A DNA stretch of 64,000 nt from Lactarius indigo (Eukaryota; Basidiomycota; Agaricomycetes; Russulales; Russulaceae). Positions 1-64,000 of the stretch are shown piece after piece; the stretch's first letter is position 1, and each line of letters begins with the position of its first letter. Location: contig JAFKAC010000007.1 of assembly GCA_025766275.1 (NCBI GenBank), positions 992,001 to 1,056,000 of the forward strand, given 5' to 3'. The translations under genes were made by a program, and so were the position numbers. The notes under the pieces are model-generated. The model searched no databases. It had not been told where the DNA came from and worked only from the letters and a program-made list of their open reading frames with translations.

Positions 1-37
1 CTCTGGCTATTCTCCCTTCCCAGCGCGACCCCCTTCC

Positions 38-1330
38 TTGCCTTCACTCATCCAGGAACCACAGCCCATCGATCCCACCATGCCTAGCGTCATAGAAACA
101 GAAGGAGGAGGAATAGCCCTTTGCGTTCCCCCTCCTGGACACACAGCTCCCCCTACTCCTGAAATACACCGACCTACCACCTCCCCCCCTGATCCTAGAG
201 TAACCATGGCTCGCCTCAGCGAAATAGCTAACGACCCAATCATGGACGCACTCCCCATTGACTACGAAAGGATGCACATCACTGCTGAAGAAGATGACAA
301 CCCTGGCTACCCCTTCTTCTTGAATGACCCCTGGAGCAGCCGCTATGTCCACTTCCTCATCCCTGACGACGCTGACCCAACCTCGTACATCCGAAAGGAT
401 GCTAAATGGATCAAGATCAGCAAGAACAAAGAAGATGTCATCGGTACCATGGGCAAGAACCTCCCCCACTATGGCCTCCCCCTCTTCCTCCTTCCCAGAG
501 ACAACGACCCCCACAATCCAGCTCCCCCTATCACCCCAGCTCAGATGCAGAACTTGGACGAAGCTTCCCCCACAGCCAGACAAGTCGATGAAGTCCTAGA
601 AGACCTGAAAGATGACCGCCTCACAGCAGAAATCTCCAGGACTCGCCGACTCTTGCGAAACCAGAAGGCCCTCTGAAAGGAGATTGAAGGCCTGTACAAG
701 ACGATGGAGCCCCTCAAAAGGCACCTCCTCAACATGGACATGCAACTAACCAGCACCCAAAGGAGGCTGCAAGAGCACAAGGCCTATGTCCGGATTGCAG
801 ACCGATGGCTCACACTACACCCCCCTCCTCCGGAAGAAGAAACTCACCCCTTTGAAGTCCACCACATTCCTGCCCCTGCCCCACCTCGTTACCACTCCAT
901 GCCAGAACTCCACGACGAACCAGAAGGACCTAGTCCCTCTGCAGAAAGGAAGAAGAGGCGCAAGCGCAGATCCAACAAGAAGGGGACTGGCACCATCCGA
1001 CTTTGCTACAGGTGTCAGTCTGAAGACCACCTCTCCTTCGCTTGCCCTCAAAAACAGAAGTTTTGCTGGAGGTGTTCTAGCACTGACCACTTCCCTTACC
1101 AGTGCCTTTGGCCAGCCCCAGAAGAACGCACTCAGTGGTGTGGCAAGTGTTTTACCAGCAACAGCCACGAAGAAATCAAGTGCCCCAAGTACGAAAATTG
1201 TCGCAAGTGTGGGGCCCATGGCCCCTTCAACTTCCTTCACCAACATCGCTGCCCCCTCCCTTGTGAAAGCACCCCCTCCAACGATGTAGACAACGATGTC
1301 TATGACCTGATGGATTTCGAAGCACTCTAG
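38..1330 (+). pseudogene. gag-like zinc-knuckle ORF broken by an in-frame TGA
   Basis: The frame is open from the window edge through 1330 except for one TGA at 674-676, so the two halves (38-676 and 704-1330) are one reading frame. The C-terminal half has four Cys/His knuckles. Two are exact CX2CX4HX4C (CYRCQSEDHLSFAC and CWRCSSTDHFPYQC), followed by CGKCFTSNSHEEIKC and a CRKCGAHGP variant. A basic stretch (RKKRRKRRSNKK) lies just before them, as expected for a nucleic-acid-binding Gag. The N-terminal half is proline-rich with no domain I recognise. A polypurine tract and LTR follow directly, so this is the 3' internal region of an LTR element. No protease, RT or integrase is visible between it and the LTR. 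The element is therefore gag-only or carries its pol upstream, outside the window. The TGA probably arose from CGA. Confidence 0.65.
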
Positions 1331-1343
1331 GGAGAGTTGACTT

Positions 1344-1352
1344 AGAGAGGGG
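1344..1352 (+). promoter_or_regulatory. polypurine tract before 3' LTR
   Basis: The purine run AGAGAGGGG lies 4 bp before the TGTTATG start of the LTR. That is where the plus-strand primer of an LTR retrotransposon sits, and it puts the gag-like ORF inside the element. Confidence 0.5.
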
Positions 1353-1356
1353 CTCA

Positions 1357-2500
1357 TGTTATGATCCGACGCTTCGGACCTAAGTCACAGTATGTCTCCA
1401 CCCTGCCTTTCCCCTTCTGTACTATACCTTGTTACCAAAGGAGCTACTGTTACTAGTGGCACTGTTTCCTTGATCCGAACTCCTGCTTGCTCCGTTTAGT
1501 CTCTTTGACATTGTGTGGACTTGTGTTCATGTTGTTTGGAACCCTGTCCTATATAAACCTGTACTATAGACCGTAGGAAGCCAGACTTGGCTTCGTTTGC
1601 AATCTAGCAACCTTGCCTCCGTACTTTGGTGTGACCTCGCCTTATCCCTCTCTTCTTGTGCATCCCCTACCTCGGTCCCTAACCAGGACACTTCGAAGTC
1701 TTTGCAGTTGAACTATATCAACGCATTACACCTGTTATACTCTGTGCACTAGCAAGATCAAGTGTAGAGAAGTGTTAGACACTTCGGACGAGGAGTCCTA
1801 CATTACAGAGTAGTGCTGCACCTGGTGCCACACTTTATCACTTGTATTTCATAGCAATAAGACAACAGAGGTCTTCGCTTGATACTTGTGTGATTCAGAA
1901 CCTCTAGAGCCCACGCCCCTGCTAGGGCGTAACACTCTGTGAGTATGTCCTCTTAGTGTGCTGTTCATCAGGCTGTGGTAGAGTTGAGAGGAAAGTACTG
2001 AGGAACTAGACAGTATATTGACAAAGCCAAAGCTAAGGAAATATAGAATATACTAGAGGGTTTATATAGCTGGTACTTAGGGGGGTGCTAGCAAGGCAGC
2101 CAAATGCCAGCAGATGAAAATGCCAGCAGGGCAGCGCCAACAAGGCAATGCCAGCATTACAGAGGAGAGATAGGAGAGAATGGGGAAAAGTGGAGGAAAA
2201 GGTAGGGGTGTTCATGACAAGAGAGAGAGAAGTGACGATTCAAGAAGACCAAGATGGTGTATCTTGGTCTTCACCACATATCCTAAATACAAGTAGAGAC
2301 AGGCTTTGAAGCACTTCCTGTAAGGGATCCAACAAGTCACCTAAGTATTGCAAACCCTAGTACAACTACTACTAGGATCAAGTCATATTATCATACACAT
2401 GTTACTTATCAATTATAACCCACTTGAAGTCCATGACAGATTACTACTCACAATTGCAGCCACAATTGATATGTGAGAGTCCACAGCCCAAACCATAACA
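1357..2500 (+). repeat. long terminal repeat (putative 3' LTR), family TGTTATG...CATAACA
   Basis: The block starts TGTTATGATCC and ends ACCATAACA, giving 7-bp inverted ends. A TATATAAA box lies near 1550. A CTTGGTCTTC inverted repeat near 2246-2275 is shared with the second member of the family at 55192-56995, which has the same ends (TGTTATGCTCC ... ACCATAACA). The right boundary is inferred from that comparison. An alternative right end at about 1970 (GCTGTTCATCA, similar to the end of the solo LTR at 9313-9884) cannot be excluded. The 5' LTR lies outside the window, so no target duplication can be tested. Confidence 0.5.
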
Positions 2501-2525
2501 CCAAGTCCATTCTGTAACACTTTTC

Positions 2526-3790
2526 CTACTCTGCCACTGGTAGTGGTTCAAACCAGTCATCACCTTCAAGGCCTGAATCTGCAAAGCTACTTTTAATCTA
2601 GCATCCAGTCAGCCATCACTCAATTACATAGATTAGATAAACTTACCCAATCTGACAAAATTCCAGCAATCAAATCTGGCCATGGTTTATGAATCACCAG
2701 CTGGTCATCAAGATCCCTTGTGGTTTGTAACTGGATCATAGCAGACTCCTGATATGAGGCTCCATCATAATCATCATTGAGCTTGACAAGGAGAAAGATC
2801 CAGTCATGCCCATTGGTTAGTGCACCATGGAGGACCTTTTTCCTGAGATACATTAGAAATGTAGATCCATCAGTAGTAGAGCAAGCCAGCAGGATCTGCT
2901 TACTGGAGAAGCTTTCCACATGCACACAACCCACATACTGCTTGAGATACATGAACTGAAGGATTAGAAAGCTTGGCCTCTATAACAAAGAAGCTAGATG
3001 ACATAAATGACTTGAGGTTATCAAGGATTGGGGATTTCAGAAAGATAGCTAGAGAAAATAATTAGCTAGGCAGTTGAGGTAAGTTGAGGCAGATTTACTA
3101 GCAGCATGTTGATTTGCCACTACAACAAAATAGTCTACAAATCTAGAAAGAGTCAAGAAACTCAATGGGTTGGTGGTAGTCATGGCTGGAACAACCTGTT
3201 CCATGTTGAGAACCATGTGTTGATCTGGTGGTAGCATTGCAGATGCATGGAAGAAGAATGCCTCAATCCATGCATGAGAACTTGCTTCAGTCTAATGGGG
3301 TACATATAAGAAGCACAAACTTGAAGGCCAACAGATCACTGGCATACCTTCCAAGGAATAACATTTCCCAACAAATGTAAGTGGTGATATAGATTGGCAG
3401 AAGACCAGAGTTCATTCTGCCCAAGGGAAATAGTTGCTGCAATATGTTCCTCAGAATTGGGTTTTAGGTCAATAAAGCCAGTGAATGTGATTTTCAGCTT
3501 GGTCCAGATATTGTCTGTTATACCAGAGTAAGTAAGAGGCTATGGGGAGTGAGCTAATTAAAAGCCATTTCATGACTCAAGTTATACTGTACCTGAGACC
3601 CTTCTACTTGAAGCCCCAGCTTTAACCCCAACAGTGAGAGTGTTGTGTTGATCTGCTGCTCAAGGCCATCTGTGTCTGTCACATTCTCAGACTTCAGGCC
3701 TTCATATGCAATTGCTCTCTTTAGCCTGAGAAGAGAGTTGAAAGCAAGTTGCAATTCCAACCCACTGAGACCAGAGAATTCAGGAGACAT
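2526..3790 (-). CDS. PD-(D/E)XK nuclease-like family protein, copy A
   Basis: A multi-exon minus-strand gene starting MSPEFSGLSGLELQLAF at 3790 and ending in WFEPLPVAE and TAG at 2526-2528. At least five exons can be followed. Conserved landmarks shared with copy B are IDLKPNSEEHIAATISLGQ (about 3340-3510), MLPPDQHMVLNMEQ (about 3200-3237), an Asp in VDYFVVVA, then FFVIEAK (about 2965-3000), SQAVCGLCACGKLL, and GALTNGHDWIFLLVKL. The order Asp, ExK, Gln, then a G-L-TNG-x-W-F strand resembles the PD-(D/E)XK nuclease fold. This is my inference from spacing and motifs; the family is not one I can name. It lies just downstream of an LTR and upstream of a second copy on the same strand. Exact intron borders near the C-terminus are unresolved. 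Confidence 0.5.
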
Positions 3791-4185
3791 TGTGATGAAG
3801 AAGGTGGGGACTAGTGTACTGTTTTTGTAAAGTAAAGCAATTCAAGGCAACTCTGAATCCCCCTATAACTAAATTACTACAAGTCGGCAAAACCCACTTG
3901 GGTTGCTTCATCAACCCCAATCCCACTTTGAAAACCTCACTCCCAAGTGGCCAATGCACCAAGTGCTGACTTATAAATTTGCCTATGAACACTAAACCTG
4001 AAGTGAGAACATGGCACCCCGGCAAAGGTCAAGAGCAGTCAAGAAATTGGTAGAGCTAATTTCATACGTGTCTAACTAACATTTGTAAGATGAAAAAAAC
4101 AGTGTATGACCACATGCCCTCCTGTTGTATTTGCATGCCAGTGACTGTTTGCAGTCAGGAGACCTTGTCACTGCAGTCTGCTGTC
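3791..4185. other. intergenic, no gene seen
   Basis: AT-rich sequence between nuclease-like copy A and the DnaJ remnant. Only short ORFs, no recognisable motif. Confidence 0.4.
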
Positions 4186-4711
4186 CTAGAAATATGTGAG
4201 AACAAGGTCAAATTGAATCAATGCATAGCCAGCGACTATCAATCCAAGAAGACCTACACAAGCGATGCCACTGCTCTTCCCAATCATAGAGAAAAATAGG
4301 AGAGCAGGGCCAGACATGATATGAAACTTAAGGGACTGAATGAGCACATGAGCGAGGAACTCCCGCTGGGTGATGTATTCCTTACAGGTTAAGATAACTA
4401 CCCAAACCTGTGCAGATGTCATGAGCATTCATCACCCACCAACAACTGACCAATCAGGCTCACTGATCATATGCCCAGTGCATGTTGGGTTTCATCAAGG
4501 CTTCATATCCCTTGCGCACAGCGACAAATAATTTGGCACCCTGGGAACCAACACAATCTGGGCGATATTTCCACACAAACACACAAAATGCAGCTTTGAT
4601 TTTAATCTTGTCAGCAGCAGGAGATATCTCAAGTAACTCATAAGTTGAGTGGCATTGAGAGTGATGCTTTGGAGGAGTTGTAGGTAAGGTACAAGAACAT
4701 GACAAGGGCAA
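4186..4711 (-). pseudogene. DnaJ-domain membrane protein remnant
   Basis: The minus-strand frame 4711-4460 reads like a J-domain: YELLEISPAADKIKIKAAF, then WKYRPD where the essential HPD is expected, then LFVAVRKGYEALMKPNMHWAYD. The hallmark His is replaced by Arg (YRPD). The frame stops right after the J-domain at the Gln following AYD. A second frame (4428-4186) continues with REFLAHVLIQSLKFHIMSG and a hydrophobic segment (IACVGLLGLIVAGYALI), compatible with the membrane part of the same protein. Altered HPD plus separated frames suggest a decayed gene. It could still be a spliced gene with a divergent J-domain. Upstream exons were not found. Confidence 0.4.
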
Positions 4712-5799
4712 AGGTAATGCGATAGTGCAAAGGCATCACTTGTGTGCGAAGGTAGGGGTGCACCCAGTGCAACAGCGTACTAGTAATAAATTCTGGAATA
4801 TAGGACCAACCAAGAAGGCTGAATATTGCGGAAGGTATCGTCTACCTAATCACAAAAGGTAAAAACTGGTCAGCATGGGGAACGCAAATCTAAGAGAAAA
4901 GGGTGACACGGGTCAGATTGAGAAAGGAACCTGACATGTGTGATCTCCTTGACCTTGGCCCCAACCTCTATAGCCTTGCACTTGGTACATTAACCTCATG
5001 CCTCCACTTATACACACGTAACCACGTGTCGCCCACATGTATCTCGAGAAGGTACGCTTGCATACGTGCACCCATCTTCCTCTGTGAAAATGTCAATGAA
5101 TGATTTGCCATAGAGCAACCACACCTGCGACCACCCACGTGAAGTCATTCGCATAGTCAAGATGACATGCATCACGTGGGCTCGGCTGGAAGCATTTGGC
5201 ACGTTCTGTGCATGCACAGCCAGAATAGTCATGGACTCGGCCTTTGCCCATGCTCTGGTGATGTTAAAGAGTGCGAGCCTATGTGCAAGCTGGCGTGTAG
5301 TACCAAGCCAATGTCTGTCCGGCCTTACAATGTGTCACAAAAAACTCGTGAAATAACACATTGAGTATCAAATGTGAAGGAGGGCTTGAGGTATGGCAGT
5401 AAGCACAGCTAAGGAAGGGGGGTAGAGACCTGACCCTTTTACTAGACCATCACGGCAAGAGAGAATGGGATGGCACACTCACAAATCACTACTTCCTATG
5501 GGTGGTGTTTGAGTTGTGATCCTGGGGGCAGTGATTAAAGTTTCAACATTGGAGCTGGAGGGTAATGGGTGGCGCAAATTTGAGCAGTATACAAGAGTGG
5601 CACAGCTATAAGAGCAACGTTGTTGGTTTGAACAAGGAGAGGAGAAACAACAGGGTTTCAAGAACAGGTTTCGGAGATTTGGGATGCCTTTTAGGATGAA
5701 CAAAGAGAGACCACACGAGGTGGATCGCTGCCATGAATGCAAACTCTTACACATTCAAAAATAGTTCACATGTTCACAAGACGTTATACAAATCTATAG
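4712..5799. other. intergenic, no gene seen
   Basis: About 1.1 kb with only short scattered ORFs on both strands. I see no domain motif, repeat pair or RNA gene. Confidence 0.4.
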
Positions 5800-6024
5800 T
5801 TATGTACTTAATGGTTCAAACCAGTCACTATTGTCAAGCTCTGCAAAACTATTTTGAACCTGCCAGGCTTCTAGTCAGCTACTGGCAACAATTTAATCAG
5901 ACAAATTAGGACTCACCCAATGTAATAGAATTGCGGCAATAAGATCAGATGATGTCTTATTGATTGTAAGCTCGCCATCAAAGCTCCTGGAGACTTCTAG
6001 TTGAATCTCTGTGGACCACTGGTA
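5800..6024 (-). pseudogene. PD-(D/E)XK-like copy B, 3' exons (split by hAT)
   Basis: Read on the minus strand this piece gives STEIQLEVSRSFDGELTI and DLIAAILLHW, then after an intron WFEPLST and TAA at 5800-5802. It aligns residue for residue with the C-terminal part of copy A (AMIQLQTTRDLDDQLVIH, DLIAGILSDW, WFEPLPVAE). It begins exactly at the CACTGGTA target duplication (6017-6024) of the hAT element. Its 5' part is found 14.7 kb away at 20730-21795. Joined across one copy of the duplication the frame is continuous (EASYQ then W-STEIQLE), so the two pieces were one gene. Confidence 0.75.
6017..6024. repeat. 8-bp target-site duplication, left (CACTGGTA)
   Basis: Identical to 20730-20737, directly outside the terminal inverted repeats of the hAT element. 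Eight bp is the hAT hallmark. Confidence 0.9.
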
Positions 6025-6046
6025 TAGTGATGTCAAAGTTTGGTTC
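6025..6046 (+). repeat. hAT left terminal inverted repeat
   Basis: TAGTGATGTCAAAGTTTGGT plus two bases. Matches the complement of 20708-20729 at 21 of 22 positions (A/T difference at position 6). Confidence 0.9.
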
Positions 6047-6675
6047 AGTCTGGTTCTTTACCCTTTGTGGCTGAACTCCGGACCGGACCGAGGGTCTGGT
6101 TTTGGATATTGCCGAACCCCAAGCCAGACCCCAGTTCAGGGTTCACAATGGTCCAGTTCCAGTTCGGGGAGGCTGTGAACCCCGAACTGGACCTGAAGGG
6201 GATTTTGCAGTCTGGTTCTGGTTCAGGAGGTCGAACCAAATGCTAAATCAAGGTTTGGGACAACGACGCTGCTTCCCTTTCCTGATTCGCACTTCTTGCA
6301 AATTCTCGTACCAATGTTTTTTTTTTAAAAAAAAATCAATTTGTAGTCCAGAGCCCATACTCTTACCCATGTCTGCCGGGTTTAGGGACACAGTATTCTA
6401 GGATTGTCAAGGCCGTGAACAGATGTGCCACACTAGGTAATGCACAAGGTGGACCGCATGGCTCAATAGTGATAGGTGTTGCAAGGGGTCACACATACCC
6501 CAGCTTGCAGTGCTTCAATCGGCCCTGGAACTTGAAGAGAAATAAGGCAAGTTGGCAACTTGGCGCCGATATATTCAGAGGAGACAAGTGGTGGAATGCA
6601 AAACGAACGACATGCTGCACGCTAGTATGCTATGGACTAAATACTGTATTTCTTCTATAGTCGTATTTTCTAATC

Positions 6676-9600
6676 TCACTGTAATGACTCCAAGATTGAG
6701 TCAACATCGATTGGTTCAATCTCAGTGTCTCCAACATAGTCAACGTCTAATGACTGTACACAGGTGTTGAAGTGTTCTGCTGCCTGTGTGATGGCAGAGA
6801 TATGCCTGTTCCTGTAAGCGCTTTTGAGAATTTGAAGCCCCTTGAAGATTTCTGGGGTCAGCAAATTTCTTTGTGAGCAGCCGGTTATTTCCCCACTGCT
6901 AAATGCACGTTCCAATGGTGTAGCTGATCCCTGGATTGCAAGGTAATCCCAGGCGATCCTCTTCAGTGTGGGGTATTTCACATCGCTTTGGGTCTTTGTT
7001 TCCATATGCATTCATTAAAAGTATGCTGGACACAAATAAAAGAACTCACCCCCCACCACGAAACGACATCAGCCACACTCTCAACCCCAGAATGTAGGTA
7101 TTGCTTGAGTTCATTGCAAGGATTGCCATCCGCCTTCTCTTTTTGTTGGAACAGCTTGACAGCCTCCAGAAGGTACGAACCACCATAGTGGGCCGATGGC
7201 TTAGGCACAGGTGGCACAATGGTGTCTTCAGTACGTGTTGTAGTTTCTGGAGTAATATAATATTTGTCGAACTAATGAGTTGATATCGGTATAAGAACAA
7301 TTGAATATTAAAAAAGATCACGTACCACTTCCTCAAGCTCCCTCATAGCAATGGCATATTGTTCATGATCCCATCGGACTCGGAAATAAAGATCCTTGAG
7401 ATTTGGATCAAGAACTGGTGTAGTCAGCTCAAAGTTAAGAACGAGTACAAGTGTGAGAACTCACCAACACATATGAAATAAGTAATGCGTGAGCCTTCGA
7501 CATGAGTATACCACTTGCAAAGATTCTTGAGTCCTTCGTTCAGCGCGTCCTTCAGCTCACAGTATTGAATGTGATCAGCCATAGTCTCCCAGTTTTTGAT
7601 GAGGAACTCGAAAGTTGAGAGAACATGCCAGACAGTCAGGGTGTGCTCTTTCAAGAACGTCTGCTGAGCATTGGACAGCTCCTGGTAGAGTATGAACAAT
7701 AGAGAGAAGGTGGGAATTGGAAGAAAAAAAAACACACCCTTATTGAAGATTTGATATTTACAAGCCATTCCCAGTCTTTCTGTGTCAGCTGAAAGTCAGT
7801 GTAGCTCCACTGCCCAGTCAAGTTTGGGACTTGGTCGTTTGCATCTGCGAGCAGAACAAATTGTTCAATTCCCTGTAGGAGATAAGTGTCAGTGATTGAG
7901 ATGATGAAAATGCGACATGCACCAATCGTAACTTGAGGAACCGGTCGAGGAAGCTGTAGAGGGACCCCCAGCAAGTTCGGATCCACATGATAAGCTCCAA
8001 CAGTGCAGCCCCAACTTGAATGCAGGCCTCCCTGAAGTAGGCTCTGGCCTGTGGCGATTTACAAATCTGCAGTGCAACACACACACATTAGTGCAAATGC
8101 AAGTCCAGTGTGGAAGGAACTTACCTGTTTGACCAAGGCGACTGCTTTTCTGAGTGAACTACCTGAGTCGAAGACCTCCTCGTCCGAGTTGTTATCAGGG
8201 TCCTCCAGGCCCGGCCTGGTAAAAGCGTTCCTACGATTCGTGTCAGAGCCTAAACCCGGCGCGACCTTCTGTATAAAGTGCTTCACTGTGAGGTGGAGTG
8301 AGTGTTCCATGCACCTGAGAGTTCAATTAGAATGTGTTTGGGAATACCTGGATGTAGCAGGACTTACAACATATTGTGTTCTACGGCGCTCCACTCATCT
8401 TCTGTAGCGGCAAGCTTGTTCTGGAGCACGCGAATAGTTGTCTGATTGACAGCTGCCCCATCACTGGTAAACCAGCCGATCTATGTGGGTTCTGAGTGAG
8501 TTACAAGAAGAGAGAGACAACAAAAGTGTTACCTTTCCATGAAGCCCATAGCTGTCTAGCGTACGAGCCAGGATGTTGGCAATATTCTTACCCGTGTGCC
8601 TACCCTTAATTTCCTCAAATATGAGCTGTTCACACTTGAGGCGCCATATGTGCGGTTGATCTGCTAATGCATCTATATAGTGGGCCGTGACAGATAGATA
8701 GGGGTCTCCAGGTTCCGAGGTCCATGCGTTGAAAGTGAACGATATCTTGCCAGGGGCTCTCTTCATGTTCTCATGCATTCTTCCCTGTGCAATGTGAACA
8801 CGTCTAAGTACCTCAGTGTGAATTGTGTTGCAGGAGGGTATGTCCTTCTCCAAAAGAGAAGGCTGACAGAACTTGAGGAGGCAGCAAAAAGCCCCACACT
8901 CAACCAACAAGAATGCCTGATGGCGGAAGAAGATCAAATTATAAAGTATTATAATGTGCGTATTCACTCACCTCGTCTTCACAGACAATAAGCTCAATGA
9001 TGTGGTCGAGTAAGCCTGCGGTTGTAAATGGAGGGACCTTCGGTTCGCGAGTGACCATGCCATCTAAACTTGTCTGGGTGAGACTACACGAAATGTGAAC
9101 TGATTGTCAAGTGAATATGGGATAGCGGTGATGTACCTGCTGCTGCGTGAACCGGCAGGAAGGCGAGAGAGGGCACGGGGATGTGGCTCGATGCCAAGTA
9201 CTTTACAGCGTTTGTGATACAAGTTTACATGATGCCTAGAAAGGATCAGAAGATCGCACAAATAGAGAGTAGTAGATTACCTTGCAATATGCATCTGCAA
9301 AGAGCTTGTGCTTGTTGATAAGTGACCCTTACGCACTTAGCGGCTCATACGGACTGGACTTGCAGCATGGACTGCTTTAGATTAGATATACAGGACTTGT
9401 AGATTAGATACTGTTTGATCTGTACAATCTGGACTTACCACTGTGTCATCTATGACATCACTGTACTTCTATGACATCATACATCCAGACTCTGCGTTGT
9501 ATAACGCCTTTGTACTTTCCTTTGTTCCATACTTAGCTTTATCTTTATTATGATGTCACTATGATATCATTTGCTTCTGGACTCTCCTTATTCTTTCCTC

Positions 9601-10461
9601 CCTTGTTCTCAGAACGTCCACTCCTTTGTCCGTTTGTAGAACAATACTTCCTTGTACTGCGTGACCTAGTGTTACATCCCTTGTACAGTGTCACTACCAG
9701 AAAGTGTATAAGTAGAGTACCATGTACGCTCCTGGTCCACATCAGTTCTCACTGCTTGTGTGCCAGACAATCTCTTGCTTTACTTGCCTGACAACTCCCT
9801 GTTGCTGCTTCAAGCACTCTCTGCATATCTCACCACAGTCACCTTTGCCACTGTGAGTATGCTCTCTATTTGTGCTGTTCATCAGTGCTTCCTGTCAATA
9901 TGCACAAGTTCTGGTTGATCAAGAGATCCTTCCTTCAAATAACTTCAGTGAATGAAGGGAAAACAGGAAAATAAAATATACTCACTCGCAGATCATGCAC
10001 AAGTGTGCATCGGAGATCTTGCCTGAAACTGGGTGCTTATACTCCTTTTTCCGTTTAAAGATAAGGAGGATATCTGCCATAGGGTTTTGTCTCAGTTTGA
10101 AGTTCAGGGCCTGAATAATCGATGAGATTATTTACAGAGATGTGAGTAGGCGACATACCTCATGGTCCACATCTGCCATCACCCTGATAGACCCATAGCC
10201 ACTGGTAGATGTAAGATTACCCACATCTTGTGACTCCATGGAAGCGTCATTGTCAGGCACATTGGACACAAGGTCATTCACATCATGTGTTGGCACCACG
10301 GAACTGTCATCGTCGTCGCCGTCGTCACCATCGTATGATGAGGCATTGTCGATATTGACACTGATCTTGCATGCGATGCGCTGATCTCCAGTAGATGTAC
10401 TTGAGGCCTTGCGTTTGGCAGCCGGTTTAACACCTCTTGTCACTGCAGAACCCGAAGACAC
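6676..10461 (-). CDS. hAT-family transposase
   Basis: A multi-exon gene read leftwards. From the N-terminus: an acidic linker (SSYDGDDGDDDDSS, about 10300), then FKRKKEYKHPVSGKISDAHL and CMIC followed across an intron by HIAR and HHVNLYHKRC. This is a BED-like zinc finger split by the intron that holds the 9313-9884 LTR. Next comes the catalytic region (FNAWTSEPGDPYLSVTAHYI near 8700, HIQYCELKDALNEG and EDWEWLV-type segments at 7.5-7.8 kb). Last is the C-terminal dimerisation domain (YPTLKRIAWDYLAIQGSATP, LERAFSSGEIT, about 6880-6970), ending at 6676. These are classic hAT landmarks. A further upstream frame to about 10914 would include an in-frame TGA at 10509-10511, possibly a CGA-to-TGA lesion, so activity is doubtful. 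Exon borders are only partly resolved. Confidence 0.8.
9308..9889. mobile_element. solo LTR (9313-9884) with 5-bp target duplication
   Basis: The element starts TGTTGATAAGTGACCC and ends TGTTCATCA (TG...CA), 572 bp. It is flanked by GTGCT at 9308-9312 and 9885-9889. A TATA-like GTATAAGTAGAG lies near 9706. It sits inside an intron of the hAT transposase, between the two halves of the zinc-finger coding sequence, and has no internal coding region. An alternative pair of flanking repeats (GTTGAT at 9314 and 9914) fits less well because it removes the TG...CA ends. Confidence 0.65.
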
Positions 10462-11667
10462 CTCAGCTGCCTCAAGAGCTCGCCGGGATGGGCAATGAGC
10501 ACGTCCTGATCACCTAGCAACTCTAGCAGAACCACCCAAGCTCTGAGAAGGAAATGGGATCGACTCATCTCCATTGAATGTCCAAGTCATCTCCAAGGCG
10601 TCCTTCAACGATCCATCGGGTTGGATGGCGTGCCCCAGATCTTCCATGTTCGAGGACATTGTCTAAAAGATGAGCTGGTTGTCATAGGGACATACCTTGC
10701 CTTTATCCTTTTTTTGCCCCCTCTGTACGTTAACGTCGCAGAGGTGAAGAAGTGCATTTGAGGTGTTTTGAATTGACCTAGAGGACCGTGGAGGTGGTGA
10801 GGTAGCAAGAAAATAACTCGTGATGAGAGGACAACCTGTTGGCACAACACGTGACTGGGCTTCCCAGATCTGCGTTGACTCATGTTTCATCTTTTTTCCC
10901 ATCACTTGCTTCAATTTTTAACAAGCTTTCTTTCCTTCCCCCACCATCATCTCACGTCTAGTCGCCTCTTCGCCTTGCCAGATGCCCAACTACTCCGATG
11001 TCAATGGCTGTCCTTGACTACCTACACCATAGCCGACAATGCCAAGGTCGAAACATTGTTAAGGGTCGTGCATCAAAACACTCCCTGTCTTGCGGGCTGT
11101 CGTCAAGGGTCTTGCCTTCAGGCTTTCATCAAGGATCTCACCTCAACATTTCCTCCATCCCCTGTCCTGCGGGGCCTTGTCATTGTATATACTTTTGGTG
11201 GCCAATGACCAGCCTGTTTGTCGGGAAAAGGTGCACTGCATTAAATCATTCCTCGTCTCGTGGGCTGTCGTCAAGGGGTCCTACCTTTAGGCTGTCGTCA
11301 AGGATCTTGCCCCAGAACATTCCCTCCATCCCCTGTCCTGCAGGCCCTTGTCGTTGTATATACCTTCAGCGGCTGATGACCAGCCTGTTTGTCTGAAAAA
11401 GGTGCACCACAATCTTAGTTTCTCTCTTGTACTATCTATGCACAGGGTTGGCCATTACCACTCCTGTTGTTCCCTTCGTTTACATGTGTAGGCACTTCCA
11501 TCCCCCCTCCAGCAGCGGGGTGTTACTCATCATGGCGGCAACCCTCTTTTTGGTGTTGGCACGTTCTTGGGCTTCATCACTGTCAGGCTCATTTTTATGT
11601 AAGTCCCCTGAGATGATACAAGTGTTGGTACTGTCATCAGTGTCAGCTTGGCTTGAAGCTTGTAAGT
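10462..11667. other. transposase 5' region and decayed repeats
   Basis: The minus strand 10914-10605 has frames (from MKHESTQIWEAQS) that may be 5' exons of the transposase, followed by EDLGHAIQPDGSLKDALEMT. This leads into the transposase frame through a TGA at 10509-10511. The plus strand 10895-11110 is related to the minus strand of about 19030-19240, forming an inverted pair of degraded copies. An imperfect tandem duplication of about 170 bp lies at about 11075-11415. A minus-strand ORF of 81 codons (11480-11725) overlaps the end of the next gene. None can be assigned a function. Confidence 0.4.
11075..11415. repeat. imperfect tandem duplication, unit about 170 bp
   Basis: GGGCTGTCGTCAAGG occurs at 11094 and 11262. 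GACCAGCCTGTTTG occurs at 11207 and 11378. Between these anchors the two units share the order CATCCCCTGTCCTGC, TTGT.GTTGTATATAC and a GAAAAAGGTGCA-type segment. Confidence 0.7.
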
Positions 11668-12356
11668 TCACTTTCCAATTGGCCTGGATGTTGGACCCCC
11701 CGATACTAGTAGGGTGGCATTGCATCGCTTGAGGCCTTTAGTGGCATTCCTGGATACGGCAGTAAGTGAGAAGTCCAAGTATTCAGTCTCATCAGCCGAG
11801 CATTCAGTCTCATCATCACCGCCCAGAGACTCGCCCAGACAGCTTGCAACTCTGCTATCCCCGAGGTTGCCCATCATGTCCGTGGCAGGCCTAGCTTCAC
11901 AGGTCACTATATGCTACTAGGTCAATTGATCGCACTTACTCTGTGTCAGGTTTGGTTTCGGCAGTATCCAAGACCGAGTATTTGGTCTCATCGTCTGGGT
12001 ATTCAGTCTCATCAGCCGAGAATTTGGTCTCATCATCACTGCCCAGAGACCCGCCCGGACAGCTTGCAACTCTGCTGTCCCCAAAGTTGCCCATCATGTC
12101 CACAGCAGGCCTAGCTTCACAGGTTATTATATGTTACTGGGTCAATTGATCGCACTTACTCTGTGTCAGGTTCCGTTTCGCCAGTATCCAAGACCCTGAA
12201 AGACTTCATGTACATTGAAACACTACTTAGGCTGGGGAGTTGAATTTCCACCACTGATCTTGTTGCTGGCTTGGGACCCCCCTCAGTCATTGTGATCTGC
12301 GCGATGGCCACCTGACGCCTTGCATTGGCATGTGATAGATGTATCCCAACAGGCAT
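11668..12356 (-). CDS. acidic repeat protein of unknown function carried by the hAT
   Basis: The proposed CDS is complement(11668-11890, 11940-12110, 12160-12356), three exons, 196 aa. Introns are 49 bp each, starting GTAAGTGCG and ending AAGCTAG. The start codon is MPVGIHLSHANAR at 12356. Exon 2 (57 codons) and the first part of exon 3 are near copies (PAVDMMGNFGDSRVASC and PATDMMGNLGDSRVASC), each containing DETExxSADETEY-type acidic repeats. The duplicated unit is 220 bp (exon plus intron). The exon is a multiple of three, so duplication keeps the frame. I recognise no domain. It lies inside the hAT on the same strand as the transposase. A copia element is inserted 14 bp upstream of the ATG, so its native promoter is now about 5.2 kb away. 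Confidence 0.45.
11890..12159 (-). repeat. 220-bp tandem duplication of an exon plus intron
   Basis: GTCAATTGATCGCACTTACT occurs at 11921 and 12141, and CTAGCTTCAC at 11891 and 12111, an exact 220-bp offset. Units are about 90% identical. Donor and acceptor sites are duplicated with the exon. Confidence 0.85.
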
Positions 12357-12365
12357 GTTGGAGAC

Positions 12366-12370
12366 TCGGG
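12366..12370. repeat. copia target duplication, left (TCGGG)
   Basis: TCGGG immediately before the LTR at 12371. The same five bases follow the other LTR at 17615-17619. Confidence 0.85.
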
Positions 12371-12769
12371 TGTAAGTTATGGATAGTTTCGGGAGCTCGG
12401 AAGCAGCGCGCGAGGCAAACTAGAAAGAACGGATAATCTCAGTATCGCGCGTGTACGAGCAATGTCTATATTGTATTTACCTAGAAAGAACGGATAATCT
12501 TTCTAGGCGTAAGTGTGCTGAAAGTAAACAAGTGGTAAAGTAAGCTCACCTCAGTATCGCGTGTGTATGAGCGATGTCTGAGGTGCTAGGTACGAGGGAA
12601 CGAAAGTACTTGTACTACGGAGTCAAAAGATGTAATACGTATGGCTGTCATGCTAACGGATATTCAGGGGGACAGGCGATGGACAGATGTATTGTGCTAG
12701 AGTAAGGTTTTAAAGTACGCGTGACGGAAGCTAATGTTCATCACGCATTATCTGCGCTCGATCTCAACA
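12371..12769 (-). repeat. copia 3' LTR
   Basis: 399 bp, TGTAAGTTATGG ... CGATCTCAACA on the plus strand. Contains an internal repeated motif (CTAGAAAGAACGGATAATCT twice, TCAGTATCGCG twice). Same length as the other LTR. Confidence 0.95.
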
Positions 12770-12780
12770 CTCCCCCTCAC
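12770..12780 (-). promoter_or_regulatory. copia polypurine tract
   Basis: The minus strand reads GTGAGGGGGAG directly before the 3' LTR, in the expected plus-strand primer position. Confidence 0.7.
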
Positions 12781-15700
12781 TTCGCGCGGAGGCCAAGTCC
12801 TGCGGCGAAGTGCTTCACCTTGGGAGATGGGAGCGCCTTCGTGAGCACATCGGCCACCATGTCTTCAGTCAGGCAGTAGATGAGCCGGACAACGCCCTGT
12901 TTGACTACCCAACGAATAAAATGGTACCGCACGTCGATGTGCTTCGTGCGGGCGTGGTACTGGTGGTCGTGGGCGAGCGCGATGGCCGACTGATTGTCGC
13001 ACAGCATCGTCGTCGCATCCTTGAAGGGACCGAACACGTCGGAGAGGAGGCTGCGCATCCAGAGCGCCTCCTTCAATCTGTGCATCGCCACGACGTACTC
13101 ACTCTCGGTGGTGGACAGGGAGACAATCTCCTGTCGCTTTGAGGACCATGAGACGGTGCCGCCATCAATGAGAAATGCGTAACTGGAGATGGCACATCGG
13201 TCTTCTGCCATGCTGCCATCTGCATCGGTATAGCCCGTGAGGGCGCGTTGCGTCTTGCCGTACGAGAGCCACAGGTTGCGGGTGCCAGCCAGATAGTGAA
13301 AGATTCACTTTACGGCTTCCCAATGCGCAGGCCCTGGGTTTGTCGAGAAGCGTGCCACGGTGGACACGGCGAATGAGATGTCGGGGCGCATGGCGAGTGC
13401 AGCCCAGTTGAGGGCGCCGACGGCCTCGCAATAGGGGACGTCGCGCATGACCGCGAATTCCGCCACGTTCGCAGGGGCCTGCTCGGATGTGAGTTGGGCT
13501 TGCACGTCCATTGGCGTAGAGAGGGGCTTGAGGTTGGTGAGGTGGAAACAGTTGAGAATGGCGTCAATGTACGCGTGCTGGGAGAGGTGGATGGTGCTGG
13601 CCGCGCGGTTGCGCTTCACCTTGATGCCAAGCATCCAGTGAAGCTCACCCAAGTCAGTGACTTCAACGTGCTTGGCGAGGCTGCGCTTGAAGTCCTCGAC
13701 GAGGGGTTGACCGCTCGCGGCGATGGTGCAGTCGTCGACGTGCACGGCGATGACTATGGCCTTGTGCGTCTTCGCGTTGGTTTTGTGGTAGACGGCCTGG
13801 TCGACGGAACATTGGGTGAAGCCGAGGGTGGTGAGGATGTGGGTGAAAGTCTGGTACCAGCGGCGCCTGGCCTGCTTCAAGCCGTACAAGGCCTTCTGCA
13901 GTCGCAGGACTTGTGTCCCTGAGGCCAGTGCCGTGTACCCAGGTGGTTGTCGCATATACAGCACCTCGTTGTCGCGTAGTACACCATTGAGGTATGCACC
14001 CTTGATGTCAACTTGGTGCAGGACTAGGGTGAGGCGATTGGCCATCGCAATGATCGCGCGTGAGGACGCGAGCTTCGCGACTGGCGCGAATGTGTTGTCA
14101 TAGTCCACGCTGTCGATTTGCAAAAAACCTTGGGCAACGAGCCGGGCTTTGTAGCGGGCGATGTTCCCTGCGGCGTCCTTCTTTGCCTTGAAGACCCACT
14201 TCGAGCCGATAACGTTGGCTCCAGGTGGGGGCTCCTCCAGGTGCCAGGTGCCAGCGGCGTTGAGCGTGGCGAGCTCCTTGTCAATGGCCTTCTCCCAGAG
14301 AAGCCAGTCTGGACGACGCTTCGCCTTGGCCAGCGTTCTTGGCTCTAGGGCCTCCGCCTCTGCAGTCTCGGCGGCGAGGACATGCTCGAGCCAGCCTGAG
14401 TCCTCGAGGCGTCGAGAGCTGTGTCAACTGCCCACACTCCCCCTGTCTCCTCAGTGTCTCCATCGAATCTGCCCGGGAGCTGAAGTCCGGCAGGGATGAT
14501 AGGGTCTGAGCGGTGCGCTGACGACATGCCTACGCCCTTGAGTAGGTGGCGTAGCGTGCGTGAGGGCTGTTGAGTCCTGGTTGGCTGTGGCATTCTCCAC
14601 GGGTCGGTCTTGCTGTCGCCTTCTGTGCTCTCGGATGTTGAGGTCTCGGATAGTGGTGTGAGGGGTGATAGGGGTGATGATGGGCTCGGCGCGTGCTGTG
14701 CGAGGGTCTTGATGGGTGGTAGTGAAGGTTGGGAGGAAGGGATGGAAGAAGTTGAGGGGGTCGATGGCGCGGCATGCTGCTCGCCCTCCATACCTGGGAT
14801 CAATATTCCCTCCCCCTCGAGCTGCTGTGCCATGCTAAAGTGCACGTTGCGCTCCGTCGTAACGCCCCGCATGGCCGGGAAATACACACAATGCGCGTGT
14901 GACTCGGTTTCAAAGCTGAGCCAACGGCCTTCGCGTGCACGTGCGTCAAACTTGGTGCCTGTGGGGTTATGCACCCACATGTGTGCGCCCCACTGCTGCA
15001 AGCCCGAGAGGTCGGGTGCACGTCCAAACAGCGCCTGGAAAGGCGTCAGGCCATTGAGGGCCTGCGTCGCCGTGCGGTTTTTCAGCCAGGTGGCATGCCG
15101 CAGCACTTCGCCCCATAAGAACTTGGGGAGGCCGCTTGAATGGGTGAACGTGCAGAGGCGTTCCGTGATGGTGCGGTTCAGCCGTTTGGCGACGCCGTTG
15201 AGCTGGGGGGTGTCGTGGACAGTGAGACAGCGGGCGGTGCCAGCCTCCTTGAGGTGCTGGTCGAACGCCTCGCTTAGGTATTCGCCGCCGCAGTCCGAGC
15301 GAAGGACTTTGATGCCGGTGCAGTGCTGCTGCGTCATGGCCCACTTCTCGAATGCCTTGTATGCGCCGAGAGCCTCTGCTTTCGTGCGCAGGAGGTACGT
15401 GACAGTGTACCTGGTGGTGTCGTCTGTGAAGGTGATGAAGTACCGGCACCCGCACTTGCTAGCGACGGGCGACGGTCCCCACACGTCCATGTGGACTTCC
15501 TCGCCGAAGCGTTGGGCCTGTGGGCCGACGCACATCTTTGGGACGGGCTTGCGGGTCGCGTGCGCAAATATGCAGGCGTCGCACTCCACCTCTTGCGAGT
15601 TGGGATTGAGCTTGATCCCAGTGACGAGGTTTTTCTCGACAAGAGCTCGGGCGCTTGCTGGCACGATGTGGCCCATCCGTCGATGCAACTCCATGACCGT

Positions 15701-17161
15701 GATGGTCTTGACGGAGTGCGCAGATTCAGCGGCATGTGCGACGCGGTACAGGCTGCGGGAGGACTGGGGTATGCGGGCGACGCGTCCACTTTCTGGGGCG
15801 AACAGGTCGAGGTGGCCGCCGCCAATCGAGACGCGGTAGCCGATCTTGTCCAACGCGCTGAGTGATACCAGAGTGTATCCCACAGCCGGCGTGTGGAGAA
15901 CGTTGGTGAGGGTGAGGGTGGATGGGGTGCTGCCGTTCGGTACATGCAGTGTGAGGGTGCCGGTTCCGATGGCGGGGAACTGCTGCTGGTTCACGGCATT
16001 GAGGGTGATGGGTGGGTCGAGGACTGTGTAAGTGGTGAAGTCGGATTTGTAGGGGGTGATATGTTGTGTCGTGCCCGAGTCATATAACTCAATGCGCTCG
16101 CCCTGGTCATTGCTGGCTGGCATGGTAGCTGCTGCCATGGTGTCCCCATGCGTTCCCACTGGCTCCTCAAGAGCGAGGTCCACGGCCCAGCACTCGTCGA
16201 CATCTTCGTTGTTGGCCGCGACAGCATTCGCCAACCCGACAGGCTTCGTCTCCACCTTGTGCTCTTTGCCTGCCTTTTCCTCCTTCTTGGGAGATCGGCA
16301 CTCCCGCACCCAATGGCCTGCCTTGCCGCAGTTGTGACAGTTGCCCTTGCGGCGATGTCGTCTATTCTCGGAGCCCATGGCTGCGAGAGCTTCGTCTCCG
16401 GCGGCCTGAGACCTGGCCCCAGACTTGGTGGGTTGAGACTTGGCCCGGTAGTTCTTTATTCGGTCCGCCTCCTCGCATATGTGAGTGATGAGATCGTCAG
16501 TGTCTATGGTGGTGAGATGGTTGTAGAGGGCGGCGCCGGAGAGAAGGCCCGATGCGAAGCGTGCGAGCTCTTCTGGGATTCCCCGAAGGACCGTGCGCTG
16601 GTAATCCCTGTGCGAGATTATCACCCCGGCGGCCAAAAGCTCTTCGCGTTTGAAATGCAGGCCTGTGAGGAAAGCGCGAACATCGCCTCCCTTGGGACAG
16701 CGCATTTTGTAGAATGCCGTTTCGAGGTCATTCTGCACGTAGATGCTCTTGGCCGTGAACTCTTGGGCGATTCGCTTCCATCGCAGGTGAGCGGTGGGGG
16801 AAGGGCCCATGCGTACAGCCGTCGTGTCGTGGAGCCGTTGTGAGAGGAGGTATCGCGCGACCTTGTCGTCGTGCTCCCACTTCACTTTTTCTGCTTTCTC
16901 TTCCTCTGTAGGGGCCATGGGGTCTTTGGGCAGCGGGCAAGGGTTGGTGCCGTCGAAGAAGCCCCATTGGTTGGTTATGTCCATCGCCTCGCTGAAGCGC
17001 ATAAGAAATACAGCCCAGTTTGAGCCATCAGTTTCCAGGTGAGGGATGTTTGCAGGGAGCAGTTCTACAGTGGAAGGAGGTTGGGAAGGGGGCGGCATGG
17101 CCGACGAAGACGCAGACGCAGATCCAGATGCAAGGGTTCCAGTCATACTGATTTCAGACAA
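12777..17161 (-). pseudogene. copia gag-pol polyprotein with three lesions
   Basis: Starts MSEISMTGTLASGSASASS at 17161. A Gag region is followed by a CHNCGKAGHWVREC zinc knuckle (about 16300-16345), protease motif YDSGTTQHI (about 16065), and integrase HHCC finger (LHRRMGH ... CDACIFAHA). Integrase core motifs are MDVWGPSP and RSDCGGEY, but the third acidic residue is lost: NGVAKRLN has Lys (codon at 15185-15187) where NGVAERxN is expected. The first frame ends at 14345. RT and RNase H continue in another frame, so a frameshift lies near 14400. RT has VHVDD at its catalytic site (about 13740). The frame is then cut by TGA at 13305-13307 (between EAVK and IFHYLAGT). RNase H follows (TESEYVVAMHRLKEA, DNQSAIALAHD) to 12777. 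Confidence 0.9.
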
Positions 17162-17203
17162 TAGCGAGGTGGAGATGGTGTGTGGTATTAGCGACGCTCG
17201 GCA

Positions 17204-17213
17204 GGGCCCATAA
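17204..17213 (-). promoter_or_regulatory. copia primer-binding site, initiator tRNA-Met anticodon region
   Basis: Two bp inside the 5' LTR the minus strand reads TTATGGGCCC, the exact complement of GGGCCCAUAA. That matches the anticodon stem-loop of eukaryotic initiator tRNA-Met. Priming from an internal (half-molecule) tRNA site is known for Drosophila copia. Here it is inferred from the match and position. Confidence 0.6.
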
Positions 17214-17215
17214 TT

Positions 17216-17614
17216 TGTAAGTTATGGATAGTTTCGGGAGCTCAGAAGCAGCATGCGAGGCGAACTAGAAAGAACGGATAATCTCAGTATCGTGCGTGTA
17301 CGAGCGATGTCTATATTGTATTTACCTAGAAAGAACGGATAATCTTTCTAGGCGTAAGCATGCTGAAAGTAAACGAGTGGTAAAGTAAGCTCACCTCAGT
17401 ATCGCGCGTGTACAAGCGATGTCTGAGGTGCTAGGTACGAGGGAACGAAAGTACTTGTACTACGGAGTCAAAAGATGTAATACGTATGGCTGTTATGCTA
17501 ACGGATATTCAGGGGGACAGGCGACGGACAGATGTATTGTGCTAGAGTAAGGTTTTAAAGTACGCGTGATGGAAGCTAATGTTCATCGCACATTATCTGC
17601 GCTCGATCTCAACA
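17216..17614 (-). repeat. copia 5' LTR
   Basis: 399 bp, 95.7% identical to 12371-12769. The 17 differences are all transitions. Followed by the TCGGG duplication at 17615-17619. Confidence 0.95.
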
Positions 17615-17619
17615 TCGGG

Positions 17620-19668
17620 GAGGATGGAAGAGGCGTGGCGTAGGGTAATAAATAAATAAAGGTGTGTGTCTCTATCTTTGATTGTTCGATTTTCTTATGA
17701 CACCACTTGCAATCCTGTGTGTTGCACAATGAAGTCGGAAGCACTGATGAACATGAATTGGTGGGGTGGTGCTAATGCCCGAGAAAGGCGGATGTTGGAC
17801 AGGCGACTGAAACAACTGAGTGGTTTCAAGGCTACTACAGTACATAAGAGTCTAATGTATGTCACACGGACAGTGCGACACTTGGACAGGATTGTAAGTG
17901 ACAACATAACAAACCAAATATATAGTGTTGTAATAAACCGAGTGTATGGCGTCTGTGTATCCCTGGGGTCCAAAAATCATGTAAAAGCTGTTTCGTCGAT
18001 GGGTAGAAACAGACTGACCTTTGTTTTTTTACCCCCACACCACACCTCTTCCATTCTCTTTGAGACAGGGTCAATCTTGTCTGGGAGATGAACCGGATAC
18101 AGGCCCATATGTGCTCATGCATGCCTCCACGGTGACTGCACCTGAGCCTGGGTGCGCGTAGACTAGCGACTCGAGCACTCTGACCATTACCTCAGGAATG
18201 GGATTGTGTTGGGCAGGAGCATGGCAGAGTGGATCCATGTAGTGCTACCCATCCTCAGGCTCTTCCATGTGGTGTCGATCTTCCTCGACCGCCGGAATCC
18301 CACAGTAGAGTAATGATGTCGATGAGATTACTAAGTCCCGTAGTTGAGAGCGTGCGTAAGAAGCCTTGAGGGGGATGGTGCGTTGCCCAGTAAAGGGCTG
18401 CAGGCAGGCACGCATGAGTGAAAACACATACCTAGGGCCCTAGGGCTGCAGCAGCAGACAGCCCCCCTGTCGTGACTCCTATTCTGATTATTAGTTAGGG
18501 TCGTGCTTTCGAGCTCAAATGTATTTTATTAAACACAAGTTCGACCCTCATATACCTCAAGCAACAGTAAGTAGGGGTGGTGTAGTCGAAAATGCCAAGT
18601 CGAGATTGGGCTGGTAGATATCACAAGTAGGGGAAAGTAAGTAAGTAAGGAGGGGCTTTAGCGACAGAGTCCATGAGTCGGAAAGGTGAGGATAACACGC
18701 GTAAGTGGGTCCCAAGGTTGGTGGTCTTGAATGAAGCCGGAACCAGGAAGGCCAGTGAAATGGGGTAAGTAGACGAGACATGTTGGTCTGAAACGAACGT
18801 GAGAAAGAACGATATTGGCCAAAGAGGCAGTACAAGTTGGTTTTGACAAGGCATGCAGCGCACTGGAGGAAGTGAAAAGTAAGAGATTTGAAGGGTTGAA
18901 GGGAGGTTTGAGGCATACCTTTGCTTGAGACAAAGAGCGTGACACAAGGCCTGTCAGCCAAGGGTATACGCGTTGACAATGTTGCACGGTTGTGTGAAAG
19001 TTAGGTAAAGAAAGGCTCGCAACACAGGGAACAGAAGGGAGTATGTTTTGAAGTGAGACCCTTGGCAATGTTTTGAGCGAGTTGCCTTTGGGTATGGTGT
19101 GGGTGGATGAGGGCCGTCGGAGTCGGAGTGGTTGAACATTGGGAAAGGGCAAAGGAGCGACTGGGGTTGAGACAAGATGGTGGGGGAAAGAAAGAAAGAA
19201 AGTTGGAGAACGAAGCGAGTGATGGGCTTTTGATAAAAGGCGAAGACCATTGATCTTCCTTCCAAGGATGGAGAGCCAAGTCACGTGTCAGGCTGATGAC
19301 TCTGAAACGACCGAAAGCACTTACAAGGGCCACAGCACCCTCACACTGCACAGGCTGCCAACGTCTGCAGTTGTTGGTGCTGTCGCCCAGGAGGCAAAAT
19401 TAAAACAAAAGAATGAATCTATGATTAAAGAGAATGAGGACATACCGAGTGGAAGCTGTTCCGTGTGAAAACTGCTCTATGCAAAGCCCGAGGGCTAACT
19501 GGTTGGCCGTCGATCTTGCCGTCGATGATGATGTCTTGATCATTTGGCCGAAGGCCTGCAGTGTTGGCGAACTGCGTGAAAGGTGCCTTGAATCAGTCTT
19601 CAGGTAGCAGGAGCAATTGCATTGAACGGCCCGTTGTAGGGCAAGACAAAGGGCTTATGGTGGTGACT
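17620..19668. other. hAT interior right of copia, no confident gene
   Basis: This is the former upstream flank of the 11668-12356 gene (17620-18100), then minus-strand frames of up to 208 codons (18658-19284) rich in S, P, L and H with no recognisable domain. The part around 19030-19240 (minus) resembles 10895-11110 (plus), including a MFNHSDSDGP/MPNYSDVNG-like start. I treat these as decayed or non-coding copies. A 141-codon plus-strand ORF (17666-18091) has no motif. Confidence 0.35.
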
Positions 19669-20398
19669 GTGGTTGTAACGTTACAGTAGGAACATTCAGC
19701 TCGGCGTGAGCAAGTCTGGTCTTTCTATGTCAATGAGCGAGAGTTCAGCCGGCAATGGCAAGGTTTAAGTGGTTAACAAGAATCTCAGAGTATGACACAA
19801 TACTCAAGATGTGAGTGGAGTTCAAGGGGTTCAAGAGGTTCGACGGTTCAGCAGAGAGTTACCCCAAGGGAATGGGAAAACAATGTATACTGTGATGGTA
19901 AAGAAGTCGAGTCTAAGGATACAAGCTACTTAGGGCCACGACTTATATAGAAAAAGGTTTGTTTGTGTGGAACAAACAAATGGCGCAATCCGCAGCAAGT
20001 GCGGGAAGCAACACAGCAATCCGCAGCAAGCGTGTGAAGAAAGTACAGCAATCCGCAGCAGGCACAGGAAAAGGAAGAAGATGTGCACAGCTATCCACAG
20101 TAAGTGTGAGAAGAAGTAAGGATATAAAAGGCAAGTGAGACACGTCTCAAAGTTAAAAATAGAAATGAGACACCTGCCATAAAAGGGTGCATTTAGCCCA
20201 AGTATAGTAGTAATAAAGACTTATAAGGACAATGAGTGTCTCATTGTCTCACTTTGCACTAGGAGAGAATCTTAAGGCTCCTAGTGCACAGCAAGTCCGA
20301 AAAAGGGAAAGCCAAGAAAGGAAAGACTTTCCCGCGAACGCAAGTGTAAGTAAGAAATTAAAGTAAAGTTGAAAACAAGTCCAGTCCGTAACAGTGGT
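19669..20398 (-). mobile_element. solo LTR (19674-20393) with 5-bp target duplication
   Basis: The element reads TGTAACGTTACAG ... CCAGTCCGTAACA, 720 bp, flanked by GTGGT at 19669-19673 and 20394-20398. The minus strand has a TATATAAG box (plus-strand position about 19940), suggesting minus orientation. Short repeats CAATCCGCAGCA occur three times near 19985-20060. There is no coding region. Nested inside the hAT. Confidence 0.8.
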
Positions 20399-20707
20399 GG
20401 GGTGCCAGGTATCTGTGAGAGTGCACCGTTAAATGGCAAGTTATGTGAGGTGACATTTGCATCAAGTTTGTAATTGCTCACCTAAACTTGCTGCCTAGAC
20501 CAAGTTCCAGCATGTACATCTCAGCTAGATGCGAGAGTTAAGAATACCTGAGTCCAAACGCGTTCAGAAGCGTTCACCTACGGTTCAGCAGAATCTGAGT
20601 CTTGCTGAACCGCGAACGAAACCGTGGTCCAGTCCAGGACAGTCGGCCGAACCCGAACCTAAGATTGGGGTCTGGTTCAGTTAGGTTCAGGTCCAAACCA
20701 AAGTTCA

Positions 20708-20729
20708 GAACCAAACTTTGACAACACTA
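20708..20729 (-). repeat. hAT right terminal inverted repeat
   Basis: Complement reads TAGTGTTGTCAAAGTTTGGT plus two bases, 21/22 matches to the left end. The first 8 bases also match the MITE at 43475. Confidence 0.9.
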
Positions 20730-20737
20730 CACTGGTA
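20730..20737. repeat. 8-bp target-site duplication, right (CACTGGTA)
   Basis: Identical to 6017-6024. Part of the coding sequence of the split gene. Confidence 0.9.
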
Positions 20738-21795
20738 TGAGGCCTCATTGTAGTCGTCACTGAGCTTGACGATGATGAAAATCCAGTTGTGGCCATTGGT
20801 TAGAGCACCACGAATAACCTTTTTCCTGAGACAAAGTAGCACATCAAAAATACAAACCTTGAAGCCAGAATGATTTTACTTACTGGAGCAGTTTTCCACA
20901 GGCAAAAATCTCACCGACAGCTTGGTAAGTATGGGCTTCAAGGCGAACCGGGAGAGAAGAAGCCTTGGCCTCAATCACAAAGAAACTTGATGCCAAGCGT
21001 ATCTTGATGGCCGCGGCACTAAATTCAGGAAAGAGCGAGGATTTCAGAAAAACAGCTAGAGGAAATAATGAGCTAACAATTTAGCTGAGTCAAGGCAGAC
21101 TTACCAGACCGCGTCGATCTGCTAAAATGGCAGTATAATCTGCAACCCCCGAAAGAGCTAATGAACTTGATGGGCCGACAGGTGTGGCTGGAATAGCTTG
21201 TTCCATGTTGAGAACCAAGTGTTGATCTTGCGGTAGCATGGCAGACACTCGGAAGAAGAAGGCATTGATCCGAGCACGGGAGTCTGCTTCAGTCTGATGT
21301 TGTATTAAAAGCGTGAAGGACAACAGCCATGGGTGACAGGTTTACATACCACACGAGGAACAATACTCTCTAACAAGTGTAAGTGGCGATATAGGGTGTC
21401 GGAAGACCAAAGTTGATCTGCTCCAAGGGAAGTGGTTTCTGCAATTCGTCCCTTAGAGTTGGGCCTCAGATCCATTAGGCAAGTAGGCGTGATGGCCAAG
21501 TCGATTAAATTCCCTCTGGACATCCTGGAGGAACCGAGAGACTGTGGGAAGTGAGTTAGTGGAAAGGGTGTAACTTAAGTTCGAGTCATACCTGAGGCAC
21601 TTTGCGCTTCTTGGGGACAACACCCTCCATTTCCTCTCCAGCAGGTTCGGACTTGGTCTTGCTGAAGAGCGAAGCAAATGAAGGGAGCTTTGATTTACCC
21701 TTATTGGATGGCATGATGGGGAATGGTGCTAGTGGCGGTGATGGTAGTGGCGGGCACAATGGTGGATGAGTCTGAATGTTGATAGCGTTGTTCAA
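20730..21795 (-). pseudogene. PD-(D/E)XK-like copy B, 5' exons (split by hAT)
   Basis: Read leftwards: start MNNAINIQTHPPL at 21795, or more plausibly MPSNKGKSKLPSFASLFSKT at 21714, with a basic VPKKRK stretch that could be a nuclear localisation signal. Further exons hold LMDLRPNSKGRIAETTSLGA (about 21425-21480), AMLPQDQHLVLNMEQ (about 21200-21240), ADYTAILADRRG, FFVIEAKASSLPV (about 20950-20990), TYQAVGEIFACGKLL and GALTNGHNWIFIIVKL, ending EASYQ at the CACTGGTA duplication (20730-20737). The Asp, E-A-K and Gln expected for a PD-(D/E)XK fold are conserved with copy A. The gene is interrupted here by the hAT; its last exons are at 5800-6024. Confidence 0.65.
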
Positions 21796-21806
21796 GGCAT
21801 TGTTGG

Positions 21807-22650
21807 TTGGATTTTATTGCTTGGAATGTATATTACGTGGACCAAGCAACTGATATGGGGATTGTCGGTTGGCGAAGTGCTAGAGGGGGGCATAGCGAGA
21901 TAACTAGAAGGTGGGGCTGGCTTAGCGGCACGCACAGATCAGCGACACAGACAGGGGCCAGCTCGAGTAGCTTCATGTTAAGGGCACCTCTGGGATGCCA
22001 AGTCGGATTGCGTGTATCGCCCAAATATTTCGAGCTTGTTGGCTTGGGTGGTGTCGCAACTAGCACCGGGGAAGTCGTGCGAGCACCGCGCTCAAGGGGG
22101 TGGGTGCACGGGGGGTGCAATCGACGCGACCATTGGCACAAAACACTAGCGCGAAGTTAGCAGGGTCCACTGAAGTATCTGCGGGACCCTCCAACATCAA
22201 GATCGCGGGCAAGCCGCAATATGTACCTGAAAACGAAGTACTGCTAGTCCCTCCTCCAATACCCAAAAGCCTGTACGACGAACTCACCTTCCACGGCTTG
22301 GATATGTCTCTCACGGGACCCGGGGGCTCCGGAGACGGACGCGGAAAACGGAAAGAGGAATCTCTATTTAGCAGGGGGACCTTGAACCGTAACCACGAAT
22401 GTTCACGATGTGATGGAGAATTGAATCCATGTGTTTCCGCTCCTCGGTCATCTCGGATCCGCGTATGGGTTTTCCCTGCTCAACTTTCGGTCCACAACCA
22501 CCACGTGTCTGTACCTCTCAACATAACAATCTCTCAGTCTCAGTGACCACCGCGTCTCCATCATCAATTACATGGTGCGGTATATACAAATGTGGACCTG
22601 AAAAAACAAGATACATAGCAGTGGGGTCATTGTAGCCGTCAGATCGTAAA
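21807..22650. other. intergenic, uncertain ORFs
   Basis: Overlapping ORFs on both strands (plus 21807-22160 and 22100-22546; minus 21833-22141 and 22060-22314) with no recognisable domain. Probably the shared flank of nuclease-like copy B and the 3' side of the transporter gene. Confidence 0.35.
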
Positions 22651-22673
22651 TGAAGCGAACGAATATTATCCCT

Positions 22674-25596
22674 TCAACGTCGCATTTCGTCAGTCAGCCG
22701 CCTCATCGCCTTGCTCACGTCTTCGTAGAACGCGCCTGCGCCCAAGAGTTTCACTATCCCTCCACGTTCGAACATGGTGCGGGGTTCCGTGCGCAGATGG
22801 GTAATGAACACGCCAACCCCACGACCCTGTAAGCAAACGCAACCAACTCGCTGAGAATTTTGGGGCAGAGGGGAAAAATAGACCAGAAAACGCACCCTGT
22901 AAGACTCGAAAAGCTCATAGAAGATCTGCACGGCCGACGCATCGCACGTTTCGACATCTGCCATATGGAATATGAACACGCTCGCCTGTTGGCGTCGTGG
23001 CACATCCGACGGGTGGCTTGGATGCACGCCGTAAAGCTCGAGACGACGTAGGCGCTCTAAGTGCCATCATTCCATTGATCAGCCCGGCAAACCTTGACCA
23101 ACGAGAATAGAGTTGTCACCTTTGAGCTGCGCTGTATTGGCTGAAGAGACCACGATTTAGGGTTAGGGTCCGAAAGACACTGAGACAGACCCTAGACACA
23201 CCGAAATCCAAGTTTTCGCGAATTCGTACTATAAGCACACCGGGTGCGTCCTCCTCTGCGCCGGGACTCTCATCAATTGGTTCCCAGTTATCCGTTCCTG
23301 GTATACGACCCTAACCCGCCGACACACATCAGTTTAGAATAAGTTGTTTGTTCTTGGGAAAGCATCGCACCAAAATTGTCATGCGTGTCCTCGACGAACG
23401 GCGCACGACTAGCAGGAGCGAGATGATGAGGCTGACCGTGACGCCAACCTGGACGCTCCAAACGATCGTTAGTATGAAAGTAAGACTCATGAGCGTCATG
23501 TCGACCCATGCGCGCATCCTGTCATCGCCTTCACGTTAGCGCAGTCATTCGTTTACGAGGCCCCGTGCTTACTTCCAGTAGAAAACCACATCTTCGGGGG
23601 TTTCTGCCAGTAGGCTGTATACCACCAAGCATACGCTAAATTGACTCGTCAGTTGGGGATCACCAGAGTGACGACGGAGGTACTTACATCGACCCGAGCA
23701 CGCACTTGGGGAGATAATAGAGCCAGGGAAGGAAGAAGAATGTTGCGATCAAAATAATGGCCGAGCAGACGAGTGAAGCCATTTGCGTGCGGGCGCCAGC
23801 CTCACCGTTGATGCGGGAACGAGTGATTGAGCCATATGCGGGAAGTGTACCCGGTACAAAGGCGCCGGCGAGGTTCGCTGCGCCAAGAGCGACGAGCTCC
23901 CGATTGGGACTAATAGAGTATGAATACCGCGCGGCATTTTGTTTTGCAGCGACGATACTGTCAAGAAACCCGATGATCGAGATTAACCTAAACAAGATTC
24001 AATATTGGCAACCATCAGTACCGAGAAAGAAAAATAAGACTGACACTGCGGTGGACGTGGTTTGTCTAAGATATGGAAGGTGGTGATGGTGAAAAGGGAA
24101 TCTGATGAAATGTCCGCCAGTACGGATCGGAACATCGCCAAGAATGGCGATGCCGTCTTTGTCCCAGCGGAACTCATCCGATAGAACTATTGACGCTCAA
24201 TCGAAGGACGGGCAAAGCCAAAAACACAAAACGTACCCGTGGAGACGATGACGACAATCAGTACTTCCGGAATACGTGTGACCCATTTGTACCGGCGCAA
24301 GGTTGCCTTGAGCATGCGCAGCACCACAAGGGAGACCAAAGCGCAAGTGCTGACGAACGCGGTGGGTCTGTGCGCCTGTGTAAATCCGTGCTCTACCAAA
24401 AAAAAGATCTTCTCTAGCGTTGTCTCTGGTTTCAACGTGTGCTCGAGAGTGACGAGACCAAGCATTGGTATTAGTTGTTCGCTAGGAGGGACATGAGCTG
24501 CGATGGTGCGTGACGCACAACCGTATGTACTGACATGAGTATAATGCAGGCGACTGCGGCGACAAATCCTCGAAGGAGAGCACGAGACAAGACGACATCG
24601 ATGAAGCCAAGTCGGAAAAAGCCCAGGGCGAAGGAAATCAATCCGACCTGGGTTAACATGAGCAAGCAATGGGAGGTTATCAGAGAGTATATACGTGCCT
24701 GCACAGTTATTGCAGTGGCCACTGCCAACGCGACTGCTTCAGGGTTAGATGGCGATGTATGCGGGTCGGATCGTAAAGTAGCCGTGATGGTCTGACCGAC
24801 AAGCAGACTGAGAGCAGCCTCGGGCGCAACATTCAACTGTCTCGAGGAACCTAGAAGGGCATAGGCGATCGGTGGAATCGATGCCGAAAACTGTGTGGCG
24901 GGATCAGTGGCGCTTGGTCCAGAGAGACTCCGGACGATTGCGGATATGCGTGAAGTGAACCAATGACTTACTAAACCAGTCACAGGGCTCATCTTTGCGA
25001 GCGAGGTTGCATAACTGACAGACTGTGGGATAAGCATGGCAGCGACTGTGAGACCAGCTGTCAAGTCTCCGCCGAATCTTTTCGCACCAACGTATTAGAT
25101 ACCCGAGCAGAGTGGCCTGGGGTTACTTACAGAGAAAGAGTATAGTTGGGGACCCAATGTAACGAGGGAACGTAGTATTGTGCTTTAGCCCAAGCTGAGG
25201 ATGTTTGGGATGGCTTCATAATGTCGGACTCAAGGTCAAGGCCTGGGTCACCTAGAAAGGGGTGGACAGTAAGAGGAGTACATGGCAATCCGATTTACAG
25301 GACTCACGCGCAGAGCTGTATGTAGCTCGTTCAATATCGTCGGGGCGAAGTAGTGGCGCATTTTCGTCCTCTTCTCGCCAGGGTGTACCTGGATGCGAGT
25401 CGAGGAGAGACGGCGTTGAAGGAACATTCAAGGGTTGGCGGCGCAAGGGATGAGGGTCGATGCCCGAGGACATTGTGAGGATGTCGGAAGGAGAAGGTGA
25501 GGGTGTGGGTGTGAGGAGAGGAGAGGGAGAGGAAGGATGTGACTCGCTCACGGGTATGAAAGTTGCGGACGGCTCATCGGGGCGGACTGCGACCAT
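22674..25596 (-). CDS. SulP-family anion (sulfate) transporter with STAS domain
   Basis: A multi-exon membrane transporter. The N-terminus (from MVAVRPDEPSATF at 25596; alternative start MSSGIDPHPL at 25474) is Ser/Pro-rich and disordered, with ENAPLLRPDD. Then comes the SulP signature AAMLIPQSVSYATSLA (about 25000-25050), several hydrophobic helices (VGLISFALGFFRLGFIDVVL, GFVAAVACIILM), and NAARYSYSISPNRELVALG with NLAGAFVPGTLPAYGS (about 23850-23920). That is the conserved later transport region. The C-terminus is a cytosolic STAS domain (VFIFHMADVETCDASAVQIF, about 22920-22980) ending RRLTDEMRR at 22674. Introns are short. Likely substrate is sulfate or another small anion; membrane location is not determined by sequence. 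The start lies only 43 bp from the divergent start of the next gene. Confidence 0.85.
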
Positions 25597-25639
25597 AAGC
25601 CCGAGGCTTGACTGCGCCCTTCCCTTGGCTCAATCCATC

Positions 25640-26978
25640 ATGTCCGTCGCCCATGGAATCAAATCTCTAGGCGTCATTGGCGCAGGTCAGATGGGTACGT
25701 TCGATGGCCATACCGCACTTGTCTGCATTGTAATACCTTTTTCCAAGGACTGGGCATCGCATATGTCGCCGCGTTGAGAGCCAAAGTTAATGTGCAACTA
25801 TACGACCGCTCTCCTGACCAAGTCGCGAAGGGGTTGAGTCTCATGGACAAGTTACTTGCTAAGGATGTCGCAAAAGGGAAGATTCAAGAAGCAGACGCAC
25901 GGCAAGCACGAGAACGCGTGTCCGTCGTCGATCGTGTCGTGGGAGTACGGGCGTTACGAGACACGGATATGGTGATCGAGGTGCGCAGGCAATGGGGGCT
26001 AGCCCTTACTGCTCTTTGCTGACGGAGTGTATTCCCCAAGGCTGTTTCTGAGAACCTCGAGATCAAGCAACGGATATTCTCCGAGTTGGCAGCGGAGACG
26101 AGCCCCGACACTATTTTAGCTACAAATACATCGTCTATTTCTATCACGAAGATTGCCTCCTCCGCTATACCACAGGGGGAATCTGCTGCATCTGCGTTGG
26201 GAAAGAGCAGCGCTGGGCGCGTTGTTGGTAAGTCCGACGGAGATCTGACTCGTCGAAGCTACAATCTGGACAGGACTTCATTTTTTCAACCCCGTTCCGG
26301 TGATGGTGAGTGAACACTTTCCATGGTCGACGGACACTGCATTGAATGCAAGAACAGAAATTGGTTGAGCTGATCTCGGCTTTACAAACGTCGGACGAAA
26401 CCTTGTCACGAGCTCGTGAATTCGCTATTGCGTGTGACAAGGAAGTGACGATGTCCAAGGACGTTCCCGGCTTCGTTTCCAACGCATTGTTAATGCCCTT
26501 CATCAATGAGGTCCTCCCATTTCCTTTTCAATTCACTTGGACTCATTTAAATTCGCTCGCTTAGGCTATCATGTGGCTCGAAAAGGTAAACTTCTTGCCG
26601 CATTCAGTCCCATTTAACCGAGATGAGATCTTAAGGGTGTTGCCACTCGAGATGACATCGACAAAACACTCCGTTTGGGAATGAACCATCCAATGGGCCC
26701 CTTGCAACTCGGCAAGCCATCTTATTTTCATTTTCTGTCACTATTTCTCACTCGTCTCTTTGTCTTTTAGCTGATTTGTAAGTCGGCCTTTTTTGGCACT
26801 TCTCGATGCTCATCGTCTTCACAGCATCGGCCTGGACACCTGCCTCGCCATTCAACAAACACTCTATGCTGGAACTGGTGACTCGAAGTACCGTCCAAGT
26901 GTCCTTCTCGAACGAATGGTCGACGCGCAGTGGCTTGGACGCAAGAACGGCAAAGGCTTCTACGAGTATGACAACTGA
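25640..26978 (+). CDS. 3-hydroxyacyl-CoA (3-hydroxybutyryl-CoA) dehydrogenase family
   Basis: Starts [19 protein letters not shown], the Rossmann GxGxxG for NAD, with an intron right after the last Gly and [15 protein letters not shown] continuing the domain. Later exons give [14 protein letters not shown], then across an intron [11 protein letters not shown] (conserved His of the family), [36 protein letters not shown], and a C-terminal [20 protein letters not shown] with [13 protein letters not shown] before TGA at 26976-26978. About seven short introns. Catalyses NAD-dependent oxidation of 3-hydroxyacyl-CoA in fatty-acid or butyrate metabolism. Key motifs look intact. Head to head with the SulP gene, so the two must share a very short promoter region. 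Confidence 0.9.
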
Positions 26979-27181
26979 CTTTGTACGTGTCATCATGTCG
27001 AAACCAGTGCTCAAATCGATAAGCTTGGGTTCGGATACAATATCAACTCGTTAAACACCCTCTGCCCAAATTTCACCCCTCCCCAGATCCAATGAATTAA
27101 GAGTGCATTTACAAATACATTTGGGTATCCCGTCGTGCCGTGCCCTACACGATCCCTCGAACCAAGCGCCCCCCACTCTTC

Positions 27182-27680
27182 CTATTCACGATGACAGGTA
27201 AACGCATTGCGAGCTGCCGACGAGATCTTGCGCCCAAAGGCACGAAACCCGCAAGGCCTCTCCGGGATGGTGTGATGATGGATCACGATCGGTTCCGTCT
27301 CTGACCCCTGCTCGTCCACGAGCATGCTTGAGCGCGCCCCGCCGATGACCACCCCTGTAGCTGACGGCAAAGGAATGCCCTTCTCGTCAAAGATGGCCGC
27401 ATACCGACGCGTCTTGCCACGGCGTTCCGGGATACGGGGGCGTCCGTGAATGATCTATATCGGCAAGTCAGCTCACTGAGAGCCCTGAGAAAAGGAAGAG
27501 AAGCACCCCCGTGGCACCAGGGTTACTTACCGACTCGAGGATCTCCCTGTCTTCGAACGACAAGTCTTCTATCGCCACCGGCCTCGGGTGGGGATAGTTG
27601 TGGCATAAACTCTCCGTCATGATAGATTCTTCCCCGTCCAATTGCGGGTACGACGTGTAGGTGGACTGTTCGGTGTGCAT
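27182..27680 (-). CDS. small two-exon protein of unknown function
   Basis: The proposed CDS is complement(27182-27454, 27531-27680), 140 aa, with a 76-bp intron (GTAAGTAACC ... GATATAG). Starts MHTEQSTYTSYPQLDGEE. The middle has IEDLSFEDREILES joined to IIHGRPRIPERRGKTRRYAA. The C-terminal half has GIPLPSATGVVIGG and ends FGRKISSAARNAFTCHRE. The splice keeps the frame. No domain recognised and no signal or membrane segment. Likely a lineage-restricted gene. Confidence 0.5.
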
Positions 27681-28137
27681 CTCTAGAGCTCTTGGTTGGG
27701 TTGGGTAGGGTTGTGTAGCGTGTGCGTAACGTCACAAGTGGCGATTTCGCGTGTTGAGACAGGAGGGGAGGGGACGATTAGGGCGGCTAGCTTTGACTGC
27801 TGATTCCCCGACATCTCGGGTTCTTATAAGGGGTTCGCTGTGTGGTTCGTCGTTCCGTCCACAGTGCGTACGCCTGCGGACGCAGCCCTAATCAAACTGT
27901 GGTCGACCAAGTTGGACACGCGGTGGGGAGGCGCCCCAGGGGCATACAAGGTCCCTGGGTTTTCCTTTATTGTGGCAAGGGCGCTTAGACGGAGAACAAT
28001 ATTCCGGACGGGCGTGACGCCTCTATCCACGCCACATCTCCGTCAGGTCGGAGGAAGTTCGGAGGACCCATCGAAAGCCCAGTACAGTAAATCAACGAAA
28101 AGAAAAGAAAAAATCTACAAAAGGGGGACCTAAGCCC
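27681..28137. other. intergenic, nothing recognised
   Basis: Promoter side of the small gene and 3' side of the glucosidase gene. A 97-codon plus-strand ORF here has no motif and I do not call it. Confidence 0.4.
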
Positions 28138-31100
28138 CTAAAGTGTAATCTGAATAGCCCAGTCACTAGCAACGCCAAGGCGTGGATCCTTGATCGTCAG
28201 CACACTCGCCACACCGTCCTTTTTAGCCCCCGCCGCCACTCCCGGTGCGTATTCCCACTCAAGATCGTGTCCACCTTCGACCGCGATGCGCTTAGGCCTG
28301 TCCGGCAGCCCGAGCACGACGACTCTCTCGACGCGCACCGACTCGATGCCCTTCTGGAATGCATTCTGTCGGTCGAACGTCGCGATGGCGCCGCCCTCGA
28401 CCGCAGAGCGCGGTGTGGCAGCCGCGAGGTCCACATTCGAAAGGCGCAACTGCGCGCCGCTATTGTCCACGGATAGACCGCGCCACGCGAGGTGGCCCTC
28501 TTTGTGCGCGTACGTCACGCCATCGTCGAGGTAGACCTCGCCGTGTGCAGTCAGCGATTCGTCGAGCGCGACGCGCAGGGTGAAGGGGTCGCGGTGCATG
28601 AGCGAGGAGGCGCGGCGTGGGCGATCCCGCGTTGGGACGATGGAGCCACCGCGCATGAGCAGAGGGAGTTGATGCAGCTCCGCCGGAACGGTCACGTGCT
28701 TGCCCTTCGGAGAGCCGCGGTACGTCTGATACGTGAAGTAGTCATAGTAGACCTTTTTATAGAGATGAGAACCCAACCAAATCGAGTTTGAAAAGTACGT
28801 GCCTTGTCCTCAGGGATGTAGACGATCTCTTCCGTTACCCCTGGACGCGTCACTGGCTTCACGAGCAGGCCAGAGCTGCCGACGTAGAACTGATCATCTA
28901 AGGAAAAGCCGGCTTCGTCTTGGGGGAACATCACAAAGTGGGGGCTATAGGCCCGTCAGCCGTGAACGGAAGAGCTTCTGGACGACAGGCACACGCACCG
29001 CAAGACGGGAAGTCCCGTGACACTGGTCTCGTGGAACGCGGTGTACCAGACAGGCAGGAGGGAGTAGCGCAGCCGCAGAATGTTGCGCACGGTGCCTTTG
29101 TGGGGTTCGTCGAGGAGATAAGGTTCGCGGCGCTTGCTGTCCAGATGCGCGTGCGCGCGGAAGAACGGTGAGAATGCGCCGACCCAGTACCAGCGCACGA
29201 GCATATCCGGTTCCGGATTACCGAAGAAGCCACCGACGTCGGCTACGTGACCCGTGTCAGCACGAATGACAAAACACAAATAAAAGAACACTGACACCCC
29301 GCAAAGGTCATGCCCGCGATGTTGTTCGATAGAACCATCTTGATCCCGACGGCCATGTGCTCCCAGGTGCCAAGATTGTCACCAGTCCACATCGCGCTGT
29401 AGCGCTGCGAACCAGCGAAGAACGAACGTGTGAGTACGAAAGGTCGCTTGGGCGTCGCGCCCCGAGCGATCAGGCCTTCAGAGGTAACCTTTGGAAGGAA
29501 CATTCCGTTGATATTATGGATGTCGCGGTGCTCCCAGCCACCGTAGTGGACCAAGTCCTTAGGCATGGTAATTTCAGGACCGTTAAAGACAGAAGGCTGG
29601 ATGGAGGGCGAGGTGGTCAGCGCTTGAGCAACATCCAGTAATCGCAATGCACACCTCGTTCATGTCATTCCAGATGTGGATATCTTCCGTGCTCTCTATC
29701 CATGACCAACTGGACCCCTTGGTGGTCTTGAAGAGAGATTTCCAGAACTCCCAACTGGCGGGGTTGAAGAAGTCGACCCAAGCGCTGCTACCTGGCCAGC
29801 ACCATCCCTCATAGTCGTCCTGTCCGTTCTTCTGTTTCACGAGGATTCCAAGTTCCCGAGCCTGCTTGTAGACAGGGTAATCATCTACACGCTTCAAGTG
29901 CGGGTCCACGATCACGACCATCTGAAGAAAGTCATTATTAAGAAAACTCGGCTTAATCGGATGCCGCGACAACTGACCTTGCGGCCCAACGCAGCGACTT
30001 CGTTGGTCATCTCTACCGGGTCCGGGAAATTCTTCTTGTCCCAGATCATGTACTGGTGATCTGTCGAGTACTCGATATCCAGCCAAAAGACATCAACGGG
30101 CATATCCTCCTCATCGAAGTGCTTCTGTACACCGCGCACGTCATCCGAACTGACATAATTCCAGCGGCACTGGTGGTACCCTAATGCCCAGTGTGCCGGT
30201 AGCGGTGCTGTACCAGTGAGGCCACCATATTGGCGGAACACATCTGTGGGAGTGGGTCCAGGAAGGATGAAGAGATCGAGTATTCCCGATTCGGAAATCC
30301 AGTGCGTGCTGGTCGATTGGGCACTTGGATGCGCGATATCGATCCATGCTTCAGAACCAATAGCATTAAAGATGGCAACGGTAGAGTCTGCTGAGTGCGC
30401 GTGCATCAACGGAATCGAACCATAAAGGGACGTCGTGGCAGACGCAATGTACTCGAAAACGTCGGCATTATAAAGGCGATAGGGATCCTCAAAAAAGGGT
30501 TCTTCGCCAGTAGTGGTAGGGAGGTCGAGAGATGTGGCATGCTGAGGGATACCGTAAACACGGCCGTGGTGAGGGAAGTCGATGTCGAGGGACAAGGATT
30601 CAGGACCTGATGGCTCATGTTGGATGCGAATAAGGAAGAAAGTGCTCGAGCTCACCTTTGGGCTTAGTGTCTGTCCATGAGCCAAAAGACTCTTCCCAAA
30701 AAGCGTCGTCAGAGTCGCCTTCAAACCAGGCATTCGGGTTAACCTTGAGCACTTCTTGCGTTTCGGAGCCCTCCTCCTCAGTCTCCGCCTTGGGTTCCTC
30801 AACGGCCTTGTTCCTGAAATGTTCCATGTGCAGCAGTCCACGCCCGTTCACCACCACCTGTTCTCTCCCGTTCTTGTTGAGGACGACGCGCAAGGGGTTG
30901 AAGTCCACGACGACTTCGTGTTCTCGTTGCTGTCCGAAAGTGGCACGCGCCGCCGACGCATCGACCTTCCATTGGATGTCGGTGCTGATGGACGGCTCTG
31001 CGACCAAGGCCCATTTGGCAGCTTCGTCATAACGCTTCCTGAGGCCATCGACCTCGTCCATGCGCACGCGGATGACGCCATCTTCGTGTACGTGGACTTC

Positions 31101-31388
31101 GAGGCTAAATTTGATGTCCGGGTATAGCTCGGATTTCACGCGAGCCGTCAGGGAAGCCCGTTCAGAAACGAGAGATAGAGACTGCGGGTCCACGGAGTAG
31201 GGTGAGTGCCAACTGTCAACATTCTCTCGAGCACGGGAGGCGAGAGCACGTCCACGTCGGCAAAAACCGGATTGAGAGCAGGTCTTAAAATCGCCTGCCT
31301 TGAAAGATGTAGCAGGATGGATGAAAGCGAGTAAGAGAAAGGAAGCTGAGAGTGCTGGGACAAGCACCTTCATTGCCGCCCTTGCCAA
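28138..31388 (-). CDS. ROT2: glucosidase II alpha subunit (GH31)
   Basis: A multi-exon gene. The N-terminus (31388, or Met at 31373) has a signal peptide ([18 protein letters not shown]) followed by [14 protein letters not shown], typical of the ER enzyme that trims glucose from N-glycans. The GH31 N-domain has [16 protein letters not shown] and [13 protein letters not shown]. The barrel has [27 protein letters not shown], the nucleophile motif HIWNDMNEP (Asp, about 29655) and the acid/base motif YSAMWTGDN (about 29385-29400). Further conserved are [14 protein letters not shown] and HTV-like C-domain strands ([20 protein letters not shown]). Ends DWAIQITL at 28138. A 54-bp intron joins GLPVLR to [10 protein letters not shown]. 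All catalytic motifs are present and the gene looks intact. Closest families are yeast ROT2 and human GANAB. The beta subunit is not in the window. Confidence 0.92.
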
Positions 31389-31623
31389 AAGTTGGGAACG
31401 ACAAGAGCGAGGCGACGAGGCAGGACCAAGAAACGTGTCAAATTCGCGGCAAACCCGGGCCGTCAGCGCTTTAACGCCAGCGTCTAGTGTCTACTATCAT
31501 TTTTGGTAAAGGTTACACACCCTCCCACTACAGTCCTCACAATTCGTCCTCAACTCGTTTCTTATCAGATTGTTCCCGTAAATTCAACTGAAGTAATGGT
31601 TATTCAGAGACACTCACCCCCAA

Positions 31624-32301
31624 CTACCCGCTCCATGCGATAGCCCGAATTGGCGAACCGTCGCAACCCGCCAAGTTCAGCGGGAGGAGACTGACGGTGT
31701 AAGCGCCGCCATCGAGTAGTACTTCGACATTGGTCAGGTTCTCTGCAATAAGCACCCCGCTCCCGAGTAGCAAGCGGTGGATTGGGTGTGTCTCTACGCC
31801 GAGGCCGTCTGGGACGTCTCCATCTATGTCAAATACGTCGATCCCAACGGTGCGCACCCCTCGCTCAATAATTTTCCGCGCGGCGTCTTCGGTGAGGTGC
31901 GGGCACTTCGTGTAGTCTTCTCTACCCCAGTGCCGCGACCAACCCGTGCAGAACAGTAAGATGGTTTCTGAACCGAGCTCTTCTGACTGGGATCCAATAT
32001 CATCCCATGTGATTGCTCCATTCGGATCCTTGCCGCGTACGTCGATCACGACGGCTGGTCCGACCAGCGACGATAAGTCCACATCGGAGATTGTCGGGGC
32101 GCCTTCAAGGAAATGTATGGGCGCGTCAAGGTGCGTGCCGGTATGAGATCCAAGGATGAGTCGCGAAACATTCGTTCCATCTTTGCGGAGAGAAAGCACC
32201 TGCGAGGAATTGAACTTCGGGTGACCGGCGCAGTAGCTGAGACCACTCTCTGCGAGTAGGTGGCTCAGGTCGATGACTCTTTTGCGAGCGGGGGCCAACA
32301 T
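31624..32301 (-). CDS. cyclase / kynurenine-formamidase-like metal hydrolase, paralogue 1
   Basis: Start chosen at 32301 (MLAPARKRVIDLSHLL), where homology begins; the frame is open further upstream to 32430. The family hallmark HxGTHxDxPxH appears as SHTGTHLDAPIHFLEG (about 32095-32140), which binds the active-site metal. Also seen are ETILLFCTGWSRHWG, GIDVFDIDGD and LLLGSGVLIAENLTNVEVLL, then a C-terminal LLPLNLAGCDGSPIRAIA. About 225 aa, single exon, usual family length. Substrate unknown. Members hydrolyse N-formylkynurenine, cyclic imides or isatin. A second copy lies about 1 kb upstream on the same strand. Confidence 0.8.
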   Translation of the reverse strand: MLAPARKRVIDLSHLLAESGLSYCAGHPKFNSSQVLSLRKDGTNVSRLILGSHTGTHLDAPIHFLEGAPTISDVDLSSLVGPAVVIDVRGKDPNGAITWDDIGSQSEELGSETILLFCTGWSRHWGREDYTKCPHLTEDAARKIIERGVRTVGIDVFDIDGDVPDGLGVETHPIHRLLLGSGVLIAENLTNVEVLLDGGAYTVSLLPLNLAGCDGSPIRAIAWSG

Positions 32302-33256
32302 GTCCGTTGGAATAGACAAACCACTTTGGATACGGTGCTTTTGAACACGGCGGATAGCGCCATCCGAAAATAGAAGCAATGTCCTTTCTTTTACGTGTGA
32401 CCTGGGCCCGATCCAGAACAACCCGCACAAAAAGGAGGGATAGACGGAGGAAAATGGGAAAGTTTTCGCTGGGGTTCATCGGGATGATTACCGGTACGGT
32501 ACATGCCGCGGCCAAAACCATGTCAGGAGATAACGGTCCGTCGGCAAGCCTGCAATGTCGCCATCGTTCGAACGCGCGAAAAGGATCTGCAATATTTTCT
32601 GTAAGGGACATCAGTATCAGCTTGAACAACACAAGGTTACGTAGATTTATGAGGAAATATCAGAGAGAAGATATTAGGCCTCTGAGTTAGAGGCGATGTC
32701 ACACATGGACGTGGACATCGTGGGACATCAACTCCATGTCAGATACATCTCAATCTCGATACATCTTTGCTCATCCCAAATTGTGGTATCAGGTACGTAG
32801 GCCCAAGAACGTGCTCACCAGAGTTATTTTGGAGATGGCTTGTGGGAATGGCCTTCGCCCCGGCATTCGCATTGAACCTAGAGGGGCTACGGCCAGTGAT
32901 CTTGATGCAAGCCACATGGGCTTCCTTGACGAATCGTTTAACCAATGTTAGCGTGTATAAATAGGTACTGGGGGGCTGTGATAGGATTCGGAAAGCAGTG
33001 GGGGCCAACAATGGAAATTATCAATCGGTCGGAAGGTTCAGGGCACAGTCCAATTCCAACAGAATGCGAAACCATCGACGTGGGGAAAGAGTAAAGTACC
33101 CCGAAATCTTGTCTTACACATATTGTACGTTGACGTAGATCTGGAAACGCAGAGCTAGGGAAACCAGTATCCTCTTGTCTCTGAGTTCTAGGATCGCGTA
33201 AAAGTTCTGAAAACATTTAGTGAAAGGATCACACAGAAGTAGAAAGGGCCCACAGG
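32302..33256. other. spacer between the two cyclase genes
   Basis: About 950 bp. A minus-strand ORF (32739-33011) contains ANAGAKAIPTSHLQNNSGEH, a conserved-looking stretch I cannot place. It has no clear start or splice partners, so it is not called. Confidence 0.35.
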
Positions 33257-33982
33257 TCAGGAAAAGACCCCTCGGGACTGCAGCCACGCAACCGCCCGAA
33301 CTGGGGACCCATCGCACCCGGTGATTCTCAGGGGGAGCACGCTGACAATTACCTCCGTTCCAGGTTCTGCAGTGTTTTTCTGCTCGGCCAGGAGCCCGTC
33401 CAAGTTGGTCAGGTTCTCGACGATAAGCCCACCCGCGCCCAAAATCGTCCTATGGACGCCAAAGTCAGGCGCGCCGTCGCCGTCGCCGGCGCTGGGACCG
33501 ACCATCGGGGATTGGTCGGGGCTCATCGTGTCCGTTCCGATGAGGCGCACGCCAAGAGCGATGAGGCGTTCCGCAACATCGGCCGCGAGCCACGGGTGGT
33601 CGAAGTAGCGGGTAGCATCGTCCCAGTAATGGCTCCAGCCCGTGTAGAAGAGCACCGCTGTGCCGGGACGAATTTGGTCGGCCAGTGGCTCGACGGAGTC
33701 CCAGGAGATGCACTCGCGGTCTTTTTTGTGGGAGACGTCTAGGACAAGCGCGGGAAGTATGAACGCGCTTGGCAGGAGTTGATCGATGGTCGCGCCACCC
33801 GCGATAAAGTGCGAGGGAGCATCGATATGCGTACCAACGTGCGATGAGCATGAGAGAGCATGGACGGAGTAGCCATCTCTGTCGACGGTGCAGGACTGTT
33901 GGCTTGAGAAGGGTGGATCGCCCGGATAGACAGGGACGTTCCGGTCGAGGGGTTGAGTGAGGTCGATCAATGTGGCTCCCAT
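33257..33982 (-). CDS. cyclase / kynurenine-formamidase-like metal hydrolase, paralogue 2
   Basis: Single-exon frame with LIDLTQPLDRNVPVYPGDPP at the N-terminus, the metal motif SHVGTHIDAPSHFIAG (about 33800-33845), AVLFYTGWSHYWDDATRYF, LIGTDTMSPDQSP, ILGAGGLIVENLTNLDGLL and SVLPLRITGCDGSPVRAVA. I choose Met at 33982 (MGATLIDLTQPL) over Met at 34015, because the upstream gene's stop codon (34002-34004) lies between the two. This leaves only 19 bp between the stop of the SLD7-like gene and this start. Clearly paralogous to 31624-32301 but diverged. Substrate unknown. Confidence 0.8.
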   Translation of the reverse strand: MGATLIDLTQPLDRNVPVYPGDPPFSSQQSCTVDRDGYSVHALSCSSHVGTHIDAPSHFIAGGATIDQLLPSAFILPALVLDVSHKKDRECISWDSVEPLADQIRPGTAVLFYTGWSHYWDDATRYFDHPWLAADVAERLIALGVRLIGTDTMSPDQSPMVGPSAGDGDGAPDFGVHRTILGAGGLIVENLTNLDGLLAEQKNTAEPGTEVIVSVLPLRITGCDGSPVRAVAWLQSRGVFS

Positions 33983-34001
33983 CAAGGTTTCCGCCGTCAG
34001 G

Positions 34002-35374
34002 CTAACCTTTCTCATTTAAGTTAGCGCTACTGCTACTTCTGCTACGCCCTTCCTGTGACCCACTCGACCCTCCAGCCATCGTTCCCTTTACATACATCTC
34101 TGCGTGCATTTTGGCGAACTTTTCCGCTGTACGACATTCTATGGCACGTGACTGCATCTGTGCTCTCTACAATGTCGCTCTTTAGCCATCGTCTCTGCTG
34201 ATGCCGAATTAGACGCACTAGAGCAAACTCGGTTCCGCGATATATGAAACCCCATATTTCCTTGAATTCCGCATCGGCCTTGTGAATCCCGTGCCTCGCG
34301 AGGCAATCACTCGCAGCGCGCTTAACCACCTGAAAGTATTTGTGTTCAATTAATAAGAAACGAAAACAAAGTAGGAACAACTAACTGCCTTGTTCGCCTT
34401 TTCGAGCTCCTTCGCTATATCGAGTGCCTTTCCCTTACCCTTCGGATCTGGGAGTGACGGAACCTTGAATACATCATCTTGTACAGTCTTCGCACGCGAT
34501 AGCAGCTTAGGTCTGTTGACATTCCCAATCACGCCTGCTGAAGGAATACGAGTTAGACCATCACGCGCGTTCTGCTGCATCACGTCTTCTTTTCGTCGTT
34601 TCAGGCGCGCAGAGGGAGAGCCCTCGGCGTGACGCTTCCTGGCATACATCTGTGTAGGGGGAAAGCGAGGAGAGGGGTCATCGGGACGGGGCGGTCTTGG
34701 TTGTTGCGTAGGAGGGACGGTGAGAATGCGGGCGGCACGGAGCTGTAGTATGGGGAGTTTATGGGGAGAAGTCGAAGAAGACGGTGCAAAAACGTCCGCT
34801 TCCAAAAGTTGGCCGTATATAAGAACGTCGGACGCGCCCTGACTATCTGTGTGGAGGTTGTTTGCCTCCATGAAAGCCTAGGAGAACAACGGGTGCGCAC
34901 CAGTGTCACCGAGCGCTACGCGGATGCCAATGTCAGTGTGGCCAAGAGGGGACGTAATTGGGGCCGAGCAGAGCTGGTTCTCGAAGTAGAGGCGGCTGAT
35001 GAATGCAGAAGGGTGGATATCTCTGTCATATGTCAGAGATGACGCTCTCTCCTTCCAATACGAGTAACCCACACGTCAACTTCACCCATCTTGTCCAGTC
35101 GGACAGCATCTACCCTAGTGGTACCAGACAGCACCAGCGAGCGTCCGCGCATGCTCTCCAGTGACAGTGCTAGAGGATTCTGGAGCAAACGTACGCTGGG
35201 GCTACGCGTGTTGTCGATGGGTACGGTGAAGGAGAAACCCTCGAGAAGCAGTCGTGAATCTGAGACTGAGAGAGAACCCCGAAAGAGAAGACGATGGCTT
35301 GGGGGAGTGAAGACATAGCTGGTGAGCTTGGCGGGTTCGTCGTGCTGTGGTATTGGGACTGACGCTGTGGCCAT
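34002..35374 (-). CDS. SLD7-like protein (C-terminal SLD7-type domain)
   Basis: Start MATASVPIPQHDEPAK at 35374. Exons read LTSYVFTPPSHRLLFRGSLS; then DIGIR joined by a short intron to AFMEANNLHTDSQGASDVLI; then a linker with RARTILTVP-like basic/proline stretches and KGKGKALDIAKELEKANKAV. The last exons give VKRAASDCLARHGIHKADAE and FKEIWGFIYRGTEFAL, joined by splice to MQSRAIECRTAEKFAKMHAE, ending NLNEKG and TAG at 34002-34004. The C-terminal pattern (HGI..., ..EFK.I...YRG..FAL) resembles the conserved C-terminal domain of the replication-initiation protein Sld7. The assignment rests on that block only. The exon 1 to 2 border is unresolved. Confidence 0.5.
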
Positions 35375-35568
35375 AGCAATCGATACACGCCCTTCGCACG
35401 CGGCGACCAACGCGTTATTTGTCCTTGTTGGGGAAACAACACCACAACACGCCTTTACCACGTCTTGTTGTGGTCTTCTTCGGGTCAACCTCATGGCCAA
35501 TCCGTTGTTAATCTCTTTAAAAAGATGGTCGCGATTGGGAAATTGGCACACCACCCTCACAACAAATC

Positions 35569-36357
35569 ATGTCCCCCTACAACTCGCTGCGCTCTGGTCC
35601 TGACCCCAACTTCCAGGACCAACAATCGGATATCACCCGCCGACCTTACGTCCGCCCGGAGTTGAAGCTCAGCATCACTCCCACCCCGAAGCATTGGGTT
35701 CTTACGTCCAAGGAAGAAGATCTTGACATCAACGAAGAAGACGGCTATGTCCTATCCGCAAACGGTGACGGCTCTGAATCAGGGGTCTTTATCCCGTGCG
35801 ACGCCCTGTCCGGAATCAGCAATGCGCGTCCGGGACGCCTACGCACCAAACCCCAAATACTGCATCGCCGACGTGTGTCTGGCATCGCAGTATCACCCAC
35901 ACTGAGCGACACGAACAGCCCTACAACAGTAAGCCTCTTTACACCATCCACGTCCCATCAAACGCTAACCCCCCGACCCTAGCCCTTCTCCGGTTCTCGC
36001 ATCCGCCATCTGCTTCCTTCCACTCCCTCTACTCCCGACACGGACTTCAGGAAACTTTGCAATAGCGTGCGACTGGTCGATGCCCCACCCATCGCCACTC
36101 GTAGCAAGCTTAAGGACGCACCCGGGATGTCTCTGGTCTCGCCTCCAACCGCGCCAGCGCTGTCCCGTACGCCTTCTACTCCACGTCAGTTACGGCCCGT
36201 ACTTTACGTGAAGACAAGCTCCCCTGTTGGCACCAGTCCGCCGCCCCCTACACCCGCGCTACCCTCCCCACAGTTCCGGCCCTCTGGGCGGCTACCGAAG
36301 CGCCCGCCGATCCCAGTCTGGGCCCCCGAGCACTATCCCCGTGCTGTTGCCGTTTGA
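35569..36357 (+). CDS. disordered fungal protein of unknown function
   Basis: The proposed CDS is join(35569-35928, 35983-36357), 244 aa, with a 54-bp intron (GTAAGCCTC ... GACCCTAG). Starts MSPYNSLRSGPDPNFQDQ. Contains LKLSITPTPKHWVLTSKEED (a basic/acidic switch), then Ser/Thr/Pro-rich sequence with RTPSTPRQLRPVLYV and a C-terminal LPKRPPIPVWAPEHYPRA. No domain recognised; likely disordered. Divergent from the SLD7-like gene with 194 bp between starts, suggesting a shared promoter. Confidence 0.6.
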
Positions 36358-36923
36358 TCCCGGATCACTGGCCTCTTCTCGTTGTTTTATCTTACGGCGC
36401 TCGAGCCATATATATTTCTATGTTGTACTACCTCTGTACTCACATTGTATCGATATTGCACCCGCGGCTCGCAGATCAGCACGTCGTGGGTCATCCTTCA
36501 ATTTAGCCGTTGTTGTTGCAGACCCCTCGAATTGTATAGTGCGAGACTCTACTTTGATGGCTGCGACCTCGGGATCATGACCATTCGGATATATCGGAGT
36601 CACTGCAAAGCTAACTTGATACGGTTATAAGTATTTACGGGCCAATCGCAGGCTGCCACAAAAGCAAAGAGACACGAAGCTAAACCAAGTTTTTGCATAT
36701 GGGGGACGACCAAGCTCAAGAATTGCCGAAAAGTAAAACATGAGAAGTTGTGGGGACCAGAAAATTGGCGACGGCATACGACAGGAACCAAGACATCAAC
36801 ATCATACGGGTACAAAGTAATAAGTAAGAAAACGTGAGGTCCATGCAGGGTTGTGAACGATGAGCGATTTAGACATGATGTGGAGACGAAATAACAAGAT
36901 GCTTCGAGAAAGTGAGGAATTTT
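36358..36923. other. intergenic, nothing recognised
   Basis: 3' flanks of two convergent genes. Only short ORFs. Confidence 0.4.
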
Positions 36924-38900
36924 TCACCATTGCGCATGGCGGATGCCCGTCGAACCTGTGATGACGGGCACATTCGCGAATGCGGCGCGGTGTGGTTGAT
37001 GCAAATAAAGATGCTGGTGTTGATGTTGATATTGATGATGATGTTGCTGCTGCTGGTGAGGGAGCGCACCCGCGAACGGAAGTGACGCTTGGGGATACCC
37101 CGCGCGGGGAGGGTACCCGCGATACGGTGGCTGTCCAAACGACATCACAGGCGCAGGTGCATATGGCGGTAGGGGGTGCCCGGGGAACGGATAAAACGCA
37201 GGCGGCGGGAACGTGAACGTGCCAACGGTCGCCGGCACAGCGAGCTGCACGCCCTGGGCGGGGCGATGGCCGTGGCCACGGCGTAGGGGTACCACGGAGG
37301 CCGCCGTATGCGCGATCGCCGTTGTTGGGGGGGACGCCTCGGCCCGACCGGATGCGCGCCGAGCGTGCTTGCTTTGCGCCGCCGGCTTTCTCTTCGAGTC
37401 GCGCGGCGGCCTCGGCACGAGCGCGGCGAAGGTCACCTCTTCGCTGTCGGATAGCTCCGACTCGTCTGTGGGGTTGCGTGGACCGTCGACGTAGCCCGGG
37501 TGATCCTTCGCCTTCGCTGTGGGGTACTCGGCGTCATCGGCTAGACGGATCCAGCCATCGCTGCCCTTCTGGAAGAGCTGCTTGACGGTTGCGTTGTTCA
37601 GACCGCCTTGCCGGTTCTTCGTCGCGGGTGGGCTCGGATTGCCGTTTCCGTGTGCACTGGAGGCCCTCGTGCGCCCTCGCGGAACGGCGGCGGAACGCAA
37701 TCTGTCAACGATCTCCCGGGTGCGTGAGTGCTGCCTCACCAGACGGTCAGAAGACGTGACGAGGAAATGCGGGATCTCTGCATCCTCCGACGGGGTCGAC
37801 TCGGACACAAACTCGAGGTCGTAATCTTCCTTGTGGATGTCTCCACCGGGTGGCAGAGAGCTGCATCGCGTATGGGAAGACTCCGTGAGCAGTTCGTCAG
37901 AGGTGGGAGGCGATCCGGACGAGTACGATATTGAAGGCGACGACGGAATGCGAGGAATGTGGAATTTGGGTGCGGTGCCTGTCAGCGAGTCGGACTTGTT
38001 GCAATTCAGATATGGCGCCAGTAACGTACCAGTGGCCCTGCCGTCATCTTCGGCGTTACCTGTGAATATGGGCGGGGGCTTGGGGGTGGCAGGGAGCGCC
38101 TCTGATGCCACCGATTGCTCCGAGTCGGTGAGGTCGATGACCTCCCGCGAAAAGCGAGAGGACTTCTTTCGCGGCGGATCGAGTTCGAGGTCGAGTATGG
38201 AGGTGATACTTTCTGCTGGCGGCGGATCCGCGCTTATATCTGGGCGGAAGATCATTGCATCGCGAGGTGCGATTCTGTGACCGTCCAAGACAGAGGCGGT
38301 GTATTCGTTCCAAAGACCTTCTGGGTTTTCGATGGGGGGCGAGTCGGAGAGCAGGAGTGAGACGCGTCGTGCTAGAAGCGCAATATCACCCGCTTCTGCC
38401 GCGTGGTGACCCGGCGTGGTAATCCCCACAGCGCGTTCGAGTTCGTCCACCATGTCCATGACCATCTTTGCACCGACCAGTCCCATGTTCAATTCCTGGT
38501 CTCCTCGAACTCCGAATTCTTCCGTCACATTGCAACAAAGTAGCCCTCCGTCGCCCTGACAGCTCCCGCAACACACCTTTGCTCCCCGTACGTTTTTGAC
38601 AAGGCGGAGCAAAAATTCGTGCCAGTAGTGGGAGTTCCGCGCCGCTATTTCATGTCGACGTGGCAGCCTGGACCGGTGGGGTTCTCGGTCGATCCAGGAT
38701 AAAGGGCATGGGGCTAGGCTGAGCGGTGTGTGCCACCAATCATCCGCAATCACCTCCCAGTCTGCATCGTCGAAAGAAATAGAATCGTCCGGCATCAGAT
38801 GAGATGGGGGGCTGCAGGATGACGGAGAAAGAGAAAGAGTGTCACCCAGTGAGCCCCAAAAGGAAAGGAGGTGCAGGTGGTGCTCACAAGGTTGGGTCAT
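36924..38900 (-). CDS. large disordered single-exon protein, unknown function
   Basis: 658 codons from 38900 with no intron; MPDDSISFDDADWEVIADDW at 38792 is a plausible true start. A folded-looking N-terminal part (HEFLLRLVKNVRGAKVCCGS, NMGLVGAKMVMDMVDELERA) is followed by acidic and Ser-rich sequence (VIDLTDSEQS). Then comes WIRLADDAEYPTAKAKDHPG and a Pro/Tyr/Gly-rich tail (FPPPAFYPFPGHPLPPYAPA) with a Gln/His run (HQQQQHHHQYQHQHQH) near 37010-37060. Ends RHAQW. No known domain. The tail suggests condensation or RNA/protein-binding behaviour, but that is inference. Confidence 0.65.
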   Translation of the reverse strand: MTQPCEHHLHLLSFWGSLGDTLSLSPSSCSPPSHLMPDDSISFDDADWEVIADDWWHTPLSLAPCPLSWIDREPHRSRLPRRHEIAARNSHYWHEFLLRLVKNVRGAKVCCGSCQGDGGLLCCNVTEEFGVRGDQELNMGLVGAKMVMDMVDELERAVGITTPGHHAAEAGDIALLARRVSLLLSDSPPIENPEGLWNEYTASVLDGHRIAPRDAMIFRPDISADPPPAESITSILDLELDPPRKKSSRFSREVIDLTDSEQSVASEALPATPKPPPIFTGNAEDDGRATGTLLAPYLNCNKSDSLTGTAPKFHIPRIPSSPSISYSSGSPPTSDELLTESSHTRCSSLPPGGDIHKEDYDLEFVSESTPSEDAEIPHFLVTSSDRLVRQHSRTREIVDRLRSAAVPRGRTRASSAHGNGNPSPPATKNRQGGLNNATVKQLFQKGSDGWIRLADDAEYPTAKAKDHPGYVDGPRNPTDESELSDSEEVTFAALVPRPPRDSKRKPAAQSKHARRASGRAEASPPTTAIAHTAASVVPLRRGHGHRPAQGVQLAVPATVGTFTFPPPAFYPFPGHPLPPYAPAPVMSFGQPPYRGYPPRAGYPQASLPFAGALPHQQQQHHHQYQHQHQHLYLHQPHRAAFANVPVITGSTGIRHAQW

Positions 38901-39219
38901 GCAGCCGAACAGCCGCCACCGGGAAAGGAGACAGTCAGGGCAGACGATGACAACGATGGCGGCGATTATTGTCGGATGTTTAGGCGTGCATGTGTACGAG
39001 GGCAGGTGCCCACGAAGCGGTTACCCACGCTGAGCTGGCCCCGGCTTGACTAGCTTGACTACTTACAGACCACGCCGCGCGCTCATTCATCTTAACCGGC
39101 CCACGCCGGGCTCACTCTTCACACACTCCAATCAACAGCTTGTGGGTGGGACATTCTCCGATTGGGACCAACGTAAACAATAAACAAAATTAAATGAGAA
39201 GTAATGAAACAACGAGCTT
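38901..39219. other. intergenic, nothing recognised
   Basis: Promoter side of the 658-codon gene and 3' side of the next gene. Confidence 0.4.
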
Positions 39220-40218
39220 TTAGATGATTTCCTCGACACAGATGCTGATCTCTTTCGTGACAAAGATTTCGATGACATCGATGCCTTCAGTGGGGTCCCT
39301 CTCCGGAATCCAATTGTCGACCGAGAACGCCTGCAAGATGGGAGATGTTGGGCGCGAGATGGGGCTCGTGGAGCGCGAAGGAACAGGTGACGTGGGGTTT
39401 AGAGCACGAAGTTGACGACTGACGTTTGAGAACATCGCATGACACGTAGGCGGACTCGTGGGAGGCGGAAAGGCGTTCGATGACCGAAGAAGAGGGCTTG
39501 TGGGGCAGGACATCGGATATAAATGATCAGAAGTTGAACAGCCATCGAAGTGGTCATAGAGTGGCCCTGACGCCTGAGAACGTGCTTGCTGTTCTTCAGT
39601 GTTAGGGGAAGCCATTTGCCAAAAGTGACGGTCTCCAGGACCCGACAGAGGGCTGAGAGCCGGCGAGATCGGCGACGGGCTGCTGGGCCGTGAAAAAACT
39701 TTCGCAGGGCCATCATTTTGTTGGAGAAGTGACTGCATTGATAGCATGAACGTATTGGGGACTCTGGGTATTGGAGCAACGGGGGATGGCAGGGCATTTT
39801 CTGAGGTTTGAAGCGATTTTGAGTCGTACTCGGACGAAACCAACGAATCCTTATCGAGCGCGTCAGGAAGAGTAAATCTATCTTCCATAGGCCGATTGTA
39901 CGGCTGGGTTCTCGGGGGAAAGACGGGGGAGAGTGGTAGTGGGACGTTTGAAGCAGTGCATGGTGAGGAGTTGAAAAGAGGGATAAACTTAAGAGCTGAA
40001 CGCGCCGCGGTGAGAAGAGGGGACTGGGGTCTTTCTATCGAAGAAGCCTCTTGAACGGCTGACGGGATATCACTTTGGGCGCTGCCCGTGTCAGAGGTGT
40101 CATTCTCTTCGTAAGCGGGCTATAAAAATGATGAGTACATGGACGTAAAACGAGAACGCTATGAACTGACGGAGAGGCGTTTGGAAGGATCATAGCGTTG
40201 GGCGTCCATGGCATTCAT
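39220..40218 (-). CDS. Ser/Pro-rich protein of unknown function
   Basis: The proposed CDS is complement(39220-40119, 40171-40218), 315 aa. Exon 1 encodes MNAMDAQRYDPSKRLS. A 51-bp intron (GTCAGTTC ... TTTATAG) joins it in frame to PAYEENDTSDTGSAQSDIPS. The rest is rich in SP/TP pairs (RPSSPSPISPALSPLSGP, SPVPSRSTSPISRPTSPI), possible proline-directed kinase sites. It ends with a hydrophobic-acidic segment (DVIEIFVTKEISICVEEII). No domain recognised. Confidence 0.55.
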
Positions 40219-41124
40219 TCCGGAGTTACTGTATACTTAAGAGCAGGGGTGTGTAGGGACATAGCATAGAAGGTGGGGCTTATATGAAGCCTGGATTCGT
40301 GTTGTGGTTGCTGAACGGAGCTCCAACCATGCCATAGCCAGCCACAGACACGGTCGAGGAAAAGCACGCTGCGGTTGCTTTGTGTCGTGAGGGCCGGATG
40401 TGATCTATGAAGAAAAGGCCATACAGAGTAGTTCGAATGCCGCTAATAGAGTGGCATCCGGCTGTGATATAAGGCGAAGAGATGTAGGGATAGCCAGCAG
40501 CCCGAGATCAACGCCACGCGACGATCGAGACATGCCAAAAGAGGTGAGTAAACACGGTGTGGTATGACCATCTGAGCTGACACAGCGTGCGGACATCTCG
40601 CATACAGTGCACAAATAGCGATAGGGACGATGATAGAATCTCTGTCATGAGCGATAGTCCACAAAGCGGCCCCGGAGATAGTGAAGATGCGGTCATCCTG
40701 ACTGCGCGTCGTGTGAGGATTATTCGCTGTTGCCAGGGGAAACAAACCACACTCCCTTCGGTGCGTCTGAAGTTCACAGTTATGCATCACGCGCAGCTGA
40801 CGATAGGTATTAGCGCACGATGTGGAAAGTTCAAACGGACGAACGTTGAACCCTTTTTGAACTGGCCGAAGCTAGCGACCGTACCGAGCGTTACTAGTTT
40901 CTTTTTTTTGCACACTTTTGCCTGGCTGTAGGTCTCTGGTAAAATTATGGCTTCTTGTTCGTTCCCTGAATAGAAGGTGTCCATTGGGTTTACCAAGGGC
41001 GGTTCCCGAGTCCGACTCTGGAGACTGTCTGGAGGATATAGGGTGTCGACGGTTCATCGGCCCGATATCCGAATAGGCTTATACGGCGCTTATGGTTACT
41101 GTAGTACTGAACTCATCACATTCA
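40219..41124. other. intergenic, no confident gene
   Basis: About 0.9 kb of short ORFs on both strands upstream of the LYR gene. Nothing recognisable. Confidence 0.4.
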
Positions 41125-41726
41125 ATGGGTCTTGCGACCCCTCGTCACAGGCTGCCTCCTTCTTTTACAAGCCTCTACCGTCTATTGTTGCGTACATCTT
41201 CTGTGGCTGTTCTACACCACAAGGCAGCGACTCGCTATGTCAGAACCCTCTGGAAACCCACTTTCCGCGAAGCTGGAACGGTCATTCTCAGACTTCAAAA
41301 TCCAACACTGGCAACTGCGGAGAAGGCTCAACTCGAAAAGTGGTTGTGCCTATGGGAGTCAAGCGGTGTGTACCCAAGAAGTTCGCGCATTGAGTTGATC
41401 GTCAGACTCGTTTAGTGGACAGGACGCTTTCGTTGCTTTCCACATCTGCCCAATCCCGGGGTCTGGCACATAAACTCACACGTAATCTCGCTTTTCTAAA
41501 TTTTGGCTTTCATCAATATCAAGAAAGCGTCCGTTTCGGCTCCAAACTACCATGGAACCCGCAGCAGCAAGAATACAAACCTGCTCGCCAGGCGCGTCCC
41601 TCCCAGATAGAAGTCGAAAAATTCGATAGTCAATGTTGGGGGGCGTTGGAAGAGACCGCGAGGATGGCCGAAGGAAAAAGTAGACTCTCGCTTGGCAAAA
41701 TAGCGTTCCGTCGGCGAGGGGCCTAG
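41125..41726 (+). CDS. LYR-motif (Complex1_LYR-type) mitochondrial protein
   Basis: The proposed CDS is join(41125-41365, 41416-41726), 183 aa, with a 50-bp intron (GTGTGTACC ... TCGTTTAG) that restores the frame (LWESS then VDRTLSLL). The N-terminus has MGLATPRHRLPPSFTSLYR with the Leu-Tyr-Arg motif followed by LLLRTSSVAVLHHKAATRYV and a distal RTLWKPTFREAG, the usual LYR helix pattern. Exon 2 has STSAQSRGLAHKLTRNLAFL and a basic C-terminus (LGKIAFRRRGA). LYR proteins act in mitochondria as assembly factors or subunits (respiratory complexes, Fe-S delivery, ribosome). Which member this is cannot be told. Confidence 0.65.
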
Positions 41727-42033
41727 TGCTTGTGGTTTGTGGTCAATCGCTTAAACGCTTTTCAAATATGATACCCATCAGCTTTGTTGAAGGATAGGAA
41801 TCAATTGAAACTGCGCTTTTCTCTCGTGCCCTTCTCTTCCACGACCGCTCGCAGTCTATTTGGTGTACCACACCAACAAGCCGTCCACAAATACTGGGGT
41901 TATCACGATGCGACATGCTAGTCAATTGTGGTTTTGGAGCTCTTATATATATCTTTTGTTGCAGCTCACCTCGTTCTGTATTCGAAAACGATCCAGATAC
42001 TCTATTTGCATCCGCTTCTCGGCGCATTCTACT

Positions 42034-43151
42034 ATGTCTCTGGCTGTCCCAGATTCCCTTCTTGTCCCACCCGCCGTCAATGCGCGTCGCCGCCTCCACC
42101 GCCGTTCCAGCTGTTCGTCGATACCGCGCTCAGTAAGCGCTTGCAGCTCTGTCTGGGCCTTTGACTTGAGCAGCGAAGATTTACGTGTTCCAGCGGACCC
42201 CGGAGAGGTGGAAATGTACATGGCTCCTCTGTTCCGCGGACTCGAGGGACTCCGAGAGGCGCATGACGAACCTTCAGAGCCGGCGTCTGTGGCCCATCGC
42301 GACGGTGTCAATTATGGAGCAAAGTCATCTCACTACGACGACAGTCGCTCAGAAAACCTTTCGAACTATCAATTTGACATCGCTGGCCAGGACCATGAGA
42401 GCTCAGAGCAACCAAGCACTTCCGAGGCCGCCCCCTCCCGGGAGCGGTCTCCAGCACCCTTTCAACGAGACCCGCCAGTCATACCAAAGCAACCACGGTC
42501 GGATCATCTAGCCCGAGAGCAACCTCTTCCCGTGCAGACCCCACCTGTACCTGCATTTCCTCGACCTCTTCTGCTCGTGGAAGCGGTCAGACAAGACCCT
42601 CCGATCACTGGGACCCGACCACTCCGGATCGACCGTTCGAAGAAGCGTCAAGAGCTAGGCGCCGGCGGCCCTCAACGGGCGCCACGAGCGGATGCCCCTT
42701 ATGTGCGTCCACCTGCGCGGTCCATCCACAGAGCCGCTACACAAGTCAACCTACGCGAAGCCTATAGGCGAGCTAGCCCGCATTCAGCAGACAGAGTAGG
42801 TCAAGCTAGGCTTATTCCTGTCGCTCGGCCTCCTCCCCTCGGACCGCTTCCCGAGATCCCTGATTCAAGTATGAACAAGGTATTATCAGACATCCGCTGC
42901 TTGTCATGTCCGCTTACTGAATACCCTGCGTACCACAGGTAGTCCCCGTTGCCACTCTATTTCCAACTGGCCTCATTCCACTGGAACATGCAAAAGATAA
43001 ATTCAGGCATGCTCATTGTCTGGATCGACTGCCGCCTCCGACACAGAACCAATCGGACGTTACCAACCCCCCAACGCCATCTTCTGGCAATCGCAGCCCG
43101 CGCACACTTGGCTGGTCATTCAGTCGTGCATTTAGGAAACAGAAAGCCTGA
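42034..43151 (+). CDS. disordered Pro/Arg-rich protein, unknown function
   Basis: The proposed CDS is join(42034-42879, 42939-43151), 352 aa, with a 59-bp intron (GTATTATC ... ACCACAG) joining SSMNK to VVPVATLFPTGLIPL. Start chosen at MSLAVPDSLLVPPAVNARRR; the upstream 58 codons have the look of 5' UTR. Arg/Pro-rich stretches (RDPPVIPKQPRSDHLAREQP) and a basic C-terminus (RTLGWSFSRAFRKQKA). No domain recognised. Confidence 0.55.
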
Positions 43152-43466
43152 GAGTGAAACAATCCAAGAATTTAGCGCGCTATTTCACAATAACAATATG
43201 TCCAGTATGTATACCACCCAAGCAGATTGACTTTTGGCCAAATGTAGCTCCATTCATGTATTCACAATGTTTACATCTCGCTGTATGTGTATTACTATGT
43301 CGTTCACCTCATGGAATAGTTTCAAGGTCTATGCAAAATGTGGATGAAAGCAACAGTGACCCTTCGCTTCTGGCAAACATCTTGGTGAATATGAATGTAG
43401 ATTTTGTTTGTTTAAAAAACGGAATGTGAATTTTTTTTTAATTATATGATAACGTTGGGCGGATAA

Positions 43467-43917
43467 CCGCGATGTAGTGTTGCCGCAAGCCAATGCAGGC
43501 CAATCCAAGTTGGTAACTTGGTTTCAACTTGCACCGTCAAGCTGACACCAGTGTAACTTGCAAGTTCGGGGCTTCTGGGCTGCTGTTTCTGCAGCCAATG
43601 AAAACGATGGAAACAATGCAAATTTTGAGGTAAAACTTCTCACGGCAAATACCAAGGCAAATACCAAGGCAAATACCAAGGCAAACACAATAAACATCAT
43701 CACGTGCATCGATAGTTATCGGGCGAGTACTTAATTATTATTAAGGATAGATATGTCCCAATACGGGTTTAAGCGTGCGGGAAAGTTTCTTCCGATGACT
43801 TGCAAGTCGCACCGGTGTGTAACTTGGCGGTGCAAGTTACTACAAGTTCCATAATTTCCAAGTCAAATTCAAGTCACACTAGTGTCAACTTGAACTTACG
43901 ACAACACTACCGCGATG
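43467..43917. mobile_element. 435-bp hAT MITE with 8-bp target duplication
   Basis: The element at 43475-43909 has terminal inverted repeats TAGTGTTGCCGCAAG and CTTACGACAACACTA (13 of 15 matching), flanked by perfect 8-bp repeats CCGCGATG (43467-43474 and 43910-43917). It is non-coding. It contains repeated CAAGTT/AACTTG motifs near both ends and a three-unit 12-bp tandem repeat (AAATACCAAGGC, about 43646-43682). The first 8 bases equal the right end of the 14.7-kb hAT, but the inner parts differ, so it belongs to a related rather than the same family. Confidence 0.9.
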
Positions 43918-44396
43918 TGGGCTCCCAACGTCATCTGTTGATGTATCTATCAATCTATTATCTCAGTACGGGCTCGTGGTGTTGTCCAACCTGGGCCTGG
44001 CCGCACACTGAGACTATCTGGTTATCCACTTATTATTCTTGCTCCCACATTGGGGCTATGTGGGCCAAATATGACAATCCATTGATTGGAACTACATGGC
44101 AGCCATGAGACCCTGCGGTTGCAGAGTAGTGGGGGCGGGTGCAATATGGTTCGATAGTACAATCGTGACAGTGAGTTTTTTCCCAGGTCTTGTCATGAAT
44201 GCGCATCAGACACACCAATGCTGTTCCGCGTCCCTGAGGACGTACAACGCCCAAAGCTCAAGGCAGTGTACCAAAATTCTCCATGGAGTATCCATCGACT
44301 TTGAAAAAGACAAACTGGGCACTAGAGTACCCAGGTAAATATCATATAAGCACTTTGACGTGCTGCTGGCCTGTCTATCCTACTTCTCCCACTCCT
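43918..44396. other. 5' flank of the receptor gene
   Basis: No gene seen. ORFs here lack motifs. Confidence 0.35.
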
Positions 44397-46054
44397 ATGT
44401 CGGCTCCCAACTGTACGGTACAGCCTGAGTTGCCGTTTGGCAACCGCGTTGGGCTTCTCGTTCTCTCTGAGATCTCTGTCGTTTCAGCTTGTGCAGTCAC
44501 TACCCTTTTGGCTTATATCACGGTACCTTCCCCACGCGTCTGGTTTCACAACAAATCTTGACTTGACTCCTGGCCAACAGTACAGCACAATCAGCATCCG
44601 CTCGGGCTCGACGCGTAGATGGAGAATAGAATCCCCGGTCCACCTTTTTCTTCTCAACCAGTTATTCTGTGACCTAATTCAGGCTCTTGGTGAGCAATGC
44701 TCTGTTTTAGGAGAAATTGTCTCTAATGGGTCACAGGCGGGCTGATGAACACGAAGTGGGCGTTTGATGGTGTGAGTGACTATACCCCACACACACGCAC
44801 GTATACACTGACGTCCCAAACCCAGGCAGTGTACGGGGGATCATTCTGTGCAGTACAAGGTAAGTAATCCAACGCTGGCATCTCGGCGCACAAACACCTA
44901 CAAAAATAGGCCTCATCAAACAAGTCGGTGATGTGGGAACTGCTCTCTCGTGAGTGACTGCGCAGTAGAAAATTCTTCTGAACTGATATTCAGCGTTACA
45001 TCAGGGCCGGGGTAAGCACACTTGACCTGAGTCCATTCTTTTGGAATGTCAACATGCGAACATATAGAACGTTGCCATATACACGTTCAGCACCCTCATA
45101 TTTCGGTTGAAACCCGATGCCAATGTATTTCGCGCTTCACTTATAGTGGCTGGCATATGGATCACAATCATCCTTGATGTATCCATCAATGTTGGTATTA
45201 ATGGAGCTTCACGCTTTTACCAGCCAACTGGACTTTGTGAGTTCCTTCTCCAAATCCGCAGAGGCGGGGAATGACGGTTTTTAAGGGTGCTTTATAGCGG
45301 ATGAGTTTCGAGTCCAGAGGACAGTTGCCGATTTCATGTGGATGTGGATCTCAGCCTTCTCGAGCTTGCTGGCCTATCTAGCCGTCTTTCTCGTACTGAA
45401 GGGCTTTGTTACGGTGGAGGGTTGGCGGGTTCGGTGGACATATGGACAAGAATCTCCGGTCATTCCCCGATCTCACACCCTGGCCTACAAAATGCTAGCG
45501 TGAGGATCACACGTAGAACTCTGGCTATTGCAATTGCTGATACCCTCCCTCTCAGTTATCCAATTATTTACATCATCACGGTAAGATTTCCGGTTTATCT
45601 TTTCGAGTTACTCACTTCGGCCTTTCAGATCCTCCCTTTGGCTGCCGCACGCTACAGCCAGTTTGCCGGGCATAAACCACGTACCGGTGTCACTATATTC
45701 GCAGATGGACTCTATCTGGCATCCGGCTTTCTCAACGTCCTTTTGTACGCGTATACGCGCCCCTTTCTACTGCCCCACAACAGCGACAGTTCAGACAATC
45801 GGACAGTCTCAATTCATTCCGAATTCGCGCAGAGCCGAAGCGATCTCCCTGGATCCGCAATCATTGGCAATACCCACGTTGTCGACAGAAATCCTTCACC
45901 TATTGAGCTCAAGTTGGCTGATCCAGCATACGACAATGACACTCCAGAAATGGCACACCACCAGCCCGGAACTCTTCCGATAACAACACGCGCTGGCCAT
46001 CCGGGGGAGACAATGGTTCGAAGGGGACTCCCCACTATATTCGACGACATATAA
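44397..46054 (+). CDS. seven-transmembrane receptor-like protein (fungal GPCR)
   Basis: Start MSAPNCTVQPELPFGNRVGL at 44397. The first helix is LLVLSEISVVSACAVTTLLA. Short exons then give WRIESPVHLFLLNQLFCDLI, GLMNTKWAFDG, FCAVQG and KQVGDVGTALS. Next comes FSTLIFRLKPDANVFRASLI and a helix (VAGIWIIIILDVSI), then DEFRVQRTVADFMWMWISAF with SLLAYLAVFLVLKGFV, TLAYKMLA, YPIIYIIT (helix 6 region), LPLAAARYSQFAG, and FADGLYLASGFLNVLLYAYT (helix 7). The last part is a disordered cytosolic tail ending LPTIFDDI. About seven introns. The layout matches the fungal cAMP-receptor/Git3-like GPCR group expanded in Agaricomycetes. Ligand unknown. Confidence 0.7.
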
Positions 46055-46833
46055 CCCGGACTCATGTTTTGTTACTGGTGCTACTGTGTGTTGTGTGTGT
46101 TTACCTTCAAATCTACTATACCTTTTCTTTTTTTCTTTTTTTTTGTTGGAAAGCGCTTTTATTTTCAATAGGTGGTCATTTGTCTGGACTAATTACTAGG
46201 AAATAAAGGGTAAATCTGGGGTCCGGGGTATCTACTACTATTCTGTGGTCACTTGAGTCTCTTCGCTTTGAGAAACATGGGCGGAAGTCAGTCAACACAC
46301 AAGATTACAGCACAAGATCATCAGCATTTTTTCTGAGGCCCTGGGAGGTACTGGGGGTACTGGAGCCAGCATGACAGTCTGCCAGAATCATGTCTGGATG
46401 CAGAATGATCCTGACTGAGCCAGACCAGCCAACTGGCAACTGACACATCCCAGTTGTATCCAGATGTAGATACAGATGTGAATACAGATCTTGCATGTCC
46501 GTTCAGTTGTCTGTCCAGGATCGAAGAGTATACATACAGAAACACTGCCAGTCATAAGTACAGTCTCAAGAACAGTCTCAAGGATTCACGCAGATGGCCG
46601 CCAGTCACGTTTGTTCCATACAGTCTCAAGGATTCATGTACAGATACTGGCAGTCATATTTCCAGACCGATGCTCGTGTATTTATGTACTACTGGTATCC
46701 GTGGTTCTATATACATAACACCCTCTGGCATACATGTGAGGACGCGCCGTCACCGTCACCCTTTCGCGCCCGATGGTCCCACCCTTCCATTCCCGTGCCA
46801 CTCCCCTACCTGGGTTGCGCCATGCCTCGGCAT
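46055..46833. other. intergenic with short direct repeats
   Basis: No gene. CAGTCTCAAG occurs three times within about 80 bp near 46560-46630, twice followed by GATTCA. GTAGATACAGATGTGAATACAG near 46465 is a loose repeat. Possible outer part of the Plavaka-type element, but I could not find its terminal repeats. Confidence 0.35.
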
Positions 46834-49468
46834 TCAATAATCACCTACTCCCTGAATGTCCGCCTCTTCATCCGTCCCATCGTCTGACACCACAATCTTG
46901 CTACGACCATCCGGTATGACTGAAGAACGTTGAGTTTCCATATTCGAGTTCCCGACACGATCTGCGAGGTACACCGAAGCCGCGCGCATGATTTGCACCC
47001 ATTTACGTTCACGTAGGTCACTTGTCGACTGCGAGTATTGGCACGCGACCCCACCCCAGGGATTGTTATCGAACGCACGGCTGGTGTTGTTGGTGGCTTT
47101 CTCGTCTTGAATATTGACCCCAGTTTTGAAGAGAGTGAGGCCGTGTTCCAACTGCGTGGACAATTAGTCTTGTATATGCATATGAGTGAAAACTTACTGC
47201 AGCGGTGCTAAGTGCTAGGGCACCAGTAGGGTAACCAAAATTCGTTGGTGCCTTCGCTACTCACCGGAGGTGCACGGCGAACACTTGGAGGAGCATGGGG
47301 GCAAGCCACGAACCTTTGGACGCCTTTGGGGCTCAAAAGCATCAGCACCTTGTGAGATGAATGAGTATGGATGCACGCACCTCCGGATCAGCGTATATGA
47401 GTGGAAATATAATGGGTTGTTCGTGTGGACGGGGTAGCAATCCACGAACAAATGTTGCAACTTCGCCTGAATCCCTCCTCAGTGTGGCGTCGTGCTTGAT
47501 AAAGTCACTGAGGATCGTGACCGCCTTCTTGCCAATGGTGCTTCGCCATTCATTGAGACGATCGATGACCTCAGAGAAAACAGAACATCAGTCGTGATTA
47601 CAGATGGAGTAGAATGTAAGGTGCACGACATGCGGGGGACTTACCACTTTCTTGATGGCAGGATTAGTATGCACGTCTTCCGTTCTCTCTGGCAGGCATT
47701 TATCCCACAAGCCCTGTATCGTCACTAAGAGATCTGGGTGCTCGTTAGTCCCAAATGTATCCAATAACGTCCCTGCCCAGTCAAGCACTCTGCGAACGAT
47801 GAGATCCCACTGTGCGAGTTCATGTTCTCCCGCGATTGGGATATCTGAGACCTTGAGGTTCCGGTAGGGCTTTGACAACTCATTGCCCTCAGACTTGATG
47901 ATGGGTCCTCGCATGGGGCCTGCACTGGTATTGACGTCCTTCTTCTTCACCACCAGGCCCACCTGCGAAGAGAGTCATTCAGTGGCAGCATTGCTAGAAA
48001 AAAAAACATACCGCAGACGTGGTGCGATTGCTGTTATAATTTGCAGATGGCTGTGACCCAGTTGGATGGAGAGGCGTGTGCTTTGCCTTCTTCGCAGTAT
48101 GGGCAGCCTGCAGTGAGCTTGGAATTTCATCGTCATCAAAAATTCCTGACGGCCAGAGATCTCGTGCACTATCCAACCCTTCACTGGTGCTTCGCGTGCG
48201 TGACCATGCCGACGTCCGAGAGGATGGTCTTGATTGTGATAGCTCACTTGCCACTGTAACGCAATCGTCGTCAGCATCAACAATGGTTGGGGCTCGCCGG
48301 GGTTGGGTGGGAATCAAAGTGGGGTCTTTCAGTGAGGGATTGAACATGGTAGCGGACTTCTTATACTTGCTACTGGAGCCTGAATCGTTGAGGAGCTTCC
48401 GCCAGTCCTTTCGCAAGCCGCTAGCGGTGGCAGTCTCACCCTTTCGCTTCTTGATTTTTTTCTGCGGCCTGTTTGCTCACATCATCAAGTGCATGATCGA
48501 TGAGTCAGGTATTACAGTATGACTTGGTCATTGGTCACGCCGACTCACCGCTTGGTACGCTGATCCTCTTCGTCTTCTCTCTCATCGCTACTGTCCTCAA
48601 TAGGCTCCTCAGGCTTTCTCTTATGGCCTGACACAGCAGATGTCTTGCGCGCTCGAGTGACCTCTTCACGGAGGCTATGATTTGCAGCCGGAGTTGGCGC
48701 CTCGTGGGGTTAAAACGTGTGAGTTTGCCATCATGATAACGGGAATGTGTCACTTACCTTTGTTTTCTTTTTTCCTTTATCAACGCTCCCACCTTTGGGT
48801 TTTTTCTTTCCCGTCTTTTTCTTCCTCCTCGCCACGATTTCATCCTCGAGTTCTTCAAGTCTGCTGTCTGAGTGTTCACTCTCATCTTCGTCTGTATCTG
48901 GGCCTTCGTCTATGGAGTCAGAGTCACTTTCATACTCGTCGTCACTGTCGTCATCATCACTATCTCGAACCACAACTTTACGGCCTTCAGGACCTTCTGG
49001 TTCAGACATATGCACATCGCTGTCAAGGTTGCTTTCACTGGTAGTACATTAACGGTCAGCGATCAGCTTGGATGTCGTCAATGTGGACATTATCTACCTC
49101 TGGACTTGGTTGGATGCTGTGTCTTCGGGCTCCTTGGCTTCTGAGTGATCCACCTCAGATTCACCGTCGCTGTGGCTACCCCTGAACCTGTGAGTATCCG
49201 AGTCGCTGTCGCCTTCGTTGATGATGTTGGGATAGGCTTTATCCTCTCGGCGAAGAGCGTCTTCTACCTCAGCGACTTGGGCAACTATCGCTCGCCGATT
49301 TTTCTTGGCCACCGCAGCTTCTTTCTTTTCTTTGGACGCTTTGGCTTGGTCATCAGCGGCTTTTTTGGATGTAGTGCGGCGTTTCTGTTTCAAGTCATTT
49401 ATGATTTTCCCAGGGTGAGTATTCGCGTTTGCACAACGAGTCCGTGGCCTAGAGGCATTGTCTGACAT
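46834..49468 (-). CDS. DUF6532-like protein paired with Plavaka transposase
   Basis: Start MSDNASRPRTRCANANTHPG at 49468, followed by a Lys/Ala-rich coiled segment (KAADDQAKASKEKKEAAVAK) and acidic Ser-rich linkers (EGDSDSDTHRFRGSHSDGES; SDDDDSDDEYESDSDSIDEG). The C-terminal folded part has IAGEHELAQWDLIVRRVLDW, HPDLLVTIQGLWDKCLP, INEWRSTIGKKAVTILSDFI, then VEHGLTLFKTG and SDLRERKWVQIMRAASVYLA, ending DIQGVGDY. This order resembles the DUF6532-type proteins abundant in Agaricomycete repeats. The family name is from memory and tentative. Many introns, not all resolved. Transcribed away from the adjacent transposase, suggesting both belong to one element. Confidence 0.5.
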
Positions 49469-49790
49469 GGTTGGAATAAAAAAAACAGACACGTATACAG
49501 GGTGGTTGGGTGGTAAGGACCAGGAGGTTGACTTTGACGCTAACCGACCACAGCTGCGTTCTTACCTCCTTTGATGCTAACCGACCACAACTGCGTTCTT
49601 ACCTCCTTTGATGGCCCGTGCGTCAATCAACAATTTCACGGTGTCAGGGTTTTTGTTTATGTTCGAAATTCTACTCACTGTATTGTCATATGCAGATTCA
49701 TATCCCTTGTCCTTACCTGGGCTGTTGCAAGAAATTTATTGGACATCGTGGGTGAACGAAGCACATTCGCAAAGTCCATCATCTACGTAG

Positions 49791-52700
49791 GATTCCTACC
49801 GCACGCCAACCAACTCATGCAAGCACAACACCGACCCCATCACCTCCTGGAAGTCCTCAGCGATCACCAAGCCCTTCCACCACTGGCCACCAGCAGTCTC
49901 CCAGCCCCCCAATCGCCAGTCCGCAGCCGCCATCAAGTCCTTCCTCCTCCGCTGCTGCCGACAACAACCATCCCCAAGTGAACCATTGTCATCAGAGATT
50001 CCACAAGCGCAAACACCCTCGACTCTACGGTATGAGATTTCGCCTTTGTTCACCTACCGGCATAGTCTGACTGCAATGCTTATCACCTTATCACTCAGGA
50101 TGTCCTACTGACATCAATGGAATTCCATTGCCAGAGGCGACACCTCCCCCTGCACGCTCTGATTTACCACCAGACGACTGGAGTCCTTTCAAAGATGCTG
50201 CGCATTTCCTCCTAGCAGACTTTTTGTTCCGTAAGGCCCAGATGTCGGCATCAAATATTACCGAACTTTTTGATTTCTGGGCACTATCTGTGGAGAAGTA
50301 CGACATCGTGGCCCCGTATGATTCACATCGTACTCTCTATGCGACAATTGACGCCATACAGGACGGCGACGCGCCATGGCAGTGCTTATCTGTTAATGCA
50401 GCATCCGATGATGATCCACAGCATGCACCGGAATGGAGAAGGGAAGAGTACGAGGTCTGGTATCGGGATCCAGACGTAGTCATCCGCAACCTACTCGATA
50501 ATCCGGACTTCGCTTCTCAGTTCGACACCGCTCCATATATCATGACCGACACCCAAGGTGAACATAGATGGACAGATTTTATGAGTGGGCAGTTTGCGTG
50601 GCGACGGAGCGTGAGTACTTCGTATCCAAGTATATTGGTGTTCTAACTACATGTCCATCATTGGTAGGAGATGATATACAGTGGTGATCCGACAATGGAG
50701 GGCGCCATGTACTGCGCCGTGATACTAGGGAGTGACAAAACGACAGTCAGTGTCGCAACAGGGCACGTCGAGTACCACCCACTATACTTGTCTGTGGGCA
50801 ACCTCCACAATGAGGCTCGGCGTGGACACAGGAATGGAGTCATACCAATCGCATTTCTTGCGATCCCCAAGGGTTCGTCGTCATTTTCAGATCGGGGCGA
50901 GGTTTACTCATTAACACCCTCAATCTAGCTGGTAGGGGGTTCGATGACGACGACAAGTTCCGCAAATTCAAACGACAGTTGTACCACTCTTCCATCAGTG
51001 CTATTTTGGAGTCATTGCGACCAGGAATGACGACACCCGTAGTGCGTCGCTGTCCAGATGGACACTACCGTCGAGTGGTATACAATATCGGGCCGTTTAT
51101 TGCTGACTACCCTGAACAAGTTATGCTTGCGGGGGTGGTACAGGGCTGGTGTCTGAGGTACAGAACCTCACCGCTCTATACTTCACACTGGCTCACTTAG
51201 CGGCGCTCCTAATCCACTGTCTGTGTAGGTGCACCTCTCAGGCAAGAGATCTGGATGGGGCTGGAGGATGCCGAGTGCGTGTGCTCACTGACCTTCTCGT
51301 GTCCAGCCCTGAAATCAGCTCTGCCGAGCTGTGGGATACGTATGGGATTGACAACGACGTCATTGTACGTGTGTCGCTCTTATTTGTGCATAGGTGACTC
51401 AAACCCGTTTCTTAGCCGTTCACTAATGACTTTCCACGTGCCAATATCCATGAAAGTCTCTCGCCAGATTTACTGCATCAAATCATCAAGGGATCGTTCA
51501 AGGATCACCTCGTCAAGTGGACATGCAAGTATATTGCGGCAATATACACTAAGTCTCGCGCTGCCGAGATCCTGGATGACATTGATAGAAGGTGGGTAGG
51601 TATGTACTACAATATCATAATATGACCCTACAACTTTCACATAGGATCGCAATGACCCCACCATTTCCTGGACTACGTAGATTCAAGCATGGTTGATGGT
51701 TTAAACAATGGACGGGAGACGATTCGAAGGCGTTGATGAAGGTGAGTATGCCGATTGGGTCGACGTTTGGGCATCCGAGTCTTTGATTTCGCTAATGCAA
51801 TGCAAGGTCTACATACCCGCTATTGCAGAATATGTGCCTCCCGTCCGGTGTCCGCCCCAAGGGATTCAATCTCCCACACCAGCACTCCATGGTGCATTAC
51901 GTGCACCTGATTCAAGAATTCGGCGCACCGAATGGGTTATGCTCTTCGATCACTGAGTCTCGGCACATCACTGCAGTGAAGAAACCGTGGCGACGCTCAA
52001 ATCGTTACAAGCCACTTGGGCAGATGTTGCTGACGAACCAGCGACTTGACAAGCTCTTGTCTGCTCATGTCAATTTCATAGCACGCGGGATGTTATCTGA
52101 AGAGCGAATGCCAAGCCCAGTCACAAGGCCTGCCAGTAACAATGACGAAGATGCCGATGGTGCTATCGATGGCGATATCGAAGGGGAGGTGGTTCTTGCC
52201 GTTCGCCCACGTAAGTCCTCTCTTTTCAATTCTCGTGACAGGTAACTCATGTCGCAGAGTCCGGGTATCCCACTGATCTTGCATCCCTGGCCGAACACAT
52301 TCACACGCCCAACCTGCCACTACTCGCGCAGCAATTCCTCTTTGACCAGCTCAACCCCAATGAACCACCTGCAGTACAGCAGCCTTGGGCAGTCCTTCCC
52401 AACATCCAATCGAAGGTGTTGGTGTTCCATTCTGCACGTGCCATATTCTATGCGCCAAGCGACGTTTCGGGTTCACATGGCATGCACCGCCAAATAATTC
52501 AGTCCACACCTTCTTGGCGTCAGAAGGAAGCACAATACGATTGTGTCCTGATTGTAGAAGATCAGGGCCAGCCAGGAATGCAGGGAATGATCGTTGGGCG
52601 CGTTCGTACATTTTTCTCTTTTACGTACAATGAAACTGTTTACCCTTGCGCCCTCATTGATCGCTTTAAACGTGTAGGCCGGGGTCCCGATCCTGTTACA

Positions 52701-52913
52701 GGGATGTGGAGAGTTCAGCCAGAGTTTATTGGCTCGCGGCATGCTCAGTGTGTGGTACACATCAAGACGATCTTGCATAATGTTCACCTGATACCGGTTT
52801 TTGGTTCAGGGTCCATTCCCCATCAGCTTCATTATTCCAACTCACTAGACTTGTTCTCAATGTACTACGTTAATAAATATGCAGACCATCACTCGTTTGA
52901 GGTGGTGGTCTAG
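49791..52913 (+). CDS. Plavaka-type transposase (CACTA-like, Agaricomycete)
   Basis: Exons read: RKHPRLYG spliced to CPTDINGIPLPEATPPPARS; DDWSPFKDAAHFLLADFLFR and KAQMSASNITELFDFW; then EEYEVWYRDPDVVIRNLLDN; YCAVILGSDKTTVSVATGHV with YHPLYLSVGNLHNEARRGHR. Next come GPFIADYPEQVMLAG, HESLSPDLLHQIIKGSFKDH, VKVYIPAIAEYV-type sequence, FGAPNGLCSSITESRHITAV with KKPWRRSNRYKPLGQMLLTN, and a C-terminus VFGSGSIPHQLHYSNSLDLF, YYVNKYADHH, FEVVV. These blocks and their order are the hallmark of Plavaka transposases. About ten introns. No obvious premature stop was seen in the exons followed. The 5' start is not resolved; an in-frame TAG lies just before 49791, probably intronic. Confidence 0.8.
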
Positions 52914-54223
52914 AATCAGACTCTAGCGTGATGGCGTGCTTCGCCTATTGTTCGCCAATTGATAGTTTCTGCTCCGGTCCGCCGGTTGCCATCCTTCCGA
53001 TGTAACAGCAGCACGGCCCTTGGGCCCGAAACTGGCTGTTTCCGAGTATCTCAGCCACTCCGAAACTGTCAGCCGTCACGCCTTATCTTGTCCATCACCA
53101 TCAACTTGTTTTTCGCTCACTTTGCCTTGCCTCACTTTTTCTTCTCTCTCTTCCAACATCTTATCCTCGAAACTGTCATTTCTCGCCTCGCACCCCTGTC
53201 CCTTCCGCCATCGCCGGACACCCCTCGATCGCCCGCACCATACCGGCGTCGGGGCTAACGTTGCCTTCAAGCCTCCCAACTGCGACGCCAACGGCCTCAA
53301 GTCAACCATGCTTCCACCACTCACCATTCCTTTGCTTTCCCCGACATCTTCATCGCCTCCTTCATGTCTTCACCCTCGGCCGATCGACTTCGCATCATCG
53401 CCTCTCAAGCCACGACTCTTCGTCGGATTATTCTAGTTCGCGCTCTCTGTCTCGGGCACAGGCGCGCCCAATATCTTTTAAATTTTCCTTTCTTCTGACG
53501 CTTTCTTTGTACTCGTAGTGCGCGTCATTGATACCTCCGGCGCTGTCGTTCGGCCACGCTCCCTTGTTCTCCGACTCTCCTACTTCCATGATGATTCGTA
53601 CCCTTTTCCCCGTGCTCGCCTCATGTTTCCACCTGTTGATTCCCTCTCCGCCTTCGACTTTTAGTTTACTTTTCCCCACCTTACCTTTCCCTCCTCACAC
53701 TTCTCGACTTAGTCGCGTTTTTGTTTTGTTGACCTTAGGTACAGTCCGCATGTATAAAGGTCTTGGGTTTGCATTCGGAATGTATCAGTTGATCTGCCCA
53801 TGACTACTCACGCACGCGCTTTCGAGCACGTTCACCAAAGGCCTGTTCCAACATATACGGCCTTTTACCACCTGACTACCACCTAGGCACATCGTACATG
53901 TCCACGTTACTAGTGCATGACGTTTGCTCACTTCCCCTCTACATAACCCGGCACGCTCTGAGATTGGTAAAGAGGCCTGGATTATTGCCTGGAAAGAAAG
54001 CAAAAGACAGGCCTTGCCTGGCTGGACATCTGGCAGAAAATTAAGGATCTGGAAACGACGCTGACTCCTGGCATTCTGGAACCTGTCTGGGAACAGACTG
54101 GAAAATATCTTCCAGTTCTCCCAGTACATACAGGTCATCCAGTCCCCAAACAAAATGCTGATGATCGTGCACTTCTTGAGTAAACTCTCCACTCACTTTC
54201 ATTTCACGCCGTCTGTTCATTTA
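52914..54223. other. intergenic, pyrimidine-rich
   Basis: Plus strand 53000-53750 is strongly C/T-rich, like a fungal promoter or 5' leader. ORFs have no domain. No transposon ends identified. Confidence 0.35.
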
Positions 54224-54455
54224 ATTCAAGCTTGAAGCTTCAACGCGACGAACTTACGCCCATCGGGGAACTTCTTCCCGATTTCCCAGATTCATATCAC
54301 TCTGGATGGTGAACATGAAATTGCCAAGCAGCAGCTGGCTGCGCGTCACAAAGACCGAGCTCTCATCGCTCCTAGGAGGTGTAAGTACTGCTTTCGAAAA
54401 CAGATGACCAGCTAGAAATCTTGGAGCAACTGGTTTGCACTTCGACTCTAGGCAT

Positions 54456-54469
54456 CCAACCCGCTTACT
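54456..54469. repeat. LINE target-site duplication, left
   Basis: CCAACCCGCTTACT, directly before the poly-T. Same 14 bases at 58389-58402. Confidence 0.9.
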
Positions 54470-55186
54470 TTTTTTTTTTTTTTTGAATCCATTTTTGTGC
54501 GCCTTTGGGAGTTGTACCCCACGTAGCACTACACATTCTATTCTATGTGTGTCCAAATTCCAGCTCTTTCCAGTTGTCTCACTGCACATCTTATGTCTCC
54601 CCTGGCCCCCACGGGGCCGGCGTGGCTTCTCATCAAGCATTGAGATTGGAAGGGCGGATAAACCGCCAGGGCGTAAGGTGCGGGCTTGGTGTTCTTGAGT
54701 TTAGGTTTTTTGGTGTGGCCGCTACCTTCGTCATCCGCCTCTCTCTTTGTGTCTTGAATGAACCCTTAGTGATAGGTTCGGCAAGTTGGGGAGATGTGTT
54801 GTTGCTCTTGGTGTGCCGTGTGTTTGTCGTGTGGGTTTAGTGCTGCTGGTTTCCTCCATCGTTTCCATTCTGTGCTCCTCCTACTCCATCTGTGATCTCT
54901 CTTCGCTTCCCATCCTCTGCAAATCTCCCTGTCTCCTGGATGAATCTAATGACTTGTACCGCTGTTTTGGGATTCAAGATTAGCTTCGCGAAGTCTTTTT
55001 CTCTTGTGCTGCGCTTTTTGGTGAGGCCCCATCTCTCATGGGCATATGCTGGGCAATCTAGAATGAAATGTTGTGCATTTTCGGTGTGGTAACCACAGGC
55101 TGGGCAGCTCGCGCTGGCCGCTCTTTTAAATCTGTAGAGGTATGCATTCAGAGGGAAGTGCCCCACTCTGATTTGGTACAACCAAC

Positions 55187-57000
55187 TGGCGTGTTATGCT
55201 CCACCTGTCACGAACTCCCCTGCTACCCTCCCTTTTCTGTCCTTACCTGATCCATTTCCCTTCTCGACCATTACCTTTCTTGAACCCATGCTTTCTCCTT
55301 ATCTGATTGTTCTAGCACCTTCTGTGCTATTCTTGTTCAACCTTCTCCTGCTTTGCTGGCACGACACCATCTTGTACGATAATGGCATCATCTTTCCAGC
55401 ACATCTTGCCAGCACACCACTCTATCTATAGCAACCAGTAGCACTATGTGCTCAGGCACAATCCTGTACTATATAAGGAACCTTGTAGTGCGCCTTAGCT
55501 CCTTAGCTTTGGCTTAATCAACTATCTGCGTTGTATCTCCCATTGACTCCTTGAGTGCCTCAGTTCCTTCAGCACTCAAGCCCTTAACCCAGGACCCCAG
55601 ACCCTTGACCCTTATCCCCTTTGGGTCATTCCCCTCTCAGCCTCTGTGCAGGCTTCCCCTTGACTTCACTCTTATCCTCTTCCTGTCTTACTGGTCAGCC
55701 CAGTGACACGTGACCCTTGGACTTAGGCCATCGAGCTTGTCCATTACTACAGACTCAGTCACCTTAGCACAAGGGGCTGTTACAGAAGGACCTTCCCACC
55801 TCAGCATAGGGGGATTGCCACAGACTCAGCTACCTTAGCGTAGGAGCTGTTACAGAGGACCTTAGGAGTCGTTGCACACAGTGCCGATCCGACTTGGCTG
55901 TTGACTGCCACGTGACAGGAAGCCATTACAGAAGACCACCACGCCCCCGCAGAGGCGTGACACCACCGGCGTCAGTCCGACCTGGACTTAGGTAGGCGTA
56001 ATCAACTTAGCGAAGATAAGGCGAATGGGGACCACTTTGTTGAGATGCGACTATTAAAGTCACATGTCTCGTGGGATCTGATTGAGTCAGCCCACATACT
56101 ATATACGGTATCTGTCCCTTATGGACTTATGGACACTCCGGACTCATATGGACCGCTTTTGTTTATCTTTATTGTTAGATCCATATATGGTTCTTATTGT
56201 TCTTTCTATTGTTAAGATACCGGTATTGTCTGCTTTAGGCAGCTATTGTTCTCTGCCATCCAATGGTGTTTCTCCCTCTGGCGCACAGACCACCTGTATT
56301 GTGTTTGGGTCACCAGTGCGCACAGACCATTATTATCTAAGCATCCTGTATATAAGGACTGCTGTTTTCGCCTCTACACTTCAGAGTTCCCTTCACCTCT
56401 GAAGTGTAAGTTCCCTTCTCTTTACTTCTCTTACTACCTTTACTCATAGGCGTTGCTTCTTTAGTAACTTGTCTTACTAGGTATGCAGTTGTAATAGAGT
56501 TCCCTTCACCTCTGAAGTTAACTTGTCTTACTAGCTGTTTAAGCTTATCCCTTGCTTGTTAGTTCTGCGCTTCAACACACTTGTCAACCCAACGCAGGCT
56601 GAACAGGGGCACGATGGCACACGCTGCAGCAAAGAATGAAAGAAGGCTATCCCTTGGCGGATAGAAGTGGAAGTACACTTAGTCCAAGACTAAGGCAGAC
56701 AAGGAGTGAGTCAAGAGGTGGATTGAAGAAGACCAAGATGAGGCCTCTTGGTCTTCCTGGACAACTATTTATACAGGTATACACGGGCTTTAAAGTGCCG
56801 CTAGAATAATAGGAAACCAATAGTGTAACTAGCTCGAACCCTAGTACAGCTATCCTAGGAATGAGTCATGCATGAGTCACAATCACATGCGAACTACTAT
56901 GCTGACTGATGTGATGTAAGAGTCCATGACTAATATCAATACCGGACTGTAGTCATAACTGGTCATGAGTCGTATGTGGAGTCTGTACCATAACATGGTG
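55187..57000 (+). mobile_element. LTR-type insertion (55192-56995) within the LINE
   Basis: Ends TGTTATGCTCC and ACCATAACA, target duplication TGGCG (55187-55191) and TGGTG (56996-57000), one CpG transition apart. Contains TATATAAGG at about 55470 and the CTTGGTCTTC inverted repeat near 56725-56755, as in the block at 1357-2500. No coding region. About 1.26 kb once the nested solo LTR is subtracted. Best read as a solo LTR. Confidence 0.7.
56033..56582. mobile_element. solo LTR (56038-56577), third-level nested insertion
   Basis: Starts TGTTGAGATGCGAC and ends GCGCTTCAACA (6-bp inverted ends TGTTGA/TCAACA), 540 bp. Flanked by CACTT at 56033-56037 and 56578-56582. Contains CTGTATATAAGG near 56348 and the repeat GAGTTCCCTTCACCTCTGAAGT twice (shown here in part), near 56384 and 56498. 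Confidence 0.85.
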
Positions 57001-58388
57001 CCCTTTCTAGATATTTTCGGGTTGCTAATCAGCTTTAAGAATTTAGCAGAGGGACTAGATGGGTCAAATCTGTTTAGACTAATTGCCCGTGGAAAAGATT
57101 CCCAGTCTTTCTTCCAAGCAGCTTTCAATAAACTTTTGCAGTTTTGTTTTGCTGCCGATTTGTTGTGTCATAGTGGTCTTTTGAGAATACATGGGAGTTC
57201 CATAGCTGTTGATGTCTTCCCCTCTGCCGCTGCCTTCACTTCTTTGTCTGCCTGCTTGTTACCCTCTATGCCTACGTGTCCTGCAGTCCAATGTACTTCG
57301 AGTTTGTAATTTGCCCTCCCTTTGCTTTTGTGTAGACTTGTCGCCATGGTTAGACAGATATCTGCCAAATAGTGACCTGATCTGTTCTTGGGCATGGCAA
57401 GTGCCACTATCGCGGCTAGGTTGTCAGCTCCTAGGGCATAGCTCGTTCTGCCCGAACTTTCGGTCTTGATCAGATGGAGGCCTAACATTAGTCCTACCAA
57501 TTCGGCTTCAAAGATGGTGTGGTGCTTTGTTGCTCCCAGGTGGTAGTGTAACGTGTGGGTTTCTCTGCCCAGTCTGACTAGTATTGCGGCCGCCCCGACT
57601 TTCCCATCCTGAGCTGATCCGTCTGAGTACACTTTGATTTCTTCGTCACCGTCCGCATCTGCTTTCATAGATGCTTCTTTGTTGCTAGCAATGGATACTT
57701 TGAAAGGCCTTTTGTGTGCCTTTGCTGGGTTTCTGCCTACAGAGGGGATGGTTTCAAAGTTGTTCGGCTTGATGTCGAATGACTGCAGAAGATCATGAAG
57801 TGGGGCTTTGTGCCTTTTAGTTCTATTATTGGCGACCTTCCTCGCTGGGTTATGGAGCGAGTGCATTGGAGGAAGTGTTGCAATGTGCGTTGCTGCTCTA
57901 TGTAGGTGCTTTTCGATCTCCAGGCCCATTGGGAGGGTGTAAGCAAGCACGTTAAGTGAGTCAGTAGGCGACGTGCACAGCCCGCCTGTGATTGCTAGGG
58001 TGCCCGCTCTCTGTACTGAGCTCAGTTTGTTCCTCCGTCTTGTGATCTTCCCTATTTCTGCTGGTTGGTCTTGTTTCCCATAGTGGCTGCCCCAAACATC
58101 TACTGCATAGAGTATCCTCGGAATGGCTACACTTCTGTAAAGCTGATGGGTGCTTTTTGGGGTGATGCCCCAGCTTGGTGCGGCGGCACGTCTGATTTGG
58201 GAGGTCCATTTTGTACCTTTTTCTATGGCGTAGTTACGTTGCATTCCCCAGTCCAGGTGTTGGTCAAAATAGACTCCTAGATACTTAGCGCTTTTGACCG
58301 GCTCCAGGGAGGTGTTAAGAAGGTTCAGCGGTCTCCTCTCCTTTCTATTGTTTCTGTGCGCAAAGTCTATTAGCGCGAGTTTGCTAAA

Positions 58389-58402
58389 CCAACCCGCTTA
58401 CT
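58389..58402. repeat. LINE target-site duplication, right
   Basis: CCAACCCGCTTACT, identical to 54456-54469. Confidence 0.9.
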
Positions 58403-58896
58403 ACCTGCCAGTTGCACAAGTCTCCACAATCGAGTTCTCGCTCGTGGAAGTCTCAGTATTACATAGCCTCAAACAGGGTAACGCGGTTCTCAAAGAAACC
58501 CACAAGGAGCTAAACGTGGAGAGTGTCGAGAGATTGCTTGAGGGAACCGCGGAAGCGAGAAAATACCAAAGGGTGAGTCGTTCTCGTCCCGCTTTTAGTT
58601 TCGTTATTTTGAAGGCGTTGGTCATCACTGCTCATGAACAGCCTATCCTTAGACGAGGACGCGGTCAAGCAAAGTTGAAGGGACTACAGCAGGGAATTGT
58701 GAGCTCACTTTCTCATAGAAGAATCGCTTGCATCGCTCATCACAACCTCGCGATTGGTTGCATACTCAGCGCAACGAAGAAACACCGCTCTCGCTCCTGT
58801 CTTACCTTGCCACTCGCATCGCTGACTCAGCTATAAGAAGAAATCCAACAGCCTCAAGAAGAGACGCGAACCGAGCGAGTCATGGTCCCTGCTTGA

Positions 58897-59449
58897 CAAC
58901 CGGGTGAGGATTGATCCCAGGTATCTTCAACGCATACAGAACATATCATAGATGAGTGACTGTACCTAGAGCTGGAATCGACGTGGAGCAAAGAAATATA
59001 TACCCGCTAGATTCTCCAAAACGTAATTTCCTCTCTTTAACAGGCACCGCAGCGGTAGCCCGTGTTGGCCTCTTCAAATTGAGGTAATTTCCAACTCTAC
59101 CTGTTTCGAATCCTCCCGTGGTTATGTCAAGGGCACTCTCCGCACAAAGGTTGACTCTAAACCAGTTCGCTTCATCGCCGCTTTTCTTCTCTACAGTGTG
59201 TTTGCTGCGTGGACAATGCTCAGACAAGCCAAGGACGCAACTTCAGATACTTTGACCGGTTTGATCGGGCGATCTGTCCCATCTTTGCGCGGAAGTTTTT
59301 CAAGTGTATCAAGAACACTTTCACCTCCTACCAATTTGCCGAAAACCGTGTCTCTTGTCGAGGTGTGGCGCCGGCTCGAAAGTTATATAGAACTATGATC
59401 CGTGGAGAATTAGTATGGCGGGACCTTCGCATGAAAAAGCCGACACAAA
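58897..59449. other. no gene recognised
   Basis: Plus-strand ORFs of 66-88 codons (59198-59475) lack a recognisable domain. Possibly further decayed host sequence between the VPS20 and cyclophilin remnants. Confidence 0.35.
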
Positions 59450-60311
59450 CTAGTTTGTATTTGGACCTCGATTAGCCATCGCGACAATATCGGCACTGTC
59501 GAGTCGCGCCGCCCCCTTCAGATCATACTTATCATGGAACGGTGTGCCCCAATAAGGTTGACTACCTGAGCCTGTATCAGAAGGACCACCTAAATAACAT
59601 CCATCAGTGGATAAATGGTGAGTGAGGTCTGAGACGGGAAGTATAAGATCACGTACCATGAAACCCGGGACTAGGCGATGGAATGGACAGTCGTTATATT
59701 TTTCTTTACGGGCGAGCATCAGGGAGTCATAGAAGGTCCTCGGTGCCTATGCGTATAGTTAGTTCAAAAAACTCAGGAAGACGTTTGTACCACGTACTTT
59801 TTTAACAGAAAAGCTCCAAGTTTAAACTACCCCCCAAACTAGTCAAAAGTCGAACATATGCTCGCCGTTTAACAACGTCCGTCCTTTCCTTGCCATTCCC
59901 TTTGACAGGGTTCTGAATACTTTCAAACATTACTTCCTCCTGAGCTGATAATGAGCCAAGCGAGGACGAACGCGCAGGCAGCTCACATACCTCCCAGACT
60001 GATTTTGACGTCACGGTTTGCGGACCAACGGACGTGGACGTCAGTGACGCACAGGAAAAATGTGGAGATATGTTCCCTAAGCCATAGAGCTTAGCTCGCG
60101 TAAAGGGAAAGGAGGACGAAACGAACGTGGATACGGGCCCTTCCACCGCCGGTTTATCCGGAACTATCACTTTGCCCTTCTGGGTTTCCTGAACTTTGTT
60201 ACAGAAACGGAGAGAGATGAAAAATCCATGAGGGTTTTGGAGTGTGATGCCGTCTCTTCTCTGTGGCCAATAAGACAAAGAGTACAAACATATTTCCAAC
60301 CGAAGACGCAC
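59450..60311 (-). pseudogene. PPIL2/Cyc4-like (U-box cyclophilin) gene remnant
   Basis: From 60311: RRDGITLQNPHGF matches the linker after the U-box, then RAKLYGLGNISPHFSCASLT, KRRAYVRLLTSLGGSLNLEL and FC, followed by TAA where Glu is expected. The next exon has RKEKYNDCPFHRLVPGFM and, after an intron (GTACGTGATC ... TTATTTAG), GGPSDTGSGSQPYWGTPFHD with VAMANRGPNTN, and then a stop where the active-site QFFI segment should follow. FHR of the cyclophilin site is kept, but the domain is cut. The N-terminal U-box was not found. PPIL2-type proteins are nuclear spliceosome-associated prolyl isomerases; this copy cannot be functional. Confidence 0.7.
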
Positions 60312-60725
60312 TTTTTGAAAGGTACGTCTACAAAATCAACACCACCTTCTTTGATGCTCTCCTAGTTGCTATTGCGACGATATGAGAGTGCTTGCATGTC
60401 CCATCGACAAGGGAAGGAACTTGACTTATAAGGTAGTCGATGTACCTAAATGGGAAACACGATAAACTTCAGTTCCGGGGTTCAGGAACACCGGAGAGCG
60501 ATTTGCTCTAAATAGTCACGGCGAGACCTATCGAGGCAATGCTCTTTGGAAATCGATATGGGCACATACAGTACGGTTGGAAAGCGCTTTTTACTGTATT
60601 CTACCCGAGTGAGCACGTGTCGTCTCTTCCCGCGTGCACGGCCAGCGCATAGGTCCAAACAGCCTCGTTTTCTCTCGATATTTCTCCTCTGTCATCTATT
60701 TCTAGCAGTACCACCAAAAACACAC

Positions 60726-61831
60726 ATGCCTCGCATACTCGACGACCCAACTAAGACGGTTTGTCCGGTTTTTGAAGGCCCCGAGTGGGAGTTCCTACGG
60801 CAATGCATTATCAACGCTCACCCTGGGGCAAATCCCCTCACCGCAGAGGAGGCCGCTCGTCAGTTGAGAGGGGCATGGACCAAGGACAATGACGCCAGGG
60901 TCGCTGCTTGGAATGCCCAACTCGAGCAAGACCGGGCAGCGAAGGACAAGCGGGACAGGCAGGCCTGGGAAGTGAAAGAGGCCCGACGCGCGCAACTCGA
61001 AAAGGAAGCAGAGGAACAGCGCAGAGAGGTCGAGGACAAAAAACCAAAGCTCAACTCGTTCGACCCTACCCGTCGCGTCAGTGATTGGATCGTACCGCGG
61101 CTGGCCTCTTATGCGCTGGATAAAATAAATAATCTCGAGTACGTCGAGCTCGACTACTTCACAGATCTGAGGCCATCAAAGGATATCCGAAACGACGAAG
61201 ACTTGAGCTGGGAGGAAATGCTGGAGGCCAAGAATACGATGCTTCGTTTCATGGCGCAATCTGGACTCTGGCCCACGGCTCACTCCGAGTCCTTGAAAGC
61301 TTTCTTTGTTGCGCTCGAGGGGCACCCCAGGAGGTTTCGGTTGAACGGGAAAAGGACCCTACTGGTTTACCAAAGTCGGGTCAGACGCGAATGGTTCGAC
61401 GCCCTCGCGCGTAATGAGGGCTTCAACATTGGGCTCATCGGGGACAACCTCGTTCGGAATATAGCCGACGAGGTCAACGACAGGGTTTGGGAAACAAAAA
61501 TGAACCAGGTGCGCACCTACGTGGACCGGATCGCGTGCTCACGTTAACTTTATTTCCATTTCCCCTGTTACTGTTGCCTCACAATGCCGCTTCACCCTTT
61601 GCATGCTCTTCGCCGTCACGCGACCCAACTCTTGCTATTTCCGCTTCATTCACGCGTACTTATCCGTCGGTGCATCAGATTCGCGAAATGTCTCAAGCGG
61701 CCTTCGAGATCTCTTCGAGTCAACCCTCGTCCAAGCATCACCGCGAGTGGGACTATGAACCTCATGACCGCACCCACGAGCACTCACCACCCCGGGCCGA
61801 GCCCTCGAGAAAACGCTTCCGATCGCGTTAG
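60726..61831 (+). CDS. Agaricomycete-specific repeat-associated protein, unknown function
   Basis: The proposed CDS is join(60726-61508, 61679-61831), 311 aa. Start MPRILDDPTKTVCPVFEGPE. The N-terminal part has FLRQCIINAHPGANPLTAEE, ARQLRGAWTKDNDARVAAWN and a long charged coiled coil (EVKEARRAQLEKEAEEQRRE) ending KKPKLNSFDP. Then comes RLASYALDKINNLEYVELDY with FTDLRPSKD and a helical C-terminus. The 170-bp intron (GTGCGCACC ... TGCATCAG) joins MNQ to IREMSQAAFEISSSQPSSKH and a basic tail (PSRKRFRSR). I recognise the layout as a family often seen near transposons in Agaricomycetes; its role is unknown. It lacks the RT/integrase or transposase of a complete element. Confidence 0.6.
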
Positions 61832-64000
61832 CCTCGACCTAGTCACGGCGCGCAGCCTGGTCAAATGTTACAACACGAAACTTGATCGCGCTTAACACGA
61901 AACTCCGGCCATGGTCAGTCAGTGTGCAAGAGGCCCGCGAATGTTGCTAGCTGTGTTGCTTACAGTAGTTGCTGCACCGATCTTTGATCCACCAAATAGA
62001 GTTTGGAGTTCAACCGAACTCTTATCATGGAGTGTCATCGATCACCTGGCTTTCTCGCTGATTTTCGCTGTGCTAGGTGTCGACTACGTCGATTGTAAGC
62101 TTGCTTGTCCGGTTTTTTTTTTTTTTGGTTTTTTGGTTTTTTTTGGAACTTACGAAGGAAATGTAATAAGGTTGTTGCTTGTGGCCCGCACATGTCAATA
62201 ACTACGCTTTCGAGATGAGATCATGACAGAAAAGTTCGTAATTCCACAAATCTTTAAAGTCGTTACTTAGGGCATAATGTACATAATGAATTTGACTAGT
62301 TCTGCGACAGTGTCGCATGAGAGTCATATCAACTGCAATTAGAGTAGCCTGGAGATAGCAAAGTTTCAGTTGCAGATACATCGTTCGAAGGACAAATTCA
62401 TCGAGTTCTGACAAAAGTTCGGGGTCAAATGACCACGGCCCATCGCAACTTGATTGTCGTTCAGGGTCTGAACAGAAAGTTGCAATTTGGAGAGAACATT
62501 TGTCCAGCAAACGGTTCATTTGAAACGGTTCGGGGACGCGGACGATGCTCTGACTTCACCTTGTAGCCTAAGAAACTGATGTCGACGCAGGAGAAGTTGA
62601 AGACGATGAGACAGATAATTGGCCAGTGTCGGTACATATGTGCCCAGGCCCAGACCTAGACAGGGTCAAGTTTGAATATTACGCAGTACTACTCAGTGTC
62701 TTCTGAATGAACAAGTTTATGAAAGTGACAGAGGCTATCAAAGGTGTTCTCATTGAGTTGCATTTCGAACTGCGTCGTTGAACCAAGGGTTACGTTTCAT
62801 TCAATGGCACAATCGAACACATCATCGTGCTCCGGCTGAGTGAAGCATGACCCACTTCCCCCTACAAGAGAAAGAATGTCGAAGAAAGACGGATATCTCT
62901 TGTTCTGCAACCGGGAGGCAATGCAGCCTTCCAGGGACATGTCGGTGGAGGTGAAGTTCAAATGCAATTTGGTGAGAGCACCGCTGATGGCCTTGGTCGC
63001 TTTTTCCGGAACACTGATTTGTCATTTCGAAAGACACTGAAGGGGGCTGTGCAGTAATTGAACTTGATCCTGTCAAGGTCTACGCAAAGATCTTTTGACA
63101 CGGGCCGGTTCTCGTTCAGATCGTCGATGACTTCTCCTGTGTCGACATCGATTTGCTGAGGCCGCCAGGTCAAGTCAAAATGTGGACCGTCGTCCTAGTC
63201 TCCTGAGCACGCAACCACATAGACGCTCGTCAAATTGTCGACTAAAAATTACCCAGAATCATATGACTGCCAGCCAAGACGCTACAAAATGATAGGGTTT
63301 GCAGCGTGCAACTTTGACGAAAGTAATCAGGACCGATATCCACCGTGACCAGTGGCAGGGTTGTATTCCATGGCAACATGACAACTGAGAGGAAGAACGG
63401 GGGACAGAAAAAAAAGAAAGTCTCCTATCTAATTATACCGTTGAAACAATAAACAAGGGAAAACAACCACGAGCTAGGAGTCGCACTGAGTCAGTCGCAC
63501 GACTTGGAGTCGCGCGAAGGTGGTGTCGATCTCGAAATGTACTTCGGCGCTAGCATGATGACGTAATTCCACATATTCTAGCTCCGATTCCTGAAAAAAG
63601 GACAGCGTGGATCCGGCGGTGGGACACATCGGTTTTCTGTTCGAGAGCACGCAACGTCCGCACCTCAAGCGAGGTTGATCAATGCCCAAGGTTCGTGCTC
63701 TGTTTCATATCCCAATTGAAAACCCAAAAATATATAGGGACCAGAGCCTCCCTGTCAAGCTGAAGGCGAGTTGTAGTGCCACTGTCGTAGTTTCCGGATT
63801 ACTGATCTCGCTTCACACACTTTTCCAGCATGCGCTCTCCAGACATGCTTGTCCAAAAATACATACGCTCCGGAAAAATGCGCGGAGAAGATGCGTAATC
63901 TATACAAATGCTGTCAGGCTCTATATGACGCGACGAAGGACAGAGGCGAGTCATCTGCCTGTCCTATGCCGAGCGTGGTGCGCCGGTGGCTAAATGCGCA
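61832..64000. other. tail of the window, no confident gene
   Basis: Contains a T-rich low-complexity stretch (62110-62145). Minus-strand ORFs at 62202-62519 (105 codons), 62822-63173 and 63474-63689 have no clear domain. The plus strand at about 62950-63030 and 63755-63820 share TTTCCGGA-ACTGAT-type sequence, hinting at two related exons or domains on the minus strand. No function can be assigned. Confidence 0.3.

Follow-up and report, generated by a model that had tools for sequence, protein, structure and literature searches.

The 64,000-nt stretch of Lactarius indigo DNA analysed here (the window) contains, between positions 6025 and 20729, a single DNA transposon of the hAT superfamily. 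It is almost certainly a dead copy of an autonomous hAT with a core of about 8.15 kb, which inserted into a host gene, was later hit by other insertions, and decayed. Target-site duplications, relatives elsewhere in the genome and empty sites at sister copies agree on a single hAT insertion holding nested ones, as a preliminary description of this DNA had proposed. The features are listed in Table 1.

Table 1. Features of the hAT element and its surroundings (positions in the window).
Feature	Position	Strand	Remark
Host gene, downstream part (STEIQLEVSRSFDGELTIN...)	5869–6016	-	resembles continuation of gene copy below 2754
Target-site duplication CACTGGTA, left copy	6017–6024		
Left terminal inverted repeat, 22 bp	6025–6046	+	
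Left GGTTC/GAACC-rich subterminal region	6025–6274		8 hits
hAT transposase gene, 14 exons	6676–10659	-	from comparison with intact copy L043
Transposase exons	10159–10659, 9986–10110, 9281–9932 (interrupted), 9137–9235, 8972–9083, 8533–8916, 8368–8480, 8125–8314, 7923–8066, 7738–7872, 7465–7681, 7326–7414, 7050–7271, 6676–6987	-	
TG...CA insertion, solo-LTR type, 572 bp	9313–9884		duplication GTGCT; within transposase exon 3
Gene 2, small acidic protein, orphan	11480–12356	-	
Ty1/copia LTR retrotransposon	12371–17614	-	5-bp duplication TCGGG
TG...CA insertion, 720 bp, probably solo LTR	19674–20393		5-bp duplication GTGGT
Right GGTTC/GAACC-rich subterminal region	20480–20729		7 hits
Right terminal inverted repeat, 22 bp	20708–20729	-	
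Target-site duplication CACTGGTA, right copy	20730–20737		
Host gene, upstream part	20738–21484	-	67.6% alike to window 2749–3482

The two terminal inverted repeats are identical at 21 of 22 positions, and a scan of the whole window for the end pattern returned these two matches only (0 in 100 shuffles). They are bordered by a perfect 8-bp duplication. In the outer 250 bp, GGTTC/GAACC hits largely exceeded the shuffle mean of about 0.5 on both sides, and none of 2000 shuffles scored as high. These three traits had been put forward in the preliminary description and were recovered unchanged on re-measurement. Its coordinates, 6017–20737, hold for the element together with its duplications, but not for the element proper. 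The CACTGGTA octamer has five further occurrences inside the window.

Genome-wide, the element ends occur as pairs. Among 19 elements with both ends read, the window included, 17 have a perfect 8-bp duplication; the C113 copy has a 7/8 duplication and the C13:664347–672534 copy none. Two pairs of copies share one site each, which leaves 15 of 17 independent sites with a perfect duplication. The inverted ends of copy L041 are identical at 22/22 positions, and the C68 and C226 copies, from subfamily C, have 8/8 duplications. Five relatives, of 8,184–8,223 bp, align end to end, and empty sites were found for the C79 and C1 copies, the flanks overlapping at the duplicated positions. The nested repeats give the interior the look of unrelated fragments, as would be expected if the two ends belonged to separate short elements lying by chance 14.7 kb apart. 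However, the same 8-bp duplication borders both outer ends, five other copies of 8.18–8.22 kb align over their whole length and bear these two ends, and sister copies have empty sites, so that such a coincidence is hardly conceivable. The colinear full-length relatives refute it, and the ends are those of one element, as initially claimed.

Of the 14.7 kb, some 6.55 kb was added after landing by three insertions, each flanked by a 5-bp duplication: a copia retrotransposon and two LTR-type TG...CA insertions. The two LTRs of the retrotransposon (12371–12769 and 17216–17614) are 95.7% alike, and its insertion point lies upstream of gene 2, 14 bp from the start codon. The two TG...CA insertions are most likely solo LTRs. 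Exactly these three insertions are absent from the two relatives, out of the five, that were compared base by base. As this absence and the 5-bp duplications show, the retrotransposon and the two other insertions entered a hAT that had already landed. Subtraction of the nested insertions (14,705 − 577 − 5,249 − 725) leaves a core of 8,154 bp, which matches the 8.15 kb estimated at first. An Rfam search of the window gave nothing at gathering score. In the core's right half, no Pfam match was obtained for the open frames (6757–7509 and 7223–7621 in L041, 7755–8066 and 8113–8547 in L043), and subfamilies A and B align poorly there; for these reasons no third gene was called.

Large copies of 14.7, 15.5, 15.7, 16.9, 17.9 (twice), 33.3, 73.0 and 74.3 kb were found, and perfect outer duplications flank all seven that were checked for them (14.7, 15.7, 16.9, 17.9 (both), 33.3 and 73.0 kb). 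Such duplications are what a giant cargo-mobilising hAT would leave if, like a Starship, it moved 14–74 kb of varied DNA at a time, the large copies then representing alternative cargo loads. Against this, core matches show the 73-kb C24 copy to be the colinear 8.18-kb element, short of about 0.5 kb and interrupted by four stretches of other DNA (41.6, 0.7, 7.2 and 15.8 kb); the 15.5-, 15.7-, 16.9-, 17.9-, 33.3- and 74.3-kb copies are known from matches to the core alone. Two subfamily C copies hold different LTR elements at different places, the remainder being 98.6% alike, and the extra length of these two copies and of the window corresponds to later LTR-type insertions. The mobilising gene found is a hAT transposase. 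No sign was seen of the whole 14.7 kb moving as a unit, nor, among the few interiors read, of large copies at different sites with a common interior beyond the core. Starship-like movement is therefore highly improbable, and the label of 14.7-kb cargo-bearing transposon is only partly right, since some 6.55 kb postdates the landing of the hAT and the extra gene looks resident. The apparent giant is instead an 8-kb hAT that served as a landing site, with one colinear core in copies of 8.2 to 73 kb, a replicated case that calls for care when giant transposons are claimed by automated means.

The host gene had been described as split, and its two halves, aligned as separate pieces (peptides STEIQLE... 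on the left flank and ...EASYQ on the right), do match adjoining parts of a neighbouring gene copy. The left piece, the only one submitted to the shuffle test, scored 88 against a maximum of 44 in 2000 shuffles. Searches of the genome with each flank separately revealed no further allele of this site, whether empty or filled. Besides the window, the left flank gave partial, more distant matches (81–82% over part of the flank), and the right flank gave 67% over 747 bases and 76–83% over short stretches. Consequently, the window's own insertion event is inferred from the duplication and the gene copy.

The hAT transposase reported inside the element was confirmed by a dimerisation domain in the window (minus strand, frame 6676–7011, E 1.3e-5) and by an intact version in a relative. 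The exon structure is a comparative model, partly hand-set against splice sites rather than based on transcripts. In the window, a stop at 10512 and the exon 3 insertion disrupt the gene, whereas L043 encodes 911 aa free of internal stops, with PF05699 (hAT C-terminal dimerisation) at E 8e-10. Alignment with Hermes supported the C-terminal stretch with SERxFS (E 1.6e-5), and the FDAWT stretch had a negative score only. By eye, FDAWT, SDGAAVN, CMEH and SERAFS can be seen, whose residues may correspond to the catalytic D, D, E and CxxH of an RNase-H-like domain. A candidate N-terminal BED zinc finger (residues 207–238) was weak, at E 0.18, below cut-off. Transposase dN/dS was 0.15 between L042 (subfamily A) and L043 (subfamily B), and 0.41–0.52 within subfamily A, where constraint has been weak since the copies parted.

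At least one non-transposase gene had been announced, and gene 2 was identified as such. It has two or three exons, and in the window its reading frame shifts between ORFs 11668–11913 and 11480–11737. Other copies share it in subfamilies A and B, where a match is retained in 21 of 21 paired elements, but it was not found in the two subfamily C copies examined. In C68, the spacing between conserved blocks is about 275 bp, versus about 970 bp in B, and a translated search of C226 gave no convincing match. Outside the elements, the genome gave no match at E 0.01 (52 candidates scored). As gene 2 is matched in all paired A and B elements and nowhere else in the genome, its sequence distribution suggests a resident gene of the family rather than captured cargo.

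Gene 2 might still be captured host cargo without a role in transposition, its source lost or diverged past recognition. That it was not found in the subfamily C copies is what a gain by capture would produce, and its constraint is weaker (dN/dS 0.44–0.51 versus 0.15–0.18). However, besides the lack of genome matches outside the elements and the retention in every paired A/B element, no relative was detected at E 0.001 among 5.8 billion proteins and no Pfam family exceeded the curated cut-off, which makes capture rather unlikely. Gene 2 is not similar to the transposase either (score 43, against a mean of 41.8 in 500 shuffles, of which 183 scored at least this much). For a resident gene, a tentative best guess would be a protein that binds DNA or acts as a regulator to help transposition or silencing escape. 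Rather doubtful is an accessory protein gained once by the A and B ancestor, which, as is proposed for TET/JBP genes in other basidiomycete transposons, would aid the hAT transposase or shield the element from CpG methylation. If true, two-component hATs of this kind would form a new functional class. Retained in every paired A and B element but not detected in two C copies, gene 2 offers a testable accessory gene in a hAT family.

The hAT probably entered the host gene by cut-and-paste, making the 8-bp duplication, given this duplication, those of sister copies with their empty sites, and the host-gene halves. By analogy with hAT biochemistry, the transposase would bind the 22-bp ends, then excise and reinsert the element, and its BED finger would probably also bind the GGTTC-rich subterminal repeats. 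Gene 2, found only in subfamilies A and B, would act as a resident accessory gene. Decay of the window copy was mainly by CpG-to-TpG change, of which cytosine methylation may be the cause.

The element resembles other members of the hAT superfamily (Ac, Tam3, Hermes and the fungal Restless) by its 8-bp duplication, short inverted ends and C-terminal dimerisation domain, the likeness to Hermes extending to a sequence match around the SERxFS region. Its 22-bp ends fall within the 5–27 bp given for the superfamily in the available part of PMC12506042. It differs from usual hATs by a core of 8.2–9.1 kb, 14 exons and, in A and B, a resident gene besides the transposase; in the excerpted text of PMC6710886 the typical size is about 5 kb, and the largest cited 7,144 bp. 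Literature searches on fungal hATs with cargo or a second ORF gave the precedents below and, among the papers listed, nothing recognised as the present family. The size, at first noted as unusual, and the extra gene are preceded in Pseudocercospora fijiensis by a hAT of about 9.5 kb carrying histone H3. According to the same excerpts (PMC6710886), that element has a similar size, an 8-bp duplication, 20-bp ends, an extra gene, and copies sharing C-to-T decay, there ascribed to RIP. Its extra gene is a captured intronless host histone transcript, whereas gene 2 is an orphan of two or three exons with no host source found. The Puccinia hAT7 that carries TET/JBP, as far as the accessible text describes it (PMC12730594), is likewise a basidiomycete hAT with a second, non-transposase gene, but it has 7-bp duplications and a dioxygenase gene, compared with 8 bp and a protein without a Pfam family at cut-off here. 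The 14-kb ToxhAT/ToxTA, a fungal DNA transposon once named as a hAT and noted for the additional gene it carries, is reassigned in the available part of PMC12506042 to Tc1/mariner, with a TA duplication. Fungal hATs that are large and carry an additional gene have been described before, and the present family is a fairly ordinary, well-documented addition to them.

The hAT transposon of the window is bounded by 22-bp inverted ends, matching at 21 of 22 positions, and flanked by the 8-bp duplication CACTGGTA. Two occurrences of the end pattern were found in the window, against none in 100 shuffles, and the outer 250 bp contain eight GGTTC/GAACC motifs on one side and seven on the other, where about 0.5 are expected (0 of 2,000 shuffles as high). 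Relative to L041 and L042, two other copies of the same subfamily (A), the window element has three extra stretches and lacks nothing large. The longest carries gag, integrase and reverse transcriptase domains between LTRs that are 95.7% alike. The first has at least 67 matches dispersed in the genome (40 scored of 1,558 candidates) and, given this and its TG...CA ends, would most simply be a solo LTR; the third, being of like form, would belong to the same class. Removal of inserts and duplicated bases leaves a core of 8,154 bp, in agreement with the approximately 8.15 kb of the preliminary description. L041 (8,184 bp) is itself matched over its full length, at 97%, by four further copies of 8,188, 8,188, 8,204 and 8,223 bp.

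Features of the window
Feature	Position	Length	Remarks
hAT element	6025-20729		nested insertions included
Extra stretch 1	9313-9884	572 bp	duplication GTGCT; TG start, CA end
Extra stretch 2	12371-17614	5,244 bp	duplication TCGGG; Ty1/copia retrotransposon
Extra stretch 3	19674-20393	720 bp	duplication GTGGT; TG start, CA end
Internal inverted pair	10898-11086, 19036-19226		about 70-74% alike; matches in A and B copies
Tandem duplication, gene 2	11779-12195	~220 bp	L041 5222-5644
Neighbouring copy of host gene	2749-3482
Glycosyl hydrolase family 31 frames	29912-31490		adjoin the PF04199 frames
Two nearby putative cyclase-family frames	31624-34015		minus strand; PF04199
Frame with RNase H domain	57168-58397		minus strand; PF00075, E 3e-6; may be a retroelement remnant

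The 90.3-Mb assembly (291 contigs) was searched with the two outer 301-bp stretches of the element, which gave 33 and 36 matches, and with the end pattern, found 79 times at up to two mismatches versus 19 for the reversed control. Paired by position, the ends fell into three groups, A, B and C, whose likeness to the window is 91-96%, 85-89% and 75-78% respectively, with a few weaker matches besides. The preliminary description had proposed a search for such paired ends with 8-bp duplications, and these were found: the duplication is perfect in 17 of the 19 A and B elements with both ends read, the window included. The exceptions are C113 (7 of 8) and C13:664347-672534 (none). Because flanking sequence is common to C233 and C239, and likewise to C289 and C57, each pair is probably one insertion in two haplotypes, which leaves 17 independent sites, 15 of them perfect. 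The count leaves aside C110, for which a single end was found and whose left flank is common to C24, as well as C218 and C278, which were paired by position, not both ends being fetched.

Some copies are much larger. The pair at C24:1358837-1431851 spans 73,015 bp, with a perfect outer 8-bp duplication, and holds pieces of the 8.18-kb element in order (1-1505, 2026-2399, 2395-4269, 4264-6705, 6698-8184), separated by 41,642, 718, 7,230 and 15,750 bp, as seen from core matches; this copy lacks about 0.5 kb of the element. In subfamily C, two copies with lengths of 16,660 and 16,400 bp contain cores of some 8.8 kb that are 98.6% alike, and a distinct LTR-flanked element cuts each core at its own position. 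Since these two elements have LTRs that are 100% and 99.8% alike (L063-L066), recent activity of LTR elements in the genome is probable. The large copies examined in this way, namely the window, C24 and the subfamily C pair, are nested copies; other large copies of A and B range from 15.5 to 74.3 kb. Two subfamily B copies, C278:88721-162972 (74.3 kb) and C135:399324-432632 (33.3 kb), are perhaps nested as C24 is.

Empty sites were found for two insertions. On C68 the two flanks of the C79 copy adjoin each other (left 98.8%, right 95.3% alike) with an overlap of 7, the left alignment ending one base early. The C1 copy sits in repeated sequence (31 matches), of which three further members carry its flanks contiguously (98.2-99.2% alike), with an overlap of exactly 8 bp in each. 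For the window's own site, a genome search with each flank separately found no near-identical second copy of either. Evidence at this site comes from the host gene: the right flank shows 67.6% likeness to the neighbouring copy of that gene, both ending in ASYQ, and the left reads STEIQLE... versus SAMIQLQ... in that copy (score 88, shuffles at most 44). The two pieces were aligned separately, and stop codons are present in translated frames of both the interrupted gene and its neighbour. We do not claim that a working gene was destroyed.

Comparison of A with B revealed a block with coding-type change, the transposase. In the subfamily B copy L043, a 14-exon reading (12 GT-AG introns and one GC-AG) gives 911 aa with no internal stop. 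In this protein the hAT dimerisation domain is recognised at E 8e-10, a BED finger stays below threshold (E 0.18), and residues 784-868 match Hermes (E 1.6e-5). Nine proteins pass E 0.001 (7,999 candidates scored). Three are without name, the best of those at 73%, and those with names belong to mushroom-forming species: Pleurotus djamor (40%), Hohenbuehelia grisea (42%), Hermanssonia centrifuga (35%), Favolaschia claudopus (38%), Lactarius quietus (55% over 27% of the query) and Piloderma croceum (32% over 42%). Measured against B, dN/dS is 0.15 in L042, 0.18 in L041 and 0.20 in the window copy; among these three A copies it is 0.41-0.52. The window transposase is broken by a stop at 10512 and an insertion in exon 3; L041 has two premature stops and L042 none (908 codons compared). 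Private substitutions are mostly transitions, 271 of 284 in the window, 155 of 157 in L041 and 93 of 99 in L042, with CpG to TpG or CpA accounting for 187, 112 and 37, a pattern that would fit deamination of methylated CpG.

Gene 2 lies upstream of the transposase on the same strand. Our models give 259 aa in three exons for A, and 207 aa in two exons for B, which is without the tandem duplication of A, where a coding stretch and splice sites are doubled. Its dN/dS between A and B over 207 aligned codons is 0.44 (L042) and 0.51 (L041), and 0.63 between L041 and L042. The window copy of gene 2 carries a frame shift, and the copia element is inserted 14 bp upstream of the start codon. Gene 2 showed no similarity to the transposase, no Pfam family reached the cut-off, and of 852 candidates taken from 5.8 billion proteins not one passed E 0.001. 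Whether other copies carry this extra gene, as the preliminary description asked, depends on the subfamily: each of the 21 paired elements of A and B has a match, and the 54 genome matches at E 0.01 (52 candidates scored) all lie inside such elements, but it was not found in two C copies. On C68, the blocks that flank gene 2 in B stand 275 bp apart, versus 972 bp in B, and searching the C226 copy in translation gave no convincing match (best E 0.99). This distribution implies either gain by A/B or loss by C. Since subfamily C copies have spread nonetheless (two sites, different duplications, 98.6% alike), a strict need for gene 2 in cis is unlikely.

Of six hAT features considered, three were found in the element (the 8-bp duplication, short inverted ends and the dimerisation domain), the signals for the RNase-H-like catalytic domain and the BED finger were equivocal, and for cut-and-paste movement the observation is the empty sites at two sister copies; none turned out negative. 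Its 8,154-bp core exceeds 7,144 bp, the upper hAT size in the passage cited from PMC6710886, and the well-known 14-kb ToxhAT has, according to a passage of PMC12506042, been moved to Tc1/mariner. The chief question of broader interest is the role of gene 2. The large two-gene hAT has precedents in fungi and is already a known type, since passages of PMC6710886 describe a hAT of about 9.5 kb with histone H3 sequences, and PMC12730594 describes Puccinia hATs with TET/JBP genes.
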